Source: Bacteroidota bacterium
GTDB taxonomy: Bacteria > Bacteroidota > Bacteroidia > Bacteroidales > FEN-979
Assembly (NCBI GenBank): GCA_026391835.1
Contig: JAPLDF010000025.1
Coordinates: 1 to 64,000, forward strand
Reading direction: 5' to 3'
Length of the DNA stretch: 64,000 nucleotides
The notes under the pieces are model-generated. The model saw only the letters and a list, made by a program, of their open reading frames with translations, did not search any database and was not told where the DNA came from. The first letter of the stretch is position 1, and each line of letters starts with the position of its first letter. This document shows positions 1 through 64,000 of the stretch, in pieces. Both the position numbers and the translations under genes were made by a program.

Positions 1-115
1 TCATCGGGCAAAACAGGGTGGTATGGCTGGGTCAAATCAGCCGTTGACCTCCAATTAATTCACTTTTCTGATACTAAAATTCAGAATAAAACGAAGTGAT
101 TCTGCAAAAAACCGT

Positions 116-136
116 TATATTTGCGATTACAATCGC
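116..136 (+). promoter_or_regulatory. Promoter -7 element with adjacent inverted repeat, AAA/DUF4143 gene
   Basis: TATATTTG (116-123) is a perfect match to the Bacteroidota -7 consensus TAnnTTTG. It runs straight into a perfect 6-bp inverted repeat, GCGATT-AC-AATCGC (123-136), which ends 6 bases before the ATG at 143. The repeat would cover the transcription start, so an operator or autoregulatory site is possible (inference). The rest of 1-115 shows no gene or recognisable signal. Confidence 0.55.
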
Positions 137-142
137 TAAACA

Positions 143-1267
143 ATGATAAACCGAATTATATTAAATGAAATTTCAGAGAAACTGGATAGCGGTAAGGCAA
201 TTTTGCTCTTCGGTCCAAGACAAACCGGGAAAACAACCCTGCTTCAATTGTTGTTCAATGGTAAACCCGGAGTTATGTGGTTGAACGGCGATGAGGCGGA
301 TGTTCAGCAACTGTTTGAAAACGCATCTTCCACGCGATTGAAAACGGTTTTTGGAGAAAATAAAACGATTGTCATTGACGAAGCCCAGAGAATTATCAAT
401 ATCGGTCGTTCACTTAAACTGATCACGGATGAACTGAAAGAAATTCAGGTGATTGCAACAGGTTCGTCCGCATTTGAATTGGCAAACCGGATCCAGGAGC
501 CACTTACCGGACGCAAATGGGAGTATTTTCTGTTTCCCTTATCCTTTGGAGAAATGGCAGCCCATCATGGTATCATGCAGGAAAAAAGAATGATACCTCA
601 CCGGCTCGTGTATGGATGCTATCCTGAAATCGTAAATAATCCCGGGAAGGAAAAGGAAATTCTGAAACAGCTTACGGACAGTTTTCTTTATAAGGATATA
701 TTAATGATCGACGGTCTGCAAAAGCCGGCGAAAATTGTTGCCCTTCTGCAGGCTTTATCTTACCAGATAGGGAACGAAGTCTCATACAACGAACTTGGAC
801 GGACAATAGGCCTGGATAACCAGACCATTGAGAAATATATTGACCTGCTGGAAAAAACCTATGTCATATTTCGTGTGGGGGCCTTGAGCAGGAACCTGCG
901 GAAGGAACTCAAGCGCGGGCGAAAAATTTATTTTTATGACAATGGCGTGAGGAACGCACTGATTGCCCAGCTTGGTTCCATTGAGGCCAGATCCGACAAA
1001 GGAGCGCTATGGGAGAATTACCTGATGGCCGAGCGGCGAAAATTTTTAGCCTACCGGGGAATGTGGGTAAATTCGTATTTCTGGCGAACCCAGGACCAAC
1101 AGGAAATAGATTATGTTGAAGAGACGGATGGTATTTTCCAGGCCTGGGAATTTAAGTGGAACCCTCAGTCACGGGCTCGTTTGTCAAAAACATTTGCCAA
1201 CGCCTATCAAAATTCGGAATTCAAGGTGATCACCCCGCTTAATGTTGAGGATTTTTTGACTGTATGA
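143..1267 (+). CDS. AAA family ATPase, AAA_14/DUF4143 type
   Basis: Cytosolic P-loop ATPase of the AAA_14 + DUF4143 family; the biological role of this family is not established. The Walker A motif GPRQTGKTT lies near residues 24-32, Walker B IVIDEAQ near 76-82 and a sensor-like IATGSS near 104-109. A winged-helix-like middle part follows. The C-terminal DUF4143 part contains QEIDYV followed by AWEFKW, a spacing that recalls the D...ExK core of PD-(D/E)xK folds (inference). The length of 374 aa is usual. The gene stands alone, convergent with tsaB, with its own promoter. A second, divergent family member lies at 16219-17409. Such genes are often solitary, accessory and variable between strains. 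Confidence 0.85.
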   Translation: MINRIILNEISEKLDSGKAILLFGPRQTGKTTLLQLLFNGKPGVMWLNGDEADVQQLFENASSTRLKTVFGENKTIVIDEAQRIINIGRSLKLITDELKEIQVIATGSSAFELANRIQEPLTGRKWEYFLFPLSFGEMAAHHGIMQEKRMIPHRLVYGCYPEIVNNPGKEKEILKQLTDSFLYKDILMIDGLQKPAKIVALLQALSYQIGNEVSYNELGRTIGLDNQTIEKYIDLLEKTYVIFRVGALSRNLRKELKRGRKIYFYDNGVRNALIAQLGSIEARSDKGALWENYLMAERRKFLAYRGMWVNSYFWRTQDQQEIDYVEETDGIFQAWEFKWNPQSRARLSKTFANAYQNSEFKVITPLNVEDFLTV

Positions 1268-1311
1268 TCAATGCAGCCCCTTCACCCTCGGCTTCCCCGC
1301 CACAAAATCCT

Positions 1312-2037
1312 TCAGGTAAAAGCCAGGTTCTCAAACTGGCCCAGCCGGAATTTTTCCCCGGCAAGGCCGGCCATGAACTTCGCCGAGGCCTGGAATCCGT
1401 CAATGAAACGGGCATTTGGATGACTACCCAGGGCGGGTTTGCATTTATCTGCTCCTTCACCGCCAAAAAAGACAGTATTGTCGGCCAGGTATTCCTGGAA
1501 TGAAAATTCATCAATAATTTCGGCCAGTACCCCCCTGATTTCATTGCCTTCGGCGTCATACAACGCACCGTAAACTTCCATACGCCTTGCATCGATCATG
1601 GGACACAACAGGGTGATATTGCTGGAATGACCATTGACAAATGACGAATGACAAATGACAGGATCTGCAGTCTCCCCGTCATTTGTCATTCGTAATTCGT
1701 AATTCGTAATTCGTAATTCCTCCTTCATCCCCACACTCATCGCCTGCAACGTCGGCACCGCGATCATGGGTTTGTCGAGCGCATAGCAAAGTCCTTTTGC
1801 AGTAGCCACCCCGATCCGAAGGCCGGTATAGGAACCCGGTCCCATGCTTACCGCAATGGCATCGAGGCCGCTGAAGGGGATGCATGAAGATTTTATAAGT
1901 TCATCAATGAAAGTTGTGAGCATCGCGGAATGAACGTTCCGTGCCGAGGACTCTTTGATTCCAAGAAGTGTTGCATCCCGGAAAAGGGCCACGGAACAGA
2001 CCTCCGTGGCAGTTTCAATGCAGAGGATCAGTGCCAT
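1312..2037 (-). CDS. tsaB: tRNA N6-threonylcarbamoyladenosine biosynthesis protein TsaB
   Basis: TsaB is the inactive ASKHA-fold partner that dimerises with TsaD in synthesis of the t6A37 modification of ANN-decoding tRNAs. The N-terminus MALILCIETAT and the motif GPGSYTGLRIG (residues 67-77) are diagnostic. The protein has 241 aa, somewhat long for the family. The excess is a stretch at about residues 105-140 (EELRITNYELRMTND...) encoded by a word-repeat hairpin element inserted in frame; the conserved sequence resumes at LLCPMIDARRMEVY. It lies 3 bases downstream of the efflux adaptor gene and is probably cotranscribed with it and the TolC gene. The insertion is between core strands, so the protein is probably still functional (inference). 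Confidence 0.93.
   Translation of the reverse strand: MALILCIETATEVCSVALFRDATLLGIKESSARNVHSAMLTTFIDELIKSSCIPFSGLDAIAVSMGPGSYTGLRIGVATAKGLCYALDKPMIAVPTLQAMSVGMKEELRITNYELRMTNDGETADPVICHSSFVNGHSSNITLLCPMIDARRMEVYGALYDAEGNEIRGVLAEIIDEFSFQEYLADNTVFFGGEGADKCKPALGSHPNARFIDGFQASAKFMAGLAGEKFRLGQFENLAFT
1618..1725. repeat. Word-repeat inverted element inserted in tsaB
   Basis: One arm is built from repeats of 'acgaatgacaaatgac' type words (about 1632-1662) and the other from 'gtcatttgtcattcgtaatt' followed by iterated 'cgtaatt' (about 1678-1720), with about 16 bases between them. The arms are inverted relative to each other. Translated on the minus strand it gives ITNYELRMTND, a peptide pattern typical of such elements in Bacteroidota. 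It keeps the tsaB frame open. Related word repeats occur at 6214-6309 and 57408-57457. Confidence 0.8.
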
Positions 2038-2040
2038 GCA

Positions 2041-3426
2041 CTATTTCTCTTTCTCCTTGGCGAACAGGTCTTTTTTATCAACCTTCTTCACCTTGTCACC
2101 ATCCTTGAGGAGCTTTGACACAGCGCTATATGGAGCGGTTATGATCTCATCACCTACCTTCAGCCCTTTGACGATCTGGATATAGGTGTTGTCCTGGATC
2201 CCTGTTTTAACATCAATTTTTTTGGCAATGCCATCACTCAGGATAAAGATGCACTCCTGGATTTTGTCATTTTTCTTTGCAGAGGAAACAACCTCAACAT
2301 CCTCATCACCGTCAGCCTTTTTTGTTTTATTTTTTTCATTGAATTTGGCGAGGCTGTCTTTTGCGATGCGGGTGGTGACAGCCTGGATGGGAACAGTGAG
2401 CGTATTCTCTGCAGTTTCTGTCTGAATTTCAACGGTACACGACATTCCCGGGCGGAAAGGAGAATAGTTGATGTCTTTTCCGACCAGCAGGTCTTTGTAG
2501 AAGTCTTTCAGGATGTGTATTTTAACATTGAAGTTGGTCACCTGGTCAACACTCACCCCGGTGGTATTGGCGGAGGTGGCGATTTCGGTGACGATCCCCT
2601 TGAATTTCCGGTTCAGGTAAGCATCCACTTCTATCAGTGCGGTGTCGGCCATATTTACCCGGACAATGTCGTTTTCATTGACCTGGACCTCAGCCTCCAT
2701 TTCGTTGAGGTTCGCGATACGCATGATCTCCGTGCCGCTCGAAAACTGTGAAGCACCCGTCACCCGTTCCCCCTGGAGCACGCCCAGTTTTGATACCGTA
2801 CCATCGTTCGGCGCAAATATCGCCGTGCGGGTAAGGTCTTCCCTGGATCTTTTTAAGGCAGCTTCGGAATTTTTTACCATGAACTCGGAAGCCTTGATAT
2901 CCTCTTCCCCGGCAGTCACCTGGGCCTGCGCCACCTGGAATGCCGATTTGGCCTGGTCATACTCGGCCTTCGAGATCACACTTTGCTGGAACAACTTATC
3001 CTGGCGCTCATATGAGAGCCGTGCATTTTCGAATTGCGCCTTTAGCTGGGCAAGCCGTGCCTTTGAATTGGCAAGGTTGGCTTTCTGGGTATTCACCGAA
3101 GCTTCGCTCTGGTCAAACTGCGAAATATAGATCTCGGGATCGATTTTCGCAAGCAGGTCGCCTTTCTTAACCTGGTATCCCTCTTTCACATACAATTCAA
3201 CGACCTCGCCGGAGATGTATGGACTGATCTTGATATCCTTTTCGGGCTGGATCTTGCCGTTGGACGACACCGTTTGGATAATGGTCCTTTTCATCACCTT
3301 TTCTGTGGCAACTTTAATTTCGTCGCTTCCTTTGCCCTTGATTACGGCAGCAACTACAATCATGGCTACTACTGCAACTATGGCAATAATAATCCATATC
3401 TTCTTTTTTGAAATTTTGCTGGTCAT
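2041..3426 (-). CDS. Efflux periplasmic adaptor (membrane fusion protein), HlyD/MacA type
   Basis: Membrane fusion protein that would bridge an inner-membrane pump and the TolC channel. An N-terminal membrane anchor (KKIWIIIAIVAVVAMIVVAA, residues about 8-27) is followed by a biotinyl-lipoyl half (ISGEVVELYVKEGYQVKKGD), a long alpha-hairpin rich in Ala, Gln and Lys (residues about 105-190), the second lipoyl half (IFAPNDGTVSKLGVLQGE) and a beta-barrel/membrane-proximal part. The 461 aa length fits MacA-like adaptors. A Lys/Asp-rich insert (NEKNKTKKADGDEDVEV) near residues 360-380 is unusual. It lies 18 bases downstream of the TolC gene and 3 bases upstream of tsaB. No permease or ABC ATPase is adjacent, so the pump component must be elsewhere. 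Confidence 0.88.
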   Translation of the reverse strand: MTSKISKKKIWIIIAIVAVVAMIVVAAVIKGKGSDEIKVATEKVMKRTIIQTVSSNGKIQPEKDIKISPYISGEVVELYVKEGYQVKKGDLLAKIDPEIYISQFDQSEASVNTQKANLANSKARLAQLKAQFENARLSYERQDKLFQQSVISKAEYDQAKSAFQVAQAQVTAGEEDIKASEFMVKNSEAALKRSREDLTRTAIFAPNDGTVSKLGVLQGERVTGASQFSSGTEIMRIANLNEMEAEVQVNENDIVRVNMADTALIEVDAYLNRKFKGIVTEIATSANTTGVSVDQVTNFNVKIHILKDFYKDLLVGKDINYSPFRPGMSCTVEIQTETAENTLTVPIQAVTTRIAKDSLAKFNEKNKTKKADGDEDVEVVSSAKKNDKIQECIFILSDGIAKKIDVKTGIQDNTYIQIVKGLKVGDEIITAPYSAVSKLLKDGDKVKKVDKKDLFAKEKEK

Positions 3427-3444
3427 TGAAAAAAGTGTTATTGA

Positions 3445-4905
3445 TTATTCACGATCAATCTTAATGGGATTCCCCATATAGAATTCAAGGATGGTCGTTT
3501 TGAAAATAAAGTCATATTTGGCCTGAAGCAATTGCGACTCGGCCAGGGTAAGGTCTTTCTTTGAGTTGTTGTAATCGAAGGAGGTCATCACCCCGACGTC
3601 GAACTTTTGCTGGGCATATTTGAATGCCTCTGCCTGGGCGTTCACCTTTTCCTGCGAAGCAGAATATTTCTGAAGTGATGAAACCGCATCGGCATAAGCC
3701 TGCTCTATGATTTTACGCAGGTCGCGTGTTTTAATTCCCAGGTCGAGTTCAGCCTGCGATTTTTGAATCTTCGCCTGGCTGATGGCATTGCGGCCCGTCC
3801 ATCCGTTGAAAATAGGGACGTTCAGGTAAAAGCCGACCGACTGGTTGCTGTTGTCCCTGAGCTGGTCGGTGAAGGCCTGGACCCTGTATGAATGGTTGAT
3901 CTGGGGCATCAGCACAGGTTCTTTCGTGTATGCTGTAAAACCAATCGGCGTGTAGGTGGTATCGGCAGGCTTGTTCGGATCGACCTGCTGCGATACCCCC
4001 GAATATCCTGTACCCCACGAGCCGCTCAGCGAAAGCGTTGGCTGCACATAACCCCGTGCAATCGAGAGTCTTTTTTGAGCACTTTCCACCCGGAGTTCGG
4101 CACTTTTGATCTCGGGCCGCGTCTTCAGCGCATGCTCGAAGATAATATCCGCCGTAACTTTTTCATTCGGCGCCTGGACAGCTTTGAGCAAGGGTTTCTC
4201 CACCTTGAAGTCTTTCACAACGGGAATGTCGATCAGCTGCTGCAGCGAAAGATAGGAGATATACAACCGGTTTTCGCAATCGACCACGTTCAGTTGTTCG
4301 GTGGCTTTCTGTGCCTGGATGTTCAGCAAATCCCCCTTTGCCGTGGAGCCCGCGGCTACCATTTTTTCCATCCGTTCCGACTGGGAGGTGGTGATCCTGA
4401 GCTGTTCCTTTGCCACGTCCAGCAACTCCATGTTAAACAGGATGTCGAGGTAAAACCCTGCAACCGATAGCGAGATGCTGTTTTTGATCACATCCAGGTC
4501 GTACTTGCTGGCAAGGAGGTTGATTTTGTTTTCTTTAAGGGCGTTTAATTTCTGAAGCCCCGAAAACAGGGTGACATTGCTGGCAATGTAAAAGTTGTTG
4601 GATCGTACCGTATTGGTGGCAAATGTGTTGGTGTACTGGTCGATCGTTTGTCCGAAATTCCACACATTGGTTCCGTTGGCATTGAGATTTGGCAACATGT
4701 TCAGGCCGCTCTGCAGCAGCCCCTCCTTGTTGCTTTCAACGGTAAGCAGTTGTTTGTTGATGTCGAGGTTGTTTTCGAGGGCGTAGTTGATGCAATCTTC
4801 GAGGGTCCATATTTTTTGAGCATGACCGCTCCCCGAAATTCCCAGAAGCGCAATAAACAAAAAGGCCGGAAGCCAGAACTTAAATTGATACGCTTGCATT
4901 TTCAA
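3445..4905 (-). CDS. TolC family outer-membrane efflux channel
   Basis: Outer-membrane factor forming the exit duct of a tripartite efflux pump. It has a signal peptide (FWLPAFLFIALLGISGSGHAQ, cleavage after about residue 29), then two OEP repeats: WTLEDCINYALENN starts the first, and the coiled-coil helix with KYAQQKFDVGVMTSFDYNNSKKDL marks the second. The 486 aa length is normal. It is the first gene of the minus-strand tolC-adaptor-tsaB set and is divergent from the ATP synthase operon. A TAATTTTG -7 element precedes it. Confidence 0.9.
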   Translation of the reverse strand: MKMQAYQFKFWLPAFLFIALLGISGSGHAQKIWTLEDCINYALENNLDINKQLLTVESNKEGLLQSGLNMLPNLNANGTNVWNFGQTIDQYTNTFATNTVRSNNFYIASNVTLFSGLQKLNALKENKINLLASKYDLDVIKNSISLSVAGFYLDILFNMELLDVAKEQLRITTSQSERMEKMVAAGSTAKGDLLNIQAQKATEQLNVVDCENRLYISYLSLQQLIDIPVVKDFKVEKPLLKAVQAPNEKVTADIIFEHALKTRPEIKSAELRVESAQKRLSIARGYVQPTLSLSGSWGTGYSGVSQQVDPNKPADTTYTPIGFTAYTKEPVLMPQINHSYRVQAFTDQLRDNSNQSVGFYLNVPIFNGWTGRNAISQAKIQKSQAELDLGIKTRDLRKIIEQAYADAVSSLQKYSASQEKVNAQAEAFKYAQQKFDVGVMTSFDYNNSKKDLTLAESQLLQAKYDFIFKTTILEFYMGNPIKIDRE

Positions 4906-4921
4906 AGGGTTTAAGAGAGTT

Positions 4922-4929
4922 CAAAATTA
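4922..4929 (-). promoter_or_regulatory. Promoter -7 element for tolC-adaptor-tsaB
   Basis: On the minus strand the sequence reads TAATTTTG, a perfect TAnnTTTG, 16 bases upstream of the TolC start codon. No clear TTG was found at the expected -33 distance. Confidence 0.4.
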
Positions 4930-5015
4930 GTGATTTTACCTTTCACCGGAGCATTAAGACGAAGAATTTGCAATTTGGTTACAAACCGGTGTTTTCCCAA
5001 TTCAATATTATTTTC

Positions 5016-5023
5016 TATTTTTG
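5016..5023 (+). promoter_or_regulatory. Promoter -7 element for the ATP synthase operon
   Basis: TATTTTTG matches the Bacteroidota -7 consensus exactly and ends 28 bases before the atpB ATG. Upstream at the expected distance is 'gttttccc', a weak TTTG-like -33 element. No Shine-Dalgarno sequence precedes atpB. Confidence 0.6.
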
Positions 5024-5051
5024 CACTATTAATTGAATCGCAAGTGGTTTT

Positions 5052-6212
5052 ATGACAGCATCCGGATCGTACATGCCAGCGCTACGCTTTTTGACCCTCA
5101 GCCTTATTTTCGGGGTTCTCCTGGTATGCAGGAGCTTTGCATCCGTGCAGGATCAGACCTCGCTTGTTCCTGCCAGTGACAGCGTTTTTGAACATCCGGG
5201 CAAGTCTGAAGGCCATGCCTCCGGAAAGTTCAATGCCGGCGAAATGATCATGGAGCATGTGGTTGACAACCACGAATGGCATGTTGCCGAGATCGGCAGT
5301 ATGCATTTGACGATTCCCCTCCCGGTCATTTTACTGTATGACGGTAAATTATTTACTTTTTGTTCAAGCAGGTTCCACAATGAAGCGCACAGCTACATGG
5401 GGTTTAAGCTTGAACAGGAAGGGCCTCACAAAGGCAAGATTGTCAGGGCCGGGCAGGATGAACACCCGGTGGCCGGCAGCCCGGCAGTGTATGATTTTTC
5501 GATCACAAAAATAGTCCTGGCCATTTTGATGAGCTCACTTTTGCTGGTGCTGGTTTTTGTTTCCGTTGCCAGGGCTTATACCCGCAACAGGGATAAGGCC
5601 CCCAGCGGCCTGCAGTCACTCCTTGAGCCATTGATCATCTTTATCCGCGATGACATTGCAAAAAGCTCCATCGGCGAAAAAAAGTACGAGAAGTTCATGC
5701 CTTTTTTACTGACCGTTTTCTTTTTCGTCTTTTTCAACAACCTGTTCGGGCTGATACCGTTTTTCCCGGGAGGTGCAAATGTAACCGGCAACATTGCCGT
5801 TACACTGGTGCTGGCCGTTTTTACCTTCATTATTACCACAATTAACGGGAACAAGCACTACTGGGTGGATATCATCAATACTCCCGGCGTTCCCTGGTGG
5901 CTGAAGTTCCCGGTGCCATTGATGCCGGTTGTGGAGATCATCGGGATCATCACCAAACCGTTTGTATTGATGATCCGTCTTTTTGCCAACATTACCGCGG
6001 GGCATATCATCGTGCTTGGATTCATTAGCCTGATCTTTATTTTCGGTGAGATGAATGCCGCCATCGGGTACGGCGTTTCGGTATTTTCCGTTGCTTTCAT
6101 GATATTTATGAACCTGCTGGAACTGCTGGTTGCGTTCATACAGGCATATGTGTTTACGTTGTTGTCGGCGCTCTATTTCGGATTGGCGACGATTGAACCG
6201 GAACACCATTGA
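5052..6212 (+). CDS. atpB: F0F1 ATP synthase subunit a (AtpB)
   Basis: Membrane stator subunit providing the proton half-channels against the c-ring. The conserved helix with IRLFANITAGH carries the essential arginine, and the C-terminal helix FIQAYVFTLLSALYFGLA is typical. It is 386 aa against about 270 in E. coli. The extra N-terminal 130 residues comprise a hydrophobic signal-like segment (FLTLSLIFGVLLVCRSFA) and a His-rich domain (HVVDNHEWHVAE), an extension known in Bacteroidota AtpB; it probably lies in the periplasm. First gene of atpBEFHAG. A word-repeat hairpin sits between it and atpE. Confidence 0.95.
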   Translation: MTASGSYMPALRFLTLSLIFGVLLVCRSFASVQDQTSLVPASDSVFEHPGKSEGHASGKFNAGEMIMEHVVDNHEWHVAEIGSMHLTIPLPVILLYDGKLFTFCSSRFHNEAHSYMGFKLEQEGPHKGKIVRAGQDEHPVAGSPAVYDFSITKIVLAILMSSLLLVLVFVSVARAYTRNRDKAPSGLQSLLEPLIIFIRDDIAKSSIGEKKYEKFMPFLLTVFFFVFFNNLFGLIPFFPGGANVTGNIAVTLVLAVFTFIITTINGNKHYWVDIINTPGVPWWLKFPVPLMPVVEIIGIITKPFVLMIRLFANITAGHIIVLGFISLIFIFGEMNAAIGYGVSVFSVAFMIFMNLLELLVAFIQAYVFTLLSALYFGLATIEPEHH

Positions 6213-6213
6213 T

Positions 6214-6599
<386 letters not shown>

Positions 6600-6611
6600 C
6601 AGCAACAACAG

Positions 6612-6650
6612 GTTCTTTACGGGTCAACGGTTGGTTGGTCCGTAAAGGAC
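6612..6650 (+). promoter_or_regulatory. Intercistronic hairpin between atpE and atpF
   Basis: GTTCTTTACGG (6612-6622) pairs with CCGTAAAGGAC (6640-6650), an 11-bp stem with one G-U pair and a 17-base loop. No T-tract follows, so it is not a classical terminator. It could protect the 3' end of atpE message or allow partial read-through, fitting the need for many more c than b subunits (inference). Confidence 0.6.
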
Positions 6651-6684
6651 TTTATTCAATCAGAAACATTAAAAGCAAAAAGAT

Positions 6685-7179
6685 ATGGAATTAATCACTC
6701 CGGGACTGGGACTGATTTTCTGGATGACACTGGCGTTCTTATTCCTGGTGTTCGTTCTTGGAAAATTTGCCTGGAAACCCATCCTCCAGATGCTCAAGGA
6801 ACGGGAGACTTCCATCCACGAAGCCCTGAATGCCGCAAACCAGGCAAGGGAAGAGATGAAGCAGCTGAAGTTCAGCAATGAACAACTCCTGCAGGAGGCG
6901 AAAAACGAAAGGGATGCCCTGTTGAATGAAGCCCGCAAAGTGAGGGACAGGCTGCTTGAAGAGGCAAGGATCAAAGCCGGTGAAGAGGCTTCACGCATCG
7001 TTGAAGCTGCCAAGGCAAGCATCAACAATGAAAAGATGGCAGCCATGACCGAGTTGAAAAACCAGATTGCCGAGAGTTCACTCACCCTCGCCAAGTTCAT
7101 TTTAAAGCGCGAACTCACAGATCCCAGGAAGCAGGAAGAGTATGTCCAGGAATTAATTAAAGAAATTAAATTCAACTAA
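6685..7179 (+). CDS. atpF: F0F1 ATP synthase subunit b (AtpF)
   Basis: Peripheral stalk subunit. An N-terminal membrane segment (GLIFWMTLAFLFLVFVLGKFAW, residues about 9-30) is followed by a long charged coiled coil (residues 35-150) that reaches F1. The 164 aa length is normal. A single b-type gene is present, with no b'. It is separated from atpH by 5 bases. Confidence 0.95.
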   Translation: MELITPGLGLIFWMTLAFLFLVFVLGKFAWKPILQMLKERETSIHEALNAANQAREEMKQLKFSNEQLLQEAKNERDALLNEARKVRDRLLEEARIKAGEEASRIVEAAKASINNEKMAAMTELKNQIAESSLTLAKFILKRELTDPRKQEEYVQELIKEIKFN

Positions 7180-7184
7180 CCGCA

Positions 7185-7745
7185 ATGAATGTTTCTTTGG
7201 TAGCGGAGCGTTATGCAAAAGCACTGTTTGAACTTGCGCTTGAAAAGGGCGCGGTTGAGGAGGTATACCAGGACAGCCTGATGATATCATCCGTGTGCGG
7301 AAGCAGCAGGGAGTTGAGGTTGTTGCTGAAAAGCCCCATTATCAATTCAGGGAAAAAACTGACCATCATCCGGGATATCTTCGGCAAGGATATTAACAAT
7401 CTTACCCTCACCTACCTGCTCATCATGGTACGGAAGAACAGGGAGTCGTTCATTCCCGCCATCGCTGTCAAACTGGTTGAACTCTACCAGGCCTATAAGA
7501 ACATCCTCACGGTTCATTTTTCATCGCCGGTCTTGCCCGACGCCGAAACACGGAAACAGGTGCTTGAACTGATGAAGAATTTTACCCATTCGGATATCGA
7601 CCTGAAGGCCGAAATTGATGAATCTCTCATCGGCGGCTTCGTGCTGAACTGGAATGACAAGCAGTATGATGCAAGTATCCGCAGGGAAATAGACGACATG
7701 CGCATTGCAATGGCAAAAATTAATTTATATAAAAAAGGATTTTAA
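7185..7745 (+). CDS. atpH: F0F1 ATP synthase subunit delta (AtpH)
   Basis: OSCP/delta subunit joining the peripheral stalk to F1. The N-terminal helical domain begins VAERYAKALFELALEKG and the C-terminal part contains DESLIGGFVLNWNDKQYDASIRR, the usual IGG motif. The 186 aa length is normal. Start 5 bases after atpF; 65 bases to atpA. Confidence 0.95.
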   Translation: MNVSLVAERYAKALFELALEKGAVEEVYQDSLMISSVCGSSRELRLLLKSPIINSGKKLTIIRDIFGKDINNLTLTYLLIMVRKNRESFIPAIAVKLVELYQAYKNILTVHFSSPVLPDAETRKQVLELMKNFTHSDIDLKAEIDESLIGGFVLNWNDKQYDASIRREIDDMRIAMAKINLYKKGF

Positions 7746-7810
7746 AAAGACAGCGATTCCGGTTTTCACCATTTCGCTGTTTCATCAATTCGCTATTAAA
7801 ATTTTAACCT

Positions 7811-9400
7811 ATGGCTGATATTAAACCCGCAGAAGTTACGGCAATTTTACGCAGGGAACTGGCCGGTTACCAGAGTGAAAAAGAGCTTGAAGAAGTTGGC
7901 GTCGTGTTGACGGTAGGCGACGGAATTGCCCGCATCTATGGCATGAACAACGTCGAAAGCGGGGAGTTGATCGAGTTTGAAAAAAACGGGCTGAAGGGGA
8001 TCGTACTCAATCTTGAGGCTGACAATGTCGGCGCCGTTCTGCTTGGTGATTACCTTGAAATAAAAGAAGGTGACATCGTAAAACGTACCCGCCGCATCGC
8101 CTCCATTGAAGTCGGTGAAGGGTTGCTCGGCCGGGTCATCAACACCCTTGGCGAACCCATCGACGGCAAGGGCAAGATCGAAGGTGTGCGTTATGAAATG
8201 CCGCTCGAACGGAAAGCCCCCGGGGTTATCTATCGCCAGCCGGTAAATCAGCCCCTGCAGACCGGGATAAAACCCATAGATGCCATGATCCCGATCGGCC
8301 GCGGACAACGTGAGCTGATCATCGGCGACCGCCAGACCGGCAAAACCGCCATTGCCATTGATACCATCATCAACCAGAAGGAGTTTCATGCCAAGGGAGA
8401 AACCGTTTACTGCATCTATGTTGCCGTAGGCCAGAAGGGTTCGACGGTTGCAAACATTGTAAAAACACTCGAAGAAAAAGGAGCAATGGCCTACACTGTC
8501 GTTGTCTCTTCAACAGCTTCCGATCCGGCTGCCATGCAGTATTACGCACCGTTTGCCGGCGCCGCCATCGGTGAATTCTTCCGCGATACGGGCCGGCCCG
8601 CACTCGTGATCTACGATGACCTTTCAAAACAGGCTGTCGCCTACCGCGAAGTCTCCCTCCTGCTCCGCCGCCCTCCCGGACGCGAAGCCTATCCCGGTGA
8701 TGTGTTCTACCTCCACTCCCGGTTGCTCGAACGTGCTGCAAGGGTTATCTCTTCAGATAAAATTGCGGCCCAGATGAACGACCTCCCGGAAACCCTGAAA
8801 AGCATGGTCAAAGGCGGTGGTTCGCTTACCGCCCTGCCGATCATCGAAACACAGGCAGGCGACGTGTCGGCTTACATCCCCACCAATGTGATCTCCATCA
8901 CCGACGGACAGATATTCCTGGAAACAGCGCTGTTCAATGCAGGTATCCGCCCCGCCATCAACGTGGGGATCTCGGTGTCGCGCGTCGGCGGAAATGCCCA
9001 GATCAAATCGATGAAAAAAATCGCCGGCACGCTTAAACTCGACCAGGCTGAATACCGCGAACTTGAAGCATTTTCAAAATTCGGGTCAGACCTCGATGCC
9101 GCTACGAAAGCAGTGCTCGACAAAGGCGCCCGCAACGTGGAAATCCTGAAACAACCCCAGTATTCCCCGATGCCTGTTGAAAAACAGGTTGCCATCATTT
9201 TCTGCGGTACACGCGGATTGTTGCGGAACATCCCGGTCAGGAGCATCAACAATTTTGAGACGGAATACCTGCATTTTATGACCGAAAATCACCAGGAAGT
9301 CCTCAGCAATTTGAAGGCCGGGAAACTGCTGGATGAAGATCTGAAAATCATGGAACAGGTTGCAAAAGAACTTTCCAAAAAATACGAGGAAAAGAAATAA
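7811..9400 (+). CDS. atpA: F0F1 ATP synthase subunit alpha (AtpA)
   Basis: Non-catalytic nucleotide-binding subunit of F1. The P-loop GDRQTGKT lies near residue 173. The N-terminal barrel (residues 25-95) precedes it and the signature [15 protein letters not shown] follows near residue 390. The 529 aa length is normal. The catalytic partner atpD and atpC are not in this window. In many Bacteroidota they form a separate locus, so this is expected, not a loss. Confidence 0.97.
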
Positions 9401-9409
9401 GAGACTTAA

Positions 9410-10300
9410 ATGGCCGGACTGAAGGAAGTACGTATTCGGATTGCATCGGTTAAATCGACCCAGCAGATTACCAATGCCATGAAAATGGTGGCGGCCTCCA
9501 AGTTGCGCAAGGCACAAATGGCTATCATCAAATTGCGCCCCTATGCCGCCAAGCTCAGGGAAATACTGCAAAACCTGAGTGCATCGATCGGCAGTTCCGA
9601 CGAAAACGTATTTTCCCAGGAACGCAAACCCGAAAAGATTTTGCTGGTTGTTATTGCCTCCAACCGCGGTTTGTGCGGGGCATTCAACTCCAACATCATC
9701 AAGATGGCGGTACACCTCACCGATACGACTTACCGGCCCCAGTTTGCCCGGAACCAGGTTGATTTTATCACCATCGGCCGCAAAGCCACAGAATATTTTC
9801 GTAAAAGAAAATACAATGTCACCGAATCGCACGATGAGCTTTTTGACCAGCTTACTTTTGCCAATGCTTCGGTACTGGCCGAAAAGCTGATGAAGAGTTT
9901 TGCCGGCAAAGAGTACGACCGCATTGATTTGATTTATAACCAGTTCAAAAATGCAGCCGTTCAGCGGCTGATCGTTGAACAATTCCTGCCCATTGCACCA
10001 CCGGAAGTAATTCCCGGTGCAGCGGTAGCTAAAGTGGAGTCGGATTATATTTTCGAACCGGACAAAGAGACCATTGTGCGCGAACTGATCCCGAAAACGT
10101 TGCGCATTCAACTGTTTAAAGCGGTGCTTGACTCGTTCGCATCCGAACAGGGCGCGAGGATGACTGCCATGAACAAGGCCACCGAAAACGCCAAGGACCT
10201 GCTGCGCGATCTCAACATCTCGTACAACAAGGCTCGCCAGAATGCCATTACAAACGCTATCCTCGAAATTGTTTCCGGGGCCGAGGCGTTGAAGGGGTAA
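9410..10300 (+). CDS. atpG: F0F1 ATP synthase subunit gamma (AtpG)
   Basis: Central rotor shaft. The N-terminal helix begins MAGLKEVRIRIASVKSTQQI with ITNAMKMVAASKLRKAQ following. The NRGLCGAFNSN motif is near residues 84-94. The C-terminal helix ends MNKATENAKDLLRDLNISYNKARQNAIT. The 296 aa length is normal. Last gene of the operon, 9 bases after atpA. The 258-base gap downstream holds the promoter of the PAS kinase and no terminator I can support. Confidence 0.97.
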   Translation: MAGLKEVRIRIASVKSTQQITNAMKMVAASKLRKAQMAIIKLRPYAAKLREILQNLSASIGSSDENVFSQERKPEKILLVVIASNRGLCGAFNSNIIKMAVHLTDTTYRPQFARNQVDFITIGRKATEYFRKRKYNVTESHDELFDQLTFANASVLAEKLMKSFAGKEYDRIDLIYNQFKNAAVQRLIVEQFLPIAPPEVIPGAAVAKVESDYIFEPDKETIVRELIPKTLRIQLFKAVLDSFASEQGARMTAMNKATENAKDLLRDLNISYNKARQNAITNAILEIVSGAEALKG

Positions 10301-10402
10301 CCCCGCAGTACCCCAAATCATTTCTTCAGGCGCAACTGCAATTAAATTTGTAAATCAATTACTTCCGGTACCAATGTATGCGTTGTGCATGCCTTTAGTT
10401 TA

Positions 10403-10410
10403 TATCTTTG
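10403..10410 (+). promoter_or_regulatory. Promoter -7 element for the PAS histidine kinase
   Basis: TATCTTTG is a perfect TAnnTTTG with TTG at 10383-10385, 17 bases upstream. It would give an untranslated leader of about 140 bases before the ATG at 10559. Confidence 0.5.
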
Positions 10411-10558
10411 TAAAACTCCTTTGGTCTGAAGTAATAGCCGCACGATTTTTTTGATTCTTTTTTAAATAAAGCGTGATGCTTATGTTTCCCTTAAGGGTGT
10501 GCGCCATCTCTGCTTTTAAAACTGTCTGAATTTCTGTATTTTAACTTCATATACTATC

Positions 10559-12562
10559 ATGAACTACCACGACAAAACCAAGGAAGATCTTATCGTTGAG
10601 TTGGAGGAATTGAAGCGTTCGCATTTGGACTTAAAGGCTTCAGCAGAAACGTATCTCCTTGATCTCAGGCTGGCTGAGAAGGCTTTACAGGAAAGTGAAG
10701 AACGGGTCAGGGTATTGTTTGAAGGTGCGCCTGATGCCATTATTTTAGCTGATACCGAAAGTGGTATAATTTCTGACGCCAACAGGTCAGCCTGTCTCCT
10801 TACAGGCAGAAAGCTGGAGGAGATCGTAGGAATGCACCATGAAAAATTATACCCGGTTAATGGACGGGATTATTCAGCCGCCAGGTTTAACATTCATATT
10901 CATGAATCCCTCGTTGCAGAAAAAGCATCTCTCGTCGAACATGTCGTGTCGCGTCCGGATGGAACCCGGATACCGGTTGAAATCCTGGCACAGGTCATCA
11001 AGCTTAAGGATCAGAGAGTTTTAATGGGTACTTTCCGCGACATCAGCGGGCGCAAACATGCGGAAGCAATATTCAGGGATATCATTGAAAAAAATCCGAT
11101 GTCGATTCAAATCCTCGACATGGAGGGGTATACCGTTCAAACAAATTCCGCACACACAAAGCTCTTTGGCGCTAAAACCCCGCAAGACTATTCGATTTTT
11201 AAGGATGCCCAATTGTTGAAACAAGGAATGGGCGTATTGTTTGACCAGATTAAAAACGGGGAAGTTGTGTACTTCCCCGATTCCTATTTCAATGTACATG
11301 ATGTCGACCCTTCATTTCCCAACGTTTCAACCTGGATAAAAGCGATCGGGTTCACATTGAATGACAGTTTCGGGAAGCCTGAGCGCATTGTTTTAATGCA
11401 TGAAAACATTACCGGGAGAAAGCTTGCCGAAGCAATGTTCCAGGATATCATCGATAAAAACCCGATGTCGATTCAAATTGTAGACAAAGATGGAATTACG
11501 CTTCTCGGCAACCCTGCATATACCCTTCTTTTCGGATCGGTTCCTCCTCCGGACTTTTCAATCTTTGATGATCTTCAGCAGAAAAGCCCTGAGCTGCAGA
11601 AATTAATACTGCGTGCGAAAAGTGGTGAAATTGTGCATCTTCCCGATTTGTACTTCAATACCAGGGATGTTTCCCCTGAACTTCCGGATGTTCCACTCTG
11701 GATACGTGCAATTATTTTTCCTTTGAATGACAGCAGTGGAAAGCCCGAGCGTTTTGTTCTGATGCATGAAAATATCACCGAACGCAAACTGGCGGAAAAC
11801 GAGATCATGAAGCTGAATGAATCCCTTGAACTTCGTGTGGCCGAAAGAACCAGCCAGCTTGACGCCATCAACAGGGAACTCGCGTTTCACCTCAGTGAAG
11901 TTGAGCAGTTTACCTACATTGCCTCCCATGACCTGCAGGAGCCGTTGCGAACGCTCACAACCTATACCCAGCTTATCAATGAGGAATATGCCGGGAAACT
12001 GGATGCCGACGGGAACAAATACATCGAGTTCATTTCCGGCTCGGCGAGCCGGATGAGGGCCCTGGTAACGGCGCTTCTCGAATATTCCCTGTTGGGCAAA
12101 GAGGCCGTGCTGGCCTCGGTTGACTGCAACCAGGTTATTGGTGAAGTCCTTGCAGATATGGCAGATTCTATCGCAAGAAGCAATGCATGCATCCGCTTTG
12201 AGAAACTCCCGGTTTTAAACTGCTATGAAACAGAATTAAGACAATTATTCCAGAACCTTATCAACAATGCGGTTAAATTCCGGAAAAAGGAGGTTCACCC
12301 GAAAATCAACATTTCAGCTGAATATCTGTTGAATGCATGGCGCTTTTCCGTTGAGGACAATGGCATTGGCATCGCGGAAAAAGATAAAGAGAAGATTTTC
12401 ACCATCTTCAAACGGATGCACAACCGGAATGAATACGAGGGAACAGGCATCGGCCTGGCCCATTGCAAAAAAATAGTGGAAATGCATGGCGGAAAAATCT
12501 GGGTGGAATCCACCCCCGGAAAGGGGAGCAAGTTTATTTTTACCATCCCCAGGCGTGTATGA
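10559..12562 (+). CDS. Soluble multi-PAS sensor histidine kinase
   Basis: Cytoplasmic sensor kinase of 667 aa without transmembrane segments. An N-terminal coiled coil (1-45) leads into a PAS domain (about 45-165, FEGAPDAIILADTESG). Two nearly identical PAS modules follow, at about 168-290 and 290-415 (each starting FxDIIxKNPMSIQI and ending LMHENIT). A linker coiled coil precedes HisKA, with phospho-acceptor H457 in IASHDLQEPLRT. The HATPase domain shows NNAVKFR, VEDNGIGIAE and GTGIGLAHCKKIV boxes. This HisKA type (SHDLQEPLR) is that of phytochrome-like kinases. No response regulator is adjacent, so the partner is unknown. The tandem PAS pair is also similar at DNA level, pointing to a fairly recent internal duplication. 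Confidence 0.92.
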   Translation: MNYHDKTKEDLIVELEELKRSHLDLKASAETYLLDLRLAEKALQESEERVRVLFEGAPDAIILADTESGIISDANRSACLLTGRKLEEIVGMHHEKLYPVNGRDYSAARFNIHIHESLVAEKASLVEHVVSRPDGTRIPVEILAQVIKLKDQRVLMGTFRDISGRKHAEAIFRDIIEKNPMSIQILDMEGYTVQTNSAHTKLFGAKTPQDYSIFKDAQLLKQGMGVLFDQIKNGEVVYFPDSYFNVHDVDPSFPNVSTWIKAIGFTLNDSFGKPERIVLMHENITGRKLAEAMFQDIIDKNPMSIQIVDKDGITLLGNPAYTLLFGSVPPPDFSIFDDLQQKSPELQKLILRAKSGEIVHLPDLYFNTRDVSPELPDVPLWIRAIIFPLNDSSGKPERFVLMHENITERKLAENEIMKLNESLELRVAERTSQLDAINRELAFHLSEVEQFTYIASHDLQEPLRTLTTYTQLINEEYAGKLDADGNKYIEFISGSASRMRALVTALLEYSLLGKEAVLASVDCNQVIGEVLADMADSIARSNACIRFEKLPVLNCYETELRQLFQNLINNAVKFRKKEVHPKINISAEYLLNAWRFSVEDNGIGIAEKDKEKIFTIFKRMHNRNEYEGTGIGLAHCKKIVEMHGGKIWVESTPGKGSKFIFTIPRRV

Positions 12563-12633
12563 CGCCTGTTTACTGCAACCTCAACGTGGATTAAAATAGA
12601 TATTTTCATCCATTCCCGCTTCCGTCAACCACT

Positions 12634-12703
12634 TCATTGTATGCATTGGTTGCATTGTTTTCATTGTATGCATTGTTTTCATTGTATGCATTGCTTGCAT
12701 TCC
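12634..12703. repeat. GCATTG/TCATTG word tandem repeat upstream of ferritin
   Basis: Iterated 9-10 base words (for example GCATTGTTT and TCATTGTAT) ending in GCATTGCTTGCATTCC at 12688-12703, just upstream of the ferritin -7 element. The same end sequence, with one change, occurs in the mirror position upstream of the DUF3109 gene (13836-13863), and similar words occur in a kinase membrane segment at 27578-27612. Confidence 0.85.
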
Positions 12704-12713
12704 CGTAAATCAG

Positions 12714-12721
12714 TACCTTTG
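12714..12721 (+). promoter_or_regulatory. Promoter -7 element for ferritin
   Basis: TACCTTTG is a perfect TAnnTTTG, 22 bases upstream of the ferritin ATG. TTG at 12691-12693, inside the tandem repeat, is 20 bases upstream and may serve as the -33 element. Confidence 0.6.
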
Positions 12722-12743
12722 TTTCAATTAAACCAACAGTCAT

Positions 12744-13283
12744 ATGATCAGCAAAAACGTAGAAAAAGCAATAAACGAGCAGATCAAACGCGAAGAACAC
12801 TCTTCACGCATATACCTGTCAATGGCCTCCTGGGCCGAACGGAACGGCTATCCCGGCGCAGCCAACTGGCTGTATGTCCAAACCGAGGAAGAACGGATCC
12901 ATATGCTTAAACTGGTTCATTACATCAACGACCGTGGCGGTACGGCCGTCATACCGGCACTGGATGCCCCGGATGCGACATTCAAATCGCTGCCCGATGT
13001 CTTTCAGCAGGTGCTGAAACACGAAGAGTACATATCTGCTTCGATCAACGACCTGTACGCTACCTGCACCAAGGAGAAGGATTTTACTTCGGCAAATTAC
13101 CTGCAATGGTACATTACGGAGCAGATCGAGGAGGAGAGCACCGTGCGCAGCATCCTGGATCAGATCAAACTTGCCGGAAGCGACAAGGGCGGCCAGTTCA
13201 TGATGGACAAGGAATTTGCGGCCATGGCCACGGCCAAGCGGGCTGCCATGGCAATCAGCGGCGGCGCTAACGCAGTAACTTAA
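12744..13283 (+). CDS. Non-heme ferritin
   Basis: Iron-storage ferritin of the bacterial FtnA type; 24 subunits oxidise Fe(II) and store ferric mineral in the cytosol. Ferroxidase ligands are visible: Glu in REEHSSRIYLSM near residue 17-18, EEERIHM near residues 50-56 (Glu and His), LKHEEY near 93 and EQIEEES near 126-131. The conserved Tyr follows the first Glu (RIYLSM). No heme-binding methionine typical of bacterioferritin was identified. The 179 aa length fits FtnA. It converges with, and overlaps by 17 bases, the DUF3109 gene, so the 3' ends of the two transcripts are antisense to each other. Confidence 0.94.
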   Translation: MISKNVEKAINEQIKREEHSSRIYLSMASWAERNGYPGAANWLYVQTEEERIHMLKLVHYINDRGGTAVIPALDAPDATFKSLPDVFQQVLKHEEYISASINDLYATCTKEKDFTSANYLQWYITEQIEEESTVRSILDQIKLAGSDKGGQFMMDKEFAAMATAKRAAMAISGGANAVT

Positions 13284-13821
13284 CCAGTTTGTTGTACCAG
13301 GTACGTCCGTACTTGCGGATCAATGCCCCTTCCAGGAACTGGTAAAGGGGTATTTTTTCGTTATGTCCCTTAATCAGTGCCTTCTGGCAGATGGGCCATT
13401 TGTGGTAGTTGAGCAAATCATTTACCGCGGTGGTTTTGATACGGATAGGGTAGAGGTTGCATGAGATGGGCTTGGCAAAAGGGATCTTCTTTTCCTGGAA
13501 AGCCTTTTCAATGGCACACCGGGCGATGCCATTCTCAAAGTAGACAAAAGCACACTCCTTCCCGTGAACCAGCGGGGTTACAAACTTTCCCTCCGCGTCA
13601 TAATCGAATACCCCGAGGTTCTCCACTTCTTCGATTCCCTCCTTCACCATAAAGGGCTTGATCTCATCGATATAATCTTCGAGCAGGGAGATCTCTTCCT
13701 CATCCAGCGGTGCACCGGCATCCCCCTCAACACAGCATGCGCCCTTGCACTTCTCCATATCGCAACAAAAAAAGACATCTTTTATGTCGTCAGAGATCAG
13801 GGTGTTTTCGAGGTAGATCAT
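13267..13821 (-). CDS. DUF3109 family Cys-rich protein
   Basis: Conserved Bacteroidota protein of unknown function, 184 aa. The N-terminal cysteine cluster FCCDMEKCKGACCVEGDAGAP (C19, C20, C25, C29, C30) and further cysteines at IARCAIE, ISCNLYP and PICQKAL suggest metal binding, as in the related YkgJ-type proteins (inference). It is convergent with ferritin, overlapping its 3' end by 17 bases. Its upstream region carries the same GCATTG-type repeat and an AACCAAC just before the ATG, as does ferritin, hinting at shared ancestry or control of the two promoters. Confidence 0.85.
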   Translation of the reverse strand: MIYLENTLISDDIKDVFFCCDMEKCKGACCVEGDAGAPLDEEEISLLEDYIDEIKPFMVKEGIEEVENLGVFDYDAEGKFVTPLVHGKECAFVYFENGIARCAIEKAFQEKKIPFAKPISCNLYPIRIKTTAVNDLLNYHKWPICQKALIKGHNEKIPLYQFLEGALIRKYGRTWYNKLVKLLR

Positions 13822-13835
13822 GGTTGGTTAATTTA

Positions 13836-13863
13836 GGAATGCAAACAATGCAAACAATGCAGG
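13836..13863. repeat. GCATTG word repeat upstream of DUF3109 gene
   Basis: On the minus strand this reads GCATTGTTTGCATTGTTTGCATTCC followed by TAAATTAACCAACC and the start codon. It is the mirror counterpart of the tract upstream of ferritin. Confidence 0.8.
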
Positions 13864-14034
13864 TAAAACGAAGTTGTTAACAAGGGGTTTACTTTTTGGT
13901 TTTTGGCGGATTAAGCGAAAATTGAAATTGAAAGATAATGTTATCAAAGATAGAGGTTTTGCACTGGACATGGAAATAGTTTCCGTTTATCGATGCCGAA
14001 AAGTAAAAAACACATATTAAAAATAATCGATCGT

Positions 14035-14508
14035 ATGGCCAATACATATACACAAATTCACATCCAGGTAATATTTTCAGTGCAGTCTCGTGAGTGTATC
14101 ATAAGAAAAGCCTAGAAAAATGAACTTTACAAATATATAACGGGAATTATCCAGAACCATAATCATAAAATCATGGCAATTAATGGTATGCCTGATCATC
14201 TTCATGTGTTTTTTGGAATGAGGCCTACCCAGTCATTGTCCGGTTTGATGCAGGATATAAAGGGTGATTCTTCCCTTTGGATTAATAAAAAAGGATTTGT
14301 TCGAGGGCGATTTTCATGGCAGGAAGGATATGGAGCCTTTTCATACAGTAAATCGAATGTGGATAATGTCATTGACTACATTAAAAATCAGGATGTACAC
14401 CATCAAAAGAGAACATTTATTGAAGAGTATCATGATTTTTTGAAAAAATTCGGGATTGATTTTGACGAGCAATATATTTTTAAACCTGTAGAATGGGTTG
14501 AGGATTAA
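14035..14508 (+). pseudogene. Y1 (IS200/REP-associated) transposase interrupted by an amber codon
   Basis: An ATG at 14035 opens MANTYTQIHIQVIFSVQSRE. The frame meets TAG at 14113 and continues, in the same frame, through KNELYKYITGIIQNHNHK into the track ORF at 14173. Related transposases have Trp at the stop position, so a single TGG to TAG change explains the break. The remainder shows the HUH-type motif DHLHVFFG and the region DYIKNQ, where the nucleophilic Tyr of Y1 transposases sits. Total length without the stop would be 157 codons, normal for the family. The downstream palindromes (14517-14639) fit a REP-associated tyrosine transposase. Translation from the internal ATG (111 aa) would lack the N-terminal strand and is unlikely to be active. 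Confidence 0.88.
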
Positions 14509-14516
14509 GCAAATTT

Positions 14517-14639
14517 GTGCCTTTAGGCACCGGATGTGGGTAGAATATTGTGTAAGGATCTGCTTATTACGTCCCGGATGGGACGTAATATTCTAACTGC
14601 CAACCAATTTGCTACCCATATACAATCCCTGACGGGATT
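14517..14639. repeat. Cluster of REP-like palindromes downstream of the transposase
   Basis: Three perfect stem-loops occur in 123 bases: GTGCCT-TT-AGGCAC (14517-14530), ATTACGTCCC-GGAT-GGGACGTAAT (14566-14589) and AATCCC-TGAC-GGGATT (14624-14639). TAGAATATT (14541-14549) and AATATTCTA (14587-14595), and GGGTAG/CTACCC further out, can also pair around the central hairpin. This layout is that of REP/BIME repeats mobilised by Y1 transposases. Confidence 0.8.
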
Positions 14640-14659
14640 GATGATAAATAAATTACACT

Positions 14660-14985
14660 TTATTTATATTTCCAGTTTCGTGTCTTCCCCTCCGCAGACC
14701 ATTCTACTGTTGTTGCTACTCTTTTTTTTCGGGTTGCCTCTGTTTTGGCTTCGTTGATCCACATGACATACTCCTTCCGCTGGGAATAGGAGAACTTGTC
14801 AAAAAACACCTGTGCCGCCAGGTTTTTACCGAGGGCTGCAAGGAGATCGTCGGGAACCACAAGTTCAGCTTTCTCTTTATCAGTAGGCTTTTTAGGAGTT
14901 ACCTTCACCCCCTGGTCATTCAGTTTCCTGGCTTCGCGAATTCAGCGGAAACCTCGATGTATTGGTCAATGCGTTTATCCTTCAT
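14660..14985 (-). pseudogene. DUF1801/YdeI-family protein with internal deletion
   Basis: Reading from the ATG at 14985 gives MKDKRIDQYIEVSAEFAKP, the standard start of this family, then GN and a stop. Shifting frame immediately afterwards gives ARKLNDQGVKVTPKKP, joined to the track ORF of 82 aa that contains the C-terminal YdeI/OmpD-associated region (FSYSQRKEYVMWINEAKTEATRKKR). Full members are close to 200 aa, so roughly 75-90 central residues, including most of the DUF1801 domain, are missing and the ends are joined out of frame. Its start codon overlaps the stop of the upstream ferredoxin gene (ATGA), so the two were once translationally coupled. Confidence 0.85.
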
Positions 14986-16043
14986 GGCAGTTGGGATATC
15001 ATTTTCTTTGACGGTTTATACCGCCGCCAGAATTTAAATCTTGTGACGGAAGTTAAGTAAAAAAGCTGCCTGGCTCCGGGGATGCGAAGTAAATAATGGA
15101 AGATGCGGTAAGATATTACCATCACGGCAAAGGTAATGACCCAGCCGGTAAGTGTGACGCCGGTTTGCGCCCAGCCATTGTGCGCCGGGATGGTGATGAA
15201 CCCGGCCACCCATTGCCAGAACCAGGCCATAATGCCCATGTTGAGCAGGCACATGATGCCGATGATGTAGCCGTGGGCTGTTTCAATGGCGCGTTTTGGG
15301 CAGTCGTTCATGCAACGCATGCAGCTTTCGCAGCGGTATGACCAGAATGGACGGTTGTCAACCGTGAGGATCGCCTTTACGGGGCAGTTGTTGATGCAGA
15401 GGTCGCATTTGTCGCAGGCATCGGTTGCGTAAAAGGATTTGGCCAGGATAAACCGGCCGACAAAAAAATAACCGACGCTTACCGGGGATATCAGCAAATC
15501 CTGGATAATATCGCGGAACGCGGTATATACCTTTTTCCCGGAGAGAATCCTGTCGGCAAATTTCTCCGTGATGCCTTTGCAATGTGCATAAATCGATTCC
15601 ACCACCTTTCCCTTCAGGCCCGGGTGAAAGGAGATCCAGTTTGAGGGCAGGTCGATGGAACGAAGCCCTACGATCCGGTAGCCCTTCAGCAACAGCACCA
15701 GGGCTGAAAGCCAAAGCGCCAGGCCGCTCAGCCCGGGAAGATACCATTTTGACAACTTCATCCCCGCCCGGGTGTTCACCAGGAAGGCGCTGTTCCCGTT
15801 CGATCGCGGGAAACGGAAAATGAAATACATCATGGCCGGGGGATAGTTGAATCCATGGGTGGGGGAGACAAATCCCACCAGCGATCCCGGCGGTGGCGGA
15901 GCGATGTTTTTACGGTCGATCCTTGCGATATCGGTCGTTTCGGCCGGGATATTCTTCTCCTTTGCAACCTCCGCGAACCAATGGGCCACATTCCGGGCGT
16001 TGCCGGTGCCGGAAAAGAAATAGATCAGGAGTGCTTGTTCCAT
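14982..16043 (-). CDS. EFR1-type flavodoxin/ferredoxin membrane protein
   Basis: Predicted electron-transfer protein. The N-terminus (FFSGTGNARNVAHWFAE) has the FMN-binding loop of flavodoxin-like EFR1 proteins. Two [4Fe-4S] motifs follow: CDKCDLCINNCP and CESCMRCMNDCP. Two membrane helices lie after the clusters (IGIMCLLNMGIMAWFWQWVAGF and LTGWVITFAVMVISYRIFHYLL), and a hydrophobic segment is present in the middle (LSGLALWLSALVLLL). I start it at the ATG of MEQALLIYFF; the track's MFF extension is only three codons. Length 353 aa, longer than soluble EFR1 proteins of about 260 aa because of the membrane parts. Physiological partners are unknown. Confidence 0.85.
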   Translation of the reverse strand: MEQALLIYFFSGTGNARNVAHWFAEVAKEKNIPAETTDIARIDRKNIAPPPPGSLVGFVSPTHGFNYPPAMMYFIFRFPRSNGNSAFLVNTRAGMKLSKWYLPGLSGLALWLSALVLLLKGYRIVGLRSIDLPSNWISFHPGLKGKVVESIYAHCKGITEKFADRILSGKKVYTAFRDIIQDLLISPVSVGYFFVGRFILAKSFYATDACDKCDLCINNCPVKAILTVDNRPFWSYRCESCMRCMNDCPKRAIETAHGYIIGIMCLLNMGIMAWFWQWVAGFITIPAHNGWAQTGVTLTGWVITFAVMVISYRIFHYLLRIPGARQLFYLTSVTRFKFWRRYKPSKKMISQLP

Positions 16044-16191
16044 GAAGAACAAAAGTAATTATTTTTTAGCGCACCAAAAATATCTTCCAGGGGCCGGTTT
16101 CCTGAACCTGGGTCAGGGTTGATTTCATTTACTGGGTCATTGAACTGAAAACATTATTTACTTATGATCAACAGAGTAACCAGTAATTGAG

Positions 16192-16209
16192 TATATTTGG
16201 AATCCAAAT
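16192..16209 (+). promoter_or_regulatory. Promoter -7 element with inverted repeat, second AAA/DUF4143 gene
   Basis: TATATTTG (16192-16199) is identical to the -7 element of the DUF4143 gene at 143. It overlaps a perfect inverted repeat ATTTGG-AAT-CCAAAT (16195-16209), ending 9 bases before the ATG. Confidence 0.55.
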
Positions 16210-16218
16210 TGATCAATA

Positions 16219-17409
16219 ATGAATATTTTATATGAAATTTCTGCCAGGCTGCAGGAAGCGGTAAAGGTTGACTTTATTAGAAAAATCATTGATAAATTTG
16301 ATGAACCCGACCGGCTGATTGGGATCAAAGGACCAAGGGGTGTCGGCAAAACGACGCTACTGCTTCAATATTTGAAGTTGCACCAACATGATAATAAGAT
16401 CCTTTATATTTCGCTGGATGATCTTTATTTCACAGAAAATTCTTTTCTTGAAACGGCAGATGCTTTTATAAAAAATGGCGGCAATATTTTGTTGGTCGAT
16501 GAGGTCCATCACTATGAAAATTGGGCAAAAGAACTAAAAAATGCCTACGACAGGTATCCGGAATTAAAAATTATATTCACCGGCTCGTCGATGTTGCGTA
16601 TTGAATCGTCGCGGGGTGATCTTTCTCGTCGTGCAGTGATTTATTTTATGCAGGGGCTATCTTTGCGCGAATATATATGTTATACCGGGGGGCCTGAATT
16701 TCCGGTTTTTACCCTTCCACAGATTATGCAGGATCATCAGCACCTGGCTGAAATGGTATGGACCAGGATCAGGCCCATACAAAAGTTCAATGAATACCTT
16801 CAGCATGGCTGTTTTCCATTTGCATCCGAAAACATGGCTACCTATCCGTTGCGGCTGAAAGAAATTGTAAATGTTATACTGGAAGCAGACCTTCCTTACA
16901 TGGCAGAAATTGATTATTCGAAAATAGATAAAATAAAACAACTTTTATACATTATAAGCCGGAGTGTTCCGTTCAAACCCAATATAATCAAACTGGCCGA
17001 ACGCATCGGGATTGCACGTAATACCCTGAAAAACTATCTGCATTACCTTTCTGATGCAGGTTTGATCCACCTGATCTATAGCAATTCAAAAGGAATAAGC
17101 ATGCTTACCAAACCAGAGAAAATTTACATGTCAAATCCCAACCTGCTTTTTGCACTTGGATCATCAGGAACAGAGAAGGGAAACCTAAGAGAAACCTTTT
17201 TTGTAAACCAATTATCCACCAGTCATACTGTGCAATACCCAAAACAAGGCGATTTCATGATTGATGACAAATATATTTTCGAAATAGGCGGGAAAAACAA
17301 GGACAATTCTCAGATTAAAGACATTGAGAATGCTTTTCTTGCGCTCGATGATCTCGAATCAGGTTCGCTCAATCGAATTCCGTTGTGGCTTTTTGGATTT
17401 TTATATTAA
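16219..17409 (+). CDS. AAA family ATPase, AAA_14/DUF4143 type (second copy)
   Basis: P-loop ATPase of the same broad family as the gene at 143 but divergent. Walker A GPRGVGKTTLL lies at residues 38-48, Walker B LLVDEVHH at 91-98 and sensor FTGSSMLRI at 120-128. A winged-helix-like segment (LAERIGIARNTLKNYLHYLSDAG) follows and the C-terminal part contains DKYIFEIGGKNKD, the family's ExxxK-like end. 396 aa, normal. The neighbour downstream starts 34 bases after its stop and is unrelated in function. Its role is unknown; AT-richer coding sequence than the neighbours suggests an accessory, possibly transferred gene. Confidence 0.85.
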   Translation: MNILYEISARLQEAVKVDFIRKIIDKFDEPDRLIGIKGPRGVGKTTLLLQYLKLHQHDNKILYISLDDLYFTENSFLETADAFIKNGGNILLVDEVHHYENWAKELKNAYDRYPELKIIFTGSSMLRIESSRGDLSRRAVIYFMQGLSLREYICYTGGPEFPVFTLPQIMQDHQHLAEMVWTRIRPIQKFNEYLQHGCFPFASENMATYPLRLKEIVNVILEADLPYMAEIDYSKIDKIKQLLYIISRSVPFKPNIIKLAERIGIARNTLKNYLHYLSDAGLIHLIYSNSKGISMLTKPEKIYMSNPNLLFALGSSGTEKGNLRETFFVNQLSTSHTVQYPKQGDFMIDDKYIFEIGGKNKDNSQIKDIENAFLALDDLESGSLNRIPLWLFGFLY

Positions 17410-17443
17410 ATACCGGTACCAGAAAAATACAAATCTGCTTCGC

Positions 17444-19237
17444 ATGAGAACCCACTTTGTCCTGGTTTTAGTAACCATTTTGTTGATGAATTCCTGTTCC
17501 GGACCAGTATCGCGCAGGGATACAGCATGGACTGCCGACACTGCGGCCGTCAACAGGATGAATGACAAGATTTCCCTTCGTGAAATCACAAATCCTGATA
17601 GCGCAATGAACGTAGTTCTTCGTGCAACGGCATTGGCGAGGAAGATCGACTATCCCGCCGGATTGGCCTGGGCATTGTTTGAACATGGAAACCTGCTGTA
17701 CCAGGAAAACAGGTACAATGAGGCGATTGAAAAATACACGGCGGTGTTGAAAATGGCAAAGCAGATGCACATGACGTTGCTTTCTGCCGACTGCCTGGAG
17801 CGCATGGCCAGTGTACACCTTGCAACAGATGATCCGTCCCTGGCGCTTAAATTATACTATGATGCCCTGGTGCTCTATGAAAAGATCCCCGACAGCCTGG
17901 GCATTGCCAAAGTATACAACATCCTGGGGATCTATAAAACCGACACGAAAGAATATGACTCTGCAAAGGTTTACTTCGGGAAGGCGATTGCCATCAATGA
18001 ACACAAAAACCAGCAGTATCCCCTGATTGAAAACCGGGGAAACCTGGCCTGGATGCATGAAAAAATGGGGGATTTTAAAAAGGCGGAACAGATCTTCAAC
18101 GAAATAGTGGTTGAACTTACCGGTATGAAAGACAGCCTGAGCCTGCCGACGACCTATTTTAACCTGGCCACGCTGTACCAGGAGAAAAAGAAGTTCGACA
18201 CCACCCTCATATTCCTTGATAAAGCGTTGCGCATTGCAGAACCGGTGAAAGATACAATTCTTCTGTCCTCGCTGTACGGGAACAAAGGGGAGATTTTCTT
18301 TAAAATGGGGAAATATGATTCTGCTTCATGGTATTTAAAAAAATCGATAACATGTTCCGGGGCGATTGACGATGTTGAAACGGAGGCCCAGGCACTATCC
18401 TGGCTACTCAAGGTTGATTCGGTTACCGGGGATTTTAAAAAAGCCTTTGAGACCGGTAAAAGAATATTCGTATTAAATGATTCCGGTTTTCACCGGAAAC
18501 TTCGGAGCGAATTGAAAACCTCTGAGTTGCGTTATGAGAATGAACATCGTAAGGTTGCCATGGAACTTCAGCGCCAGAGAATCGAAACGGCCGGCAGGGA
18601 ACGCAAATTATTCATGATATTGTTCATCCTTTCAATAGCTGCCGGAGCCCTTATTGGCCTGGTTCTTGTCCTTGAACGAAAAAACAACAGGAAAAACAAG
18701 CAGATCAACCAAAACAGCTTAATGATCAATGATCTTCGGGTTGATAAAATCCTGAAGAACCAGGAAGTCGATCGGCTGAAAATGGAACAGGTCGAAACAG
18801 AACTGAAAAGCAGGGAACGGGAACTGGTCTGCAATGCATTGATGATCGAACAAAAAAATGAGTTCCTGAACGATATCAATAAAAAAATCCAGGATTTATA
18901 TCTTGAGCAACCCGACGTTGCCAAGGCGAAAATTGTGAACGAACTCATCACCTCAATAAAATTGCAGCTGAATAAGTCGGGAGAGGCAGACCTGTTCAAC
19001 CAGCAATTTGCCGTTGTTCATGAGAAATTCTATGCTGACCTGAAAAAAGCTCACCCGGGGCTTACCAGGTCTGAGATTAAATTTTGTGCCTATTTGCGGC
19101 TGAATCTTTCCGGGACCCAAATCTCAAACAGCCTGAACGTCACACCCGAAGCCATTAAAAAGACCAGGTACCGGATAAGGAAAAAACTGAGTCTTTCCCC
19201 GGAATGTTCCCTTGAAGATTATATTTCGGGATTTTAA
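17444..19237 (+). CDS. TPR-containing membrane regulator with C-terminal LuxR-like HTH
   Basis: One-protein signal transducer of a type common in Bacteroidota. I choose the ATG at 17444 (MRTHFVLVLVTILLMNSCSG), which gives a lipoprotein-like or membrane-targeting N-terminus; the longer track start overlaps the previous gene. Periplasmic TPR units occupy about 60-340 (for example LAWALFEHGNLLYQENRYNEAIEKY). A transmembrane helix follows at about 388-411 (FMILFILSIAAGALIGLVLVL), then a cytoplasmic coiled coil (415-520), then an HTH (540-597: LTRSEIKFCAYLRLNLSGTQ, ITxEAIKKTRYRIRKKL type). It stands directly upstream of the giant BNR protein on the same strand (176 bases apart) and may regulate that locus (inference). 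Confidence 0.85.
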   Translation: MRTHFVLVLVTILLMNSCSGPVSRRDTAWTADTAAVNRMNDKISLREITNPDSAMNVVLRATALARKIDYPAGLAWALFEHGNLLYQENRYNEAIEKYTAVLKMAKQMHMTLLSADCLERMASVHLATDDPSLALKLYYDALVLYEKIPDSLGIAKVYNILGIYKTDTKEYDSAKVYFGKAIAINEHKNQQYPLIENRGNLAWMHEKMGDFKKAEQIFNEIVVELTGMKDSLSLPTTYFNLATLYQEKKKFDTTLIFLDKALRIAEPVKDTILLSSLYGNKGEIFFKMGKYDSASWYLKKSITCSGAIDDVETEAQALSWLLKVDSVTGDFKKAFETGKRIFVLNDSGFHRKLRSELKTSELRYENEHRKVAMELQRQRIETAGRERKLFMILFILSIAAGALIGLVLVLERKNNRKNKQINQNSLMINDLRVDKILKNQEVDRLKMEQVETELKSRERELVCNALMIEQKNEFLNDINKKIQDLYLEQPDVAKAKIVNELITSIKLQLNKSGEADLFNQQFAVVHEKFYADLKKAHPGLTRSEIKFCAYLRLNLSGTQISNSLNVTPEAIKKTRYRIRKKLSLSPECSLEDYISGF

Positions 19238-19413
19238 CTGATTTACGGCTGCCATATTTTTAGTTGTCCGCTTTTTGTCCCCCTGACAGCGGTATATTAT
19301 TACCTGAAAAAAAATATTTTTGCTTTTTGAAAACCGCCGCTTTGGGAGAAATCCCCGGGCAACAGTTATTTACTTTTTTATGTCGCGATAAATCGATGTA
19401 CCAAATTAAAAAA

Positions 19414-22400
19414 ATGAATATGAAAAAAGCACTTTCCCTAATCTTGTCTCTTTTGCTGTCATTGCCAATGATGGCCCAGCAATGGACACAAAACCTTCCC
19501 CTGGATAAAGCCGGGAATGGAAGCCTGACACTCCACGATATGCAAAAAGCATTCAACGACTATTGGGCTCCCTTCAACGTGAAGGATGGGAAATATATCA
19601 ATGCAAATGGTGAATTGGTGAAAGCCCAGGGCTGGAAACAATTCAAGCGCTGGGAGTGGTACTGGGAGAACCGGGTAAATCCTGTAACCGGTGAATTCCC
19701 AAGTACTTCGGCATGGGAGGAATTGCAAAAATTCCAGGCCGATCATCCCGGATCAATCCAAAGCGCTTCAGGAAACTGGACATCAGCAGGGCCAACAGAA
19801 TCTCCAGGCGGATATGCCGGGTTGGGGAGGATAAACAGTGTTGCTTTTCATCCTACCGATAACAATATAATTTATACTGGCGCTGCTTCAGGAGGATTGT
19901 GGAAGACCACTGATGGTGGATCGACGTGGAGTGTTCTGAATGACAACCTTGCTGTTTTAGGTGTTAGTGATATATGTATAAATACAGGTTCACCCAACAT
20001 CATTTACATTGCGACAGGCGACAAAGACGGAGGCTCTGTTTGGAGTTTAGGAGGAGGCCAGGCTCGTGATAACAATAGCATCGGCATTATGAAATCAACC
20101 GATGGCGGAGCAACCTGGAACACAACCGGGTTGTCGTTTGCAACAAGCAGTCAGAAAGCAGTATTCCGCCTGCTCATGGATCCGGGCAATAACAACACTT
20201 TATATGCTGCCACTTCTTCGGGCTTGTATAAAACTACTGATGGAGGAAGTAATTGGAACAATATCTATTCTGCACAGATATTTTGCGACCTGGAATTCAA
20301 ACCAGGTACACCGTCAACAATTTACGGATCAAATAAAAGCGGAGATATTTACCGTTCAATAGACGCTGGAACAACCTGGACAAGCAGGCTTAGCACCACT
20401 TTTCTCAGGGTAGAAATGGCTGTTTCGCCAGCCAATGCCAATTATGTGTATGCAGTAATGCAAGACAACGCAACTCCTGATGAAAGCCCTGTATATAAAT
20501 CTACCGACGGAGGGGATAATTTTACCCGTGTTTTTACTTCCACAACCAAAAGCCTTTTAGGCTACGAATGCAATGGTTCGGATGTCAATAAAACTCAAGC
20601 CAGTTATGACCTTACTATTTCTGCTGACCCAACCGATGCCAATATTGTTTTTGTTGGCGGGATTAATGTTTGGAGATCAACAGATGGTGGAAGTACATGG
20701 AATATAAACACGCATTGGTCAAACACATGCAGTGGTACAGCTACAACAGTTCATGCAGACCAACATTGTCTTGCCTATCAGCCTGGTTCAAACCATCTTT
20801 TTCTGGGTAATGACGGAGGATTATATAAAACTACAGATGGTGGTGGCTTGTGGACATTTATCGGAAGTGGGATAGTTAGTTCGCAAGTATACAGAATAGG
20901 CGTTTCTCAAACAGTAGCCTCAGAAGTAATTGACGGATTACAGGACAATGGCACAAAGGTATTGTCGGGAGGAACCTGGGCCGATGTAAAAGGTGGAGAT
21001 GGAATGGAATGTATCATCGATTATACAAATGCAAACATACAGTATGGAACATATGTACAAGGCCAGATAGACAGAACCTCTGATCACTGGGCGAGTCGTA
21101 CGGCCATAGAACCAGCTGCTGCCGGATCAGGAGCCTGGGTGACTCCCTACATAATTGATCCGACCAATAACCAAACCTTGTATGCAGGATATGCTGATGT
21201 GTGGAAAACTACCAATAGCGGAACAAGCTGGACTCAAATTTCGACAATGAACACGTCAAATAAGATCCGTTCCATGGCGATTGCAGCTTCAAATACACAG
21301 GTTTTATATGTAGCTGATCCAGTAACGATGTGGAAAACAATTGACGGGGGAACGAGCTGGACCAATATTACGGCCGGATTGCCTGTAAGCACCAATGATA
21401 TTACCTACATTTCTGTTAAGGCGGACGACCCGCTTACTGTATGGGTCGCATTTGGTGAATATAATGCAAGTAAGGTCTATCAAACAACAGACGGAGGAAC
21501 GATCTGGACTGATATTTCAGCTGGACTTCCTTCAATACCTGTTATGTGCGTAATTCAAAATAAGCAATCAACATCAAGGGTGGATTTATATGCTGCTACA
21601 GATGTAGGGGTGTTTGTTAAAGCAGGGACTGCTGACTGGCAGATGTTCATGTCAGGGTTACCAAATGTGTTAACAACAGAACTTGAAATTTATTACGATG
21701 CCAATCCGGGAAACAGCAAGATTTATGCAGGAACCTATGGGCGCGGTATGTGGGTAAGCGACCTGTATGAATCAGGCATATTAAACCCGGCCAATGTGGC
21801 AGCAACGGCAAGCAGCGACACCCGAATTGATATTGCCTGGTCGCTTGTATCCGGAAATAATGTGATGCTTGCCTTCAGCACTTCGCCCACATTTGGCACG
21901 CCGGTAAACGGAACCACCTACACAACAACTATTCCCGGAGGGGGAACAGTACTTTACAATGGCGGCAATACAACCTTTAATCATACATCCCTGAATCCAA
22001 ATACGACCTATTACTACAAAATATGGTCCTATGACGGTAGTAAGAATTATTCTTCGGGAATTACAGCAAACAAGTCGACTTTTTGTACCCTGATCAGCGC
22101 CTTTCCCTGGATTGAAGGTTTTGAAGGAGGGGTAATTCCAAATTGCTGGACCCAGGAATATGTTAACGGGACAAACGCATGGAGTATTCAAGCCTCCGGA
22201 ATAAATGGTCATCCATCAGGAGCGCATGGTGGGACAAAAATCGTTCGTTGCAACGTACTCGTTTCCGGGGCAGGATATATAACAAAATTTGTTACACCGG
22301 CATTGCAGCTCTCATCAGTAGCATCCCCTTTTCTTACATTTTGGCATACACAGGATTTTTGGAGTCCCAACCAGGATGAGCTAAGGGTATACTATAAAAC

Positions 22401-24825
22401 TTCGGAAGAAGGAGCCTGGAATTTATTGGCTTCCTACACCAATTCGATTGCCAGCTGGACAAAGGAATCCATATCTCTGCCAAATGCTTCATCGGCCTAT
22501 TTTATTGCATTTGAATCCACTGTAAATGCTGGTTATGGCGTTTGTATTGATGACATCAGCGTATCCACTTCCCTGGCAGATTTTACTGCCAGCGGAAACC
22601 TAAGTTGTACGGGAAGTCTTACTGTAAATTTTACCGATAACAGTTTTGGTCCTAACGGTTCCTGGGCCTGGGATATTGACAACAACGGCACAACCGATTA
22701 TACAACGCAAAACCCAACGCACACATACAGCAGTCCGGGACTTTATTCGGTAAAACTGTCAGTAAACAATGGAGTTGCAGATACAATTAAGGAAAACCTG
22801 ATCCTTGTGATGAGCAGTGAGCCAACCGTAAACACGGGTTGTACTCTTGCTTCCAACAGCAATAACGGAAACGGTTATGGAATCGGGATTTTCAGATTTG
22901 CCTTGGGGAATATCGATTACACCACCTCAAATAATGATGGCTATTATCAAAATTATACATGCTCCAAATGGACCCGGCTGGAGTTAAATAAATTATACAA
23001 TATTACTATCAGGACTGGTACTTCTAACAATGAAGGCGCAAAGGTTTACATCGACTTTAATGATAACGGAACCTTTGAAGCCGGTGAGGCAGTGGTTTCA
23101 TTTCCGGCTAATAAAGATGGTACACGAACCCTGTCATTTACAACACCATCTTCCGGGGTTGTACTGGATAAAGGGCTTAGGCTAAGTGTACTGTCCAGAT
23201 TCGGTTCCATCCCGTCAACAGCTTGCGATATAAGCACCTATGGCCAGGCGGAAGATTATACCGTGTATTTTATCACCGATGCCACCTGGACAGGCACGGC
23301 AAGTACCGACTGGCATACACCAGGCAACTGGAGCTACAATGTTGTACCCGGCACAGGTATCAATACTTTGATTCCTACAGGCCTTTCCCATTATCCTGTT
23401 TTGACAGCAGATGTGACCTGTAAAAATCTCTATATACAATCCGGGGCATCTGTTACCGTAAATCCCGGCAAGGCACTCACAGTCAATGGCACGCTGAAAA
23501 ACTATTATGGTTATTCCGGTCTCCTCATTAAATCCGATGCAACAGGAACCGGTTCCCTGATCCATACAACGGCCAATGCAGATGGAACCTTCGAACGCTA
23601 CATGAACAATGCCGACTGGACAAATAGCAATGACGGATGGCATTTTCTTAGTTCTCCTGTCTCTTCACAGCCTGTAAGTCCTGCTTTCACGGCCGATCCC
23701 TATGATTTCTATTGCTGGTATGAACCGCAAAACCTGTGGGTGAATTTTAAGAATACCACCACTGCTCCAACCTGGAATACCGCCAATGGCTCCACCAATT
23801 TTACCGTGGGAAAAGGATACCTCGCCGATTATGATGCGGAAGGGGTTAAATTGTTTACAGGAAAACTGAATGTTGCGGATGAGGCAGTTTCAGGCCTTGC
23901 CATCACCGGCGGCGGAACGAACCGGAGCTGGCACCTGCTGGGCAACCCGTTTGGAAGTGCACTCACCTGGGATGCCTCCGGGGCCTGGGCCCTGAACAAC
24001 ATCTCGGGAGTCGCAAAGATCTGGAATGAGGCCAACCAAAGCTATTCCGATCTGACATCCTCCCCGCCTAGCATCATTCCCGCAACAAATGGTTTCATGG
24101 TCCAGGTAAACACGGGAACCGGCAGTCTTGTATTGCCGGCTGCAAAAAGGGTGCACTCTTCCGTGCCATTCTATAAATCAGCAACAGGAGGTCTTCTGCT
24201 CAAGGCTGTCAGTATTGCTGAAGGCAATGCCCAGGAAAGCCGGGTCATTCTCAATCAGGATGCCACCACAGGGTTTGACCTGATGTACGACGGGGAATTC
24301 CTTGCCGGACATGCCCCGGGGTTTTATTCGCTGGTAAATGGTCAGAAACTTTCGACCAATTCCATACCCTCAATAAACCTGCAGACAGAAATTCCATTTG
24401 GTTTTATCAAAAACGCCGGAAACGATTTCCGCATTGAAGTCACCGGTGTTGAAACCTTGAATGAAAAGGCTTACTTACAGGATTTAATGACCGGCACAGT
24501 GACCGATCTCAGTCTGCATACCTTTTATGCCTTTACATCTTCGGAGGGAGACAATCCGGACAGGTTCCTGCTGAAATTCGGCAATGTCGGCATTCCCGGC
24601 CACGAACAGCATTACCTGCGGGCCTGGTACAGCCAGGACAAACTATTCCTTTCGAATACAGGTGGCGAGGCATTTGTTGAAATATACAATATGGCCGGAC
24701 AGCAGGTATACCAGTGTACGGCCTGCAGCAACCCGGTTCAGCTATCACTTGGGGCCGGTATCTACTTTGCCAGGGTGACCTCGAAACAGCAGGTTAAAAC
24801 AGTGAAATTTATTGTAGGACAATAA
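19414..24825 (+). CDS. Giant T9SS-secreted BNR/sortilin-like multidomain protein
   Basis: Secreted protein of 1803 aa. Start chosen at 19414 (MNMKKALSLILSLLLSLPMMAQ), a clear signal peptide; the longer track start is not supported. Domains: an N-terminal region with GWKQFKRWEWYWENR (25-90); BNR/sortilin-like beta-propeller repeats with SGGLWKTTDGGSTW and variants (137-785); a fibronectin-III-like domain (790-885); a choice-of-anchor-J/MAM-like domain (895-1050, WIEGFEGGVIPNCW); a PKD domain (1055-1130); a GEVED domain (1133-1285, VYIDFNDNGTFEAGEA); a beta-rich part (1289-1730); and a type A T9SS C-terminal sorting domain (1733-1803, EIYNMAGQQVY, ending VKFIVGQ). Role probably adhesion, glycan or protein binding at the surface; enzymatic activity is not shown. 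Paralogue of 30492-33095. The propeller part is visibly AT-richer than the C-terminal third. Confidence 0.92.
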   Translation: MNMKKALSLILSLLLSLPMMAQQWTQNLPLDKAGNGSLTLHDMQKAFNDYWAPFNVKDGKYINANGELVKAQGWKQFKRWEWYWENRVNPVTGEFPSTSAWEELQKFQADHPGSIQSASGNWTSAGPTESPGGYAGLGRINSVAFHPTDNNIIYTGAASGGLWKTTDGGSTWSVLNDNLAVLGVSDICINTGSPNIIYIATGDKDGGSVWSLGGGQARDNNSIGIMKSTDGGATWNTTGLSFATSSQKAVFRLLMDPGNNNTLYAATSSGLYKTTDGGSNWNNIYSAQIFCDLEFKPGTPSTIYGSNKSGDIYRSIDAGTTWTSRLSTTFLRVEMAVSPANANYVYAVMQDNATPDESPVYKSTDGGDNFTRVFTSTTKSLLGYECNGSDVNKTQASYDLTISADPTDANIVFVGGINVWRSTDGGSTWNINTHWSNTCSGTATTVHADQHCLAYQPGSNHLFLGNDGGLYKTTDGGGLWTFIGSGIVSSQVYRIGVSQTVASEVIDGLQDNGTKVLSGGTWADVKGGDGMECIIDYTNANIQYGTYVQGQIDRTSDHWASRTAIEPAAAGSGAWVTPYIIDPTNNQTLYAGYADVWKTTNSGTSWTQISTMNTSNKIRSMAIAASNTQVLYVADPVTMWKTIDGGTSWTNITAGLPVSTNDITYISVKADDPLTVWVAFGEYNASKVYQTTDGGTIWTDISAGLPSIPVMCVIQNKQSTSRVDLYAATDVGVFVKAGTADWQMFMSGLPNVLTTELEIYYDANPGNSKIYAGTYGRGMWVSDLYESGILNPANVAATASSDTRIDIAWSLVSGNNVMLAFSTSPTFGTPVNGTTYTTTIPGGGTVLYNGGNTTFNHTSLNPNTTYYYKIWSYDGSKNYSSGITANKSTFCTLISAFPWIEGFEGGVIPNCWTQEYVNGTNAWSIQASGINGHPSGAHGGTKIVRCNVLVSGAGYITKFVTPALQLSSVASPFLTFWHTQDFWSPNQDELRVYYKTSEEGAWNLLASYTNSIASWTKESISLPNASSAYFIAFESTVNAGYGVCIDDISVSTSLADFTASGNLSCTGSLTVNFTDNSFGPNGSWAWDIDNNGTTDYTTQNPTHTYSSPGLYSVKLSVNNGVADTIKENLILVMSSEPTVNTGCTLASNSNNGNGYGIGIFRFALGNIDYTTSNNDGYYQNYTCSKWTRLELNKLYNITIRTGTSNNEGAKVYIDFNDNGTFEAGEAVVSFPANKDGTRTLSFTTPSSGVVLDKGLRLSVLSRFGSIPSTACDISTYGQAEDYTVYFITDATWTGTASTDWHTPGNWSYNVVPGTGINTLIPTGLSHYPVLTADVTCKNLYIQSGASVTVNPGKALTVNGTLKNYYGYSGLLIKSDATGTGSLIHTTANADGTFERYMNNADWTNSNDGWHFLSSPVSSQPVSPAFTADPYDFYCWYEPQNLWVNFKNTTTAPTWNTANGSTNFTVGKGYLADYDAEGVKLFTGKLNVADEAVSGLAITGGGTNRSWHLLGNPFGSALTWDASGAWALNNISGVAKIWNEANQSYSDLTSSPPSIIPATNGFMVQVNTGTGSLVLPAAKRVHSSVPFYKSATGGLLLKAVSIAEGNAQESRVILNQDATTGFDLMYDGEFLAGHAPGFYSLVNGQKLSTNSIPSINLQTEIPFGFIKNAGNDFRIEVTGVETLNEKAYLQDLMTGTVTDLSLHTFYAFTSSEGDNPDRFLLKFGNVGIPGHEQHYLRAWYSQDKLFLSNTGGEAFVEIYNMAGQQVYQCTACSNPVQLSLGAGIYFARVTSKQQVKTVKFIVGQ

Positions 24826-24841
24826 TTAACAACAGCAGGAC

Positions 24842-25066
24842 ATGAAAGTTAAATACATTCATCTGATCATTTTTGGTTTTTGGTTTTTTTCCTGCGTACA
24901 GGTATTTGCCCAGGCGCCACCGCCACCACCTGATGGAGCAAAGGGTTCCGCAAACAACAAGGCTCCGGGCGGAGGTGGCGCCCCGTTGGACGCGAGCCCG
25001 TTTGTCCTGCCCTTGCTTGCTGCCGGGTATGGGGCCGTAAAATGGTACAGGGCCCGGGTGGAATAG
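24842..25066 (+). CDS. Small secreted peptide with PID-CTERM-like sorting tail
   Basis: 74 aa protein with a signal peptide (LIIFGFWFFSCVQVFAQ), a Pro- and Gly-rich linker (APPPPPDGAKGSANNKAPGG), then GAPLDASPFVLPLLAAGYGA and a basic end KWYRARVE. The order of short (P-I/L-D) motif, hydrophobic helix and basic cluster matches the PID-CTERM type of predicted protein-sorting tail known from Bacteroidota. Almost nothing but the tail and signal peptide remains, so the mature product would be a peptide of about 25-50 residues. It starts 16 bases after the giant T9SS protein and is followed by the sensor kinase gene, so it is likely cotranscribed. Function unknown. Confidence 0.75.
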   Translation: MKVKYIHLIIFGFWFFSCVQVFAQAPPPPPDGAKGSANNKAPGGGGAPLDASPFVLPLLAAGYGAVKWYRARVE

Positions 25067-25131
25067 CTTAACTTTTCGTAAGTTTGACGCTTGGTTCTAC
25101 CTTCCGGCCGGTGTTGGCTTAATCGAATCGA

Positions 25132-28100
25132 ATGGCATTCCTGTATTTTTTCCCTGAGAACAAAGTTATTCGTGAATCATTGCGGGTGATTCTGTTATTT
25201 TCCTGGATCATGATCGCGGCATTTGCCGGTGCCGGCAACTTGAATCGCATTAGTAAAAGCACTTCCCAGCCTTGGTTTAACCATCTCACCAAAGAAAACG
25301 GCCTGCCCTCCAATACGGTTTATTGCGCCATCCAGGATTTCCAGGGATATATCTGGATTGGCACGACAAACGGCCTGGCCAGGTACGACGGCCATGACAT
25401 GAAAATCTTCCGCTCCATCCCGGGCGACAGCACTTCTCTTGTTGATAATATCGTTTATACCCTTTGCCAGGCAAGCGATTCAATGATCTGGATCGGCACA
25501 GGGAACGGGCTGAGCATCTACAACCCGTTTACCCGAAGCCTGCGGAATTTCCCGTTTGACAGGAAGAGACCCGGAGGTTTTCCGACACAGCGCGTAAATG
25601 GATTCTTCGAACTGTCAAAAGGGTCTGTGTGGATCGGTACGATGGAGGGGATGGTGCATGCAACCGGCAATGGAAGTCATTTCAGGCAGGTAAAGATAAA
25701 TGACTGTATTAAACCGGAAGACCGGGAGTACTCTTTTAACATTGTCACAGGCATCATTCCCCATCCCCGGAACCACAGGGCCTTCCTGGTTGGCACCGGC
25801 ATGGGGCTGGTTCTGTTCGATACCGTCACAAGCAGGATCATCCGGAAATATGACGGCCCTCCCGGTGTTGAATTGATCATCAGGGAGATGTTCCTCGATT
25901 CAAGCAGGTTGATCTGGGCATGCGGATGGGGTGTCGGGGTGGGGTGCTTCGACCTGGAGAAGGAGCAATGGAAAATCCATTCGCCCGAAAAGTGGGGGAT
26001 CACCATATTGAAAATGATGCCCAGGTCGCGCGACGAACTCTGGCTTGCAACAGATGACAGGGGGCTGGGTGTTTTCAATAAAAAGACGGGAGCATTCTCT
26101 TTTATTAAAAGTGATCCGAAAAATCCATGGTCCATCTCTTCCGACATGATCCAGGGGATGTCGTATTTCAACAACCGCCGCGACTTCTGGATCTGGGGCA
26201 ACGGGATCGACATGGAAAACAAGGATTTTTGTTCGTTTCAGCAGGTAAGGGTTCCCTATAAATTCTGGTGGATTTGTGATTTTTATAAAGAGCCGGCAAC
26301 AGGAAAATTATTTGTTGGGGCTTATGAGTGTAAGGGGATGCCTGTGCTCGATACGAAAACGCAGTCGTGGAGCCTGGTCCCATGCGACCAGCCGCTTTCC
26401 CGGCACGCCCTCTCCGTCACCGGGTTCTGCAACGATTCACAGGGGCGGCTGTGGGTAGCCACGCGCAACAACCTGTGTTATTATGAACCGAAACGGAAAA
26501 TCCTGAAGCTGTTCCGTACCCTGGATGGAAAACCACTTCAACTGACCGACCAGGTGGTTTATGGCCTCAATGAGGACCGGGAGGGTAATTTATGGGTGGG
26601 AACCCGCTTTGACGGAGTTGTAAGGATCAATAAAACCCGCGATAAGGCAGATTATTTCAGGCATATTCCCGGCGACGACCATTCTCTCCTGGCCGGAACC
26701 CATTATGCAGGAATCCAGACCGACCGCTTCAACCGGGTATGGCTGGGGTGCAGGTACGGTGTGAGCATCTATGATCCGGAAACAAAGATGTTCGACAACA
26801 CCCTTATGGATACCCTGGCTAAATACGGCATCAGGAAAACATGGATCAATGGCGTTGAAAAGGACTCGCTGGGCCGGATCTGGCTTTCAGTAGCGGGTGC
26901 CGGCCTGGTGCGGATTGAGATCCGTGCTGGCAGATCCTATGGGATCAGGTTGTTTTATTCAGGCAATGGGATTAACGACCCCGAAACAGGGTGGATTGCA
27001 AAAGATGACGGGGGTAATTTCTGGGTAACAAACTCCGGTTTGCTTCAGGTTGATCCATATCGCGAACGGTTTACAATTATCGACAACCAGAACGGGCTTC
27101 ACCAGGTTCCCGGCAGTTCGGGGAAGATTTATGTTGATCATGACGGAATTGTTTACGTGGGCGATTCCACCGGCTTTGAGATGAAAAATGTCAGCGATAT
27201 ACGGACACCTGAAAAAGTCATCCTCAATGTTGTCTTCGAATCCCTTGAAATCAACGGAAAGGTTGCCCCTGAAACCCTTTACCGGAAAAGCCCCGGCAGG
27301 ATGACCCTGCAGGCCGGCCAGAATAACCTTACCTTCCACTATACGGCAATCTGTTTTCACCATACCGGGGAGATCCATTACCGGTATAAGCTACTGGGGT
27401 ATGACCGTGAATGGATCTATACCGAAACATCCCGCGAAGCCCGCTATACAAACCTTCCGCCCGGGAAATATACCTTTGTCGTCGGTGCGACCCGGGGCGA
27501 CGGATGGCAGGTTTGCAGCGAAAAGATACAATTTGTCATCAAACCGTTTTTCTGGCAAACATGGTGGTTTATCCTTCTTTGCATTCTTGCATTGTTTGCA
27601 TTGTTTGTATTCATTTACAGGTACCGGGTAAACCAGCTGTTGAAAGTTGAACGGCTGCGCACCCGTATTGCGACTGACCTGCACGATGATGTAAGTTCTA
27701 CACTGAGCAGTATTTCCATTCTCAGCGACATCGTCGGCAGGCGACCTGACCACCCGAAATCTCCGGGAATGATCGGGGAAATCGGGAGCAGTGCCCGGGA
27801 AATGCTTGAACGGATCGATGACATCATCTGGACGGTGACACCGGCCAACGATAAATTCCAGGACCTGGAGCTGAGGATACGGGAATATGCAATCCCTTTG
27901 TTCGAATCAAAAAACATCCTGTTTCATTTTGACTTCCCCGAAAAACTGGCCGCCCTCAGGTTGCAGATGGAAACCCGGCGCAACGTCTACCTTGTTACCA
28001 AGGAGGCTGTCAATAACCTTATCAAATATGCACAGTGTGAGCATGCCCGTGTCTGTTTCAGTGAAGAACAGGGATACCTGGTTATGGAAATCAGCGACGA

Positions 28101-28248
28101 CGGCATCGGTTTCGACCCGGGCAAACCCACCGGCAGGAATGGGTTGAAAAACATGCTGAAACGGGCAAACCAGATCGGGGGGTCACTGGATATCCGGTCG
28201 CGTCCGGGTGCCGGAACACAAATCATCCTGAAAGTAAAACTCATATGA
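25132..28248 (+). CDS. Two-component sensor kinase with periplasmic propeller and Y_Y_Y domain
   Basis: 1038 aa inner-membrane sensor. An N-terminal signal/anchor (LRVILLFSWIMIAAFAGAG) precedes Reg_prop beta-propeller repeats (about 45-680; for example FNHLTKENGLPSNTV, GYIWIGTTNGLARYDG) and a Y_Y_Y domain (about 700-795, HYRYKLLGYDREWIY). A transmembrane helix (about 806-830) leads to a HisKA_3 domain with H851 in TDLHDDVSSTLSSISILSDI and an HATPase (ISDDGIGFDPGKP, NGLKNMLKRANQIGG). No receiver domain or AraC HTH is fused, unlike the hybrid sensors of polysaccharide utilisation loci. The NarL-type regulator gene follows after 93 bases and is the obvious partner. Ligand unknown; location between secreted-protein genes suggests it senses an extracellular compound or envelope state. 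Confidence 0.92.
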   Translation: MAFLYFFPENKVIRESLRVILLFSWIMIAAFAGAGNLNRISKSTSQPWFNHLTKENGLPSNTVYCAIQDFQGYIWIGTTNGLARYDGHDMKIFRSIPGDSTSLVDNIVYTLCQASDSMIWIGTGNGLSIYNPFTRSLRNFPFDRKRPGGFPTQRVNGFFELSKGSVWIGTMEGMVHATGNGSHFRQVKINDCIKPEDREYSFNIVTGIIPHPRNHRAFLVGTGMGLVLFDTVTSRIIRKYDGPPGVELIIREMFLDSSRLIWACGWGVGVGCFDLEKEQWKIHSPEKWGITILKMMPRSRDELWLATDDRGLGVFNKKTGAFSFIKSDPKNPWSISSDMIQGMSYFNNRRDFWIWGNGIDMENKDFCSFQQVRVPYKFWWICDFYKEPATGKLFVGAYECKGMPVLDTKTQSWSLVPCDQPLSRHALSVTGFCNDSQGRLWVATRNNLCYYEPKRKILKLFRTLDGKPLQLTDQVVYGLNEDREGNLWVGTRFDGVVRINKTRDKADYFRHIPGDDHSLLAGTHYAGIQTDRFNRVWLGCRYGVSIYDPETKMFDNTLMDTLAKYGIRKTWINGVEKDSLGRIWLSVAGAGLVRIEIRAGRSYGIRLFYSGNGINDPETGWIAKDDGGNFWVTNSGLLQVDPYRERFTIIDNQNGLHQVPGSSGKIYVDHDGIVYVGDSTGFEMKNVSDIRTPEKVILNVVFESLEINGKVAPETLYRKSPGRMTLQAGQNNLTFHYTAICFHHTGEIHYRYKLLGYDREWIYTETSREARYTNLPPGKYTFVVGATRGDGWQVCSEKIQFVIKPFFWQTWWFILLCILALFALFVFIYRYRVNQLLKVERLRTRIATDLHDDVSSTLSSISILSDIVGRRPDHPKSPGMIGEIGSSAREMLERIDDIIWTVTPANDKFQDLELRIREYAIPLFESKNILFHFDFPEKLAALRLQMETRRNVYLVTKEAVNNLIKYAQCEHARVCFSEEQGYLVMEISDDGIGFDPGKPTGRNGLKNMLKRANQIGGSLDIRSRPGAGTQIILKVKLI
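27578..27612. repeat. GCATTGTTT word repeat within the kinase membrane-helix codons
   Basis: The tract reads TTTGCATTCTTGCATTGTTT then GCATTGTTTGTATTC, the same words as in the arrays near ferritin and DUF3109. Here it encodes LLCILALFALFVFI of the transmembrane helix and keeps the frame. Confidence 0.65.
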
Positions 28249-28297
28249 TTATATGATTGCATCAGCACGTCATATATCGTAATATTGTACACCTCTT

Positions 28298-28334
28298 TCC
28301 CATTTTGCATTTTGATTTTTCATTTTATACCAGG
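28298..28334. repeat. Low-complexity 'cattttgcattttga' tract in kinase-regulator spacer
   Basis: The spacer between kinase and regulator holds iterated 'cattttgcattttgattttt' words, and just upstream a 'catatgattatatgattgcat' tract. Both are the short word repeats common in Bacteroidota intergenic DNA. They extend the track ORF of the regulator at its N-terminus without coding value. Confidence 0.5.
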
Positions 28335-28341
28335 TTTCTCC

Positions 28342-28977
28342 GTGCCCATCAAAGTTTCCATATACGAAGACAACGACTCCCTTCGGAAAAGCCTCTCACA
28401 CCTGGTGATGGGAACCGACACCATGGAACTTGCCGGCGCCTGGCCCGACTGTGCCACGCTGATGCAAAATTTCGAAGAGGGAAAGCCCGACGTGGTGGTG
28501 ATGGATATCGACATGCCGGGAATGAGCGGGATCGAGGCGTCTGCCATCATCAAGGCCAGTTTTCCCGAGATCCAGATACTGATCTATACCGTATTCAACG
28601 ACCGGCAGAAAGTGTTCGAGGCGCTGTGTTCAGGCGCAACCGGGTACATTCTCAAAAAATCGAATGCCATCCAGATCATCGAAGCAATTACCGATCTCTA
28701 TAACGGAGGCTCCCCCATGACCGGTGAAATAGCCCGCATGGTTATGGAGTTCTTTACAAAAAATCCGCACCCTGCTTCAAACGAATATTCCTTATCACCA
28801 CGGGAGGTGGAGATCCTTGCCTGCATCGTGAAAGGCGACAGTTACAAAATGGTCGCCGATTCCTGCTGCATATCCATCGGAACAGTGAGAACCCACATTA
28901 ACAGCATCTACAAAAAGCTTCATGTCAACTCCAAATCCGAAGCCGTCATCAAAGCCATGAAGGAACGGCTGGTGTAA
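28342..28977 (+). CDS. NarL/FixJ-type response regulator
   Basis: DNA-binding response regulator, partner of the preceding kinase. I choose the GTG at 28342 (VPIKVSIYEDNDSLRKSL), because upstream residues of the track ORF derive from a low-complexity tract. The receiver domain has acidic residues in YEDND, phospho-acceptor D55 in VVMDIDMPGMSG and Lys in GYILKKS. The C-terminal LuxR-type HTH (LSPREVEILACIVKGDSYKM ... VRTHINSIYKKLHV) is complete. 211 aa from that start, normal. Its targets may include the flanking secreted-protein genes (inference). Confidence 0.92.
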   Translation: MPIKVSIYEDNDSLRKSLSHLVMGTDTMELAGAWPDCATLMQNFEEGKPDVVVMDIDMPGMSGIEASAIIKASFPEIQILIYTVFNDRQKVFEALCSGATGYILKKSNAIQIIEAITDLYNGGSPMTGEIARMVMEFFTKNPHPASNEYSLSPREVEILACIVKGDSYKMVADSCCISIGTVRTHINSIYKKLHVNSKSEAVIKAMKERLV

Positions 28978-29021
28978 TACAATCATATCTTTATCCGATT
29001 GCCCTCCCCTTTGTTTCCAGC

Positions 29022-29029
29022 TATTTTTG
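29022..29029 (+). promoter_or_regulatory. Promoter -7 element for the secreted-protein pair
   Basis: TATTTTTG matches TAnnTTTG exactly, 15 bases upstream of the ATG at 29045. Overlapping it, TGACA (29028-29032) and TGTCA (29041-29045) form a 5-bp inverted repeat around the likely transcription start. Confidence 0.45.
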
Positions 29030-29044
29030 ACAAAATTTCCTGTC

Positions 29045-30484
29045 ATGAAAAAAATCATTTTCGTTTTAGCTGGTCTTTTAAGTTTTTTCAACCCTGGTTT
29101 TGCCCAGGTATGCATCAGCACCGACGGCAGCGCACCCGACCCTTCTGCCATGCTCGAAGTGCGGTCGTTCAGCAAGGGGTTGCTCCTTCCACGGATGACC
29201 AGCGGCAACAGGCCTGCCACTCCAGCCATGGGACTGGCAATCTACCAGGTTGACAATGGCCCGGGATTGTATTATTATGACGGAGCCGCCTGGCAAAAGA
29301 TGAGCCTGGCAGCATATGATTTCTGGAACCAAAGCGGTTCGGATATCTATTTCAATTCGGGGCGCGTCGGCATCGGCATTACCAACCCCGATTATCATGG
29401 GCTCAATGTCGTAAACTATGCGGGCGGCCGGGGAGCGGTAAGGGGGGCAGCCCAGATCGGGCAGACGGTATATACCATCGGATATCTTGGCCTTGTAAAC
29501 CCGACGGAACTCGCGTTGCCATTGTTTGTGAATTATGCGGGCGTGCTTGGAATCAAACCACCCGTGGGCTCTAACGGGGCTGCCGTTTATGGCTGGAACA
29601 ATGATGTCAATTCAATCAATTACGGCGGGGTGTTCTATGCCGACGGGATTAGCGGAAACACAAACTACGGGGTGTATGCGATTGCTAAAAAGGCCGGTCA
29701 GAATTTCGCCGGCTATTTCAAAGGCAGGGTATCGGTCGAAGGAAACAGCGGCCAGGGAGTTGGCAGCGATTCAACCGAATCGGTCTTCAAATCGCAGGTA
29801 AAGCATTCCCATGCTGTCGATACCAGGGCGGTGGAAGCCATTTCAAAACCCCAGCCGGGGTGGGGGATCGGCATTTACGGAGAAGGCGGCTATGTAGGCG
29901 TTTCCGGCTTTAATGATGCCTCGGGGTATTCATCCACTTCTTATGGGCTGATGGGACAATCCCTCGGTTATGGAGGGACCAGGATCGGCGTTTATGGATA
30001 CGCATATGGAGGGTCCAACGACTGGAGCGCCTATTTTAACGGGAAAGCCTATATCAGCAGTGAACTCCGGATCGGAGCCGAGACCGGCGCAACAGGCTAC
30101 AAGCTGTCGGTCCATGGAAAAATTGCGTGTACCGAAGTGCTGGTCCAGGATATCTCCGCGTGGCCTGATTATGTTTTTAACGAAAACTACCACCTGATGA
30201 GCCTTGAGAGCCTGGAACAAAACATCAGGAATAACGGGCACCTGCCGGGATTCCCATCTGCCGGGGAGGTTGAATCAGAAGGGTTGCACCTGGGATTGAT
30301 GCAAAAGCAGGTAGTCGGGAAAATTGAAGAACTCACCCTCTACACCATTGAACAGGGCAAACTGCTGAATGAACAGGCAAAACTGCTGCAGGAGCAGGGA
30401 ACGGCTCTCCGGGAATTAAAGCAGGAACTGGCGGAATTGAAAAAACAGCAGAAAGAACACCGGCCGGAATCCCATGTTAAATAA
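29045..30484 (+). CDS. Secreted repeat protein with S74-like coiled-coil C-terminus
   Basis: 479 aa secreted protein. Start at MKKIIFVLAGLLSFFNPGFAQ (29045), a signal peptide. After it comes CISTDGSAPDPSAMLEVRSF, a motif shared with the giant protein at 37711-42813 (INADGSQPDPSAMLDVKS). The middle (100-330) is Gly- and Tyr-rich beta sequence with repeats of GVYGxxY/GxGxYG type, as in tail-fibre-like proteins. The C-terminus has WPDYVFNENYHLMSLESLEQ and HLPGFPSAGEVESEG followed by a coiled coil (KIEELTLYTIEQGKLLNEQ). This ending is widespread in Bacteroidota secreted proteins related to the endosialidase-chaperone group. Role at the surface is unknown. Cotranscribed with the BNR gene that begins 7 bases later. 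Confidence 0.82.
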   Translation: MKKIIFVLAGLLSFFNPGFAQVCISTDGSAPDPSAMLEVRSFSKGLLLPRMTSGNRPATPAMGLAIYQVDNGPGLYYYDGAAWQKMSLAAYDFWNQSGSDIYFNSGRVGIGITNPDYHGLNVVNYAGGRGAVRGAAQIGQTVYTIGYLGLVNPTELALPLFVNYAGVLGIKPPVGSNGAAVYGWNNDVNSINYGGVFYADGISGNTNYGVYAIAKKAGQNFAGYFKGRVSVEGNSGQGVGSDSTESVFKSQVKHSHAVDTRAVEAISKPQPGWGIGIYGEGGYVGVSGFNDASGYSSTSYGLMGQSLGYGGTRIGVYGYAYGGSNDWSAYFNGKAYISSELRIGAETGATGYKLSVHGKIACTEVLVQDISAWPDYVFNENYHLMSLESLEQNIRNNGHLPGFPSAGEVESEGLHLGLMQKQVVGKIEELTLYTIEQGKLLNEQAKLLQEQGTALRELKQELAELKKQQKEHRPESHVK

Positions 30485-30491
30485 CTTCGTG

Positions 30492-33095
30492 ATGAAAACC
30501 AACCTGATATTGCTGCTGATTGCCCTCATTTTTGGTGCTGCCGGGGTTTCAGGGCAGCAGCGCGCATCCGATCTCTACCAGAACCCCGGCACGGATGATT
30601 TTGCGACCATTAAAACGAATGTTGAAAAATATTTCGCCGGGAAAGACAAAGGCAGGGGATCCGGGTATAAACAATGGAAGCGCTGGGAATTTGAGATGGC
30701 GCGGCGTCTTACCCCCGATGGCAAAGTCACCAACTGGACCCTCCGCAACTGGAATGAACATTATGCCTATCTCCGTTCACACGCAAACCTGGATGGGAGT
30801 GACCCCGATGCGACCGGCGGATACTGGGCCGGGCTCGGACCTTTTTCAACCATCAAGGGCGCCGGCCACAACCCGGGTATGGGACGGGTAAACTGCATCG
30901 CCTTTCATCCTTCCGATCCGCAAACCTTCTGGATCGGTGCGCCGGCCGGCGGGCTGTGGAAAACGACCGACGGCGGGGCATCCTGGACTCCCCTCACCGA
31001 CGGTATGCCCAGCATCGGTGTTTCAGGGATTGCGGTTGATTACACCAATCCCGATATCCTGTATATTCTTACCGGCGACGGGGATGGTGGCAATACATAT
31101 TTCACCGGGGTACTTAAATCTACTGATGGCGGAGAAACCTGGATGTCAACCGGGATCAGTGCCCCGGTTCAGAACCAGGTAAGAGGGTACAAGATGATCA
31201 TCCATCCTGCCGATCCGAATATATTATTCGTCGTGTTTAATGCAGGGATTTATAAAACATCAAACGGGGGGCAATCCTGGCAGCGGGTTCAGCCCGGAAA
31301 TTTCCAGGACATTGAATTCAAGCCCGGCGACCCTGCCATCATGTATGCTTCGGGCGGCACCGAATTTTTCCGTTCGTCAAATACCGGGTCATCCTGGGAA
31401 AGACTCCTCTACTCCGGGGTCCCCGAGCATGCAGAACGGATGGCCATAGGCGTATCCCCGGCCAGTCCTTCTGATGTTTACCTGCTTGCCGGTCCGCATA
31501 CCGGGATCGGATCCTTTACCGGGGTTTTCCGCTCCGAAAACAGCGGGATCATCTTCACGCCCAGGACAAAGTATCCCAACATCCTTGGAGCAGACGAATT
31601 TGGGCATGACAGCCTCGACCAGTCATGGTATGATCTTTCCATTGCGGTTTCCCGGGTGAACGTAAACAATGTCATGATCGGCGGAATAAATACCTGGGCA
31701 TCCTCAAACGGGGGTTATGACAGTACCGGCTGGCACCTTACCTCGATGTGGGCGAAAGCTGTTACCGGCTACGGCTGGACACATGGAGATATCCATAACC
31801 TGGACATCAACCCGTTAAACAACAACCTCTATTGCTGCAGCGACGGGGGAGTCTTCCGTTCAACCGATTTCGGCGAAAACTGGACTGACCTGTCCGCCGG
31901 CCTCGCCATCACCCAATGGTACCGCATCGCAGGATTTGAGGGGAATGCCAACCTGGTCATCGGTGGAACCCAGGACAATGGTTCGAATAAATGGGATGGA
32001 GGAACCTCGATGCTGCATATCCTCGGTGCCGACGGGTTCGATTGCATGATTGATGACTATTACAGCAATATCATGTACTATTCGGCGCAATCGGGTGACA
32101 TTTTTAAATCCGTGGACGGAGGGATCACCCCTGTGCAAATCACGCCCCCGGGATCAGCCGGCCCATGGCTGACACCCTACCTGATGGATCCGAATGACCA
32201 CCTGAAACTTTACGGAGGATATGTTGACGGGGTTTATAAAAGTAATTTCGGCGGAGCCAATTGGGTTAATATGGGGGTAAGCGGCTGCAGCGCCATGGCC
32301 ATGGGTACCGACAATTCGAACCGTCTTTATGCCGCTATGGATACGGGACAGCCGGTAAGGGTGCACCGGTTGTGGAGATCAGACAATGGCGGCAGTACCT
32401 GGCTTCAGGTCAGGACGGGGCTTCCCGACATCGACATCACTTTTCTTGCAGTCGATCCCGATAACTCATTAAGCGTTTATGCTGCGTTTCCAGGTTACAG
32501 TGCCGGTGAAAAGGTGTATCATTCAGTGAATGGAGGCGCAACCTGGACCAATATCAGCGGAACGCTGCCCAACGTGCCGGTCCACTGTATCGCGTTCCAG
32601 GACAACAATGGTTCTCCCGGGAATGCGCTCTATATCGGCACCGATATCGGCGTGTTTTACAGGGACGACAACCATACCGACTGGATCCCCTTCAGAAACG
32701 GCCTTCCGACCATCCCGGTTTTCGACCTGGAAATAAACATGACAGGCAGTGTCATTACCGCCGGTACCTTCGGAAGGGGATTGTGGCGTTCGCCGCTGTA
32801 TACCGAATGCCCCGCAGGATACACCCTTACACCTGCCAACAACCCCGGGAATCCGAATTATACCGGGTACCAGTTCTATGAAGCCGGCAACGACATCACA
32901 TCCACAAGAACCATCACCGGCGGGCCAGGCACAGATGTCACCTATAAATCAAATAATTATGTAAAGCTGCTCACCGGGTTTCATGCCCGGGAACACAATG
33001 TATTCCGTGCCACCCTCGGGCCGTGCAATACAGGCACTCCGGGACAGAACACGGTTATCCGGGTAAAAGGCAGGTATGCCGGGGAACTGCCCTGA
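30492..33095 (+). CDS. Secreted BNR/sortilin-like protein (paralogue of 19414-24825)
   Basis: 867 aa. Start chosen at MKTNLILLLIALIFGAAGVSGQQ (30492), a signal peptide; the track start lies inside the previous gene. An N-terminal region with GYKQWKRWEFEMARR (about 55-70) corresponds to that of the giant paralogue. BNR repeats such as AGGLWKTTDGGASWTPL run from about 125 to 765. The C-terminal 90 residues (CPAGYTLTPANNPGNPNYTG ... ATLGPC) resemble the beta-rich C-terminal domains that close other secreted Bacteroidota proteins, but there is no type A T9SS tail. It may use another sorting signal or be released to the periplasm. Function unknown; the propeller suggests binding of proteins or glycans. 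Confidence 0.88.
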   Translation: MKTNLILLLIALIFGAAGVSGQQRASDLYQNPGTDDFATIKTNVEKYFAGKDKGRGSGYKQWKRWEFEMARRLTPDGKVTNWTLRNWNEHYAYLRSHANLDGSDPDATGGYWAGLGPFSTIKGAGHNPGMGRVNCIAFHPSDPQTFWIGAPAGGLWKTTDGGASWTPLTDGMPSIGVSGIAVDYTNPDILYILTGDGDGGNTYFTGVLKSTDGGETWMSTGISAPVQNQVRGYKMIIHPADPNILFVVFNAGIYKTSNGGQSWQRVQPGNFQDIEFKPGDPAIMYASGGTEFFRSSNTGSSWERLLYSGVPEHAERMAIGVSPASPSDVYLLAGPHTGIGSFTGVFRSENSGIIFTPRTKYPNILGADEFGHDSLDQSWYDLSIAVSRVNVNNVMIGGINTWASSNGGYDSTGWHLTSMWAKAVTGYGWTHGDIHNLDINPLNNNLYCCSDGGVFRSTDFGENWTDLSAGLAITQWYRIAGFEGNANLVIGGTQDNGSNKWDGGTSMLHILGADGFDCMIDDYYSNIMYYSAQSGDIFKSVDGGITPVQITPPGSAGPWLTPYLMDPNDHLKLYGGYVDGVYKSNFGGANWVNMGVSGCSAMAMGTDNSNRLYAAMDTGQPVRVHRLWRSDNGGSTWLQVRTGLPDIDITFLAVDPDNSLSVYAAFPGYSAGEKVYHSVNGGATWTNISGTLPNVPVHCIAFQDNNGSPGNALYIGTDIGVFYRDDNHTDWIPFRNGLPTIPVFDLEINMTGSVITAGTFGRGLWRSPLYTECPAGYTLTPANNPGNPNYTGYQFYEAGNDITSTRTITGGPGTDVTYKSNNYVKLLTGFHAREHNVFRATLGPCNTGTPGQNTVIRVKGRYAGELP

Positions 33096-33412
33096 CCCAC
33101 AAGGAATAAAAACGCTTTGAATGCTTTCATTTATTGCAGTTGGCTTTAGCCAACTGTCTTAAGGTTGGTACAATTCATTGGGCTTTAGCCCCATTGATTG
33201 TTTTTCGTAATATTAGTGCAAGTGCCCCGGTGTGGAGAATTATTAATTTAACAGACATCTGAAACAGACTGCAATACATCGTTCTTCGTTTATTTTCTTT
33301 GTTAAAAGCGTTGTATCAAATACTTTTCAACTCTTGATACATATAATTAACAGCCGGGTTTCATCAAATTGATTTTTCCGATACTTTTACAGGCGCTGAA
33401 ACGCCCTGACAC
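33096..33412. other. Intergenic region with REP-like repeat
   Basis: No gene seen. It holds the REP-like repeat at 33134-33203. The remainder (33204-33412) is AT-rich and probably carries the helicase promoter: 'gatacttttaca' near 33378 is a one-mismatch TAnnTTTG. Confidence 0.5.
33134..33203. repeat. REP-like double hairpin repeat, copy 1
   Basis: A perfect 9-bp stem CAGTTGGCT-TT-AGCCAACTG (33137-33156) is followed by a second hairpin GGGCT-TT-AGCCC (33180-33191) and 'attgattgttttt'. A diverged copy is at 42988-43056. The CTTTAG loop core is also seen in the hairpin at 14517-14530 beside the Y1 transposase relic. Confidence 0.8.
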
Positions 33413-36400
33413 ATGTATTACAACTCCTGGTACCGCACCCGTAAGAAAGCGAAGAAAAAATCGCAATCAGGTGCCCCACGGGCCGCATACGGCCAAACAT
33501 GGTGGGGCGAGCAATGGCTCAACGCCCTCGCAAACATTGATTTCGACAACCGTCTTCCGCGGGGGCGGGCTTATGCCGGAAACGGTTCGGTGCTGGAAAC
33601 AAATATCATCGGTAACAACATCAGGGCCAGGGTCGAAGGTAGCAGTCCAAGGCCTTACAGCATCACAATTTCAGTACCCCTGTTTACCTTGGAACAAAAG
33701 AAAAAACTTGTAAGCGGGATAAAACAGGACCCGTTTTTTCTTTCAAAACTGCTGAACCGTGAATTACCCTGGGAGTTGCACCGGCTGGCAATGGACCAGG
33801 GGATCAGGTTGCTTCCATCATCATGGAAGGATTTTATCATGGACTGTTCCTGCCCCGACTGGGCCGTCCCATGCAAACATCTTGCAGCGGTGATTTATGT
33901 GATATCCCGGGAGATCGATGCAAATCCATTCTTGGTATTGCAACTTCATGGGTTGGATTTGATGGATGAGTTGAAAAATGAAGTTGCCGGCCTGACCAGC
34001 CACCAGGAAGAATTGATTCCTGCGGTAGAATCCATGTTGGTCAACAAAGTACCGGAAACTGATTGCAAACCCGATTTCAGCGATGCCGGGTTGCCCGATT
34101 TTTCAAAAATACCGGTTGGAGGAAGCACGCTGCTTTCCCTGATCCCTTCAAAGCCACTATTTTATCACAAGGACTTCAGGGAAGCTCTCCAAACTGCATA
34201 TAAAAACCTTGGAAAGGCTATGCAGAAACGTGTCCCGGTGAACATGATCAAGGAATTGGAAACTGTCGCAGCCCGTCTTAGCTCATTTGATGATACCTGG
34301 GTGCTGGTAAATTCCGACTTCTCCGTTGATGCTGTAGAATTGGTTATTAACGGGAATGATAACCAGGAAGTGCGGATCTCTTTCAGCGACCTTGATGCCT
34401 TGCTTGAATGCCTCGATCCGGTTCATCTCGCAAATAGCAATGATGCCTTGCAGGGCATCGCAATTCACCGTCAGTTTGCCATGGCCCTCGCGGTGAATGG
34501 CGCCATCATTCCACAGATATTGACCGGCAAAGCCGGCATGATGATCCGCTGGATCCCGGCAGTGAATGAAACGGGCCTCCGCGTATTGACAGAAAAGGTA
34601 AAAGCCTTTGCAAATCCCGGCACTGTCTGGATCCGGAGCCTGGGGAAAAAGAAAGTTTATTTCCCATTGAATCCGGAAGAAAACTCCATAATGCTCACCT
34701 CATTGTTCCTGAACCATTACATGGGAGCTTACAGCGGTTTCGACCGGTTGATAGAGAAAAACGGAAACCGGATTCCGGATATGTTTTTCAGGCAAACACC
34801 AGCTTTTTTCAACGAACCCGGAGAAAAACACATCCCGAATACCATCCAGCTCTGGCTGAAACGGCTGCATCTTGGAAAAAAACAATGGATTTCAATGCTC
34901 CGGGTGGAGGAAAGAAAAGGTTGGTTTTACCTGGATATTCTGATAACAAATCGGGAAACGCCGCTTGAGGTACCGGTTCCCCTTGAAATGTTTCTGAATG
35001 AGCAGGAATTTGCCCCTGTCAGGTATGATCTGCTCCGCGATCTGACAGGGCTTGCCGATATTTTTCCCGGGATCGGGTTCTACATTCAAAAACAGGGAAA
35101 ACAATCCATCCAGTTCAACAGCAACGAATTTGTGGATGTTTTTATGCGTATTCTTCCGATGTTACGGCTCCTTGGCATCGAAATGTTGATGCCAAGGGCG
35201 CTGGAAAAACTGTTATCGCCCCGGCCATCCCTGAGGATTACCGCCGGTGCAAAAGGAAAAACGCTGTCATTCGTTAATCTGGAGCAACTGCTTGGTTTCG
35301 AATACCAGGTGGCCCTTGGCGATATGCTGGTTTCGGTTGCCGAATTCAGAAAACTGGTCGGGCGCCTTTCGGGCATCGTGAAAATCAAAGATCAATATGT
35401 GTTGATTTCCAACGACCACCTTGAAAAGATGTTTGCGCAAATTGACAAACCTGTGGGACTTTCCGCCCATGAGCTGTTGAAAACGGCGCTGGCGGAGGAG
35501 TTTCAGGGGGCAAAAGTTGAACTGTCGCCGGAAATCCGAAAATTGATCGCCGGGATATCATCCTCCTCCAAAATCAGTTTGCCGGGCAATCTCATTGCAA
35601 CCCTCAGGCCATATCAGCTGTCAGGATACCGGTGGATAGTGCAAAATGCCTCCATCGGCTTTGGAAGTCTCATTGCCGATGACATGGGCCTTGGCAAAAC
35701 AGTGCAGGTAATTGCCGCCATTTTAAAATTCAAACAGGATGGAAAACTGGAGAAAAGCAAGGTCCTGGTGATTGTCCCAACCACCCTGCTGACCAACTGG
35801 CTAAAGGAGATTGAAAAGTTCGCTCCAACCCTTCACCCCATGATTTATCATGGGGCCTCCCGCCAGCTAATCACCGATGGAATCGATCTGCTCATCACCA
35901 CTTACGGCATGATCAGGAGCGACCTGGCTAAATTCAAGGCAAAAGAGTGGTATGCCGTGGTAATTGATGAAGCCCAGAACATAAAAAATTCCTCCACCGA
36001 CCAAACCAAAGCGGTCAGAGGTTTGAAAACCAGCATCCGCATTGCCATGAGCGGCACCCCTGTCGAGAACCGTCTTTCGGAATACAGGAGTATTATGGAT
36101 TTTGTGAATCCGGGGTACCTAGGATCTGAAAAAGCCTTTGAAACTGAATTTTCAACACCCATCCAGGTGAACCACGACCAGGATAAAGCGGCGCTGTTCC
36201 GCAAGATCACAGCACCGTTTATCCTTCGCCGCTTGAAATCAGATAAAACAATCATCTCCGATCTCCCCGATAAGATAGAAATCAACCACTATTGTTCCCT
36301 GGGCAAAGAACAGGCGGCCTTATACCAGAACGTGGTGAGCAGCGCCATCGAGGATATTGAACAACTCGATGGCATTCAGCGCCGCGGGATGGTACTGAAA

Positions 36401-36997
36401 ATGATTACCGCACTGAAACAAATCTGCAACCACCCCGACAACTTCCTGAAAAAGGGTTCTGCAGATCCTGCACAATCGGGGAAATCATTGATGCTGGTTG
36501 GCCTGCTTACACAAATCCATGATGCCGGCGAAAAAACGCTGATCTTCACCCAGTACAAGGAGATGGGTGACATCCTGGTGAAAATGGTCGAAAAACAGTT
36601 TGGAATGGCCCCCCTGTTCCTGCATGGCGGTACCACGCGCCCCCGGCGCGATGCGCTCGTTGAGGAGTTTCAGAACCGTCGCAGCAAATGGATCTTCATT
36701 CTTTCGCTCAAAGCCGGGGGCACTGGGCTCAACCTCACGGCCGCCAGCCATGTAATCCATCACGACTTGTGGTGGAATCCTGCGGTTGAGGCTCAGGCCA
36801 CCGATCGTGCCTACCGCATCGGCCAGGCAAAAAACGTGATGGTCAACCGGTTGCTTACCCGCGGCACATTCGAAGAAAAGATCGACGACATGCTGAAAAG
36901 TAAAAAGAACCTTGCCAGCCTCACCGTGGCCTCCGGCGAAAAGTGGATTGGCGACTTGTCGAACAAGGAGTTGAAAGAGGTTTTCAGTTTGCCCTGA
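33413..36997 (+). CDS. SWIM zinc finger-SNF2 helicase fusion
   Basis: 1194 aa DNA-dependent ATPase of the SNF2 superfamily 2. The N-terminal part (1-200) carries a SWIM zinc finger CSCPDWAVPCKH near residue 144. A long middle region (200-720) is of the bacterial SNF2-associated type. The ATPase core shows IADDMGLGKTVQ (motif I, near 755), VIDEAQNIKNS (motif II, near 848), MSGTPVENRLSE (III), LIFTQYKEM (IV) and QATDRAYRIGQ (VI, near 1130). Similar proteins in other phyla often have SWIM and helicase on separate adjacent genes. Substrate unknown; repair, transcription or defence roles are all conceivable. It stands alone, with a small conserved gene overlapping its 3' end on the other strand. 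Confidence 0.93.
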   Translation: MYYNSWYRTRKKAKKKSQSGAPRAAYGQTWWGEQWLNALANIDFDNRLPRGRAYAGNGSVLETNIIGNNIRARVEGSSPRPYSITISVPLFTLEQKKKLVSGIKQDPFFLSKLLNRELPWELHRLAMDQGIRLLPSSWKDFIMDCSCPDWAVPCKHLAAVIYVISREIDANPFLVLQLHGLDLMDELKNEVAGLTSHQEELIPAVESMLVNKVPETDCKPDFSDAGLPDFSKIPVGGSTLLSLIPSKPLFYHKDFREALQTAYKNLGKAMQKRVPVNMIKELETVAARLSSFDDTWVLVNSDFSVDAVELVINGNDNQEVRISFSDLDALLECLDPVHLANSNDALQGIAIHRQFAMALAVNGAIIPQILTGKAGMMIRWIPAVNETGLRVLTEKVKAFANPGTVWIRSLGKKKVYFPLNPEENSIMLTSLFLNHYMGAYSGFDRLIEKNGNRIPDMFFRQTPAFFNEPGEKHIPNTIQLWLKRLHLGKKQWISMLRVEERKGWFYLDILITNRETPLEVPVPLEMFLNEQEFAPVRYDLLRDLTGLADIFPGIGFYIQKQGKQSIQFNSNEFVDVFMRILPMLRLLGIEMLMPRALEKLLSPRPSLRITAGAKGKTLSFVNLEQLLGFEYQVALGDMLVSVAEFRKLVGRLSGIVKIKDQYVLISNDHLEKMFAQIDKPVGLSAHELLKTALAEEFQGAKVELSPEIRKLIAGISSSSKISLPGNLIATLRPYQLSGYRWIVQNASIGFGSLIADDMGLGKTVQVIAAILKFKQDGKLEKSKVLVIVPTTLLTNWLKEIEKFAPTLHPMIYHGASRQLITDGIDLLITTYGMIRSDLAKFKAKEWYAVVIDEAQNIKNSSTDQTKAVRGLKTSIRIAMSGTPVENRLSEYRSIMDFVNPGYLGSEKAFETEFSTPIQVNHDQDKAALFRKITAPFILRRLKSDKTIISDLPDKIEINHYCSLGKEQAALYQNVVSSAIEDIEQLDGIQRRGMVLKMITALKQICNHPDNFLKKGSADPAQSGKSLMLVGLLTQIHDAGEKTLIFTQYKEMGDILVKMVEKQFGMAPLFLHGGTTRPRRDALVEEFQNRRSKWIFILSLKAGGTGLNLTAASHVIHHDLWWNPAVEAQATDRAYRIGQAKNVMVNRLLTRGTFEEKIDDMLKSKKNLASLTVASGEKWIGDLSNKELKEVFSLP

Positions 36998-37268
36998 GAC
37001 AATCCCTCAACGCCAGGTTATAAGCAGTCTGCCCCTTTTGTACCCTGGCCCGGTAGGATGCCAGTACCTCAGGATCTTTCAGCAGGTTGGTGGCATGCCG
37101 CGATGCATGCTGAAACGTCCAGCGCCAGGAAAGTTGTTTCTTTGTGGGCCTTGCAACGCTCTTTTTGACCGGCATGGTCATGATAAGTTTTTTCCCCCGG
37201 CTCTTCAGGACCACCTGGTACCCGAAAATACCGCTGTAACACTTTGCAAAAAAATTTGTTGTTGGCAT
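36984..37268 (-). CDS. Small conserved hypothetical protein
   Basis: 94 aa, basic (many Lys and Arg), no signal peptide or membrane segment. It resembles a family of short Bacteroidota proteins with the pattern GKKLIMTMPVKKS ... SWRWTFQHASRHATNLLKDP ... VQKGQTAYNLALRDCLRA. Function unknown; the basic character would suit nucleic-acid binding (inference). Its 3' end overlaps the helicase 3' end by 14 bases on the opposite strand, supporting a real convergent gene. Confidence 0.65.
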   Translation of the reverse strand: MPTTNFFAKCYSGIFGYQVVLKSRGKKLIMTMPVKKSVARPTKKQLSWRWTFQHASRHATNLLKDPEVLASYRARVQKGQTAYNLALRDCLRAN

Positions 37269-37710
37269 GATTGACAGGTTTAAGTGAATAGATAAAAGTT
37301 CTATTCTGCTTAATCGGAGTCAGGGGCAAAAGGTAATACGTGAAATGAATTTTTTTCAGTATTTTATGAAAAGAATACAACAAATCATGCAGACTTATAG
37401 CTGGATTCACCCATCTTTGTATATGCTGTTATATAAGCTTTGTATAAGCTTTATATAAGCTTTGTATAAGCTTTATATAAGCTTGGTATAACCTAAGGAT
37501 AAGACAGCCGCGAAAGATCAGGCATATCAGGATGGTGCCCCCTGGAGGGGAGGAAAAACCCTTTACCATCAGTGTTGGGAATTTACGATTCCCCTGTATC
37601 GCTTAATCGGAGAATTGATAAAAAGTGAGGGTTTTACGTTGATTTGTTGAGAACTTTTAATGGAGAAAATTACAGGCCCCTGTAAATACTTAATACTTAA
37701 TTTTTTTGAT
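37269..37710. other. Intergenic region with tandem array
   Basis: 442 bases without a credible gene. It contains the 11-bp tandem array (37432-37490) and two copies of GCTTAATCGGAG (about 37309-37320 and 37602-37613). It should hold the promoter of the small gene at 36984-37268 and the 3' end of the giant minus-strand gene. Confidence 0.6.
37432..37490. repeat. 11-bp tandem array TATAAGCTTTG/A
   Basis: Five contiguous 11-bp units: TATAAGCTTTG, TATAAGCTTTA, TATAAGCTTTG, TATAAGCTTTA, TATAAGCTTGG, followed by TATA. Odd and even units differ at the last base, so a 22-bp higher-order unit is visible. Each unit includes the palindrome AAGCTT. The period is close to one helical turn. Confidence 0.95.
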
Positions 37711-40700
37711 TCAATCCTTCAGGCACCTGACTGAATAGCCATAGGCCTTGCCATAGTTGTAACCACGATTGACCACTTCATAATCCTTGTCGATATACCT
37801 GTACCATGATACGGTAGCAGAATACTCGGTAACAGATCTGAATGAGGCGAGGTAACGGAGATCATAAAAAGTGCCTTCATAACGCTCGCCAGCTCCCAGT
37901 GCTGTGAATCCGCTTGAATTTGTGGCGCCATAATTCGGTGAGGTCCAGTGTGCATATCCCGCCTCTTTCATCTTTCCACCTGCTACCGCCTGTCCTCCGA
38001 GAAAGGTTACCAGGATGGTCCATTCATCATCTGTGGGCAAATGCCATCCCAAAGGACAAATCCCCTGGATATTTCCCGTTGGTACCGGGCTCCATGAAGT
38101 GGTATTTGATGCACCATTGAGGTATTGGACCATTTCCCCCCATTGATATAAACCGCCGTAAACAGTGCAGTTCGTCTCGGTATTGCTGTAGCAGTATTTC
38201 TCAAAGGTGGCGTTGTTGGTTTGATCAGCGGAGCCGGTAACAAGGGTCCCGAGATTGAGGTTTTGGGCCATCCAGCATTGGTTCCCGATTGAAACGGCCG
38301 TATAAGTCTTTCCGTCGCGTATGTCTGTAAAAGAGGATGGACAACAAACATTGGTTGCCTGGGTAAGGGGTGTAACAGGTGAAGCCATGCAATTGCTGTA
38401 GGCCCATACATACCTTGCATATAAAGTGCTGCAGGTAAGCCCGGTTTCGGTTTTTGAAGTGCCGGTTCCCATATCCTCGGCGGTGGAGTAATCATTGGTT
38501 GTGTTCCACTTATATCCGGAGGCACCGGGAGCGACATTCCAGTTCCAGGTGATCTGGACCTGGGTTGCAATGTGTGTGCCTGGTGAAGGTGCCACCGGAA
38601 GCGGAGTGACTGTAACCGGAAATGTTGCGGCAGTCAGCGCCGGACAACCGGACGGACTGAAATAATTTACAGTTACACTCTTTGTTCCGGTGGTGTTCCA
38701 TGTCACTGCTATGATATTGGAGGCCTCCCCCGAGGTGATCACGCCACCGGCTGAAACAGTCCAGGTATAGCCCGACATTCCCGCCTCTGTCTGGTAAACT
38801 ATTCCGCCCACCCCGACACATGCCGTTGCCTGTCCTGTAATGGTTGGAACCGGGCGGGGGTTCACCAGCACGTTGTAGGTTGCCGGTGGCGAAGCCGAAC
38901 ATCCCGGCGGCGTATAGGAAACACCGACGGTTTGTGTTCCTGCAGTATTCCAGGCCACTGTCACCGTGTTTGACATTGTGTTCCCGCCAGCAGTAATGGT
39001 GCCCCCCGAAGAGATGCTCCACATGTAATTCAGCATGCCCGCCTGTGTTGTATAAACAATCGAATTGTTAACACAGGTTGAACTTGTTCCGCTGATGACA
39101 GGCGTTTGCGGTGTATTCACCATCATGGTCACCTTGTTGGAGGCAACTGGGCCGGCTGCACAGGAGGCGCTCGAGGTAAGGATGCAACGAATGGAATCCC
39201 CGTTGGACGGGGTGTAAGTGTAATTTGCACTGTTTATTCCGACATAGGCACCGTTTACTTTCCACCGGTAAAAGGGCGTTGTTCCACCGTTGACAGGGGT
39301 TGCAGAGAAAGTTACGGATGTTCCTGTACAAACCGGGTTTGCCGATGCTCCCACCGAAACGCCAACGGTGGAATAGGAAGAACAGGTATCTTTCACACAT
39401 CTTACCGACAACCCATAGGTGGTTTCATTATAGTTTTGAATCAGGTATTCACTTTCATTGTAAAGAAAGAGGTTCCTGGCACTGATTGAGCCATCGGGGG
39501 TGGAAGACCAGAACGCGCCACGGGTTGTGAGAACGAGAAAAGAGCCGCTGCCATACCTGTCACCGCCCGGAAGCGCGGTAAATCCGCTGCTGTTGGTGGC
39601 TCCGGCATTCGGAGATGCCCAATGTGCGGTGCCTGCCTCTTTCATTTTTCCTCCAGCCACTGAAGATCCGCCCAGGTAGGTTACCAGCGTTGTCCATTCA
39701 GCATTCGACGGCAGGTGCCATCCCGGCAAACAAATTCCCTGGGTGCCAGCCACCGTAGTGTGTTTCATCATCTCATCCCATTGGTATAAACCGCCATAGA
39801 TATCACAATTGGATTCAAGGTCGTTGTAACAGTACTTCTCAATGATATCGTTATTGGTCTGGTTGCCAGCCCCGTTAATCCTCGTACCGAGATTGAGGTT
39901 TTGCTTCATCCAGCATTGGCTGCCTATTAACAGCGTACTGTAGGTTTTTCCGTCACGGGAATCTGTAATTGACGCAGGACAGGGCGGACATGGGATGGTC
40001 GACTGTGTAAGGATGGTCACAGCCGATGGCCCGCAGGCATTGTAAGCCCAGAGATACCTGGTGTAAGATGTATTGCAGGTAAGTCCTGTTTCTGTTTTCG
40101 TTGTGAAAGTTCCTATAGCAACAGCCGATCCGTAATTATTGGCAGTACTCCACTTGAACCCGGTTGAACCGGGCACTGCACTCCAGGTCCAGGTTATCTG
40201 GTTTACCGATGCAGCATGATTGCCTGCAACCGGGGCAGAAGGCGTTGCAAGTGTTGTCTGCGTCAACAGGGTCGGGGCGGAATTTCCGCATGCATTGTAA
40301 GCCCAAACAAACCGGTTGTAGGCTGTGTTGCAGGCAAGTCCTGTCTCTGTTTTGGTAGTTGTCGTGCCCATGTCGGAGGATGTTGCATAGTTGTTCGTTG
40401 TATTCCACCTGTATCCGGTAGCCCCCGGAACAGAACTCCAGTTCCAGGTGACCTGGTTCTGGGTTGCAAGGTTTGTCCCCGCTGATGGTGCGATGGGTAG
40501 CGGGTTGACAGTTACGGTGGCAGTACCGGCAGTTGACCCGGCACAACCTGCAGCATTTGTATAATTTACCGTTATGGTCTTTGTCCCGGGAGTGGTCCAT
40601 GTAACTGCAATCATGCTTGTTGCACCACCGGAAGTGATCGTGCCACCGGGAGAAACTGTCCAGGTATAACCTGTCATCCCTGGTTCAGTTTGATAGGAGG

Positions 40701-42813
40701 CACCTGCGGATCCTTCACAAACCGATGCCGGCCCGGTTATGGTTGGCACCGGAAGCGGGCTTACTGCAACCGGGTAGGCTGCAGGTATTGTTGAGGAGCA
40801 CCCTGATTGTGTATAGCCAACACCGACGGCCTGGTTTCCGGAAGTATTCCAGGTAACGGTCACAGTATTTGACGCGTCATCTCCCCCCGCCACAATCGTG
40901 CCCCCTGAAGAAACGCTCCAGGTATAATTGACCATGCCGGGCTGGGTGGTGTAAACCACCTGGCTCCCGGTACACACCGAGCCGGGCCCGGTGATGGATG
41001 GCACCGGGTAGGGATTTACAACCATTTCCAGCATATTGGATGTTGCGGGGTTTCCGGTTGAACATGGCAGGCCGGATGTCATTATGCAGGACACCGCATC
41101 GTTGTTTGCCGGAACATATGTATAAGTGCCATTGGTTCCCCCGATGATGTTACTGCCGTTGAGCTGCCATTGGTATGCAGGTGAAGAGCCCCCGTTGGAA
41201 GCAATGGCTGTAAAAATAACCGAAGTGCCCTCACAGACCGGGTTTCCGGATGACCCAATGACAACCCCGGCTGCCATCAGCGGATTTACGGTGACCGAAA
41301 CCGGTGCGGAGGTTGCCGGGTTTCCGGTTACACACGGTGAATTTGAAGTCATTGTGCAGGAAACAGCATCGTTGTTTGCCGGGATATAGGAAAAGGTTGC
41401 ATTGGTTGCACCAGTCACCCCCGCGCCATTTACATTCCACTGGTATGCCGGCAAGGTTCCTCCGTTTACCGGGGTTGCTGTAAAATTCACCGGGGTGTTA
41501 TCACACACTGACGAAGCTGATGAGGCCACGGAAACACCTGCAACCATTGAAGGATTTACGGTCATGGTAACCGGGGCTGCGGTTGCGGGACTTCCTGTGG
41601 CGCACATATAACTGGAAGTGAGGATTACCGACACAACATCATTGTTGGCAGGGGTATATGAGTAGCTGCTGCTGTTGGTTCCAACATTGATACCATTGAC
41701 ATTCCACAGGTACCCGGGCTGGGTTCCGCCATTGACAGGTGAAGCGGTGAAAGTTACAGGAGCGCCGGCGCAGGAAGGATTTCCGGATGGTGTAATGGAA
41801 ACCCCGGCTGAACGAAACGGGTTTACGATCATTGTAACCGGCGTGGCGGTTACAGGATTTCCGGAGGTACAATAGTAACTTGAGGTGAGTACAACCGTTA
41901 CAACATCATTGTTTGCCGGAAAATAAGAGTAGGTACTGCTGTTTGTTCCTGTATTGATGCCGTTTACTTTCCATTGATATCCCGGTTGTGTTCCTCCGTT
42001 CGTGGGTGTGGCCGTGAAAAACACCGGGGTTCCTGTACATACGGGATTGGCAGTTGATGCAATTGACACGTGAACAGTGGGATATCCTGAACAGGTGGTT
42101 ATGAAGCTCACCTCGTTTCCATAGGAAGTTCCGACGCCGTTTGTTGCATAAGCCTTTAAATAATAAACTGTTCCCGGCGACAACCCTGTTAAACTGCTAA
42201 GAAATGTGCCGGTTCCGGAGCCATCTTCCGTTTTGTTGCCGGCCACTGTCGGGTTGGGTGATGTGCTGTAGCAGATTCCCCTGGCCGTTACAGGCGACCC
42301 GCCGTCGGACGAAACCGTCCCCCCGCTGTGAGCGGACCCGGGTGTTATCCCGTACACAGGGGATGTGGTGATGGTGGCAAATGCAGTACCCATCCAGGTA
42401 GGAACAAACGATGCCGAAAGCCGGAGAAATTGCCCGGGAAGCCCGACCGGAACACCTGTATACTGGGTGCCGTTCCAGTAAAGCATGTCGCCGAAATTCA
42501 CGCCCGGGGGAGGAGAAAGAGGCACCCACCGTGTTCCGCTCCAGTAATAGTTGCCGGGAACAACATTGTAGGGCGCAGTGCCTGCAACAGCTGTGTTGTA
42601 TACCTGCAAACCGGCTGCCGGCGAGGTAACCGGACCGGCAACATTGGTAGCTGTCAGCGCAACACGTGGTGGCAATATTCCCTTCACCAGCGATTTCACA
42701 TCAAGCATGGCGGAAGGATCAGGCTGGCTTCCGTCGGCGTTAATGCCAACCTGCCCATGAACAAATGATGTCAGAAAGATCACATATAACAAGAGGAGAA
42801 AGTATTTTTTCAT
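37711..42813 (-). CDS. Giant secreted Ig-like/FISUMP protein
   Basis: 1700 aa secreted protein. Signal peptide MKKYFLLLLYVIFLTSFVHG, then INADGSQPDPSAMLDVKS as in the 29045 protein, and a 'YYWSGTRWVPL' region. An fn3-like domain follows (about 145-240). Then come five Ig-like repeats (about 245-590; pattern VNGGTxPxYxWxVNG), two PKD/Ig-like units with PxxxITGPxxVC (590-750) and two GYRWNTTNNY-type units (755-930). A first FISUMP domain (about 940-1130; GKTYSTLLIGSQCWMKQNLN, GWHLPSNAEWTTL) follows. A shorter repeat of the same series (Ig, two ITG units, one YKWNTTNDY unit) then leads to a second FISUMP domain at the end (about 1475-1700, ending SVRCLKD). No type A T9SS tail. The architecture suggests a cell-surface or matrix protein; the block duplication is clear. 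Confidence 0.9.
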   Translation of the reverse strand: MKKYFLLLLYVIFLTSFVHGQVGINADGSQPDPSAMLDVKSLVKGILPPRVALTATNVAGPVTSPAAGLQVYNTAVAGTAPYNVVPGNYYWSGTRWVPLSPPPGVNFGDMLYWNGTQYTGVPVGLPGQFLRLSASFVPTWMGTAFATITTSPVYGITPGSAHSGGTVSSDGGSPVTARGICYSTSPNPTVAGNKTEDGSGTGTFLSSLTGLSPGTVYYLKAYATNGVGTSYGNEVSFITTCSGYPTVHVSIASTANPVCTGTPVFFTATPTNGGTQPGYQWKVNGINTGTNSSTYSYFPANNDVVTVVLTSSYYCTSGNPVTATPVTMIVNPFRSAGVSITPSGNPSCAGAPVTFTASPVNGGTQPGYLWNVNGINVGTNSSSYSYTPANNDVVSVILTSSYMCATGSPATAAPVTMTVNPSMVAGVSVASSASSVCDNTPVNFTATPVNGGTLPAYQWNVNGAGVTGATNATFSYIPANNDAVSCTMTSNSPCVTGNPATSAPVSVTVNPLMAAGVVIGSSGNPVCEGTSVIFTAIASNGGSSPAYQWQLNGSNIIGGTNGTYTYVPANNDAVSCIMTSGLPCSTGNPATSNMLEMVVNPYPVPSITGPGSVCTGSQVVYTTQPGMVNYTWSVSSGGTIVAGGDDASNTVTVTWNTSGNQAVGVGYTQSGCSSTIPAAYPVAVSPLPVPTITGPASVCEGSAGASYQTEPGMTGYTWTVSPGGTITSGGATSMIAVTWTTPGTKTITVNYTNAAGCAGSTAGTATVTVNPLPIAPSAGTNLATQNQVTWNWSSVPGATGYRWNTTNNYATSSDMGTTTTKTETGLACNTAYNRFVWAYNACGNSAPTLLTQTTLATPSAPVAGNHAASVNQITWTWSAVPGSTGFKWSTANNYGSAVAIGTFTTKTETGLTCNTSYTRYLWAYNACGPSAVTILTQSTIPCPPCPASITDSRDGKTYSTLLIGSQCWMKQNLNLGTRINGAGNQTNNDIIEKYCYNDLESNCDIYGGLYQWDEMMKHTTVAGTQGICLPGWHLPSNAEWTTLVTYLGGSSVAGGKMKEAGTAHWASPNAGATNSSGFTALPGGDRYGSGSFLVLTTRGAFWSSTPDGSISARNLFLYNESEYLIQNYNETTYGLSVRCVKDTCSSYSTVGVSVGASANPVCTGTSVTFSATPVNGGTTPFYRWKVNGAYVGINSANYTYTPSNGDSIRCILTSSASCAAGPVASNKVTMMVNTPQTPVISGTSSTCVNNSIVYTTQAGMLNYMWSISSGGTITAGGNTMSNTVTVAWNTAGTQTVGVSYTPPGCSASPPATYNVLVNPRPVPTITGQATACVGVGGIVYQTEAGMSGYTWTVSAGGVITSGEASNIIAVTWNTTGTKSVTVNYFSPSGCPALTAATFPVTVTPLPVAPSPGTHIATQVQITWNWNVAPGASGYKWNTTNDYSTAEDMGTGTSKTETGLTCSTLYARYVWAYSNCMASPVTPLTQATNVCCPSSFTDIRDGKTYTAVSIGNQCWMAQNLNLGTLVTGSADQTNNATFEKYCYSNTETNCTVYGGLYQWGEMVQYLNGASNTTSWSPVPTGNIQGICPLGWHLPTDDEWTILVTFLGGQAVAGGKMKEAGYAHWTSPNYGATNSSGFTALGAGERYEGTFYDLRYLASFRSVTEYSATVSWYRYIDKDYEVVNRGYNYGKAYGYSVRCLKD

Positions 42814-42987
42814 AATACCCTGGATTTACTGGAGCGGTTGTGAATGTTGAGAATTTTTAGGTAAATGTATTATATTTTTTAATATACCTGTGAATCAATT
42901 AACAAAAGCTGTTCTGTCAATACTGTGGACCAAAGAGTTAAAATTACTCCCACAGGAAACTCAAAATATGTGGAATGCTATTATATT

Positions 42988-43056
42988 TTGCAGCTGGCGT
43001 TTGCCAATCGTTTCAGGTTGAAACAATGCATTGGGCATTAGCCACATTGATTGTTT
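42988..43056. repeat. REP-like double hairpin repeat, copy 2 (diverged)
   Basis: Colinear with 33134-33203: TTTGCAGCTGGCGTTTGCCA here against ATTGCAGTTGGCTTTAGCCA there, then GCATTGGGCATTAGCCACAT against TCATTGGGCTTTAGCCCCAT, then TTGATTGTTTT in both. The stems carry mismatches, so this copy is decayed. Confidence 0.75.
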
Positions 43057-43079
43057 TCTTTTAATTGTGCCGGGGTATG

Positions 43080-43134
43080 TTTTTTTATGCAGGGTTGTTC
43101 AATTTGAATAACTTTATGACAAATTAAGCCGGCC
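43080..43134. repeat. 56-bp dispersed direct repeat, copy 1
   Basis: Runs from TTTTTTTATG to GCCGGCC and contains AATTTGAATAACTTTATG followed by ACAAATTA. It aligns to 49171-49226 with about 49 of 56 positions equal by eye. AATTTG and CAAATT form an inverted repeat around a 13-base spacer. It is 80 bases upstream of a small secreted-protein gene. Confidence 0.8.
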
Positions 43135-43213
43135 CCGGTTGGTTGCTATGCGCCATTCTGCAAGTTAATATAACGGCAGGGGCTGTAAAAACTTCGTATT
43201 AACAGTGTACATC

Positions 43214-43738
43214 ATGAAAAAGTTTTTTTTTGCATTCATACTTCTTTTTTTATTCCTGGGTTTGTATGGCCAAACCAGGATTAAGCTGCCCGGAGTTTAT
43301 TTGATTGTTTTTAACAACTATCCCCGGTCAAATGAGAATATTTCATTCTCACTGCCATATCCTTTTTCTGATCACAAAAACGTGGTACTGGACTCTGCCA
43401 ATACACACCAGTACCTGATGAAGGTACCTTTGATCAGCGACAGCCTGTTATCGGAATTTATTTACTATGTAATGAAACCAGTGTCACTGGATCAGGCTTA
43501 TAAAAATCCATCGCATGGCACCGAGATATGGTATGGGCTCGTTACCAGTAATTTACGCCTTGATTATTCGGTAATTGGCATTTATTCAAAAAATACAGTT
43601 GATTCCACGAATATTTACATTCTTACAACGTATGCGCTGCATTATCCTGAGAAGAAAAGAAAAGCAAATTTTTCCCAATATGTCGGAGAATCACTAAAGG
43701 TGATGCTCGGGAAATACTACAGACGAAAACATTTATAG
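43214..43738 (+). CDS. Small secreted protein of unknown function
   Basis: 174 aa from the ATG at 43214 (MKKFFFAFILLFLFLGLYGQ), a clear signal peptide; the track's GTG start three codons upstream is less likely. The mature part is beta-rich with no motif that I recognise (KLPGVYLIVFNNYPRSNENI, TEIWYGLVTSNLRLDY). It has no lipobox and no T9SS tail. It follows the first copy of the 56-bp repeat. The next gene, an antitoxin, starts 208 bases downstream. Confidence 0.6.
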   Translation: MKKFFFAFILLFLFLGLYGQTRIKLPGVYLIVFNNYPRSNENISFSLPYPFSDHKNVVLDSANTHQYLMKVPLISDSLLSEFIYYVMKPVSLDQAYKNPSHGTEIWYGLVTSNLRLDYSVIGIYSKNTVDSTNIYILTTYALHYPEKKRKANFSQYVGESLKVMLGKYYRRKHL

Positions 43739-43900
43739 CATTGCCCCAATTCTCTGATATTCCCTCCAAAGAAACAAATACAGGAACTAAACTTGTTATT
43801 TGAAGCAAACAATATTCCCACCCCCGCCGCGCCAAAGATCCCCAACATTGCATACCCGGTCTCGTTATGCGGCATGAAAATAAAAGAAACACTTGGAGTA

Positions 43901-43929
43901 TTCCATAATAGTATATACTGTTTGTGGAA
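43901..43929 (+). promoter_or_regulatory. Candidate operator of the MazEF-type pair
   Basis: A perfect 10-bp palindrome AGTATATACT (43910-43919) is nested almost concentrically in TTCCA (43901-43905) and TGGAA (43925-43929), 18 bases upstream of the antitoxin ATG. Such nested dyads are usual for autoregulated toxin-antitoxin promoters. Confidence 0.55.
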
Positions 43930-43946
43930 CAGAACAAAGGAGTCAT

Positions 43947-44177
43947 ATGAAAACACTTTCTTTAAAGTTGGATGATTCAGTTTTCACTGAAACCGAACAA
44001 GTCATCAGCCATATCAAAAAATCCCGTAACAGGTATATCAATGAAGCCCTCGACTTTTATAATAAAGTTCAGAAACGAAAACTCCTGGCTTCCAAATTGG
44101 AAAAGGAATCCAAACAGGTAAGGGATGAATCATTGACAGTTCTTCATGAATTTGAAATGATCGATAATGAAGGCTAA
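43947..44177 (+). CDS. Antitoxin of MazEF-type pair (RHH-like)
   Basis: 76 aa from MKTLSLKLDDSVF at 43947; the track's longer start has no support, while a true Shine-Dalgarno AAAGGAG (43936-43942) precedes this ATG, rare in this window. The N-terminal part (LSLKLDDSVFTETEQVISHI, SRNRYINEALDFYNK) is that of a ribbon-helix-helix DNA-binding antitoxin, and the C-terminal acidic tail would wrap the toxin. Its last 11 bases overlap the toxin start, which indicates translational coupling. It should bind the palindrome just upstream. Confidence 0.8.
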   Translation: MKTLSLKLDDSVFTETEQVISHIKKSRNRYINEALDFYNKVQKRKLLASKLEKESKQVRDESLTVLHEFEMIDNEG

Positions 44178-44511
44178 ACAATATGAAATCTGGATTGCTG
44201 ATCTTAATCCGGTAATAGGAACAGAACCAGGTAAAACCAGACCTGTTATTGTTGTCCAAACAGATCTCTTAAACAAGCACCATCCATCAACAATAATCTG
44301 CCCTCTAACTACCAATGTCCAAAAGGAAATTGAAAGATTAAGAGTCCATTTAAAAAAGGGTTGTTGCGGATTAAACGACGCATGTGATATAATGGTGGAT
44401 CAGACCCGTACAATTGATAATAAAAGACTGATCAAAAAACTCGGTCTTGCACCATCTGAAATCATATCAGTATTAAAGGAGAACTTGAAAATAATCCTCG
44501 ATTTAGATTAA
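44167..44511 (+). CDS. MazF/PemK-type toxin endoribonuclease
   Basis: 114 aa toxin of the MazF/PemK family that cleaves single-stranded RNA. Family motifs are present: IWIADLNPVIGTEPGKTRPV at the N-terminus (with the catalytic-loop Arg), ICPLTTNV in the middle and DQTRTIDNKRL near residue 80. The length is normal. It overlaps the antitoxin gene by 11 bases. Confidence 0.9.
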   Translation: MKAKQYEIWIADLNPVIGTEPGKTRPVIVVQTDLLNKHHPSTIICPLTTNVQKEIERLRVHLKKGCCGLNDACDIMVDQTRTIDNKRLIKKLGLAPSEIISVLKENLKIILDLD

Positions 44512-44645
44512 AGCAAAAAACCTACTGGTGGGTGTTTAAAGCGTAAAAACCTGAAATACCATAGGCAATAATCAAACACCACGTTTATTTGCCCAACCAC
44601 ACTATAGCACTCCTGATCATTTCGTAAAATCCAACCTGTTTATTA

Positions 44646-44690
44646 TGTATGAATTATGTAAATAATTCCAATAATTGTGTAATACATACA
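44646..44690 (+). promoter_or_regulatory. Nested dyad upstream of the exporter operon
   Basis: Outer arms TGTATG (44646-44651) and CATACA (44685-44690), extended with one mismatch through ATTA/TAAT, enclose a perfect inner repeat GAATTAT-GTAA-ATAATTC (44651-44668). It lies 130 bases upstream of the exporter ATPase and is a plausible operator. The surrounding gap 44512-44819 has no gene. A long-range pair GGTGTTT (44531-44537)/AAACACC (44574-44580) follows the toxin gene, and CATTTTTG (44705-44712) is a one-mismatch -7 candidate. Confidence 0.45.
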
Positions 44691-44819
44691 GGAATAAAAG
44701 CACCCATTTTTGTAAAGTTAAGAACAGCCAGATTTTATAAGCAGATCATCCCGGTGAATTCAAAAAGCCAGGCAGGGTATTGCCGCATATAAACATTAGT
44801 TGAAAGACAAACGAAATTG

Positions 44820-45530
44820 ATGAATAGCGAAAACAGGATTGTTGCAAAGGTTGTAAATGCAGGTAAGGAATACAAGGCAGGCGATACGGTAATTACTGCA
44901 CTGAAAGCAAGTTCTGTTGAATTAAGATCAGGGGAACTTATGCTGATCCTGGGGCCTTCCGGTTCCGGAAAGACAACGTTGCTTTCACTGTTCGGTTGTG
45001 TAATTTATCCAAGTTTCGGAGAGGTATGGATAGACGGCATAAAAGTAAATGAACTTAGTGAAAAGAAACTTGCTGGCATAAGGCTTGAAAAAATTGGTTT
45101 CGTTTTTCAGAAATTTAATTTAATAGCACCGCTTACTGCTCTTGAAAATGTCATGATGCCCCTGGTACTGCAGGGTGTTGCTGATAAAGAGGCCAAAGAT
45201 AAAGCAACTGCCGCTTTGGTAAAAGTAGGCATGGGCGACCGCATGAAGAACCTGTCAAATGACCTGAGCGGCGGTCAGCAGCAACGTGTAGCCATTGCCA
45301 GGGCTTTGGTGATTAACCCCGAGATCATGTTGTGTGATGAGCCAACAGCATCGCTCGATATTGCAAGTGTCGGTATTGTGATGGAGGAATTAAAACAACT
45401 GGCCAAACAAGGCAAGGCAGTGGTAGTTGTAACACACGACACACGGCTTCAGCCATTTGCCGACAGGATAGTGTATGTGCTTGATGGCGGCCTGGTTGAT
45501 AAGCCGGCTGCAGAGGTAATAACGCAGTAA
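44820..45530 (+). CDS. ABC exporter ATPase, DevA/LolD-like
   Basis: 236 aa ATPase of the MacB/LolD/DevA group. I start it at the ATG at 44820; the track uses the TTG just before. Walker A GPSGSGKTT, Q-loop VFQKFNLI, signature LSGGQQQRVAIARAL, Walker B IMLCDEPTASLD and H-loop VVTHDTR are all intact. With the next three genes it makes a complete DevBCA-TolC-like exporter on one strand. Substrate unknown; in heterocyst-forming cyanobacteria the DevBCA system exports glycolipids. Confidence 0.93.
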   Translation: MNSENRIVAKVVNAGKEYKAGDTVITALKASSVELRSGELMLILGPSGSGKTTLLSLFGCVIYPSFGEVWIDGIKVNELSEKKLAGIRLEKIGFVFQKFNLIAPLTALENVMMPLVLQGVADKEAKDKATAALVKVGMGDRMKNLSNDLSGGQQQRVAIARALVINPEIMLCDEPTASLDIASVGIVMEELKQLAKQGKAVVVVTHDTRLQPFADRIVYVLDGGLVDKPAAEVITQ

Positions 45531-45541
45531 AAAGTTCAATT

Positions 45542-46492
45542 ATGAAAAAAGGTTTCTATGCTTTCGCACTGTTTTTGATTTTTTTTTCATGCAGCAATGC
45601 TGACAAAAAAAAGGAAGCTGCTGATGCAAAGGCAAAGCTTGAAGAATCAAACAACAGGGTGGTTGGTGTTGGTATGATCGTACCGGAAAAAGACATTATA
45701 CAATTGTCATCGCCAGTAAACGGGATCGTGAAGAAAATATTGAAAAGTGAAAATGATTCAGTAAGTGCAGGAACACCGGTACTGGAACTGGACCACCAGC
45801 TGGAAGATGCAAAAGTGAAGCAACTGGGCAGCGAAGTGGCTACGCAGGCAGCCCAGATAAATGGAGACGAGGCGAGCGTGGGTGAATATGAGGCAAAATA
45901 TGAAAATGCCGTCTCTGAACTTCAGCGGATGAAAAGATTACTGGCCAAAGGGGCTGAAACACAGCAGGCGGTAGATGATGCGAATACCAGCCTGAAGTCC
46001 TTTCAATCCAATCTGAAAAGATTGCAGGCTGGTGCTGATGTTTCAAAGAGCCGCTTAAATGAGACAAAAGCCGCATTGCATGTGGCACAGATTGAACGGG
46101 ACCAGAAAATAATTTTATCACCTGTAAATGGCAGAATATTGGAGCTGACGGTTCTCACAGGCGGTTCCGTTGATACGCAGCAATCATTTGCCCAGATCAG
46201 CCCTGAAGGGAAAACAATAGCAGTTTGCGAGATAGATGAGATGTATGCCGCAAAAGTTGCTGTCGGGCAGAAAGGTTGGATCAGGAATGTAGGTTCCCTG
46301 GATACCCTGTCAACCGGAACGGTCTATTTTACCTTTTCCTTCCTGAAAAAGAAATCATTGTTTACCGACCAGTCCGGTGAAAAAGAAGACAGGCGGGTAA
46401 GGACCATTAAAATGCTGCTGGATCAGCCGGAAAAATTGCTGTTGAATGCAAGAATTGAATGTGTTATTGATATTTCCGGTAACCATAAATAA
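45542..46492 (+). CDS. HlyD/DevB-like exporter adaptor (lipoprotein)
   Basis: 316 aa periplasmic adaptor. Its N-terminus MKKGFYAFALFLIFFSCSNADKK looks like a lipoprotein signal with Cys at about residue 17. A lipoyl half (VNGIVKKILKSENDSVSAGT), a coiled-coil hairpin (residues about 90-185, KRLLAKGAETQQAVDDANTS) and the return strand (ILSPVNGRILELTV) follow. It starts 11 bases after the ATPase and ends 7 bases before the permease. DevB-type adaptors work with a permease of the FtsX fold, as here. Confidence 0.88.
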   Translation: MKKGFYAFALFLIFFSCSNADKKKEAADAKAKLEESNNRVVGVGMIVPEKDIIQLSSPVNGIVKKILKSENDSVSAGTPVLELDHQLEDAKVKQLGSEVATQAAQINGDEASVGEYEAKYENAVSELQRMKRLLAKGAETQQAVDDANTSLKSFQSNLKRLQAGADVSKSRLNETKAALHVAQIERDQKIILSPVNGRILELTVLTGGSVDTQQSFAQISPEGKTIAVCEIDEMYAAKVAVGQKGWIRNVGSLDTLSTGTVYFTFSFLKKKSLFTDQSGEKEDRRVRTIKMLLDQPEKLLLNARIECVIDISGNHK

Positions 46493-46499
46493 TAACATC

Positions 46500-47627
46500 A
46501 TGTTAAAAATTGCATGGAAATTTATAAAGTTTGATAAGGCCAAGAGCATCGGGGTTATCGTTGGCATTCTTATAAGTACCTTTTTAATAGGCCAGCAGTT
46601 TGGTACCTTCCTGTTTCTCTCCGGCCTGATGGGTGCATTGGCGACAGATGTAAAAGCCGACATCTGGGTTGTCGACAGCAAAACAAATGATGTTAACCAG
46701 CTGGGCAGGCTGGATGTAAGAAATCTCAGGGCAGTGCAGGGAACAAAAGGCGTTAAAGAGGCCTTTCCGCTCATTATAGCAGGCGCTTCTTGCAATTATA
46801 AAAATGGTACCAGTGGTGCAATAACCCTGATTGGCGTAAATGCCAGCCACTTATTAGCTGTCCTTGATAAAGGTAAAATTACGGCCGGAAACACATCCGA
46901 TTTGCAACTGGATGGCGCGGTAAGCGGCGAATATTTTGAAAAGAAAAATTTGGGGGGCAATATTGACCTTGGAACCGAATTTGAAATCAATGGCAAAAGA
47001 GCCTTTTTTGCATTGCAGACAAAGGATTTCCGGGGTTTTGGCAGCAGCTTTTGCGTTACGACCATCGAAAGAGCCCGGTTCTACTCCAATCAATCGGTAA
47101 ATAACATCAGTGCTGTTCTGGTCAACCTGGAACCAGGCCAAAACGTTGATGAGGTTGCAGCTGATATCAATAAAAGTATTTTTGGGGTTCGTGCGTGGCC
47201 GTCTAAGAAGCTTGCCACATCATCTGTCATGAAAATACTGATGAGCAGCGGAATTGCTTTAAGTACCGGGACGCTGATCATCTTTGCGCTGATTTCAGGG
47301 TTTTTTATCATTGGACTGACCATGTATTCTTCTGCGCTTGACCGGTTGAAAGATTATGGAACGTTAAAAGCAATAGGAGCAGGAAATAAATATATAAGCC
47401 GGCTGATTCTTACACAGGCCCTGCTGTTTTCTTTGGTTGGTTTTTTGATCGGCTTATTATTGCTTGAGGTGTTCAGAAGAGGGGTTGCACAATCCGGGCT
47501 GATTTTCTCATTTTCTCCCATCATGTTACTGGCCATGTTCGCAACGATATGCCTGATATCGCTGAGCGGGGCATCATTTGCCCTGAGCAGGATACGCAGT
47601 GTTGAACCGGCAACAGTTTTCAGATGA
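46500..47627 (+). CDS. ABC exporter permease, DevC/FtsX-like
   Basis: 375 aa from MLKIAWKFIKFDKAKSIGVI (46500); the track's longer ORF overlaps the adaptor gene. It has an N-terminal transmembrane helix (VIVGILISTFLIGQQFGTFL), a large periplasmic domain (about 50-250) and three C-terminal helices (LIIFALISGFFIIGLTMYSS; LLFSLVGFLIGLLLLEVF; LAMFATICLISLSGASFAL), the usual FtsX/MacB fold. A DevC-like permease pairs with the DevA-like ATPase two genes upstream. Confidence 0.9.
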   Translation: MLKIAWKFIKFDKAKSIGVIVGILISTFLIGQQFGTFLFLSGLMGALATDVKADIWVVDSKTNDVNQLGRLDVRNLRAVQGTKGVKEAFPLIIAGASCNYKNGTSGAITLIGVNASHLLAVLDKGKITAGNTSDLQLDGAVSGEYFEKKNLGGNIDLGTEFEINGKRAFFALQTKDFRGFGSSFCVTTIERARFYSNQSVNNISAVLVNLEPGQNVDEVAADINKSIFGVRAWPSKKLATSSVMKILMSSGIALSTGTLIIFALISGFFIIGLTMYSSALDRLKDYGTLKAIGAGNKYISRLILTQALLFSLVGFLIGLLLLEVFRRGVAQSGLIFSFSPIMLLAMFATICLISLSGASFALSRIRSVEPATVFR

Positions 47628-47693
47628 TCCTGAAGAATTTGCGTGATTAACAAGGCTTCTTTTATAAGCAGAGCTTCTCAAAAACCCAAACCG

Positions 47694-49109
47694 ATGTCAG
47701 TAAATAGTTTATTTAAATGCCCGGCTAAACAAGTCATCAACAATGGCATTATTTGCTTTTTAATAAAAGGAAGCTCATTCATGGCATTAACTGTACCAAT
47801 GATATTGCCTGTTCCTGCCATAAGCCAGAACCTACTGACATTAAACCAGGCGATAAACAATGGATTTTTGAACAGGAAAAACATACAGGCCGGCAAATCC
47901 GACCAGGCGATCAGAAGACTTCAGACGGAAGCGCTGTATAAAAAATACTGGCCGCAGGTTTCGGTGGAGTATACTTATTTGTACAATCCTATTTTGCAAA
48001 CATCTATTCTGCCAATCGGCATTTTTAATTCATCTTATCCTCCCGATGCCACCATGAGCCTCCAGTTTGGGACCGCATGGTCGCAAACGGCCGGATTGAC
48101 AGTTACCCAGCCATTGTTTGATTTATCAATACGACAGGATATCAATGAAGCGAAGTTGCAGGAACGTATTGCGGCGGCCTCGCAGGCGCAATCGGAATAT
48201 GACCTGGCCTCCACAATAGCTCAAACATATATCGAAATAAGTTTGCAGGAGTCAAAAATCAAATCAGCCGTTGCCGACACCAACAGGACGTTTATCAGCT
48301 ACAAATTACTGCAGGATAAATTTGTTGAAAAACGTTTGTTAAAATCAGACCTGAATAAATCGCTGATTAACCACAACAATGCAGTACAGCAATTCACAGA
48401 TGACCTGTCAGGGTTGATAGAAGATAAAGTGTATCTGTTGTTCTTAACAGGGGAGACCGCTATTGAAAAATCAGACTTTATAACAGATACCAGCTTTTTA
48501 AAACAATACAAACTGACATCTTCTGGCATACACCCTGCTCCTGAAGCAATACCTGAATTGCAGCAACTGGAATTACAGGCACAGCTGACGGGCATACAGG
48601 CAAAATTGGAACAGGCGAAACGCCTTCCAACGCTTGGTATGAAAGGGTTCCTGGGAGCAAATCAATACACGGATAAATTTGACCCGGCGGCAGCCAATTC
48701 ATGGTTTGGCCTCAGCTATGTTGGCATCGATTTAAAGTTTCCGATCCTGTTTGGTGAGAATGTACATAAAAACATACAGGTACTCCGGCTGAATGCCATA
48801 CAATATAAACAGCAAAAGGAAGATAAATCAGCGCGGTATGCAAAGGATGCCTTTACCTCAAAATTAAAGATGGACCGTGTCCTGATGCAGTTAAAAACAC
48901 AGGAAGAAAACCTTGCACTCAGCATGGAGTCTATTGAAATAACCCGGGCCCGGGTTACGGAGGGGCAGGAATCCGCATCGACCCTGAACCTTGATGAAGC
49001 CAGCCTTCAAAGTCTTAGGGCTGAGTATGAGATGAACAAGCGACAGTTATGGATCAATTGGCTGGACTGCCTGAAGGCGTCCGGCCAGCTTAATATCCTG
49101 TGGAAATAA
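47694..49109 (+). CDS. TolC family protein of the exporter
   Basis: Outer-membrane channel completing the exporter. The start is uncertain: I use the ATG at 47694; the track start at 47643 adds 17 unlikely residues, and a start at MALTVPMILPVPAISQ (47781) gives a compact signal peptide. The mature part begins LLTLNQAINNGFLNRKNIQA and contains OEP-type coiled-coil helices (AKLQERIAAASQAQSEYDLA; LDEASLQSLRAEYEMNKRQL). The repeat is second in this window after the TolC gene at 3445-4905, and sequence similarity between the two is low. It closes the four-gene operon. Confidence 0.85.
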   Translation: MSVNSLFKCPAKQVINNGIICFLIKGSSFMALTVPMILPVPAISQNLLTLNQAINNGFLNRKNIQAGKSDQAIRRLQTEALYKKYWPQVSVEYTYLYNPILQTSILPIGIFNSSYPPDATMSLQFGTAWSQTAGLTVTQPLFDLSIRQDINEAKLQERIAAASQAQSEYDLASTIAQTYIEISLQESKIKSAVADTNRTFISYKLLQDKFVEKRLLKSDLNKSLINHNNAVQQFTDDLSGLIEDKVYLLFLTGETAIEKSDFITDTSFLKQYKLTSSGIHPAPEAIPELQQLELQAQLTGIQAKLEQAKRLPTLGMKGFLGANQYTDKFDPAAANSWFGLSYVGIDLKFPILFGENVHKNIQVLRLNAIQYKQQKEDKSARYAKDAFTSKLKMDRVLMQLKTQEENLALSMESIEITRARVTEGQESASTLNLDEASLQSLRAEYEMNKRQLWINWLDCLKASGQLNILWK

Positions 49110-49170
49110 CGCATCACGACAGCGTCGCAAAAAGGAATGCCGGCAGGAGGATCTCAGTTGCCGGAAATAA

Positions 49171-49226
49171 TTTTTTTATGGCATGGATGTCTAATTTGAA
49201 TAACTTTATGCCAAATTAGGCCGGCC
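49171..49226. repeat. 56-bp dispersed direct repeat, copy 2
   Basis: Same orientation as 43080-43134. Here the inverted arms are perfect, CTAATTTG (49191-49198) and CAAATTAG (49212-49219), and are followed by the palindrome GGCCGGCC. It lies 125 bases upstream of a T9SS beta-helix protein, as copy 1 lies upstream of a secreted-protein gene. The 241-base gap holds nothing else I can name. Confidence 0.8.
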
Positions 49227-49350
49227 GTAGTAAAGAAACTCAGCCCCTGCAGCATAGTAGAGGGAATGCCATACGATCCCGTGACCACCGTAAGGGTTTT
49301 GGCTGCAACGTCAGCAGCAGGGAAACAGCAATCATAAACCATAAAAACGA

Positions 49351-51015
49351 ATGAATATGAAAAAAACAATTCTTTTTCTGAGTTTAATAATTCTGTTCGG
49401 CTTCCGGGGATTCCCTCAGACCCATATCAGCGGCAATATTTCAGGCAATGCTACCTGGAATACAACTGGTGCGCCTTATATTATTGACGGGAACACGCTG
49501 ATTCAAACCGGGGTAAAAGTAACAATCGAGGCAGGGGTAACCGTCAAATTTTCCGGCAATACAACATTGCTTATCAACGGAGAGCTGGATGCCCTCGGAG
49601 ATTCCCTGAATCATATCCTCATTACTTCCAATTCTGCCAATCCGAATGCAGGCGACTGGAACAACATTCATTTTAGCTCCACTTCTGTTCCCGCATCGTA
49701 TGATCCTTCCGGAAATTATACAAGCGGGTCCATCATGAAATTTTGTGATATTTTATACGGTGGACAATCGAATCTGGGAATCCTGGAAATAGATAATGCC
49801 GCACCCCACATCGCAAACGACTCAATCATGTATAGCAGTTCTGCCGGGATATACCTGAAAAAAGGCTATTCGAAAATTGAAAATTGCTATGTTTCGGAAA
49901 ATTCCGGGGCAGGCATCTATTCTTCACATGATGGTGTATACAACGACCTTCATATTTCTGATAATTCCATTTTTGATAATGGTGAAGGTGGAATATATGT
50001 TGATGAAATGTGGCAAAACAAGATCTATATTACCAGCAATAAGATCTCAGGAAACCTGGGCGGCGGAATTTATATAAACGCCAGCGGGGGAAGCGGCTCC
50101 GGGACAATTCATATCGTTAAAAATACAATTGATAACAATACTGCGGATCAGGGAGCCGGGATCTCCATATCCAGTGGATTTAACATAGACATTTCCTGCA
50201 ACATCATTGAGCAAAACACTTCCAGCAATGCAGGAAGTGCCATGTATATTGCATCCGGAAACAACCAGTATACGAATGCCATAACCGGCAATTACATTAT
50301 CAACAACACCTCTTCCTTCGGCGATGTAATCTATTTATATTTTATTACCTATTATAATATTTCGATGGATATAAAAAACAATATGATTTACAACAATATA
50401 GCACCCCCGCTTAAATCTGTATTCTATATCGCAGGAAGCAGTTACCCGATCCTTTTTAATATCAGCAACAATACCATTAAGTGGAATACAGGATTTTCTG
50501 CGTTTAACCTGGTTAAATTCAGGGGCAGCATCCATCAGAACAATATTTCTAACAACACAACCTATGAGATTTATAACCAGAACAGTTCCGGCACAGCTGA
50601 TATTGATGCGACCGGGAACTACTGGTATGGATCTCCGGATATCGATGCGAAGGTGTATGATTTTTTTGACAACGGGAATATTTCTGTTGTGAATTATCAG
50701 CCGGTTTTAACCGATTCGGCAATTGTAACCAGCTGTATACCTCCTGTAATTACGGGTGCTGAAACAATCCCGTCAAAAAACACATGTTTCCAGGTTTACC
50801 CGGTTCCTGTCAGGGATGTTCTCATCGTTGAAACATTGCCTGAATATATCGGAAGCAAAGTGATCCTGTGTAATTTAACCGGGCAGGAACTGATCCGGCT
50901 TCAATTGAGGGAATTGAAAACCGGCATTGATACCAGGACCCTGCCAAAGGGAATCTATTTTGTAAAACTTGTAAACGACAGGAAAATTGAAGTCAAAAAG
51001 ATAATAAAGGAATAG
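49351..51015 (+). CDS. T9SS-secreted right-handed beta-helix protein
   Basis: 554 aa secreted protein. Signal peptide MNMKKTILFLSLIILFGFRGFPQ (a second ATG lies two codons in). Then a start typical of these proteins (SGNISGNATWNTTGAPYIID, TVKFSGNTTLLINGELDALG) and beta-helix repeats with Asn-rich turns (about 90-430; SGNLGGGIYINASGGSGSG, IISNNTIxxNT patterns). The C-terminal type A T9SS sorting domain (about 480-554) has KNTCFQVYPVPVRDVLIVE, TLPKGIYFVKL and ends VKKIIKE. Beta-helix folds often bind or cleave polysaccharides, but no catalytic residues are evident. Confidence 0.88.
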   Translation: MNMKKTILFLSLIILFGFRGFPQTHISGNISGNATWNTTGAPYIIDGNTLIQTGVKVTIEAGVTVKFSGNTTLLINGELDALGDSLNHILITSNSANPNAGDWNNIHFSSTSVPASYDPSGNYTSGSIMKFCDILYGGQSNLGILEIDNAAPHIANDSIMYSSSAGIYLKKGYSKIENCYVSENSGAGIYSSHDGVYNDLHISDNSIFDNGEGGIYVDEMWQNKIYITSNKISGNLGGGIYINASGGSGSGTIHIVKNTIDNNTADQGAGISISSGFNIDISCNIIEQNTSSNAGSAMYIASGNNQYTNAITGNYIINNTSSFGDVIYLYFITYYNISMDIKNNMIYNNIAPPLKSVFYIAGSSYPILFNISNNTIKWNTGFSAFNLVKFRGSIHQNNISNNTTYEIYNQNSSGTADIDATGNYWYGSPDIDAKVYDFFDNGNISVVNYQPVLTDSAIVTSCIPPVITGAETIPSKNTCFQVYPVPVRDVLIVETLPEYIGSKVILCNLTGQELIRLQLRELKTGIDTRTLPKGIYFVKLVNDRKIEVKKIIKE

Positions 51016-51096
51016 CGCCCGGGCATTGGTTGTTATTCTGAAACGCCGGGATGCAAATTATCAAAGCGTGATGCCACAATGTCAGAAACAAGAAAC

Positions 51097-51126
51097 TTGA
51101 CTTTTTAAAAAATATACTTATCTTTG
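51097..51126 (+). promoter_or_regulatory. Promoter of the HigBA pair
   Basis: TTG (51097-51099), 19 bases, TATCTTTG (51119-51126): a full match to the Bacteroidota promoter consensus. Downstream, GTATC occurs twice (GTATCGTACAACGTATC, about 51133-51149) up to the start codon and could be the HigA binding site. Confidence 0.7.
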
Positions 51127-51150
51127 GCGTTAGTATCGTACAACGTATCT

Positions 51151-51432
51151 ATGATCAAATCATTTAACTCAAAGGAAACTGAAAAAATCTGGAAAGGATC
51201 AAGGTCCACAAAGTTGCCAAATGAGTTACAGGATATTGCCCGGCGCAAATTGAGAATGTTGAACAACTCTGCTGATTTAAAAGATCTTACAATACCTCCA
51301 TCGAACAGACTTGAGAAATTGCATGGAACCCATAAAGAATTTCACAGTATAAGAATAAATGATCAATGGAGAATTCTCTTCAAATGGATAAATGGGCATG
51401 CTTTTAATGTTGAAATTGTTGATTATCATTAA
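51151..51432 (+). CDS. higB: HigB-type toxin (RelE superfamily)
   Basis: 93 aa from MIKSFNSKETEKIWKGSRS at 51151; the track's start upstream includes promoter DNA. Matches HigB ribonuclease toxins that cut mRNA on the ribosome: KLPNELQDIARRKLRMLNNS, LEKLHGTHKEFHSIRINDQW and RILFKWINGHAFNVEIVDYH. Toxin before antitoxin is the normal higBA order. Confidence 0.92.
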   Translation: MIKSFNSKETEKIWKGSRSTKLPNELQDIARRKLRMLNNSADLKDLTIPPSNRLEKLHGTHKEFHSIRINDQWRILFKWINGHAFNVEIVDYH

Positions 51433-51443
51433 ATTAAATAACC

Positions 51444-51743
51444 ATGGATAAGCTTGGAAACATACACCCTGGAGAAGTTTTACAAGAAGAGTTTCTTGTT
51501 CCTATGGGAATCACTGCATACAGATTATCACTGGATATTGATATTCCTCAAACAAGAATTAGTGAGATAATAAAGGGTAACAGACGAATTACAGCCGATA
51601 CCGCAATACGGCTAAGTAATTATTTTGGCAATTCAGCTAAATTTTGGTTAGGTCTTCAAAATGATTTCGATGTTGAAGAGGAAATGAAAAAAAGGGGGAA
51701 GGAATTCAAGGCAATAAAAAAGCACAAGATCAATACGGCTTAA
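51444..51743 (+). CDS. higA: HigA-type antitoxin
   Basis: 99 aa HTH (XRE-like) antitoxin. It begins NIHPGEVLQEEFLVPMGITA, and the HTH is YRLSLDIDIPQTRISEIIKG followed by TADTAIRLSNYFGNSAKFWL. It starts 11 bases after higB and represses the operon while neutralising HigB. Confidence 0.93.
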   Translation: MDKLGNIHPGEVLQEEFLVPMGITAYRLSLDIDIPQTRISEIIKGNRRITADTAIRLSNYFGNSAKFWLGLQNDFDVEEEMKKRGKEFKAIKKHKINTA

Positions 51744-51786
51744 CATAGAAACAGTAAATTAAAAACCCGTGAAGACAAAAAAAGAA

Positions 51787-52113
51787 ATGAAAAGTGAATA
51801 CAAATTGATAAAGTTCAGGGCGGGGATCTACCAGATCATGAACAAATCAGATCACAGGAGTTATCTTCAGGCCTCGTCTGACCTGGACAGGGCTTTTAAC
51901 TCGGATATTTTCCAGTTAAAAGCAGGAATGCATTCCAATAAATCCTTGCAAAAAGATTGGAACAACCTGGGTTCTGAAACCTTTGAATTTAATATTTTTG
52001 ATGAACTTAAAGTGAAAGATGATGTTACCCCGGAAGAGACAAATATGGAATTGGTGGAATTGCTGAAGATGCACATTGCGGAACTGAAAAAGAACGGCCA
52101 ACTTTTATATTGA
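51787..52113 (+). CDS. GIY-YIG-like protein with degenerate catalytic motif
   Basis: 108 aa from ATG 51787 (the track uses GTG 51769). It aligns in pattern with a family of small Bacteroidota GIY-YIG proteins: GIYQIMNKSDHRSYLQASSD, then FQLKAGMHSNKSLQKDWNNL, then FEFNIFDELKVKD. The first half motif GIY is present, but the usual YIG/YIGS is replaced by YLQAS, so nuclease activity is doubtful. The end of the protein is cut shorter than typical catalytic members. Starts 43 bases after higA. Confidence 0.7.
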   Translation: MKSEYKLIKFRAGIYQIMNKSDHRSYLQASSDLDRAFNSDIFQLKAGMHSNKSLQKDWNNLGSETFEFNIFDELKVKDDVTPEETNMELVELLKMHIAELKKNGQLLY

Positions 52114-52470
52114 AGTAAAAGGGCCTGATAGTTAATGAACTTTTACCGGGAATACTTTTATTGCAGGTTTTGGGATTGACTGCCTCTTTTTTAACTGTTA
52201 TTTAAAAATGTTGTTTTTTCCCGGTGACAGTTATCTTTTGATTGATCAGAATCATACCAGTGGATTTATCTCTGATACGCAATGACCCTTCCCCGGCCCT
52301 CCATTGACAAATATCAACTCCACCTTTGAGATATTACAGCCCCTGTTTCTTAAAAGCATGTAAATCAGGCATATAATATCTGGATATATTATGTTTTATC
52401 CTATCTTCAGTTAGGTTGTTTCATATTAATTTTTAACTTTGCCGCCACATCTGTTGTTAAATGATTCACT
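52114..52470. other. Intergenic region upstream of nuoA with dyad
   Basis: 357 bases without a gene. It contains a 7-bp inverted repeat ATAATAT-CTGGAT-ATATTAT (52373-52392), about 40 bases upstream of the nuo -7 region, and otherwise nothing I recognise. Confidence 0.5.
52434..52441 (+). promoter_or_regulatory. Promoter -7 element for the nuo operon
   Basis: TAACTTTG is a perfect TAnnTTTG, 29 bases upstream of the nuoA ATG. TTG at 52416-52418 is 15 bases upstream, shorter than the usual spacing. Confidence 0.6.
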
Positions 52471-52821
52471 ATGAGTGCTGAAAGTCTTATACTTTTCTTC
52501 ATCGTCGGGGCCTTCCTGGTAGGGTTTGCCATCGTTTTTGCCCATTTTGCCGCGCCCAATTCAACCAACCCCCAAAAAGCGGAACCCTATGAGTGCGGGA
52601 TCCCTACCGAGGGACTTACCTGGCTGCAGTTCAACGTGGGGTACTATTTGTTCGCCATCATTTTCCTGGTGTTTGATGTTGAAAGCGTTTTCATTTTCCC
52701 GTGGGCTGTGGTGATGAAAGAGATGGGAATGACCGCCTTCATTGAGATCGTCATTTTCTTTTTCGTACTCGGACTGGGACTTTTGTATGCCTGGAAGAAA
52801 GGAGCCTTGAAATGGGAATAA
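52471..52821 (+). CDS. nuoA: NADH-quinone oxidoreductase subunit A
   Basis: Membrane subunit of complex I near the quinone chamber. 116 aa with three helices; the conserved loop [13 protein letters not shown] carries the Cys and the second helix has [12 protein letters not shown]. Overlaps nuoB by 10 bases. Confidence 0.96.
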
Positions 52822-53363
52822 AAAATATGAAAGAGGCGGATTTCCGCGACAATGAAACACTTGACCTGTTCAAGGAATCGGGTGGAAACATCCTGATGAC
52901 CACCATTGATGCCGTAATTGACTGGGGACGGTCCAACTCGCTCTGGCCGCTTACGTTTGCAACCAGCTGCTGTGGCATCGAAATGATGGCTACAGGCGCT
53001 TCGCGCCATGATTTTTCCCGCTTCGGGATCGAAGTTTACCGTGCCTCTCCCCGGCAGGCCGACGTGATCGTGGTCGCCGGAACCATTGTCAATAAAATGG
53101 CGCCGGTGCTCAAGCGGTTGTACGACCAGATGTCGGACCCCAAATATGTGATCGCCATGGGCGCCTGCGCTGTTTCAGGCGGTCCGTTCTTTTATAACTC
53201 ATATCACGTGGTGCGTGGTGTTGACCATGTAATCCCGGTGGACGTATATATCCCCGGCTGCCCGCCCCGCCCCGAATCGTTGTTATACGGCGTCATGCAG
53301 CTTCAGCGGAAGATCAAGCTGGAAACCATGGCACATCCCAAGATAACCCAAGATATTAAATAG
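52812..53363 (+). CDS. nuoB: NADH-quinone oxidoreductase subunit B
   Basis: Carries the terminal [4Fe-4S] cluster N2. Ligands C53, C54 (TSCCGIEMM), C119 (GACAVSGG) and C150 (IPGCPPRPE) are present. 183 aa. The start at 52812 overlaps nuoA; ATG 52827 ([12 protein letters not shown]) is a possible alternative that would leave a small gap. Confidence 0.96.
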
Positions 53364-53376
53364 ATAATTTCCCACG

Positions 53377-53835
53377 ATGGACAACGCAGCATTGAAGGAG
53401 CGTATTCTGGGTCTGGTTCCCGACGCAGAATTCCAGGAAAACAAGCAATTCCTCACCTTCATCATCCCGCCGGCAAAATTTCATGATTTTGCCATCATAC
53501 TGAAGTCTGAGGCTGACCTGGCATTTGATTATCTCTTCTGCCTCTCGGCCGTGGATATGGTGAAATACCTTGAAGTGGTGTACCACCTGGAATCGGTCAG
53601 CCACAAACACCAGCTGGTACTCAAGGTGCGTACCGAAGACCGTGAAAACGGGGCAGTCGACACGGTGTGTGACATCTGGAGAACGGCCGAATTGCACGAA
53701 CGGGAAGCTTACGATCTCATGGGTATCCGTTTCAACAACCATCCCGACCTGCGCAGGTTCTTCCTCGAAGAGGGCTGGATCGGCCATCCGCTTCGCAAAG
53801 ATTATGTTGATGAAGTTAACATCGTAGAATTTTAA
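53377..53835 (+). CDS. nuoC: NADH-quinone oxidoreductase subunit C
   Basis: 152 aa peripheral-arm subunit. The signature HEREAYDLMGIRFNNHPDLR followed by WIGHPLRKDY is intact. It is separate from nuoD, as in most bacteria, not fused as in E. coli and some Bacteroides. Confidence 0.96.
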   Translation: MDNAALKERILGLVPDAEFQENKQFLTFIIPPAKFHDFAIILKSEADLAFDYLFCLSAVDMVKYLEVVYHLESVSHKHQLVLKVRTEDRENGAVDTVCDIWRTAELHEREAYDLMGIRFNNHPDLRRFFLEEGWIGHPLRKDYVDEVNIVEF

Positions 53836-53838
53836 GGT

Positions 53839-54966
53839 ATGAAAGAAGTCATTAACCTGCCTGTAAAAAATATCGAGGAGGAGGAATACCATATCAACAT
53901 GGGGCCTCAGCACCCCTCCACCCATGGTGTGCTGCGGTTGGTTGTTTCTCTCCAGGGCGAGATCGTGAAAAGTCTGAAGCCTCACTGCGGCTATATTCAT
54001 CGCGGCATTGAGAAGATGTGTGAAAAGGATACCTATCCCCAGATCATCCACCTCACCGACCGGATGGATTACCTTTCGGCGCACATCAACAACCACGCGG
54101 TTTGCCTGCTGGTCGAAAATGCACTCGAGGTTGAAGTTCCCGAACGCGTAAAATATATCCGCACCATCATCGACGAACTCAACCGCATCGCCTCCCACCA
54201 GCTCTGGTGGTGCAGTTTCGGCATGGACATGGGCGGACTTACCTGTTATTTTTACGGCCTGCGCGACCGGGAAAAAATTCTCGATATTTTCGAAGAGTCT
54301 TTCGGTTCCCGGCTGCTGCACAGCTATTACACGCCCGGCGGACTGATGATGGATATTCATCCGAATTTCCAGGCAAACGTCAAAGCCTTTATCAAATATT
54401 TCCGCAAGAAGATCAAGGATTATGATGATCTCCTTACCGGCAACGTGATCATGCAGCTGCGTACCAAAGGTGTCGGGATCCTATCAAGGGAAGACGCGAT
54501 CAGTTACGGCGTTACGGGTCCTTCGGGACGTGCATCGGGCTTTGCATGCGATGTGCGCAAACATCACCCGTACGGCGTTTACGATAAAGTTGACTTCAAG
54601 GAAATCATGGGCACCAAAGGTGATACCTTCGAGCGCTACATGATGAGGATGAATGAGATGCACGAATCGATGAAGATCATTGAACAACTCATCGACAACA
54701 TTCCGGCCGGCGATTATTCGGCGAAGATGAAAGCTGTGATCAAACTGCCTGCAGGTGAGTATTACCAGCGGGTAGAGGCATCGCGTGGCGAACTGGGCGT
54801 ATATTGCATCAGCGATGGCAACAAGACCCCGTACCGCATGAAATTCCGTTCTCCCAACTTCTCGAACCTCAGCGCGCTCGACCATATCAGCCGCGGGGTG
54901 AAGATTGCCGACCTGGTCGCCATTGGTGGTTCCCTTGATTATGTTATTCCGGATATTGACAGATAA
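53839..54966 (+). CDS. nuoD: NADH-quinone oxidoreductase subunit D
   Basis: 375 aa 49-kDa-type subunit lining the quinone site. MGPQHPSTHGVLR near residue 21, GYIHRGIEK and GMDMGGL motifs, and the end DLVAIGGSLDYVIPDIDR are typical. Starts 3 bases after nuoC. Confidence 0.97.
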   Translation: MKEVINLPVKNIEEEEYHINMGPQHPSTHGVLRLVVSLQGEIVKSLKPHCGYIHRGIEKMCEKDTYPQIIHLTDRMDYLSAHINNHAVCLLVENALEVEVPERVKYIRTIIDELNRIASHQLWWCSFGMDMGGLTCYFYGLRDREKILDIFEESFGSRLLHSYYTPGGLMMDIHPNFQANVKAFIKYFRKKIKDYDDLLTGNVIMQLRTKGVGILSREDAISYGVTGPSGRASGFACDVRKHHPYGVYDKVDFKEIMGTKGDTFERYMMRMNEMHESMKIIEQLIDNIPAGDYSAKMKAVIKLPAGEYYQRVEASRGELGVYCISDGNKTPYRMKFRSPNFSNLSALDHISRGVKIADLVAIGGSLDYVIPDIDR

Positions 54967-54978
54967 TAATAAGTATCT

Positions 54979-56067
54979 ATGAATTTTAGCCTCTACGACT
55001 TTACGTCATTCAACCAATGGATCGATAAGTTTCTGTACGACCACCTGCCTGCTTTTTGGGCAATTGCCGTGGAAATGGTCATCATTGGGGTGGCCATCCT
55101 GCTCTTTTATGCACTGGTCGGGTTGTTCCTGGTTTATGCCGAACGCAAGGTTTGTGCATTTATGCAGAATCGTGTCGGCCCGAACCGGGTTGGCCCTTAC
55201 GGATTTTTTCAAACCATCGCCGACTTCATCAAGTTGATGCTGAAGGAGTTGATCTACATTAAAAATGCCGACCAGCTGCTGTTTAACCTGGCCCCGTTTA
55301 TTGTGATCATCGCCTCGTTTATGGCCATCGCCGCAATTCCCTTTGCCAAGGGGTTGCATGCCATTGATTTTGACATAGGCGTCCTTTACGTGATTGCCGT
55401 ATCGTCACTGGGAGTGGTTGGTATCCTCCTGGCCGGCTGGTCGAGCAACAACAAATATTCCCTCATCGGCGCCATGCGTTCGGGCGCACAGATTGTTAGT
55501 TATGAACTTTCGGTTGGGTTGTCGCTGGTTACCATTATCATCCTGGCCGGCACCATGCAGTTTTCGGAGATTGTTGAAGGGCAGAGAGACGGGTGGTTCC
55601 TGTTCAAGGGCCATATCCCGGCTTTCATCGCCTTTATCGTCTTCCTGATCTCCAGCACCGCCGAAACCAACCGTGGTCCTTTTGACCTGGCAGAAGCCGA
55701 GTCGGAACTTACAGCCGGTTTCCATACTGAATATTCCGGGATCAAGTTTGCATTTTTCTTCCTGGCCGAATACATGAACATGTTCATCGTGGCATCCATT
55801 GCCGCCACCGTGTTCCTGGGCGGATGGATGCCGTTCCATGTCGGATCCTGGACAGGGTTTAACCATATCATGGATTTTATCCCGCCGTTTGTATGGTATA
55901 TCGGGAAGACCTTCTTTGTCATCTGGGTCATGATGTGGTTCAAATGGACTTTCCCCCGCTTGAGGATCGACCAGCTGCTGACCCTGGAATGGAAATACCT
56001 TTTACCCATCAACCTGGTCAATATTCTTCTTATGGCATTTATCGTATTAATGGGTTGGCATTTTTAG
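54979..56067 (+). CDS. nuoH: NADH-quinone oxidoreductase subunit H
   Basis: 362 aa membrane subunit with eight predicted helices that links the quinone site to the proton pumps. Motifs [19 protein letters not shown] and [20 protein letters not shown] are intact. It follows nuoD directly: nuoE, nuoF and nuoG, the NADH-oxidising module, are absent. Confidence 0.97.
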
Positions 56068-56073
56068 AAAACT

Positions 56074-56556
56074 ATGAACAGCATCTTCGAATACTTTGCA
56101 GATATCTTTCACACGGTGAAATCGCTCCTGACGGGGATGAAGGTAACCGGGAGATACTTCTTTAGCCCGGGGGAAATCGTAACCCAGCAGTACCCGGAAA
56201 ACCGGAAAACACTGAAAATGTACGACCGGTTCAAGGGTGAAGTGATCATGCCGCACAATGATCACAACGAGCACCGTTGCACCGGCTGCGGAATTTGCGA
56301 AACGGCCTGCCCGAATGGCACCATTGAAATCATTCAGGCCAGGATCGACATGCCCGACGGCAAAAAGAAACGCATCATCGACAAACACATTTACCACCTT
56401 GGGATGTGCACCTTTTGCGGGTTGTGTATCAAGGCCTGCCCGTCGGATGCACTGGCCTGGGGACAGGAGTTCGAACATGCGGTATTTGACCGGTCGAAAC
56501 TGACCAAGACCTTGAATCAACCCGGATCTTCCATCATTAAAGATATTGTAGAATGA
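56074..56556 (+). CDS. nuoI: NADH-quinone oxidoreductase subunit I
   Basis: 160 aa subunit with two [4Fe-4S] clusters: CTGCGICETACP and CTFCGLCIKACP. N-terminal amphipathic stretch contacts the membrane. Its stop overlaps the nuoJ start by 4 bases (ATGA). Confidence 0.97.
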   Translation: MNSIFEYFADIFHTVKSLLTGMKVTGRYFFSPGEIVTQQYPENRKTLKMYDRFKGEVIMPHNDHNEHRCTGCGICETACPNGTIEIIQARIDMPDGKKKRIIDKHIYHLGMCTFCGLCIKACPSDALAWGQEFEHAVFDRSKLTKTLNQPGSSIIKDIVE

Positions 56557-57065
56557 CACCAAATCAATTGATGTTTGCGATATTCTCGGCAGTCATTATC
56601 ATTTTTTCCATTCTGACCGTGACGAGCCGCCGCATACTGAGGGCGGCTACCTTCCTGTTGTTCGTACTGGTAGCGACCGGCGGCATGTATTTCCTGCTGA
56701 GGTTTAACTTCCTGGCAGCCATACAGCTGACACTCTATGCAGGCGGTATTGTGGTGCTGATCATTTTTTCGATCCTGCTTACCAGCCACATCGGCGAAAA
56801 ACTGGAAAAGCCGGAACTGAAAAAAATCATCCCTGCTTTCCTGGCTGCAGCCGGCGGTGCATTGATCACCATTGCCACCATCCTGCAATACAATTTCCCG
56901 GTCGAAGTTGTCTCCATGAGCGAGCGCACAAACATCCGTGTGATCGCCAAGAGCCTCATCAGCACCGAAAAATTCGGATATGCCCTGCCGTTTGAAGTGA
57001 TCAGCATCCTGTTGCTGGCCGCCATGGTAGGGGCCATCATCCTGGCTAAAAAACGTAAAGATTAA
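56553..57065 (+). CDS. nuoJ: NADH-quinone oxidoreductase subunit J
   Basis: 170 aa membrane subunit with five helices; conserved TLYAGGIVVLIIFSILL (pi-bulge helix TM3) is present. Followed by nuoK after 21 bases. Confidence 0.95.
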   Translation: MTPNQLMFAIFSAVIIIFSILTVTSRRILRAATFLLFVLVATGGMYFLLRFNFLAAIQLTLYAGGIVVLIIFSILLTSHIGEKLEKPELKKIIPAFLAAAGGALITIATILQYNFPVEVVSMSERTNIRVIAKSLISTEKFGYALPFEVISILLLAAMVGAIILAKKRKD

Positions 57066-57086
57066 TTCTTATAATACCCGAACGAT

Positions 57087-57404
57087 ATGTTTGAAGGAGT
57101 TCCATTAACCTGGTTTTTGATCACCGGCACCATCATGTTCTTTGTCGGTATTTATGGATTTCTGGTCCGGAAAAACCTGATCACGATCCTCATGTCGACC
57201 GAATTGATCCTGAATTCGGTCAACATCAACTTTGTGGCCTTTAACAAGATCCTCTACCCCGATCACCTGGAGGGAATGTTTTTCAGTATTTTCATCATTG
57301 CCGTTGCGGCAGCGGAAGCTTCGATGGCCATCGCCATCATCATCAACATTTACCGCCGCCTTGTCAACATCGATGTGGAGAAGATGAATGAAATGAAATA
57401 TTAA
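57087..57404 (+). CDS. nuoK: NADH-quinone oxidoreductase subunit K
   Basis: 105 aa, three helices. Conserved Glu residues of the proton path are visible in LMSTELILNSVNINFV and AVAAAEASMAIAIII. Confidence 0.96.
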   Translation: MFEGVPLTWFLITGTIMFFVGIYGFLVRKNLITILMSTELILNSVNINFVAFNKILYPDHLEGMFFSIFIIAVAAAEASMAIAIIINIYRRLVNIDVEKMNEMKY

Positions 57405-57407
57405 AAG

Positions 57408-57457
57408 CGTGACGCGTGAAGCGTGACGAAATCGTAAATCAAAAATCGTAAATCGTT
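57408..57457. repeat. Word-repeat tract between nuoK and nuoL
   Basis: Direct words 'gcgtgacgcgtgaagcgtga' followed by 'cgtaaatcaaaaatcgtaaa' fill the 58-base gap. The second half uses the same 'cgtaaatc/gatttacg' words as the atpB-atpE element, here as a single arm. Confidence 0.65.
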
Positions 57458-57462
57458 AGCAT

Positions 57463-59388
57463 ATGATCGATTTCAGTTACACCGTTTGGATCCTGCTGAT
57501 TCCCCTTGTGATGTTCGTGGTGGTCGGCCTGTTCGGGAACCGTTTTAAACCGCTGGTCTCCGGACTCGCCGGGACAGCCGGCCTGTTTGTCATGTGGATC
57601 CTGTCGCTGGTCACGGCCTACAAGTATTTTTTCGTACTTGAAAAGGCGGCCGACGGTTCCTTCCAGAAATTCCTGGCCTTCAACATGCGATGGCTGAACC
57701 TCACCGATACGCTGCACATCGACATGGGCGTTCTGCTCGACCCCATCTCGATCATGATGCTGATCGTGATCACCACCGTTTCGTTCATGGTGCATGTATA
57801 TTCAATCGGCTACATGGACGGAGAAAAAGGGTTCATGCGTTTTTTCGCCACCCTGTCGTTGTTCAGCTTCTCCATGCTGGGCCTGGTTGTTGCCACAAAC
57901 ATTTTCCAGATGTATATTTTCTGGGAACTTGTTGGTGTTTCCTCCTACCTGCTGATCGGCTTCTATTACACAAAAGACTCTGCCGTCTCGGCCTCGAAAA
58001 AAGCGTTTATCGTCACCCGTTTTGCCGACCTTGGGTTCCTCATCGGGATACTGATGCTCTCGTTTTCAACCGGCACCTTCGACTTTCTGACCCTCACGGG
58101 CGCCAACAGCCCCGCCTTCTCTTCGGGAACCGGGATCATGTTCCTGGGTTTGTCGTCCATGACATGGTCGATGATCTTTATCTTCATGGGCGGTGCCGGT
58201 AAGTCGGCCATGTTCCCGCTGCACATCTGGCTGCCCGATGCCATGGAAGGCCCGACGCCTGTTTCGGCCCTGATCCATGCCGCCACAATGGTTGTTGCCG
58301 GGGTTTACCTGGTGGCACGGCTTTTCCCCATTTACATATTTGCCGCCCCTGTCGCCCTCGATGTGGTGATGTACGTGGGCGCCTTCAGCTCAATATTTGC
58401 CGCCGTGATCGCCTGCACCCAGTTTGACATCAAACGTGTGCTGGCTTACTCCACCATGTCGCAGATCGGCATGATGATGTTTGCCCTTGGCGTTTCGGGA
58501 TATGGCGGGCATGAAGGACTGGGCTACATGGCATCCATGTTCCATCTTTTTACACACGCATTTTTTAAATCCCTGCTGTTCCTTGGTGCCGGCGCCATCA
58601 TCCATGCCGTTCACAGCAACGTAATGAATGAAATGGGCGGACTGCGGAAATATCTTCCGATCACCCATGCCACCTTCCTCATCGCCTGTATCGCCATCGC
58701 CGGTATTCCGCCATTGTCGGGGTTCTTCAGCAAAGACGAGATCCTGGCCGCCGGCCACGAACGGAGCCTGATGCTGTACTGGGTCGAGATGATCGTTTCG
58801 GGATTGACCGCTTTTTATATGTTCCGCCTCTACTTCTCCATTTTCTGGGGAAAAGAGACCCATTACCACCACATGCCCCACGAAGGGTCAAAGTGGATGA
58901 CCGTTCCCCTGATGCTCCTCTCGATTGGCGCCATGCTGGCCGGATTTATTCCCTTCTCCATGTTTGTTTCATCCGACCGCATCCCCTTCCATTCGGGCCT
59001 TGAAATGAGTATCGCCATTCCGGCGGTGCTGGTCGGACTGATCGGGATCGCCATCGCCACGGTATTCTACCGGAAAGAGACCACCCTTCCCGACAGGATC
59101 TACAATGCGCTGGGTGGCTTCTCAAATGCGGCTTTTCACAAGTTCTACATCGACGAAGTTTACCTGTTCATCACCAAGAAGATCATCTTTAACTATGTTT
59201 CCCGGCCAATAGCCTGGTTCGATCGCCACATTGTCGACGGTTCGATGAACGGGATGGCTTATGTGACCAACGAAGTATCCGACCGCATCAAACGCTTTCA
59301 ATCGGGACAACTGCAGCAGTATGCACTTGTATTTGTTTCGGGCGTGGTGTTGCTCACCTTGTTATTCACCTATTTAATGACCAACTAA
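57463..59388 (+). CDS. nuoL: NADH-quinone oxidoreductase subunit L
   Basis: 641 aa antiporter-like proton-pumping subunit with the long lateral helix at the C-terminus. Key residues lie in FWELVGVSSYLLIGFYY, GKSAMFPLHIWLPDAMEGPT and HLFTHAFFKSLLFLGAGAII. Length is normal for bacterial NuoL. Confidence 0.97.
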   Translation: MIDFSYTVWILLIPLVMFVVVGLFGNRFKPLVSGLAGTAGLFVMWILSLVTAYKYFFVLEKAADGSFQKFLAFNMRWLNLTDTLHIDMGVLLDPISIMMLIVITTVSFMVHVYSIGYMDGEKGFMRFFATLSLFSFSMLGLVVATNIFQMYIFWELVGVSSYLLIGFYYTKDSAVSASKKAFIVTRFADLGFLIGILMLSFSTGTFDFLTLTGANSPAFSSGTGIMFLGLSSMTWSMIFIFMGGAGKSAMFPLHIWLPDAMEGPTPVSALIHAATMVVAGVYLVARLFPIYIFAAPVALDVVMYVGAFSSIFAAVIACTQFDIKRVLAYSTMSQIGMMMFALGVSGYGGHEGLGYMASMFHLFTHAFFKSLLFLGAGAIIHAVHSNVMNEMGGLRKYLPITHATFLIACIAIAGIPPLSGFFSKDEILAAGHERSLMLYWVEMIVSGLTAFYMFRLYFSIFWGKETHYHHMPHEGSKWMTVPLMLLSIGAMLAGFIPFSMFVSSDRIPFHSGLEMSIAIPAVLVGLIGIAIATVFYRKETTLPDRIYNALGGFSNAAFHKFYIDEVYLFITKKIIFNYVSRPIAWFDRHIVDGSMNGMAYVTNEVSDRIKRFQSGQLQQYALVFVSGVVLLTLLFTYLMTN

Positions 59389-59400
59389 TACCAAAGAATA

Positions 59401-60912
59401 ATGAGTATTCTGACGCTATTTATCATTATACCGGTTCTCACCATAATTGGTATTTTATTAAGCAAATCGCACATGCAGGTGAAATGGGTCGCGGTTGTGG
59501 GGATGAGCCTTCAGCTGCTGAGCGCCATCGGGCTGATCCTGCTCTACCTGGCCGAACGCAGGGCCGGCAACATGGCCGAAGTCCTGTTTGTACAGGACAA
59601 CGTATGGTATGAAACCCTTAACATTCACTTCTATCTTGGAGTGGATGGCGTATCGGTTGCCATGATCGGTTTGACAGCCCTCGTCGTTTTTGCCGGCATT
59701 TTTGCCAGCTGGGACATCGTTGACCTGCCCCGCGAATTTTTCACCTCACTGATCCTCCTGGCGGCAGGGGTTTTCGGGTTTTTCATCTCCCTCGACCTCT
59801 TTACCATGTTCCTCTTTTATGAACTGGCAGTGATCCCCATGTACCTGCTGATCGGCATCTGGGGCAGCGGCCCGCGGCATTATTCAGCCATGAAACTTAC
59901 CCTCATGCTTATGGGTGGCTCAGCTTTCATTCTCTTGGGAATCATCGGGATCTACTTCAACTCCGCTCCCGGGGGAGGCCAGCTTACATTCGACCTGATC
60001 AAAATTTCAAAGCAGAATATTCCCCTGGATGCGCAGCTCTTCCTTTTCCCATTTCTGTTCGTGGGATTCGGGGTGCTGGGTGCCATGTTCCCGTTCCACA
60101 CCTGGTCGCCCGACGGCCACGCCTCGGCGCCCACAGCGGTTTCGATGCTGCATGCCGGGGTACTGATGAAGCTTGGCGGATACGGTTGTTACCGGGTAGC
60201 CGTTTTTCTTCTCCCTGAAGCAGCACACCAGCTGGGCTGGATATTCCTGATCCTTGCAACCATCGGCGTTATTTACGGAGCCCTCGGGGCTGTCTGGCAA
60301 AAAGACCTTAAATACATCAATGCATATTCATCGGTAAGCCATTGCGCCCTGGTGCTTTTTGCCATCCTGATGTTCAACCAGACCGCCATGAACGGCGCCA
60401 TCATGCAGATGATCTCACACGGCATCATGACAGCCCTCTTCTTTGCCCTCATCGGGATGATCTACGGGCGAACCCATACCCGTTTCATCAATGAGATGGG
60501 CGGGCTGATGAAGGTGATGCCTTTCCTGGGCGTTGCCTATGTCATCGCCGGTCTTGCTTCCCTCGGACTTCCGGGATTCAGCGGTTTTGTAGCTGAAATG
60601 ACCATCTTCGTGGGTGCGTTTCAGAATGCCGATACGTTCCATCGCGTTGCCACCATCATTGCGGCTTCGTCCATCGTGGTTACAGCCGTGTATGTGCTCA
60701 GGGTGGTTGGCATCCTGCTCCTTGGAAAAATTAAAAATGAACATTTTGAGACCATCACTGATGCCAGGTGGTATGACAAGATGAGTGTGGTTGCCCTTAT
60801 TTTCGGGATTACCCTGATCGGGATGGCACCCCTCTGGCTTTCGGATATGATCACAGGAGGCCTGGGCCCCATCATGCATAAATTGCTGGCGGCAGCACCG
60901 GGATTGAATTAA
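59401..60912 (+). CDS. nuoM: NADH-quinone oxidoreductase subunit M
   Basis: 503 aa proton-pumping antiporter-like subunit. FYELAVIPMYLLIGIWG (helix with the key Glu), FPFHTWSPDGHASAPTAVS and AYSSVSHCALVLF are typical. Starts 12 bases after nuoL. Confidence 0.97.
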   Translation: MSILTLFIIIPVLTIIGILLSKSHMQVKWVAVVGMSLQLLSAIGLILLYLAERRAGNMAEVLFVQDNVWYETLNIHFYLGVDGVSVAMIGLTALVVFAGIFASWDIVDLPREFFTSLILLAAGVFGFFISLDLFTMFLFYELAVIPMYLLIGIWGSGPRHYSAMKLTLMLMGGSAFILLGIIGIYFNSAPGGGQLTFDLIKISKQNIPLDAQLFLFPFLFVGFGVLGAMFPFHTWSPDGHASAPTAVSMLHAGVLMKLGGYGCYRVAVFLLPEAAHQLGWIFLILATIGVIYGALGAVWQKDLKYINAYSSVSHCALVLFAILMFNQTAMNGAIMQMISHGIMTALFFALIGMIYGRTHTRFINEMGGLMKVMPFLGVAYVIAGLASLGLPGFSGFVAEMTIFVGAFQNADTFHRVATIIAASSIVVTAVYVLRVVGILLLGKIKNEHFETITDARWYDKMSVVALIFGITLIGMAPLWLSDMITGGLGPIMHKLLAAAPGLN

Positions 60913-60916
60913 CCCC

Positions 60917-60962
60917 CACCCCAACCACTCCTTCTCAGGGGGAGAGGCGAGGGGAGAGGGCA
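60917..60962. repeat. C/G-rich repeat between nuoM and nuoN
   Basis: 'cccaccccaaccactccttc' runs into 'tcagggggagaggcgagggg agaggg' words. This imperfect inverted arrangement of CCCTC/GAGGG words is a frequent intergenic repeat in bacteria of this phylum. It lies inside the nuo operon. Confidence 0.6.
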
Positions 60963-60989
60963 TTGTGAAAACTTAAAAACATAGATACA

Positions 60990-62399
60990 ATGCTGATAAT
61001 GAGACATGAATTGCTGCTGATCGTCATCACGGTAATCTTATTGATTGTCGAAATATTTCTGCCCAACACACAGAAACACAAGATCATCTTACCGGCGATC
61101 CTGATGATGGCTGCTGTAACAGTGCTGGGTTTCTTTCCCGGAACACCCGGGGTGCTGTTCGGGGGCATGTATCAGTCGACACAGCTCACCATGCTGCTTA
61201 AAAACATCCTGAACATTGGTGTGCTCATCATCTTTATTCAGTCGGTCGACTGGCTGAAACAGGACCAGAACAAGGAGAAGATAAGCGAATTTTACCTGTT
61301 GCTGCTCTCTACGCTGATCGGGATGAACTACATGATCTCCTCCGGCGATTTCCTGATGTTTTACATCGGGCTGGAGCTGGCAACCATTCCCGTGGCAGCT
61401 TTGGCAGCCTATGAACGCATGAAGGAAAAATCGGCCGAAGCCGGGGTCAAGTTGATCTTTACCTCCGCACTTTCATCAGGAATCTTATTGTATGGATTAT
61501 CCATGATCTATGGTACGACAGGCACCATGTATTTTACCGATGTAGCCCCGCTGATAACCGGCGCCCCCCTCCAGGTGCTCGCGTTCCTTTTCTTTTTTGC
61601 CGGGATGGCATTCAAAATCTCCCTTGTTCCTTTCCACCTGTGGACGGCCGATGTTTACGAAGGCGCCCCGGTAAACGTTGCATCCTATCTCTCGGTCATA
61701 TCAAAGGGAGCTGCTGTTTTTATTTTCACAATCATCCTGTATACGGTATTTTACAAGATCGCCGTCATGTGGAGCGAGTTGCTCTATGGGATTACCATTC
61801 TTACCATTACAGTTGGCAACCTGTTTGCCATGCGTCAGCAGAACCTCAAACGGTTCCTTGCATTTTCATCCATTGCCCAGGCCGGTTTCATCCTGCTCGG
61901 TATTATCGGACAAAGCCAGCTTGGAATGACGACGGTCATCTATTTTGCCCTGGTCTACATCTTCTCAAACCTTGGCGCATTCGGTGTGGTCGGTATCATT
62001 TCGAACCGTACCGGCAAGGAGAACATCAATGATTACGACGGGCTCTACCGCACCAATCCCAATCTCAGCCTGGTGATGATGCTTTCGCTCTTTTCACTCG
62101 CAGGGATCCCGCCCCTGGCAGGGTTCTTCGGGAAATTTTTCCTGTTCACGGCTGCTGCAAAACAGGGATATTACATCCTCGTGCTGATCGCCCTTGTGAA
62201 CACCATCATTTCATTATATTATTATTTGCTGGTAATCAAAGCCATGCTGCTCAACAACAGCGACCAGCCCATTGCCCGGTTTAAAAGCGACGGGTATACC
62301 CGCATCGGCCTCCTGATGTGTGTGGCCGGCATGGTGATCATTGGTTTCGCCAGTTCAATTTACGAGGTGGTTTACAATTTAAGTTTTGGATTATATTAA
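60990..62399 (+). CDS. nuoN: NADH-quinone oxidoreductase subunit N
   Basis: 469 aa antiporter-like subunit. FLMFYIGLELATIPVAALAA (key Glu), FKISLVPFHLWTADVYEGAP and FLAFSSIAQAGFILLG are typical. Last gene of an 11-subunit nuo set. Alternative start at MRHELLLIVITV four codons later. Confidence 0.96.
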   Translation: MLIMRHELLLIVITVILLIVEIFLPNTQKHKIILPAILMMAAVTVLGFFPGTPGVLFGGMYQSTQLTMLLKNILNIGVLIIFIQSVDWLKQDQNKEKISEFYLLLLSTLIGMNYMISSGDFLMFYIGLELATIPVAALAAYERMKEKSAEAGVKLIFTSALSSGILLYGLSMIYGTTGTMYFTDVAPLITGAPLQVLAFLFFFAGMAFKISLVPFHLWTADVYEGAPVNVASYLSVISKGAAVFIFTIILYTVFYKIAVMWSELLYGITILTITVGNLFAMRQQNLKRFLAFSSIAQAGFILLGIIGQSQLGMTTVIYFALVYIFSNLGAFGVVGIISNRTGKENINDYDGLYRTNPNLSLVMMLSLFSLAGIPPLAGFFGKFFLFTAAAKQGYYILVLIALVNTIISLYYYLLVIKAMLLNNSDQPIARFKSDGYTRIGLLMCVAGMVIIGFASSIYEVVYNLSFGLY

Positions 62400-62404
62400 C
62401 GTAG

Positions 62405-62460
62405 AGCCGCGACATGCCGCGGCTGTACAGTATGTGCAGCATGCCGCGGCTTTGCATCGC
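62405..62460. repeat. CCGCGGCT hairpin/direct repeat after nuoN
   Basis: AGCCGCG-ACATGC-CGCGGCT (62405-62424) is a perfect 7-bp stem. CATGCCGCGGCT occurs again at 62440-62451. It belongs to the GTAGAG-type palindromic repeats common in Bacteroidota and lies at the operon end, where it might also stop 3' exonucleases. No T-tract follows. Confidence 0.7.
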
Positions 62461-62495
62461 AAAAGATACCCCCTTCGGGATAAAAACATAACAAT

Positions 62496-62825
62496 ATGGC
62501 AATATTAAAAGGAAAACACATTATCGCCGAGATAGAGGGAATGCGTTGCACCGTGATCGAAACCGGGGCCGCCCGCGATCGCGCCGAGTTTTTAAAAACC
62601 CTTCTTGCATTCAACGGGTATGAAGTCAAAATGGAAAAGGAAAAAGCAAAGGATGGAACCGAACTTGAAACCTTTGTTATTGGATTAACAGATCTCCTTT
62701 TTAACCCGATGATCAGCCTTTATGAAAGGAAACTTCTCAGAAAAGATGGTTTAACGGTTTCCCCCGGGTACTGGAACCAGATACCTGAGGAGGACACCCT
62801 CCCGTACTGGAAGATCAAACAGTAA
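62496..62825 (+). CDS. Conserved hypothetical protein
   Basis: 109 aa soluble protein, no signal peptide. It appears conserved in Bacteroidota: IIAEIEGMRCTVIETGAARD, TELETFVIGLTDLLFNPMIS and ending in LPYWKIKQ. The first half looks like a small alpha-beta unit, possibly related to energy-metabolism accessory proteins because of its place between nuo and the Pst-like gene, but this is only context. Followed by the next gene after 5 bases. Confidence 0.7.
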   Translation: MAILKGKHIIAEIEGMRCTVIETGAARDRAEFLKTLLAFNGYEVKMEKEKAKDGTELETFVIGLTDLLFNPMISLYERKLLRKDGLTVSPGYWNQIPEEDTLPYWKIKQ

Positions 62826-62830
62826 ACCCC

Positions 62831-63031
62831 ATGCAAAAATTCGCCAAGTATTTCTCCTGGTTCGTAATCCTTTTGTATTTCGTCCTGGGAGTTTATGTGC
62901 TTGTCAGTCCGCGCTTTCAATATCTTTCCAAAGAGATCAAAATCATTTTTGCCCTTTTCCTGTTTCTCTATGGAGGCTTCCGCATGGCGCGTCTCTGGAC
63001 AAAAAACCGTGAAAGAAACGAGGAGCAATAA
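62831..63031 (+). CDS. Small two-helix membrane protein
   Basis: 66 aa with two hydrophobic helices (YFSWFVILLYFVLGVYVLV and IIFALFLFLYGGFRMARLW) and a basic C-terminus (KNRERNEEQ). Resembles short membrane proteins next to PstS-like genes in Bacteroidota, but function is unknown. Overlaps no gene and lies 5 bases after the previous one, so the pair is probably one transcript. Confidence 0.7.
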   Translation: MQKFAKYFSWFVILLYFVLGVYVLVSPRFQYLSKEIKIIFALFLFLYGGFRMARLWTKNRERNEEQ

Positions 63032-63059
63032 AAATTGAAAGGTGCAATAATAAATTTCA

Positions 63060-63067
63060 TAAATTTG
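63060..63067 (+). promoter_or_regulatory. Promoter -7 element for the PstS-like gene
   Basis: TAAATTTG is a perfect TAnnTTTG, 41 bases upstream of the ATG at 63109, with TTG at 63035-63037. Confidence 0.5.
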
Positions 63068-63108
63068 TGTTCTTTCTAATGAATTAGCTGATTTTAAGCG
63101 GTAAAGCG

Positions 63109-64000
63109 ATGAAAATCATTGTGAGGATTTCAAGGTACTGTTTGAATCTGGTTGGAATTTCCCTGTTCCTGCTCACTGTATCATGCGGTGGTGGCGCAAA
63201 CCAGAAAAATACCGATACCCCTACCGCCGGAAAAATCAAGGTGGGCGTGGATGATTCATACCGTCTGCTTATTGAGGCAGAAGTGTATACCTTCGAGGCG
63301 ATGTACAAATACACCAGCATCGACACCATCTTCAAAACAGAGGCCGACGTCATCAATGATTTCATGAACGATTCCGTGCCGCTGATCATTGTAAACCGGA
63401 AACTTTCCGACAAGCAGGTTGCCTATCTCAGGGAGCGGCAATACATCCCCAAGACCACAAAAATCGCGATTGACGCAATTGCCCTCATCGTGAACAATGA
63501 GAACCCGGACACTTCACTGTTTTACAGCAGTGTGAAGGAGATCTTCCAGGGTAAGATCACCTCCTGGGGACAGATCGACAAGAAATCAAAACTGAAGGAT
63601 ATAAAAGTTGTTTTTGATAATTTCAAATCAGGCAACCCGCGGTATTTCAAAGAAAAGTTTGGTCTTGATACCTTCCCTTCCACCTGCTTTGCCGCAAAGA
63701 GCAACGCCGAAGTGATCAGTTATGTTGAAAAAAACAAAAACGCCATAGGCGTAATCAGTGTAAACTGGATCAGCGACCCGGCCGACACGGTATCCCATAA
63801 TTTTTTAAAACGCTTTAAGGTGGTGGGCATCGCCCTTGAGGGAGACAACGATCCCGGTACGAAATTTTACCGGCCGTTCCCGGGGTATATTGCCGAAGGA
63901 TCCTATCCGTTCAACCGTGACGTATACTGCATCAATCGCCAGTCATATACCGGACTGGCTCATGGCTTTTCATCATTTATCGCAGGGGAAAAGGGACAGT
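63109..64000 (+). CDS. PstS-like substrate-binding lipoprotein (partial, runs off window)
   Basis: Not in the ORF track because it has no stop inside the window; the frame is open from 63109 to the edge (297 complete codons). It begins MKIIVRISRYCLNLVGISLF and has a lipobox LLTVSCGGG with Cys near residue 26. The mature part has the PstS/PBP-like pattern: IKVGVDDSYRLLIEAEVYTF, then FYSSVKEIFQGKITSWGQI. This fits phosphate-type periplasmic binding proteins of family 12 PBP-like (family knowledge). The rest of a pst cluster, if any, would be downstream. Confidence 0.85.
   Translation, partial: MKIIVRISRYCLNLVGISLFLLTVSCGGGANQKNTDTPTAGKIKVGVDDSYRLLIEAEVYTFEAMYKYTSIDTIFKTEADVINDFMNDSVPLIIVNRKLSDKQVAYLRERQYIPKTTKIAIDAIALIVNNENPDTSLFYSSVKEIFQGKITSWGQIDKKSKLKDIKVVFDNFKSGNPRYFKEKFGLDTFPSTCFAAKSNAEVISYVEKNKNAIGVISVNWISDPADTVSHNFLKRFKVVGIALEGDNDPGTKFYRPFPGYIAEGSYPFNRDVYCINRQSYTGLAHGFSSFIAGEKGQ

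Follow-up and report, generated by a model that had tools for sequence, protein, structure and literature searches.

Two probable neighboring modules in a Bacteroidales surface-protein and signaling block, and the pairing of a PID-CTERM-like peptide with a RemA-like adhesin

Introduction

Do surface-protein genes and signaling genes that lie side by side on one strand form a single sensing machine? The question is raised by a block in a 64,000-nucleotide stretch of Bacteroidales DNA (assembly GCA_026391835.1, contig JAPLDF010000025.1; hereafter, the window), in which a propeller histidine kinase and its response regulator lie between two long secreted BNR-repeat proteins, BNR1 and BNR2. An initial annotation, made from the letters of the window and their translations, proposed an export-coupled sensing system whose kinase would monitor the surface proteins or what they bind. 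Our analysis indicates that the block is probably two neighboring modules and not one sensing machine, the upstream module linking a small peptide, an adhesin of the type IX secretion system (T9SS), and an exosortase. We consider the peptide-adhesin pairing the more interesting outcome, and below we infer a mechanism for it.

Results

Gene content of the block

Open reading frames and domain matches agreed with the initial annotation in gene content, strand, and order, which runs TPR-LuxR regulator, BNR1, peptide, kinase, regulator, 485-aa protein, BNR2 (Table 1). A domain search of the block proteins also bore out its statement that SusC/D, glycoside hydrolases, and hybrid sensors are absent. 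The tail of BNR1 contains a T9SS type A sorting domain (TIGR04183, 34.8 bits; cutoff, 23) and scores 21.2 bits against Pfam PF18962, under the cutoff of 27. The helix-turn-helix of the TPR-LuxR protein was assigned by sequence reading together with BT3442/FimS-like partial matches. The 74-aa peptide has a signal peptide, a PPPPP stretch, the residues G-A-P-L-D, a membrane helix, and a basic end, and the kinase consists of Reg_prop propellers followed by Y_Y_Y, HisKA_3, and HATPase domains. The 485-aa protein had no match in Pfam, NCBIfam, or PDB; it resembles tail-fiber-like proteins of Bacteroidota. Signal peptides were called throughout with a simple homemade hydrophobicity rule, gene starts were set at the first start codon, and the genomes compared are mostly fragmented assemblies.

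Table 1. Features of the block, with positions in the window
Feature	Position	Strand	Basis or remarks
AAA_14/DUF4143 ATPase	16219..17409	+	Pfam; opens the block missing from orthologous loci
Membrane TPR regulator with C-terminal LuxR-like helix-turn-helix	17444..19237	+	Domain matches
BNR1, T9SS surface protein, 1853-aa frame	19264..24825	+	BNR/Sortilin-Vps10 N-terminal part, GEVED, PKD, RemA/RemZ-like C-terminal region
BNR1 C-terminal region ("CMOD"), ~540 aa including T9SS tail	23200..24822	+	Common to all proteins directly before peptides in this genome
PID-CTERM-like mini-protein, 74 aa; predicted exosortase target, partner of BNR1	24842..25066	+	
TAAGTTTG, match to Bacteroidota -7 promoter element, in the gap between the peptide and kinase genes	25079..25086	+	Weak evidence
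Propeller/Y_Y_Y sensor histidine kinase, non-hybrid, HisKA_3	25132..28248	+	
NarL-type response regulator (receiver and GerE), kinase partner	28285..28977	+	
Secreted tail-fiber-like protein, 485 aa; first cargo gene	29027..30484	+	
BNR2, secreted Sortilin-Vps10/BNR protein, 873 aa, GCX_COOH tail; second cargo gene	30474..33095	+	

The motif K-Q-(F/W)-K-R-W-E, pointed out earlier as common to the two BNR proteins, is present in both (KQFKRWE in BNR1 and KQWKRWE in BNR2). BNR proteins encoded at other places, both here and in related genomes, carry KRWE-type motifs too; the motif is thus a hallmark of the family, and we rejected it as a local link between BNR1 and BNR2. A role for the BNR proteins as GH74 enzymes was rejected because the catalytic Asp is absent: in the alignment, the GH74 segment R-T-D-I-G-G, whose Asp we take to be the first catalytic residue, is replaced by A-P-A-G-G in BNR2 and A-A-S-G-G in BNR1. 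Neither the C-terminal region of BNR1 nor the peptide was found in any BNR gene sampled from close relatives.

Elsewhere in the window, positions 33413 to 36997 encode an SNF2 helicase with SWIM and DUF3670 domains that resembles a model for pilus-regulating Snf2 helicases (384 bits, under its cutoff). Two gene pairs look toxin-antitoxin-like by sequence, one MazF-like (43893 to 44511) and one HigBA-like (51124 to 51743).

Peptide-adhesin pairs in this genome

Ten PID-type peptides are encoded in the genome; in every case, the gene immediately before codes for a long secreted protein that matches the last ~500 residues of BNR1. Searching the genome with this C-terminal region retrieved 15 proteins, of which 10 have a peptide next, 2 lie in tandem ahead of a protein-peptide pair, and 3 have none; with a peptide next to only 10 of 15, we rejected the idea that every protein bearing the region needs one. 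The front parts of these proteins vary (BNR, YDG, fn3, or nothing known), and the C-terminal region matches RemA (E = 2.7e-51) and RemZ (E = 8.5e-42) of Flavobacterium johnsoniae, the latter of which has been trapped in the T9SS translocon (PMC10994853). Across the 10 pairs, peptide distances correlate with partner distances (Mantel r = 0.43, p = 0.003), as expected if the pairs are inherited together; taken alone, the correlation is not evidence of contact. The whole genome (G000) holds at least 150 T9SS type A tails, and the peptide partners are not among the 150 matches listed, suggesting that they carry a divergent subtype of tail.

The TPR-LuxR protein is likely to be the regulator of BNR1, given the surroundings of its relatives. 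Eight loci of such relatives were read (L254, L272, L274, L275, L277, L278, L279, and L281); they mostly adjoin a co-directional gene for a long secreted protein, often with a frame of 60 to 90 aa in between.

The exosortase link across the class

The enzyme-tag system to which these peptides point is already catalogued, in NCBI models for PID-CTERM, exosortase X (XrtX), and an associated protein. Most of the peptides carry a P-[ILV]-D motif, a helix, and a basic tail behind the signal peptide, and the window peptide reads A-P-L-D at the aligned position. A Cys pair (e.g., CWPPPC) just before the PID motif was seen in 36 of 83 peptides from loci L190 to L249 and is absent from the peptides of this genome.

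The window peptide did not match the PID-CTERM model (NF046080) at an E value of 10, a paralogue in the same genome scored 17.8 bits against a cutoff of 26, and two peptides from other genomes scored 44 to 45 bits. This genome has three exosortase-domain matches, of which the one most like XrtX scores 82.5 bits (cutoff, 170) and another is XrtH; the XrtX-like exosortase gene lies tail-to-tail with one of the peptide genes. With the peptide missed by its model and the enzyme under the XrtX cutoff, membership of the window peptide in the XrtX/PID-CTERM system is assigned by context and not by those tests, and by context it is likely.

The peptide occurs in 101 of the 395 genomes surveyed and in 55 of 197 genera. 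An exosortase domain is present in 96 of the 101 peptide-positive genomes versus 136 of the 294 peptide-negative ones, a difference that shared ancestry inflates. Among the fetched loci, which were chosen by peptide score and family spread and so do not yield an unbiased rate, 44 of 72 peptides, from about 20 families, are immediately preceded by a RemA-like region encoded on the same strand, in most cases less than 100 bases away; the other 28 have no C-terminal-region protein adjoining. For 35 of the 72 peptides, the locus also encodes an exosortase, typically exosortase X, and a Wzc-like exopolysaccharide kinase is encoded in 23 of the loci. For six of seven exosortases tested, XrtX (NF046081) was the best family or close to it, with two over its cutoff, and two tested neighbors matched the XrtX-associated membrane protein, under the cutoff of that model. 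The best 150 class-wide matches to the C-terminal region, a list compiled independently of the peptide, include 7 with an exosortase domain ~0.5 to 0.7 kb downstream on the same strand and 19 with a peptide (counted against a partial list of peptide places). The region is also found without a peptide.

This linkage to and co-occurrence with exosortases, together with the P-[ILV]-D motif followed by a helix and basic tail in most peptides, makes it rather unlikely that the peptide instead helps its RemA-like partner to assemble, as a small assembly factor or chaperone of the inner membrane that no exosortase ever cuts, even if such a role would suit both the placement of each peptide of this genome behind its own partner gene and the score of the window peptide under the NCBI model. 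We retain the reading of the peptide as a predicted exosortase target. The literature that we searched contained no published account of PID-CTERM, exosortase X, or their substrates and no published link between PID-CTERM or exosortase X and RemA-like T9SS proteins, although such a link may exist beyond it.

The kinase-regulator pair and its cargo

Downstream of the peptide, a different rule holds. We defined the kinase subfamily at 43% identity or more, which includes a second copy in this genome. The next gene of at least 150 aa behind the regulator is co-directional and encodes a secreted protein in 12 of 12 subfamily loci, versus 9 of 72 genes lying upstream. The binomial p of 1.5e-11 for this kinase-cargo pairing overstates independence, since the loci come from few, related genomes. 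The cargo varies between loci. The 485-aa protein and BNR2 also recur as a pair with no kinase in the stretch read, twice in genome G395 and once each in G397, G401, and a short contig of this genome (C66). Varying cargo and a pair that recurs alone indicate that the kinase and regulator are the constant part and the cargo the exchangeable one.

The sensor part of the kinase matches Bacteroides hybrid sensors of the BT4663 type (PDB 4a2l, E = 3.5e-57), and its core matches DesK-type kinases. This resemblance, and the fading of the cargo rule in kinases further removed from the subfamily (1 of 4 and 6 of 13), would be expected if the pair were a nutrient sensor of the hybrid-two-component type with incidental neighbors, a possibility that we consider unlikely in view of the 12 of 12 subfamily loci in which a secreted cargo follows while its identity varies. 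The match to the -7 promoter element between peptide and kinase is not conserved in relatives, and a promoter element common to the kinases was rejected, being seen at 4 of 12 loci versus 1.7 expected.

Several related arrangements were seen. In one case (L063/L068), two kinase cassettes lie on one contig, and the regulator of the second is split into two frames; at L141, in genome G129, the kinase itself is in two frames. Loci L284, L285, L286, and L143 hold a conserved surface cluster of the 485-aa tail-fiber-like protein and BNR2, accompanied in most by a ~158-aa protein and a ~490-aa protein with a T9SS tail. In the window, a 1700-aa secreted protein is encoded on the opposite strand at 37711 to 42813, and segments of it recur in the cargo of kinase cassettes.

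Orthologous loci and the two probable modules

We read 10 loci of close kinase relatives (43 to 72% identity) from metagenome assemblies of uncultured Bacteroidales and Bacteroidetes. Kinase, regulator, and then long secreted proteins follow one another in all 10, and in none are the genes upstream of the kinase those of the window block. At two loci (L061 and L062), the kinase occupies the same chromosomal place, adjoining relatives of the window genes at 12744 to 16052 (68 to 97% identity where matched). Both lack the ATPase, TPR-LuxR, BNR1, and peptide genes, and at this same place the cargo differs as well. The corresponding 9-kb block of the window has a GC content of ~42 to 46%, versus ~50%. 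From its absence at L061 and L062 and its lower GC content, the 9-kb block is best read as an insertion in the lineage of the window. A search for insertion-end repeats around it yielded nothing convincing. A short IS200/REP-type transposase-like frame, recognized by reading its sequence, lies near the edge of the variable region (14173 to 14508). A second AAA_14/DUF4143-type ATPase, assigned by resemblance, is encoded at 143 to 1267; the one at 16219 to 17409 was assigned by Pfam.

Given the orthologous loci without the upstream genes, we rejected a single conserved unit, and one export-coupled sensing unit whose kinase watches over the flanking surface proteins, BNR1 as well as those downstream, is very improbable: every gene does lie on one strand, secreted proteins do come after kinase-regulator pairs, and PorA, a C-terminal-domain protein, is reported to affect PorXY-SigP signaling in Porphyromonas gingivalis (PMC7712824), but BNR2 and the 485-aa gene are found together elsewhere without the kinase, and the peptide always follows a RemA-like region in this genome, its other 9 loci having no kinase of this type. 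What survives of the initial proposal is the coupling of kinase and regulator to downstream secreted genes in the 12 close loci and the frequent placement of TPR-LuxR relatives beside a co-directional gene for a long secreted protein. Its single unit is not supported, as nothing is conserved upstream of the kinase and the peptide goes with the C-terminal region of BNR1 and not with the kinase. We found no evidence for monitoring of the surface proteins by the kinase, and conservation of the full order (TPR-LuxR, BNR, peptide, kinase, regulator) across several genera, put forward as a check, was not found.

Discussion

Building on the observed gene content, pairings, conservation, and co-occurrence, we postulate that module A (16219 to 25066) is an insertion carrying the RemA/RemZ-type T9SS adhesin BNR1, its own TPR-LuxR regulator, and a PID-CTERM-like mini-protein. 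BNR1 would leave the cell through the T9SS by means of its C-terminal tail. The mini-protein would be exported by Sec and stay anchored in the inner membrane through its one helix, where an XrtX-type exosortase may cut it at the P-L-D motif. The cut would release or conjugate the short Pro/Gly-rich part, which could then act in trans on behalf of the neighboring adhesin, perhaps linking it to exopolysaccharide or to some other polymer of the cell surface. We offer this detailed chemistry as a tentative possibility. Similarly speculative is a split sorting of the adhesin, in which a T9SS signal takes its C terminus and a separate mini-protein with an exosortase tag serves it; if that were true, exosortase and type IX secretion would act together on a single surface structure, and different adhesins of one cell would have dedicated peptides.

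In module B (25132 to 33095), the propeller kinase may sense a periplasmic ligand and, through the NarL-type regulator, control the secreted genes behind it, here those for the 485-aa protein and BNR2. The findings also point to a tendency of surface-protein genes in these genomes to come with a local regulator of their own.

The pairing suggests a way in which exosortase X of Bacteroidia might be linked to type IX secretion. In F. johnsoniae, exosortases influence attachment and biofilm, and a study of XrtF in that species left the substrates to future work (PMC10936215). The presence of PID-type peptides with RemA/RemZ-like T9SS proteins in ~20 families points to candidate substrates and partners, and through the pairing, the meeting of the two export routes can be tested directly.

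Module A resembles the XrtX/PID-CTERM system (NCBIfam NF046080, NF046081, and NF046082) in the layout of its peptide, with a signal peptide, a Pro/Gly stretch, a PID-type motif, a helix, and a basic tail, and in the presence of an XrtX-like exosortase in the genome and, across the class, often in the locus. It differs in that the window peptide and the enzyme of this genome score under the curated cutoffs and in that the genome has ten peptide-adhesin pairs at scattered places and not a single exosortase locus that holds them. With the T9SS adhesins RemA and RemZ of F. johnsoniae (PDB 8gl6 and 8gl8), BNR1 shares the ~540-residue C-terminal region that includes the T9SS tail, whereas the BNR/Sortilin, GEVED, and PKD parts in front are its own.

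Module B has the double-propeller and Y_Y_Y sensor of Bacteroides hybrid sensors (BT4663, PDB 4a2l). Unlike them, it has a separate NarL-type regulator in place of a fused receiver/AraC part, and it lacks SusC/D and glycoside hydrolases. It also recalls the control of the T9SS by PorXY and SigP, in that two-component control is tied to type IX secretion; in contrast to that system, the block has neither a PorX-type regulator nor a sigma factor, and what would be controlled is local cargo and not the secretion machinery.
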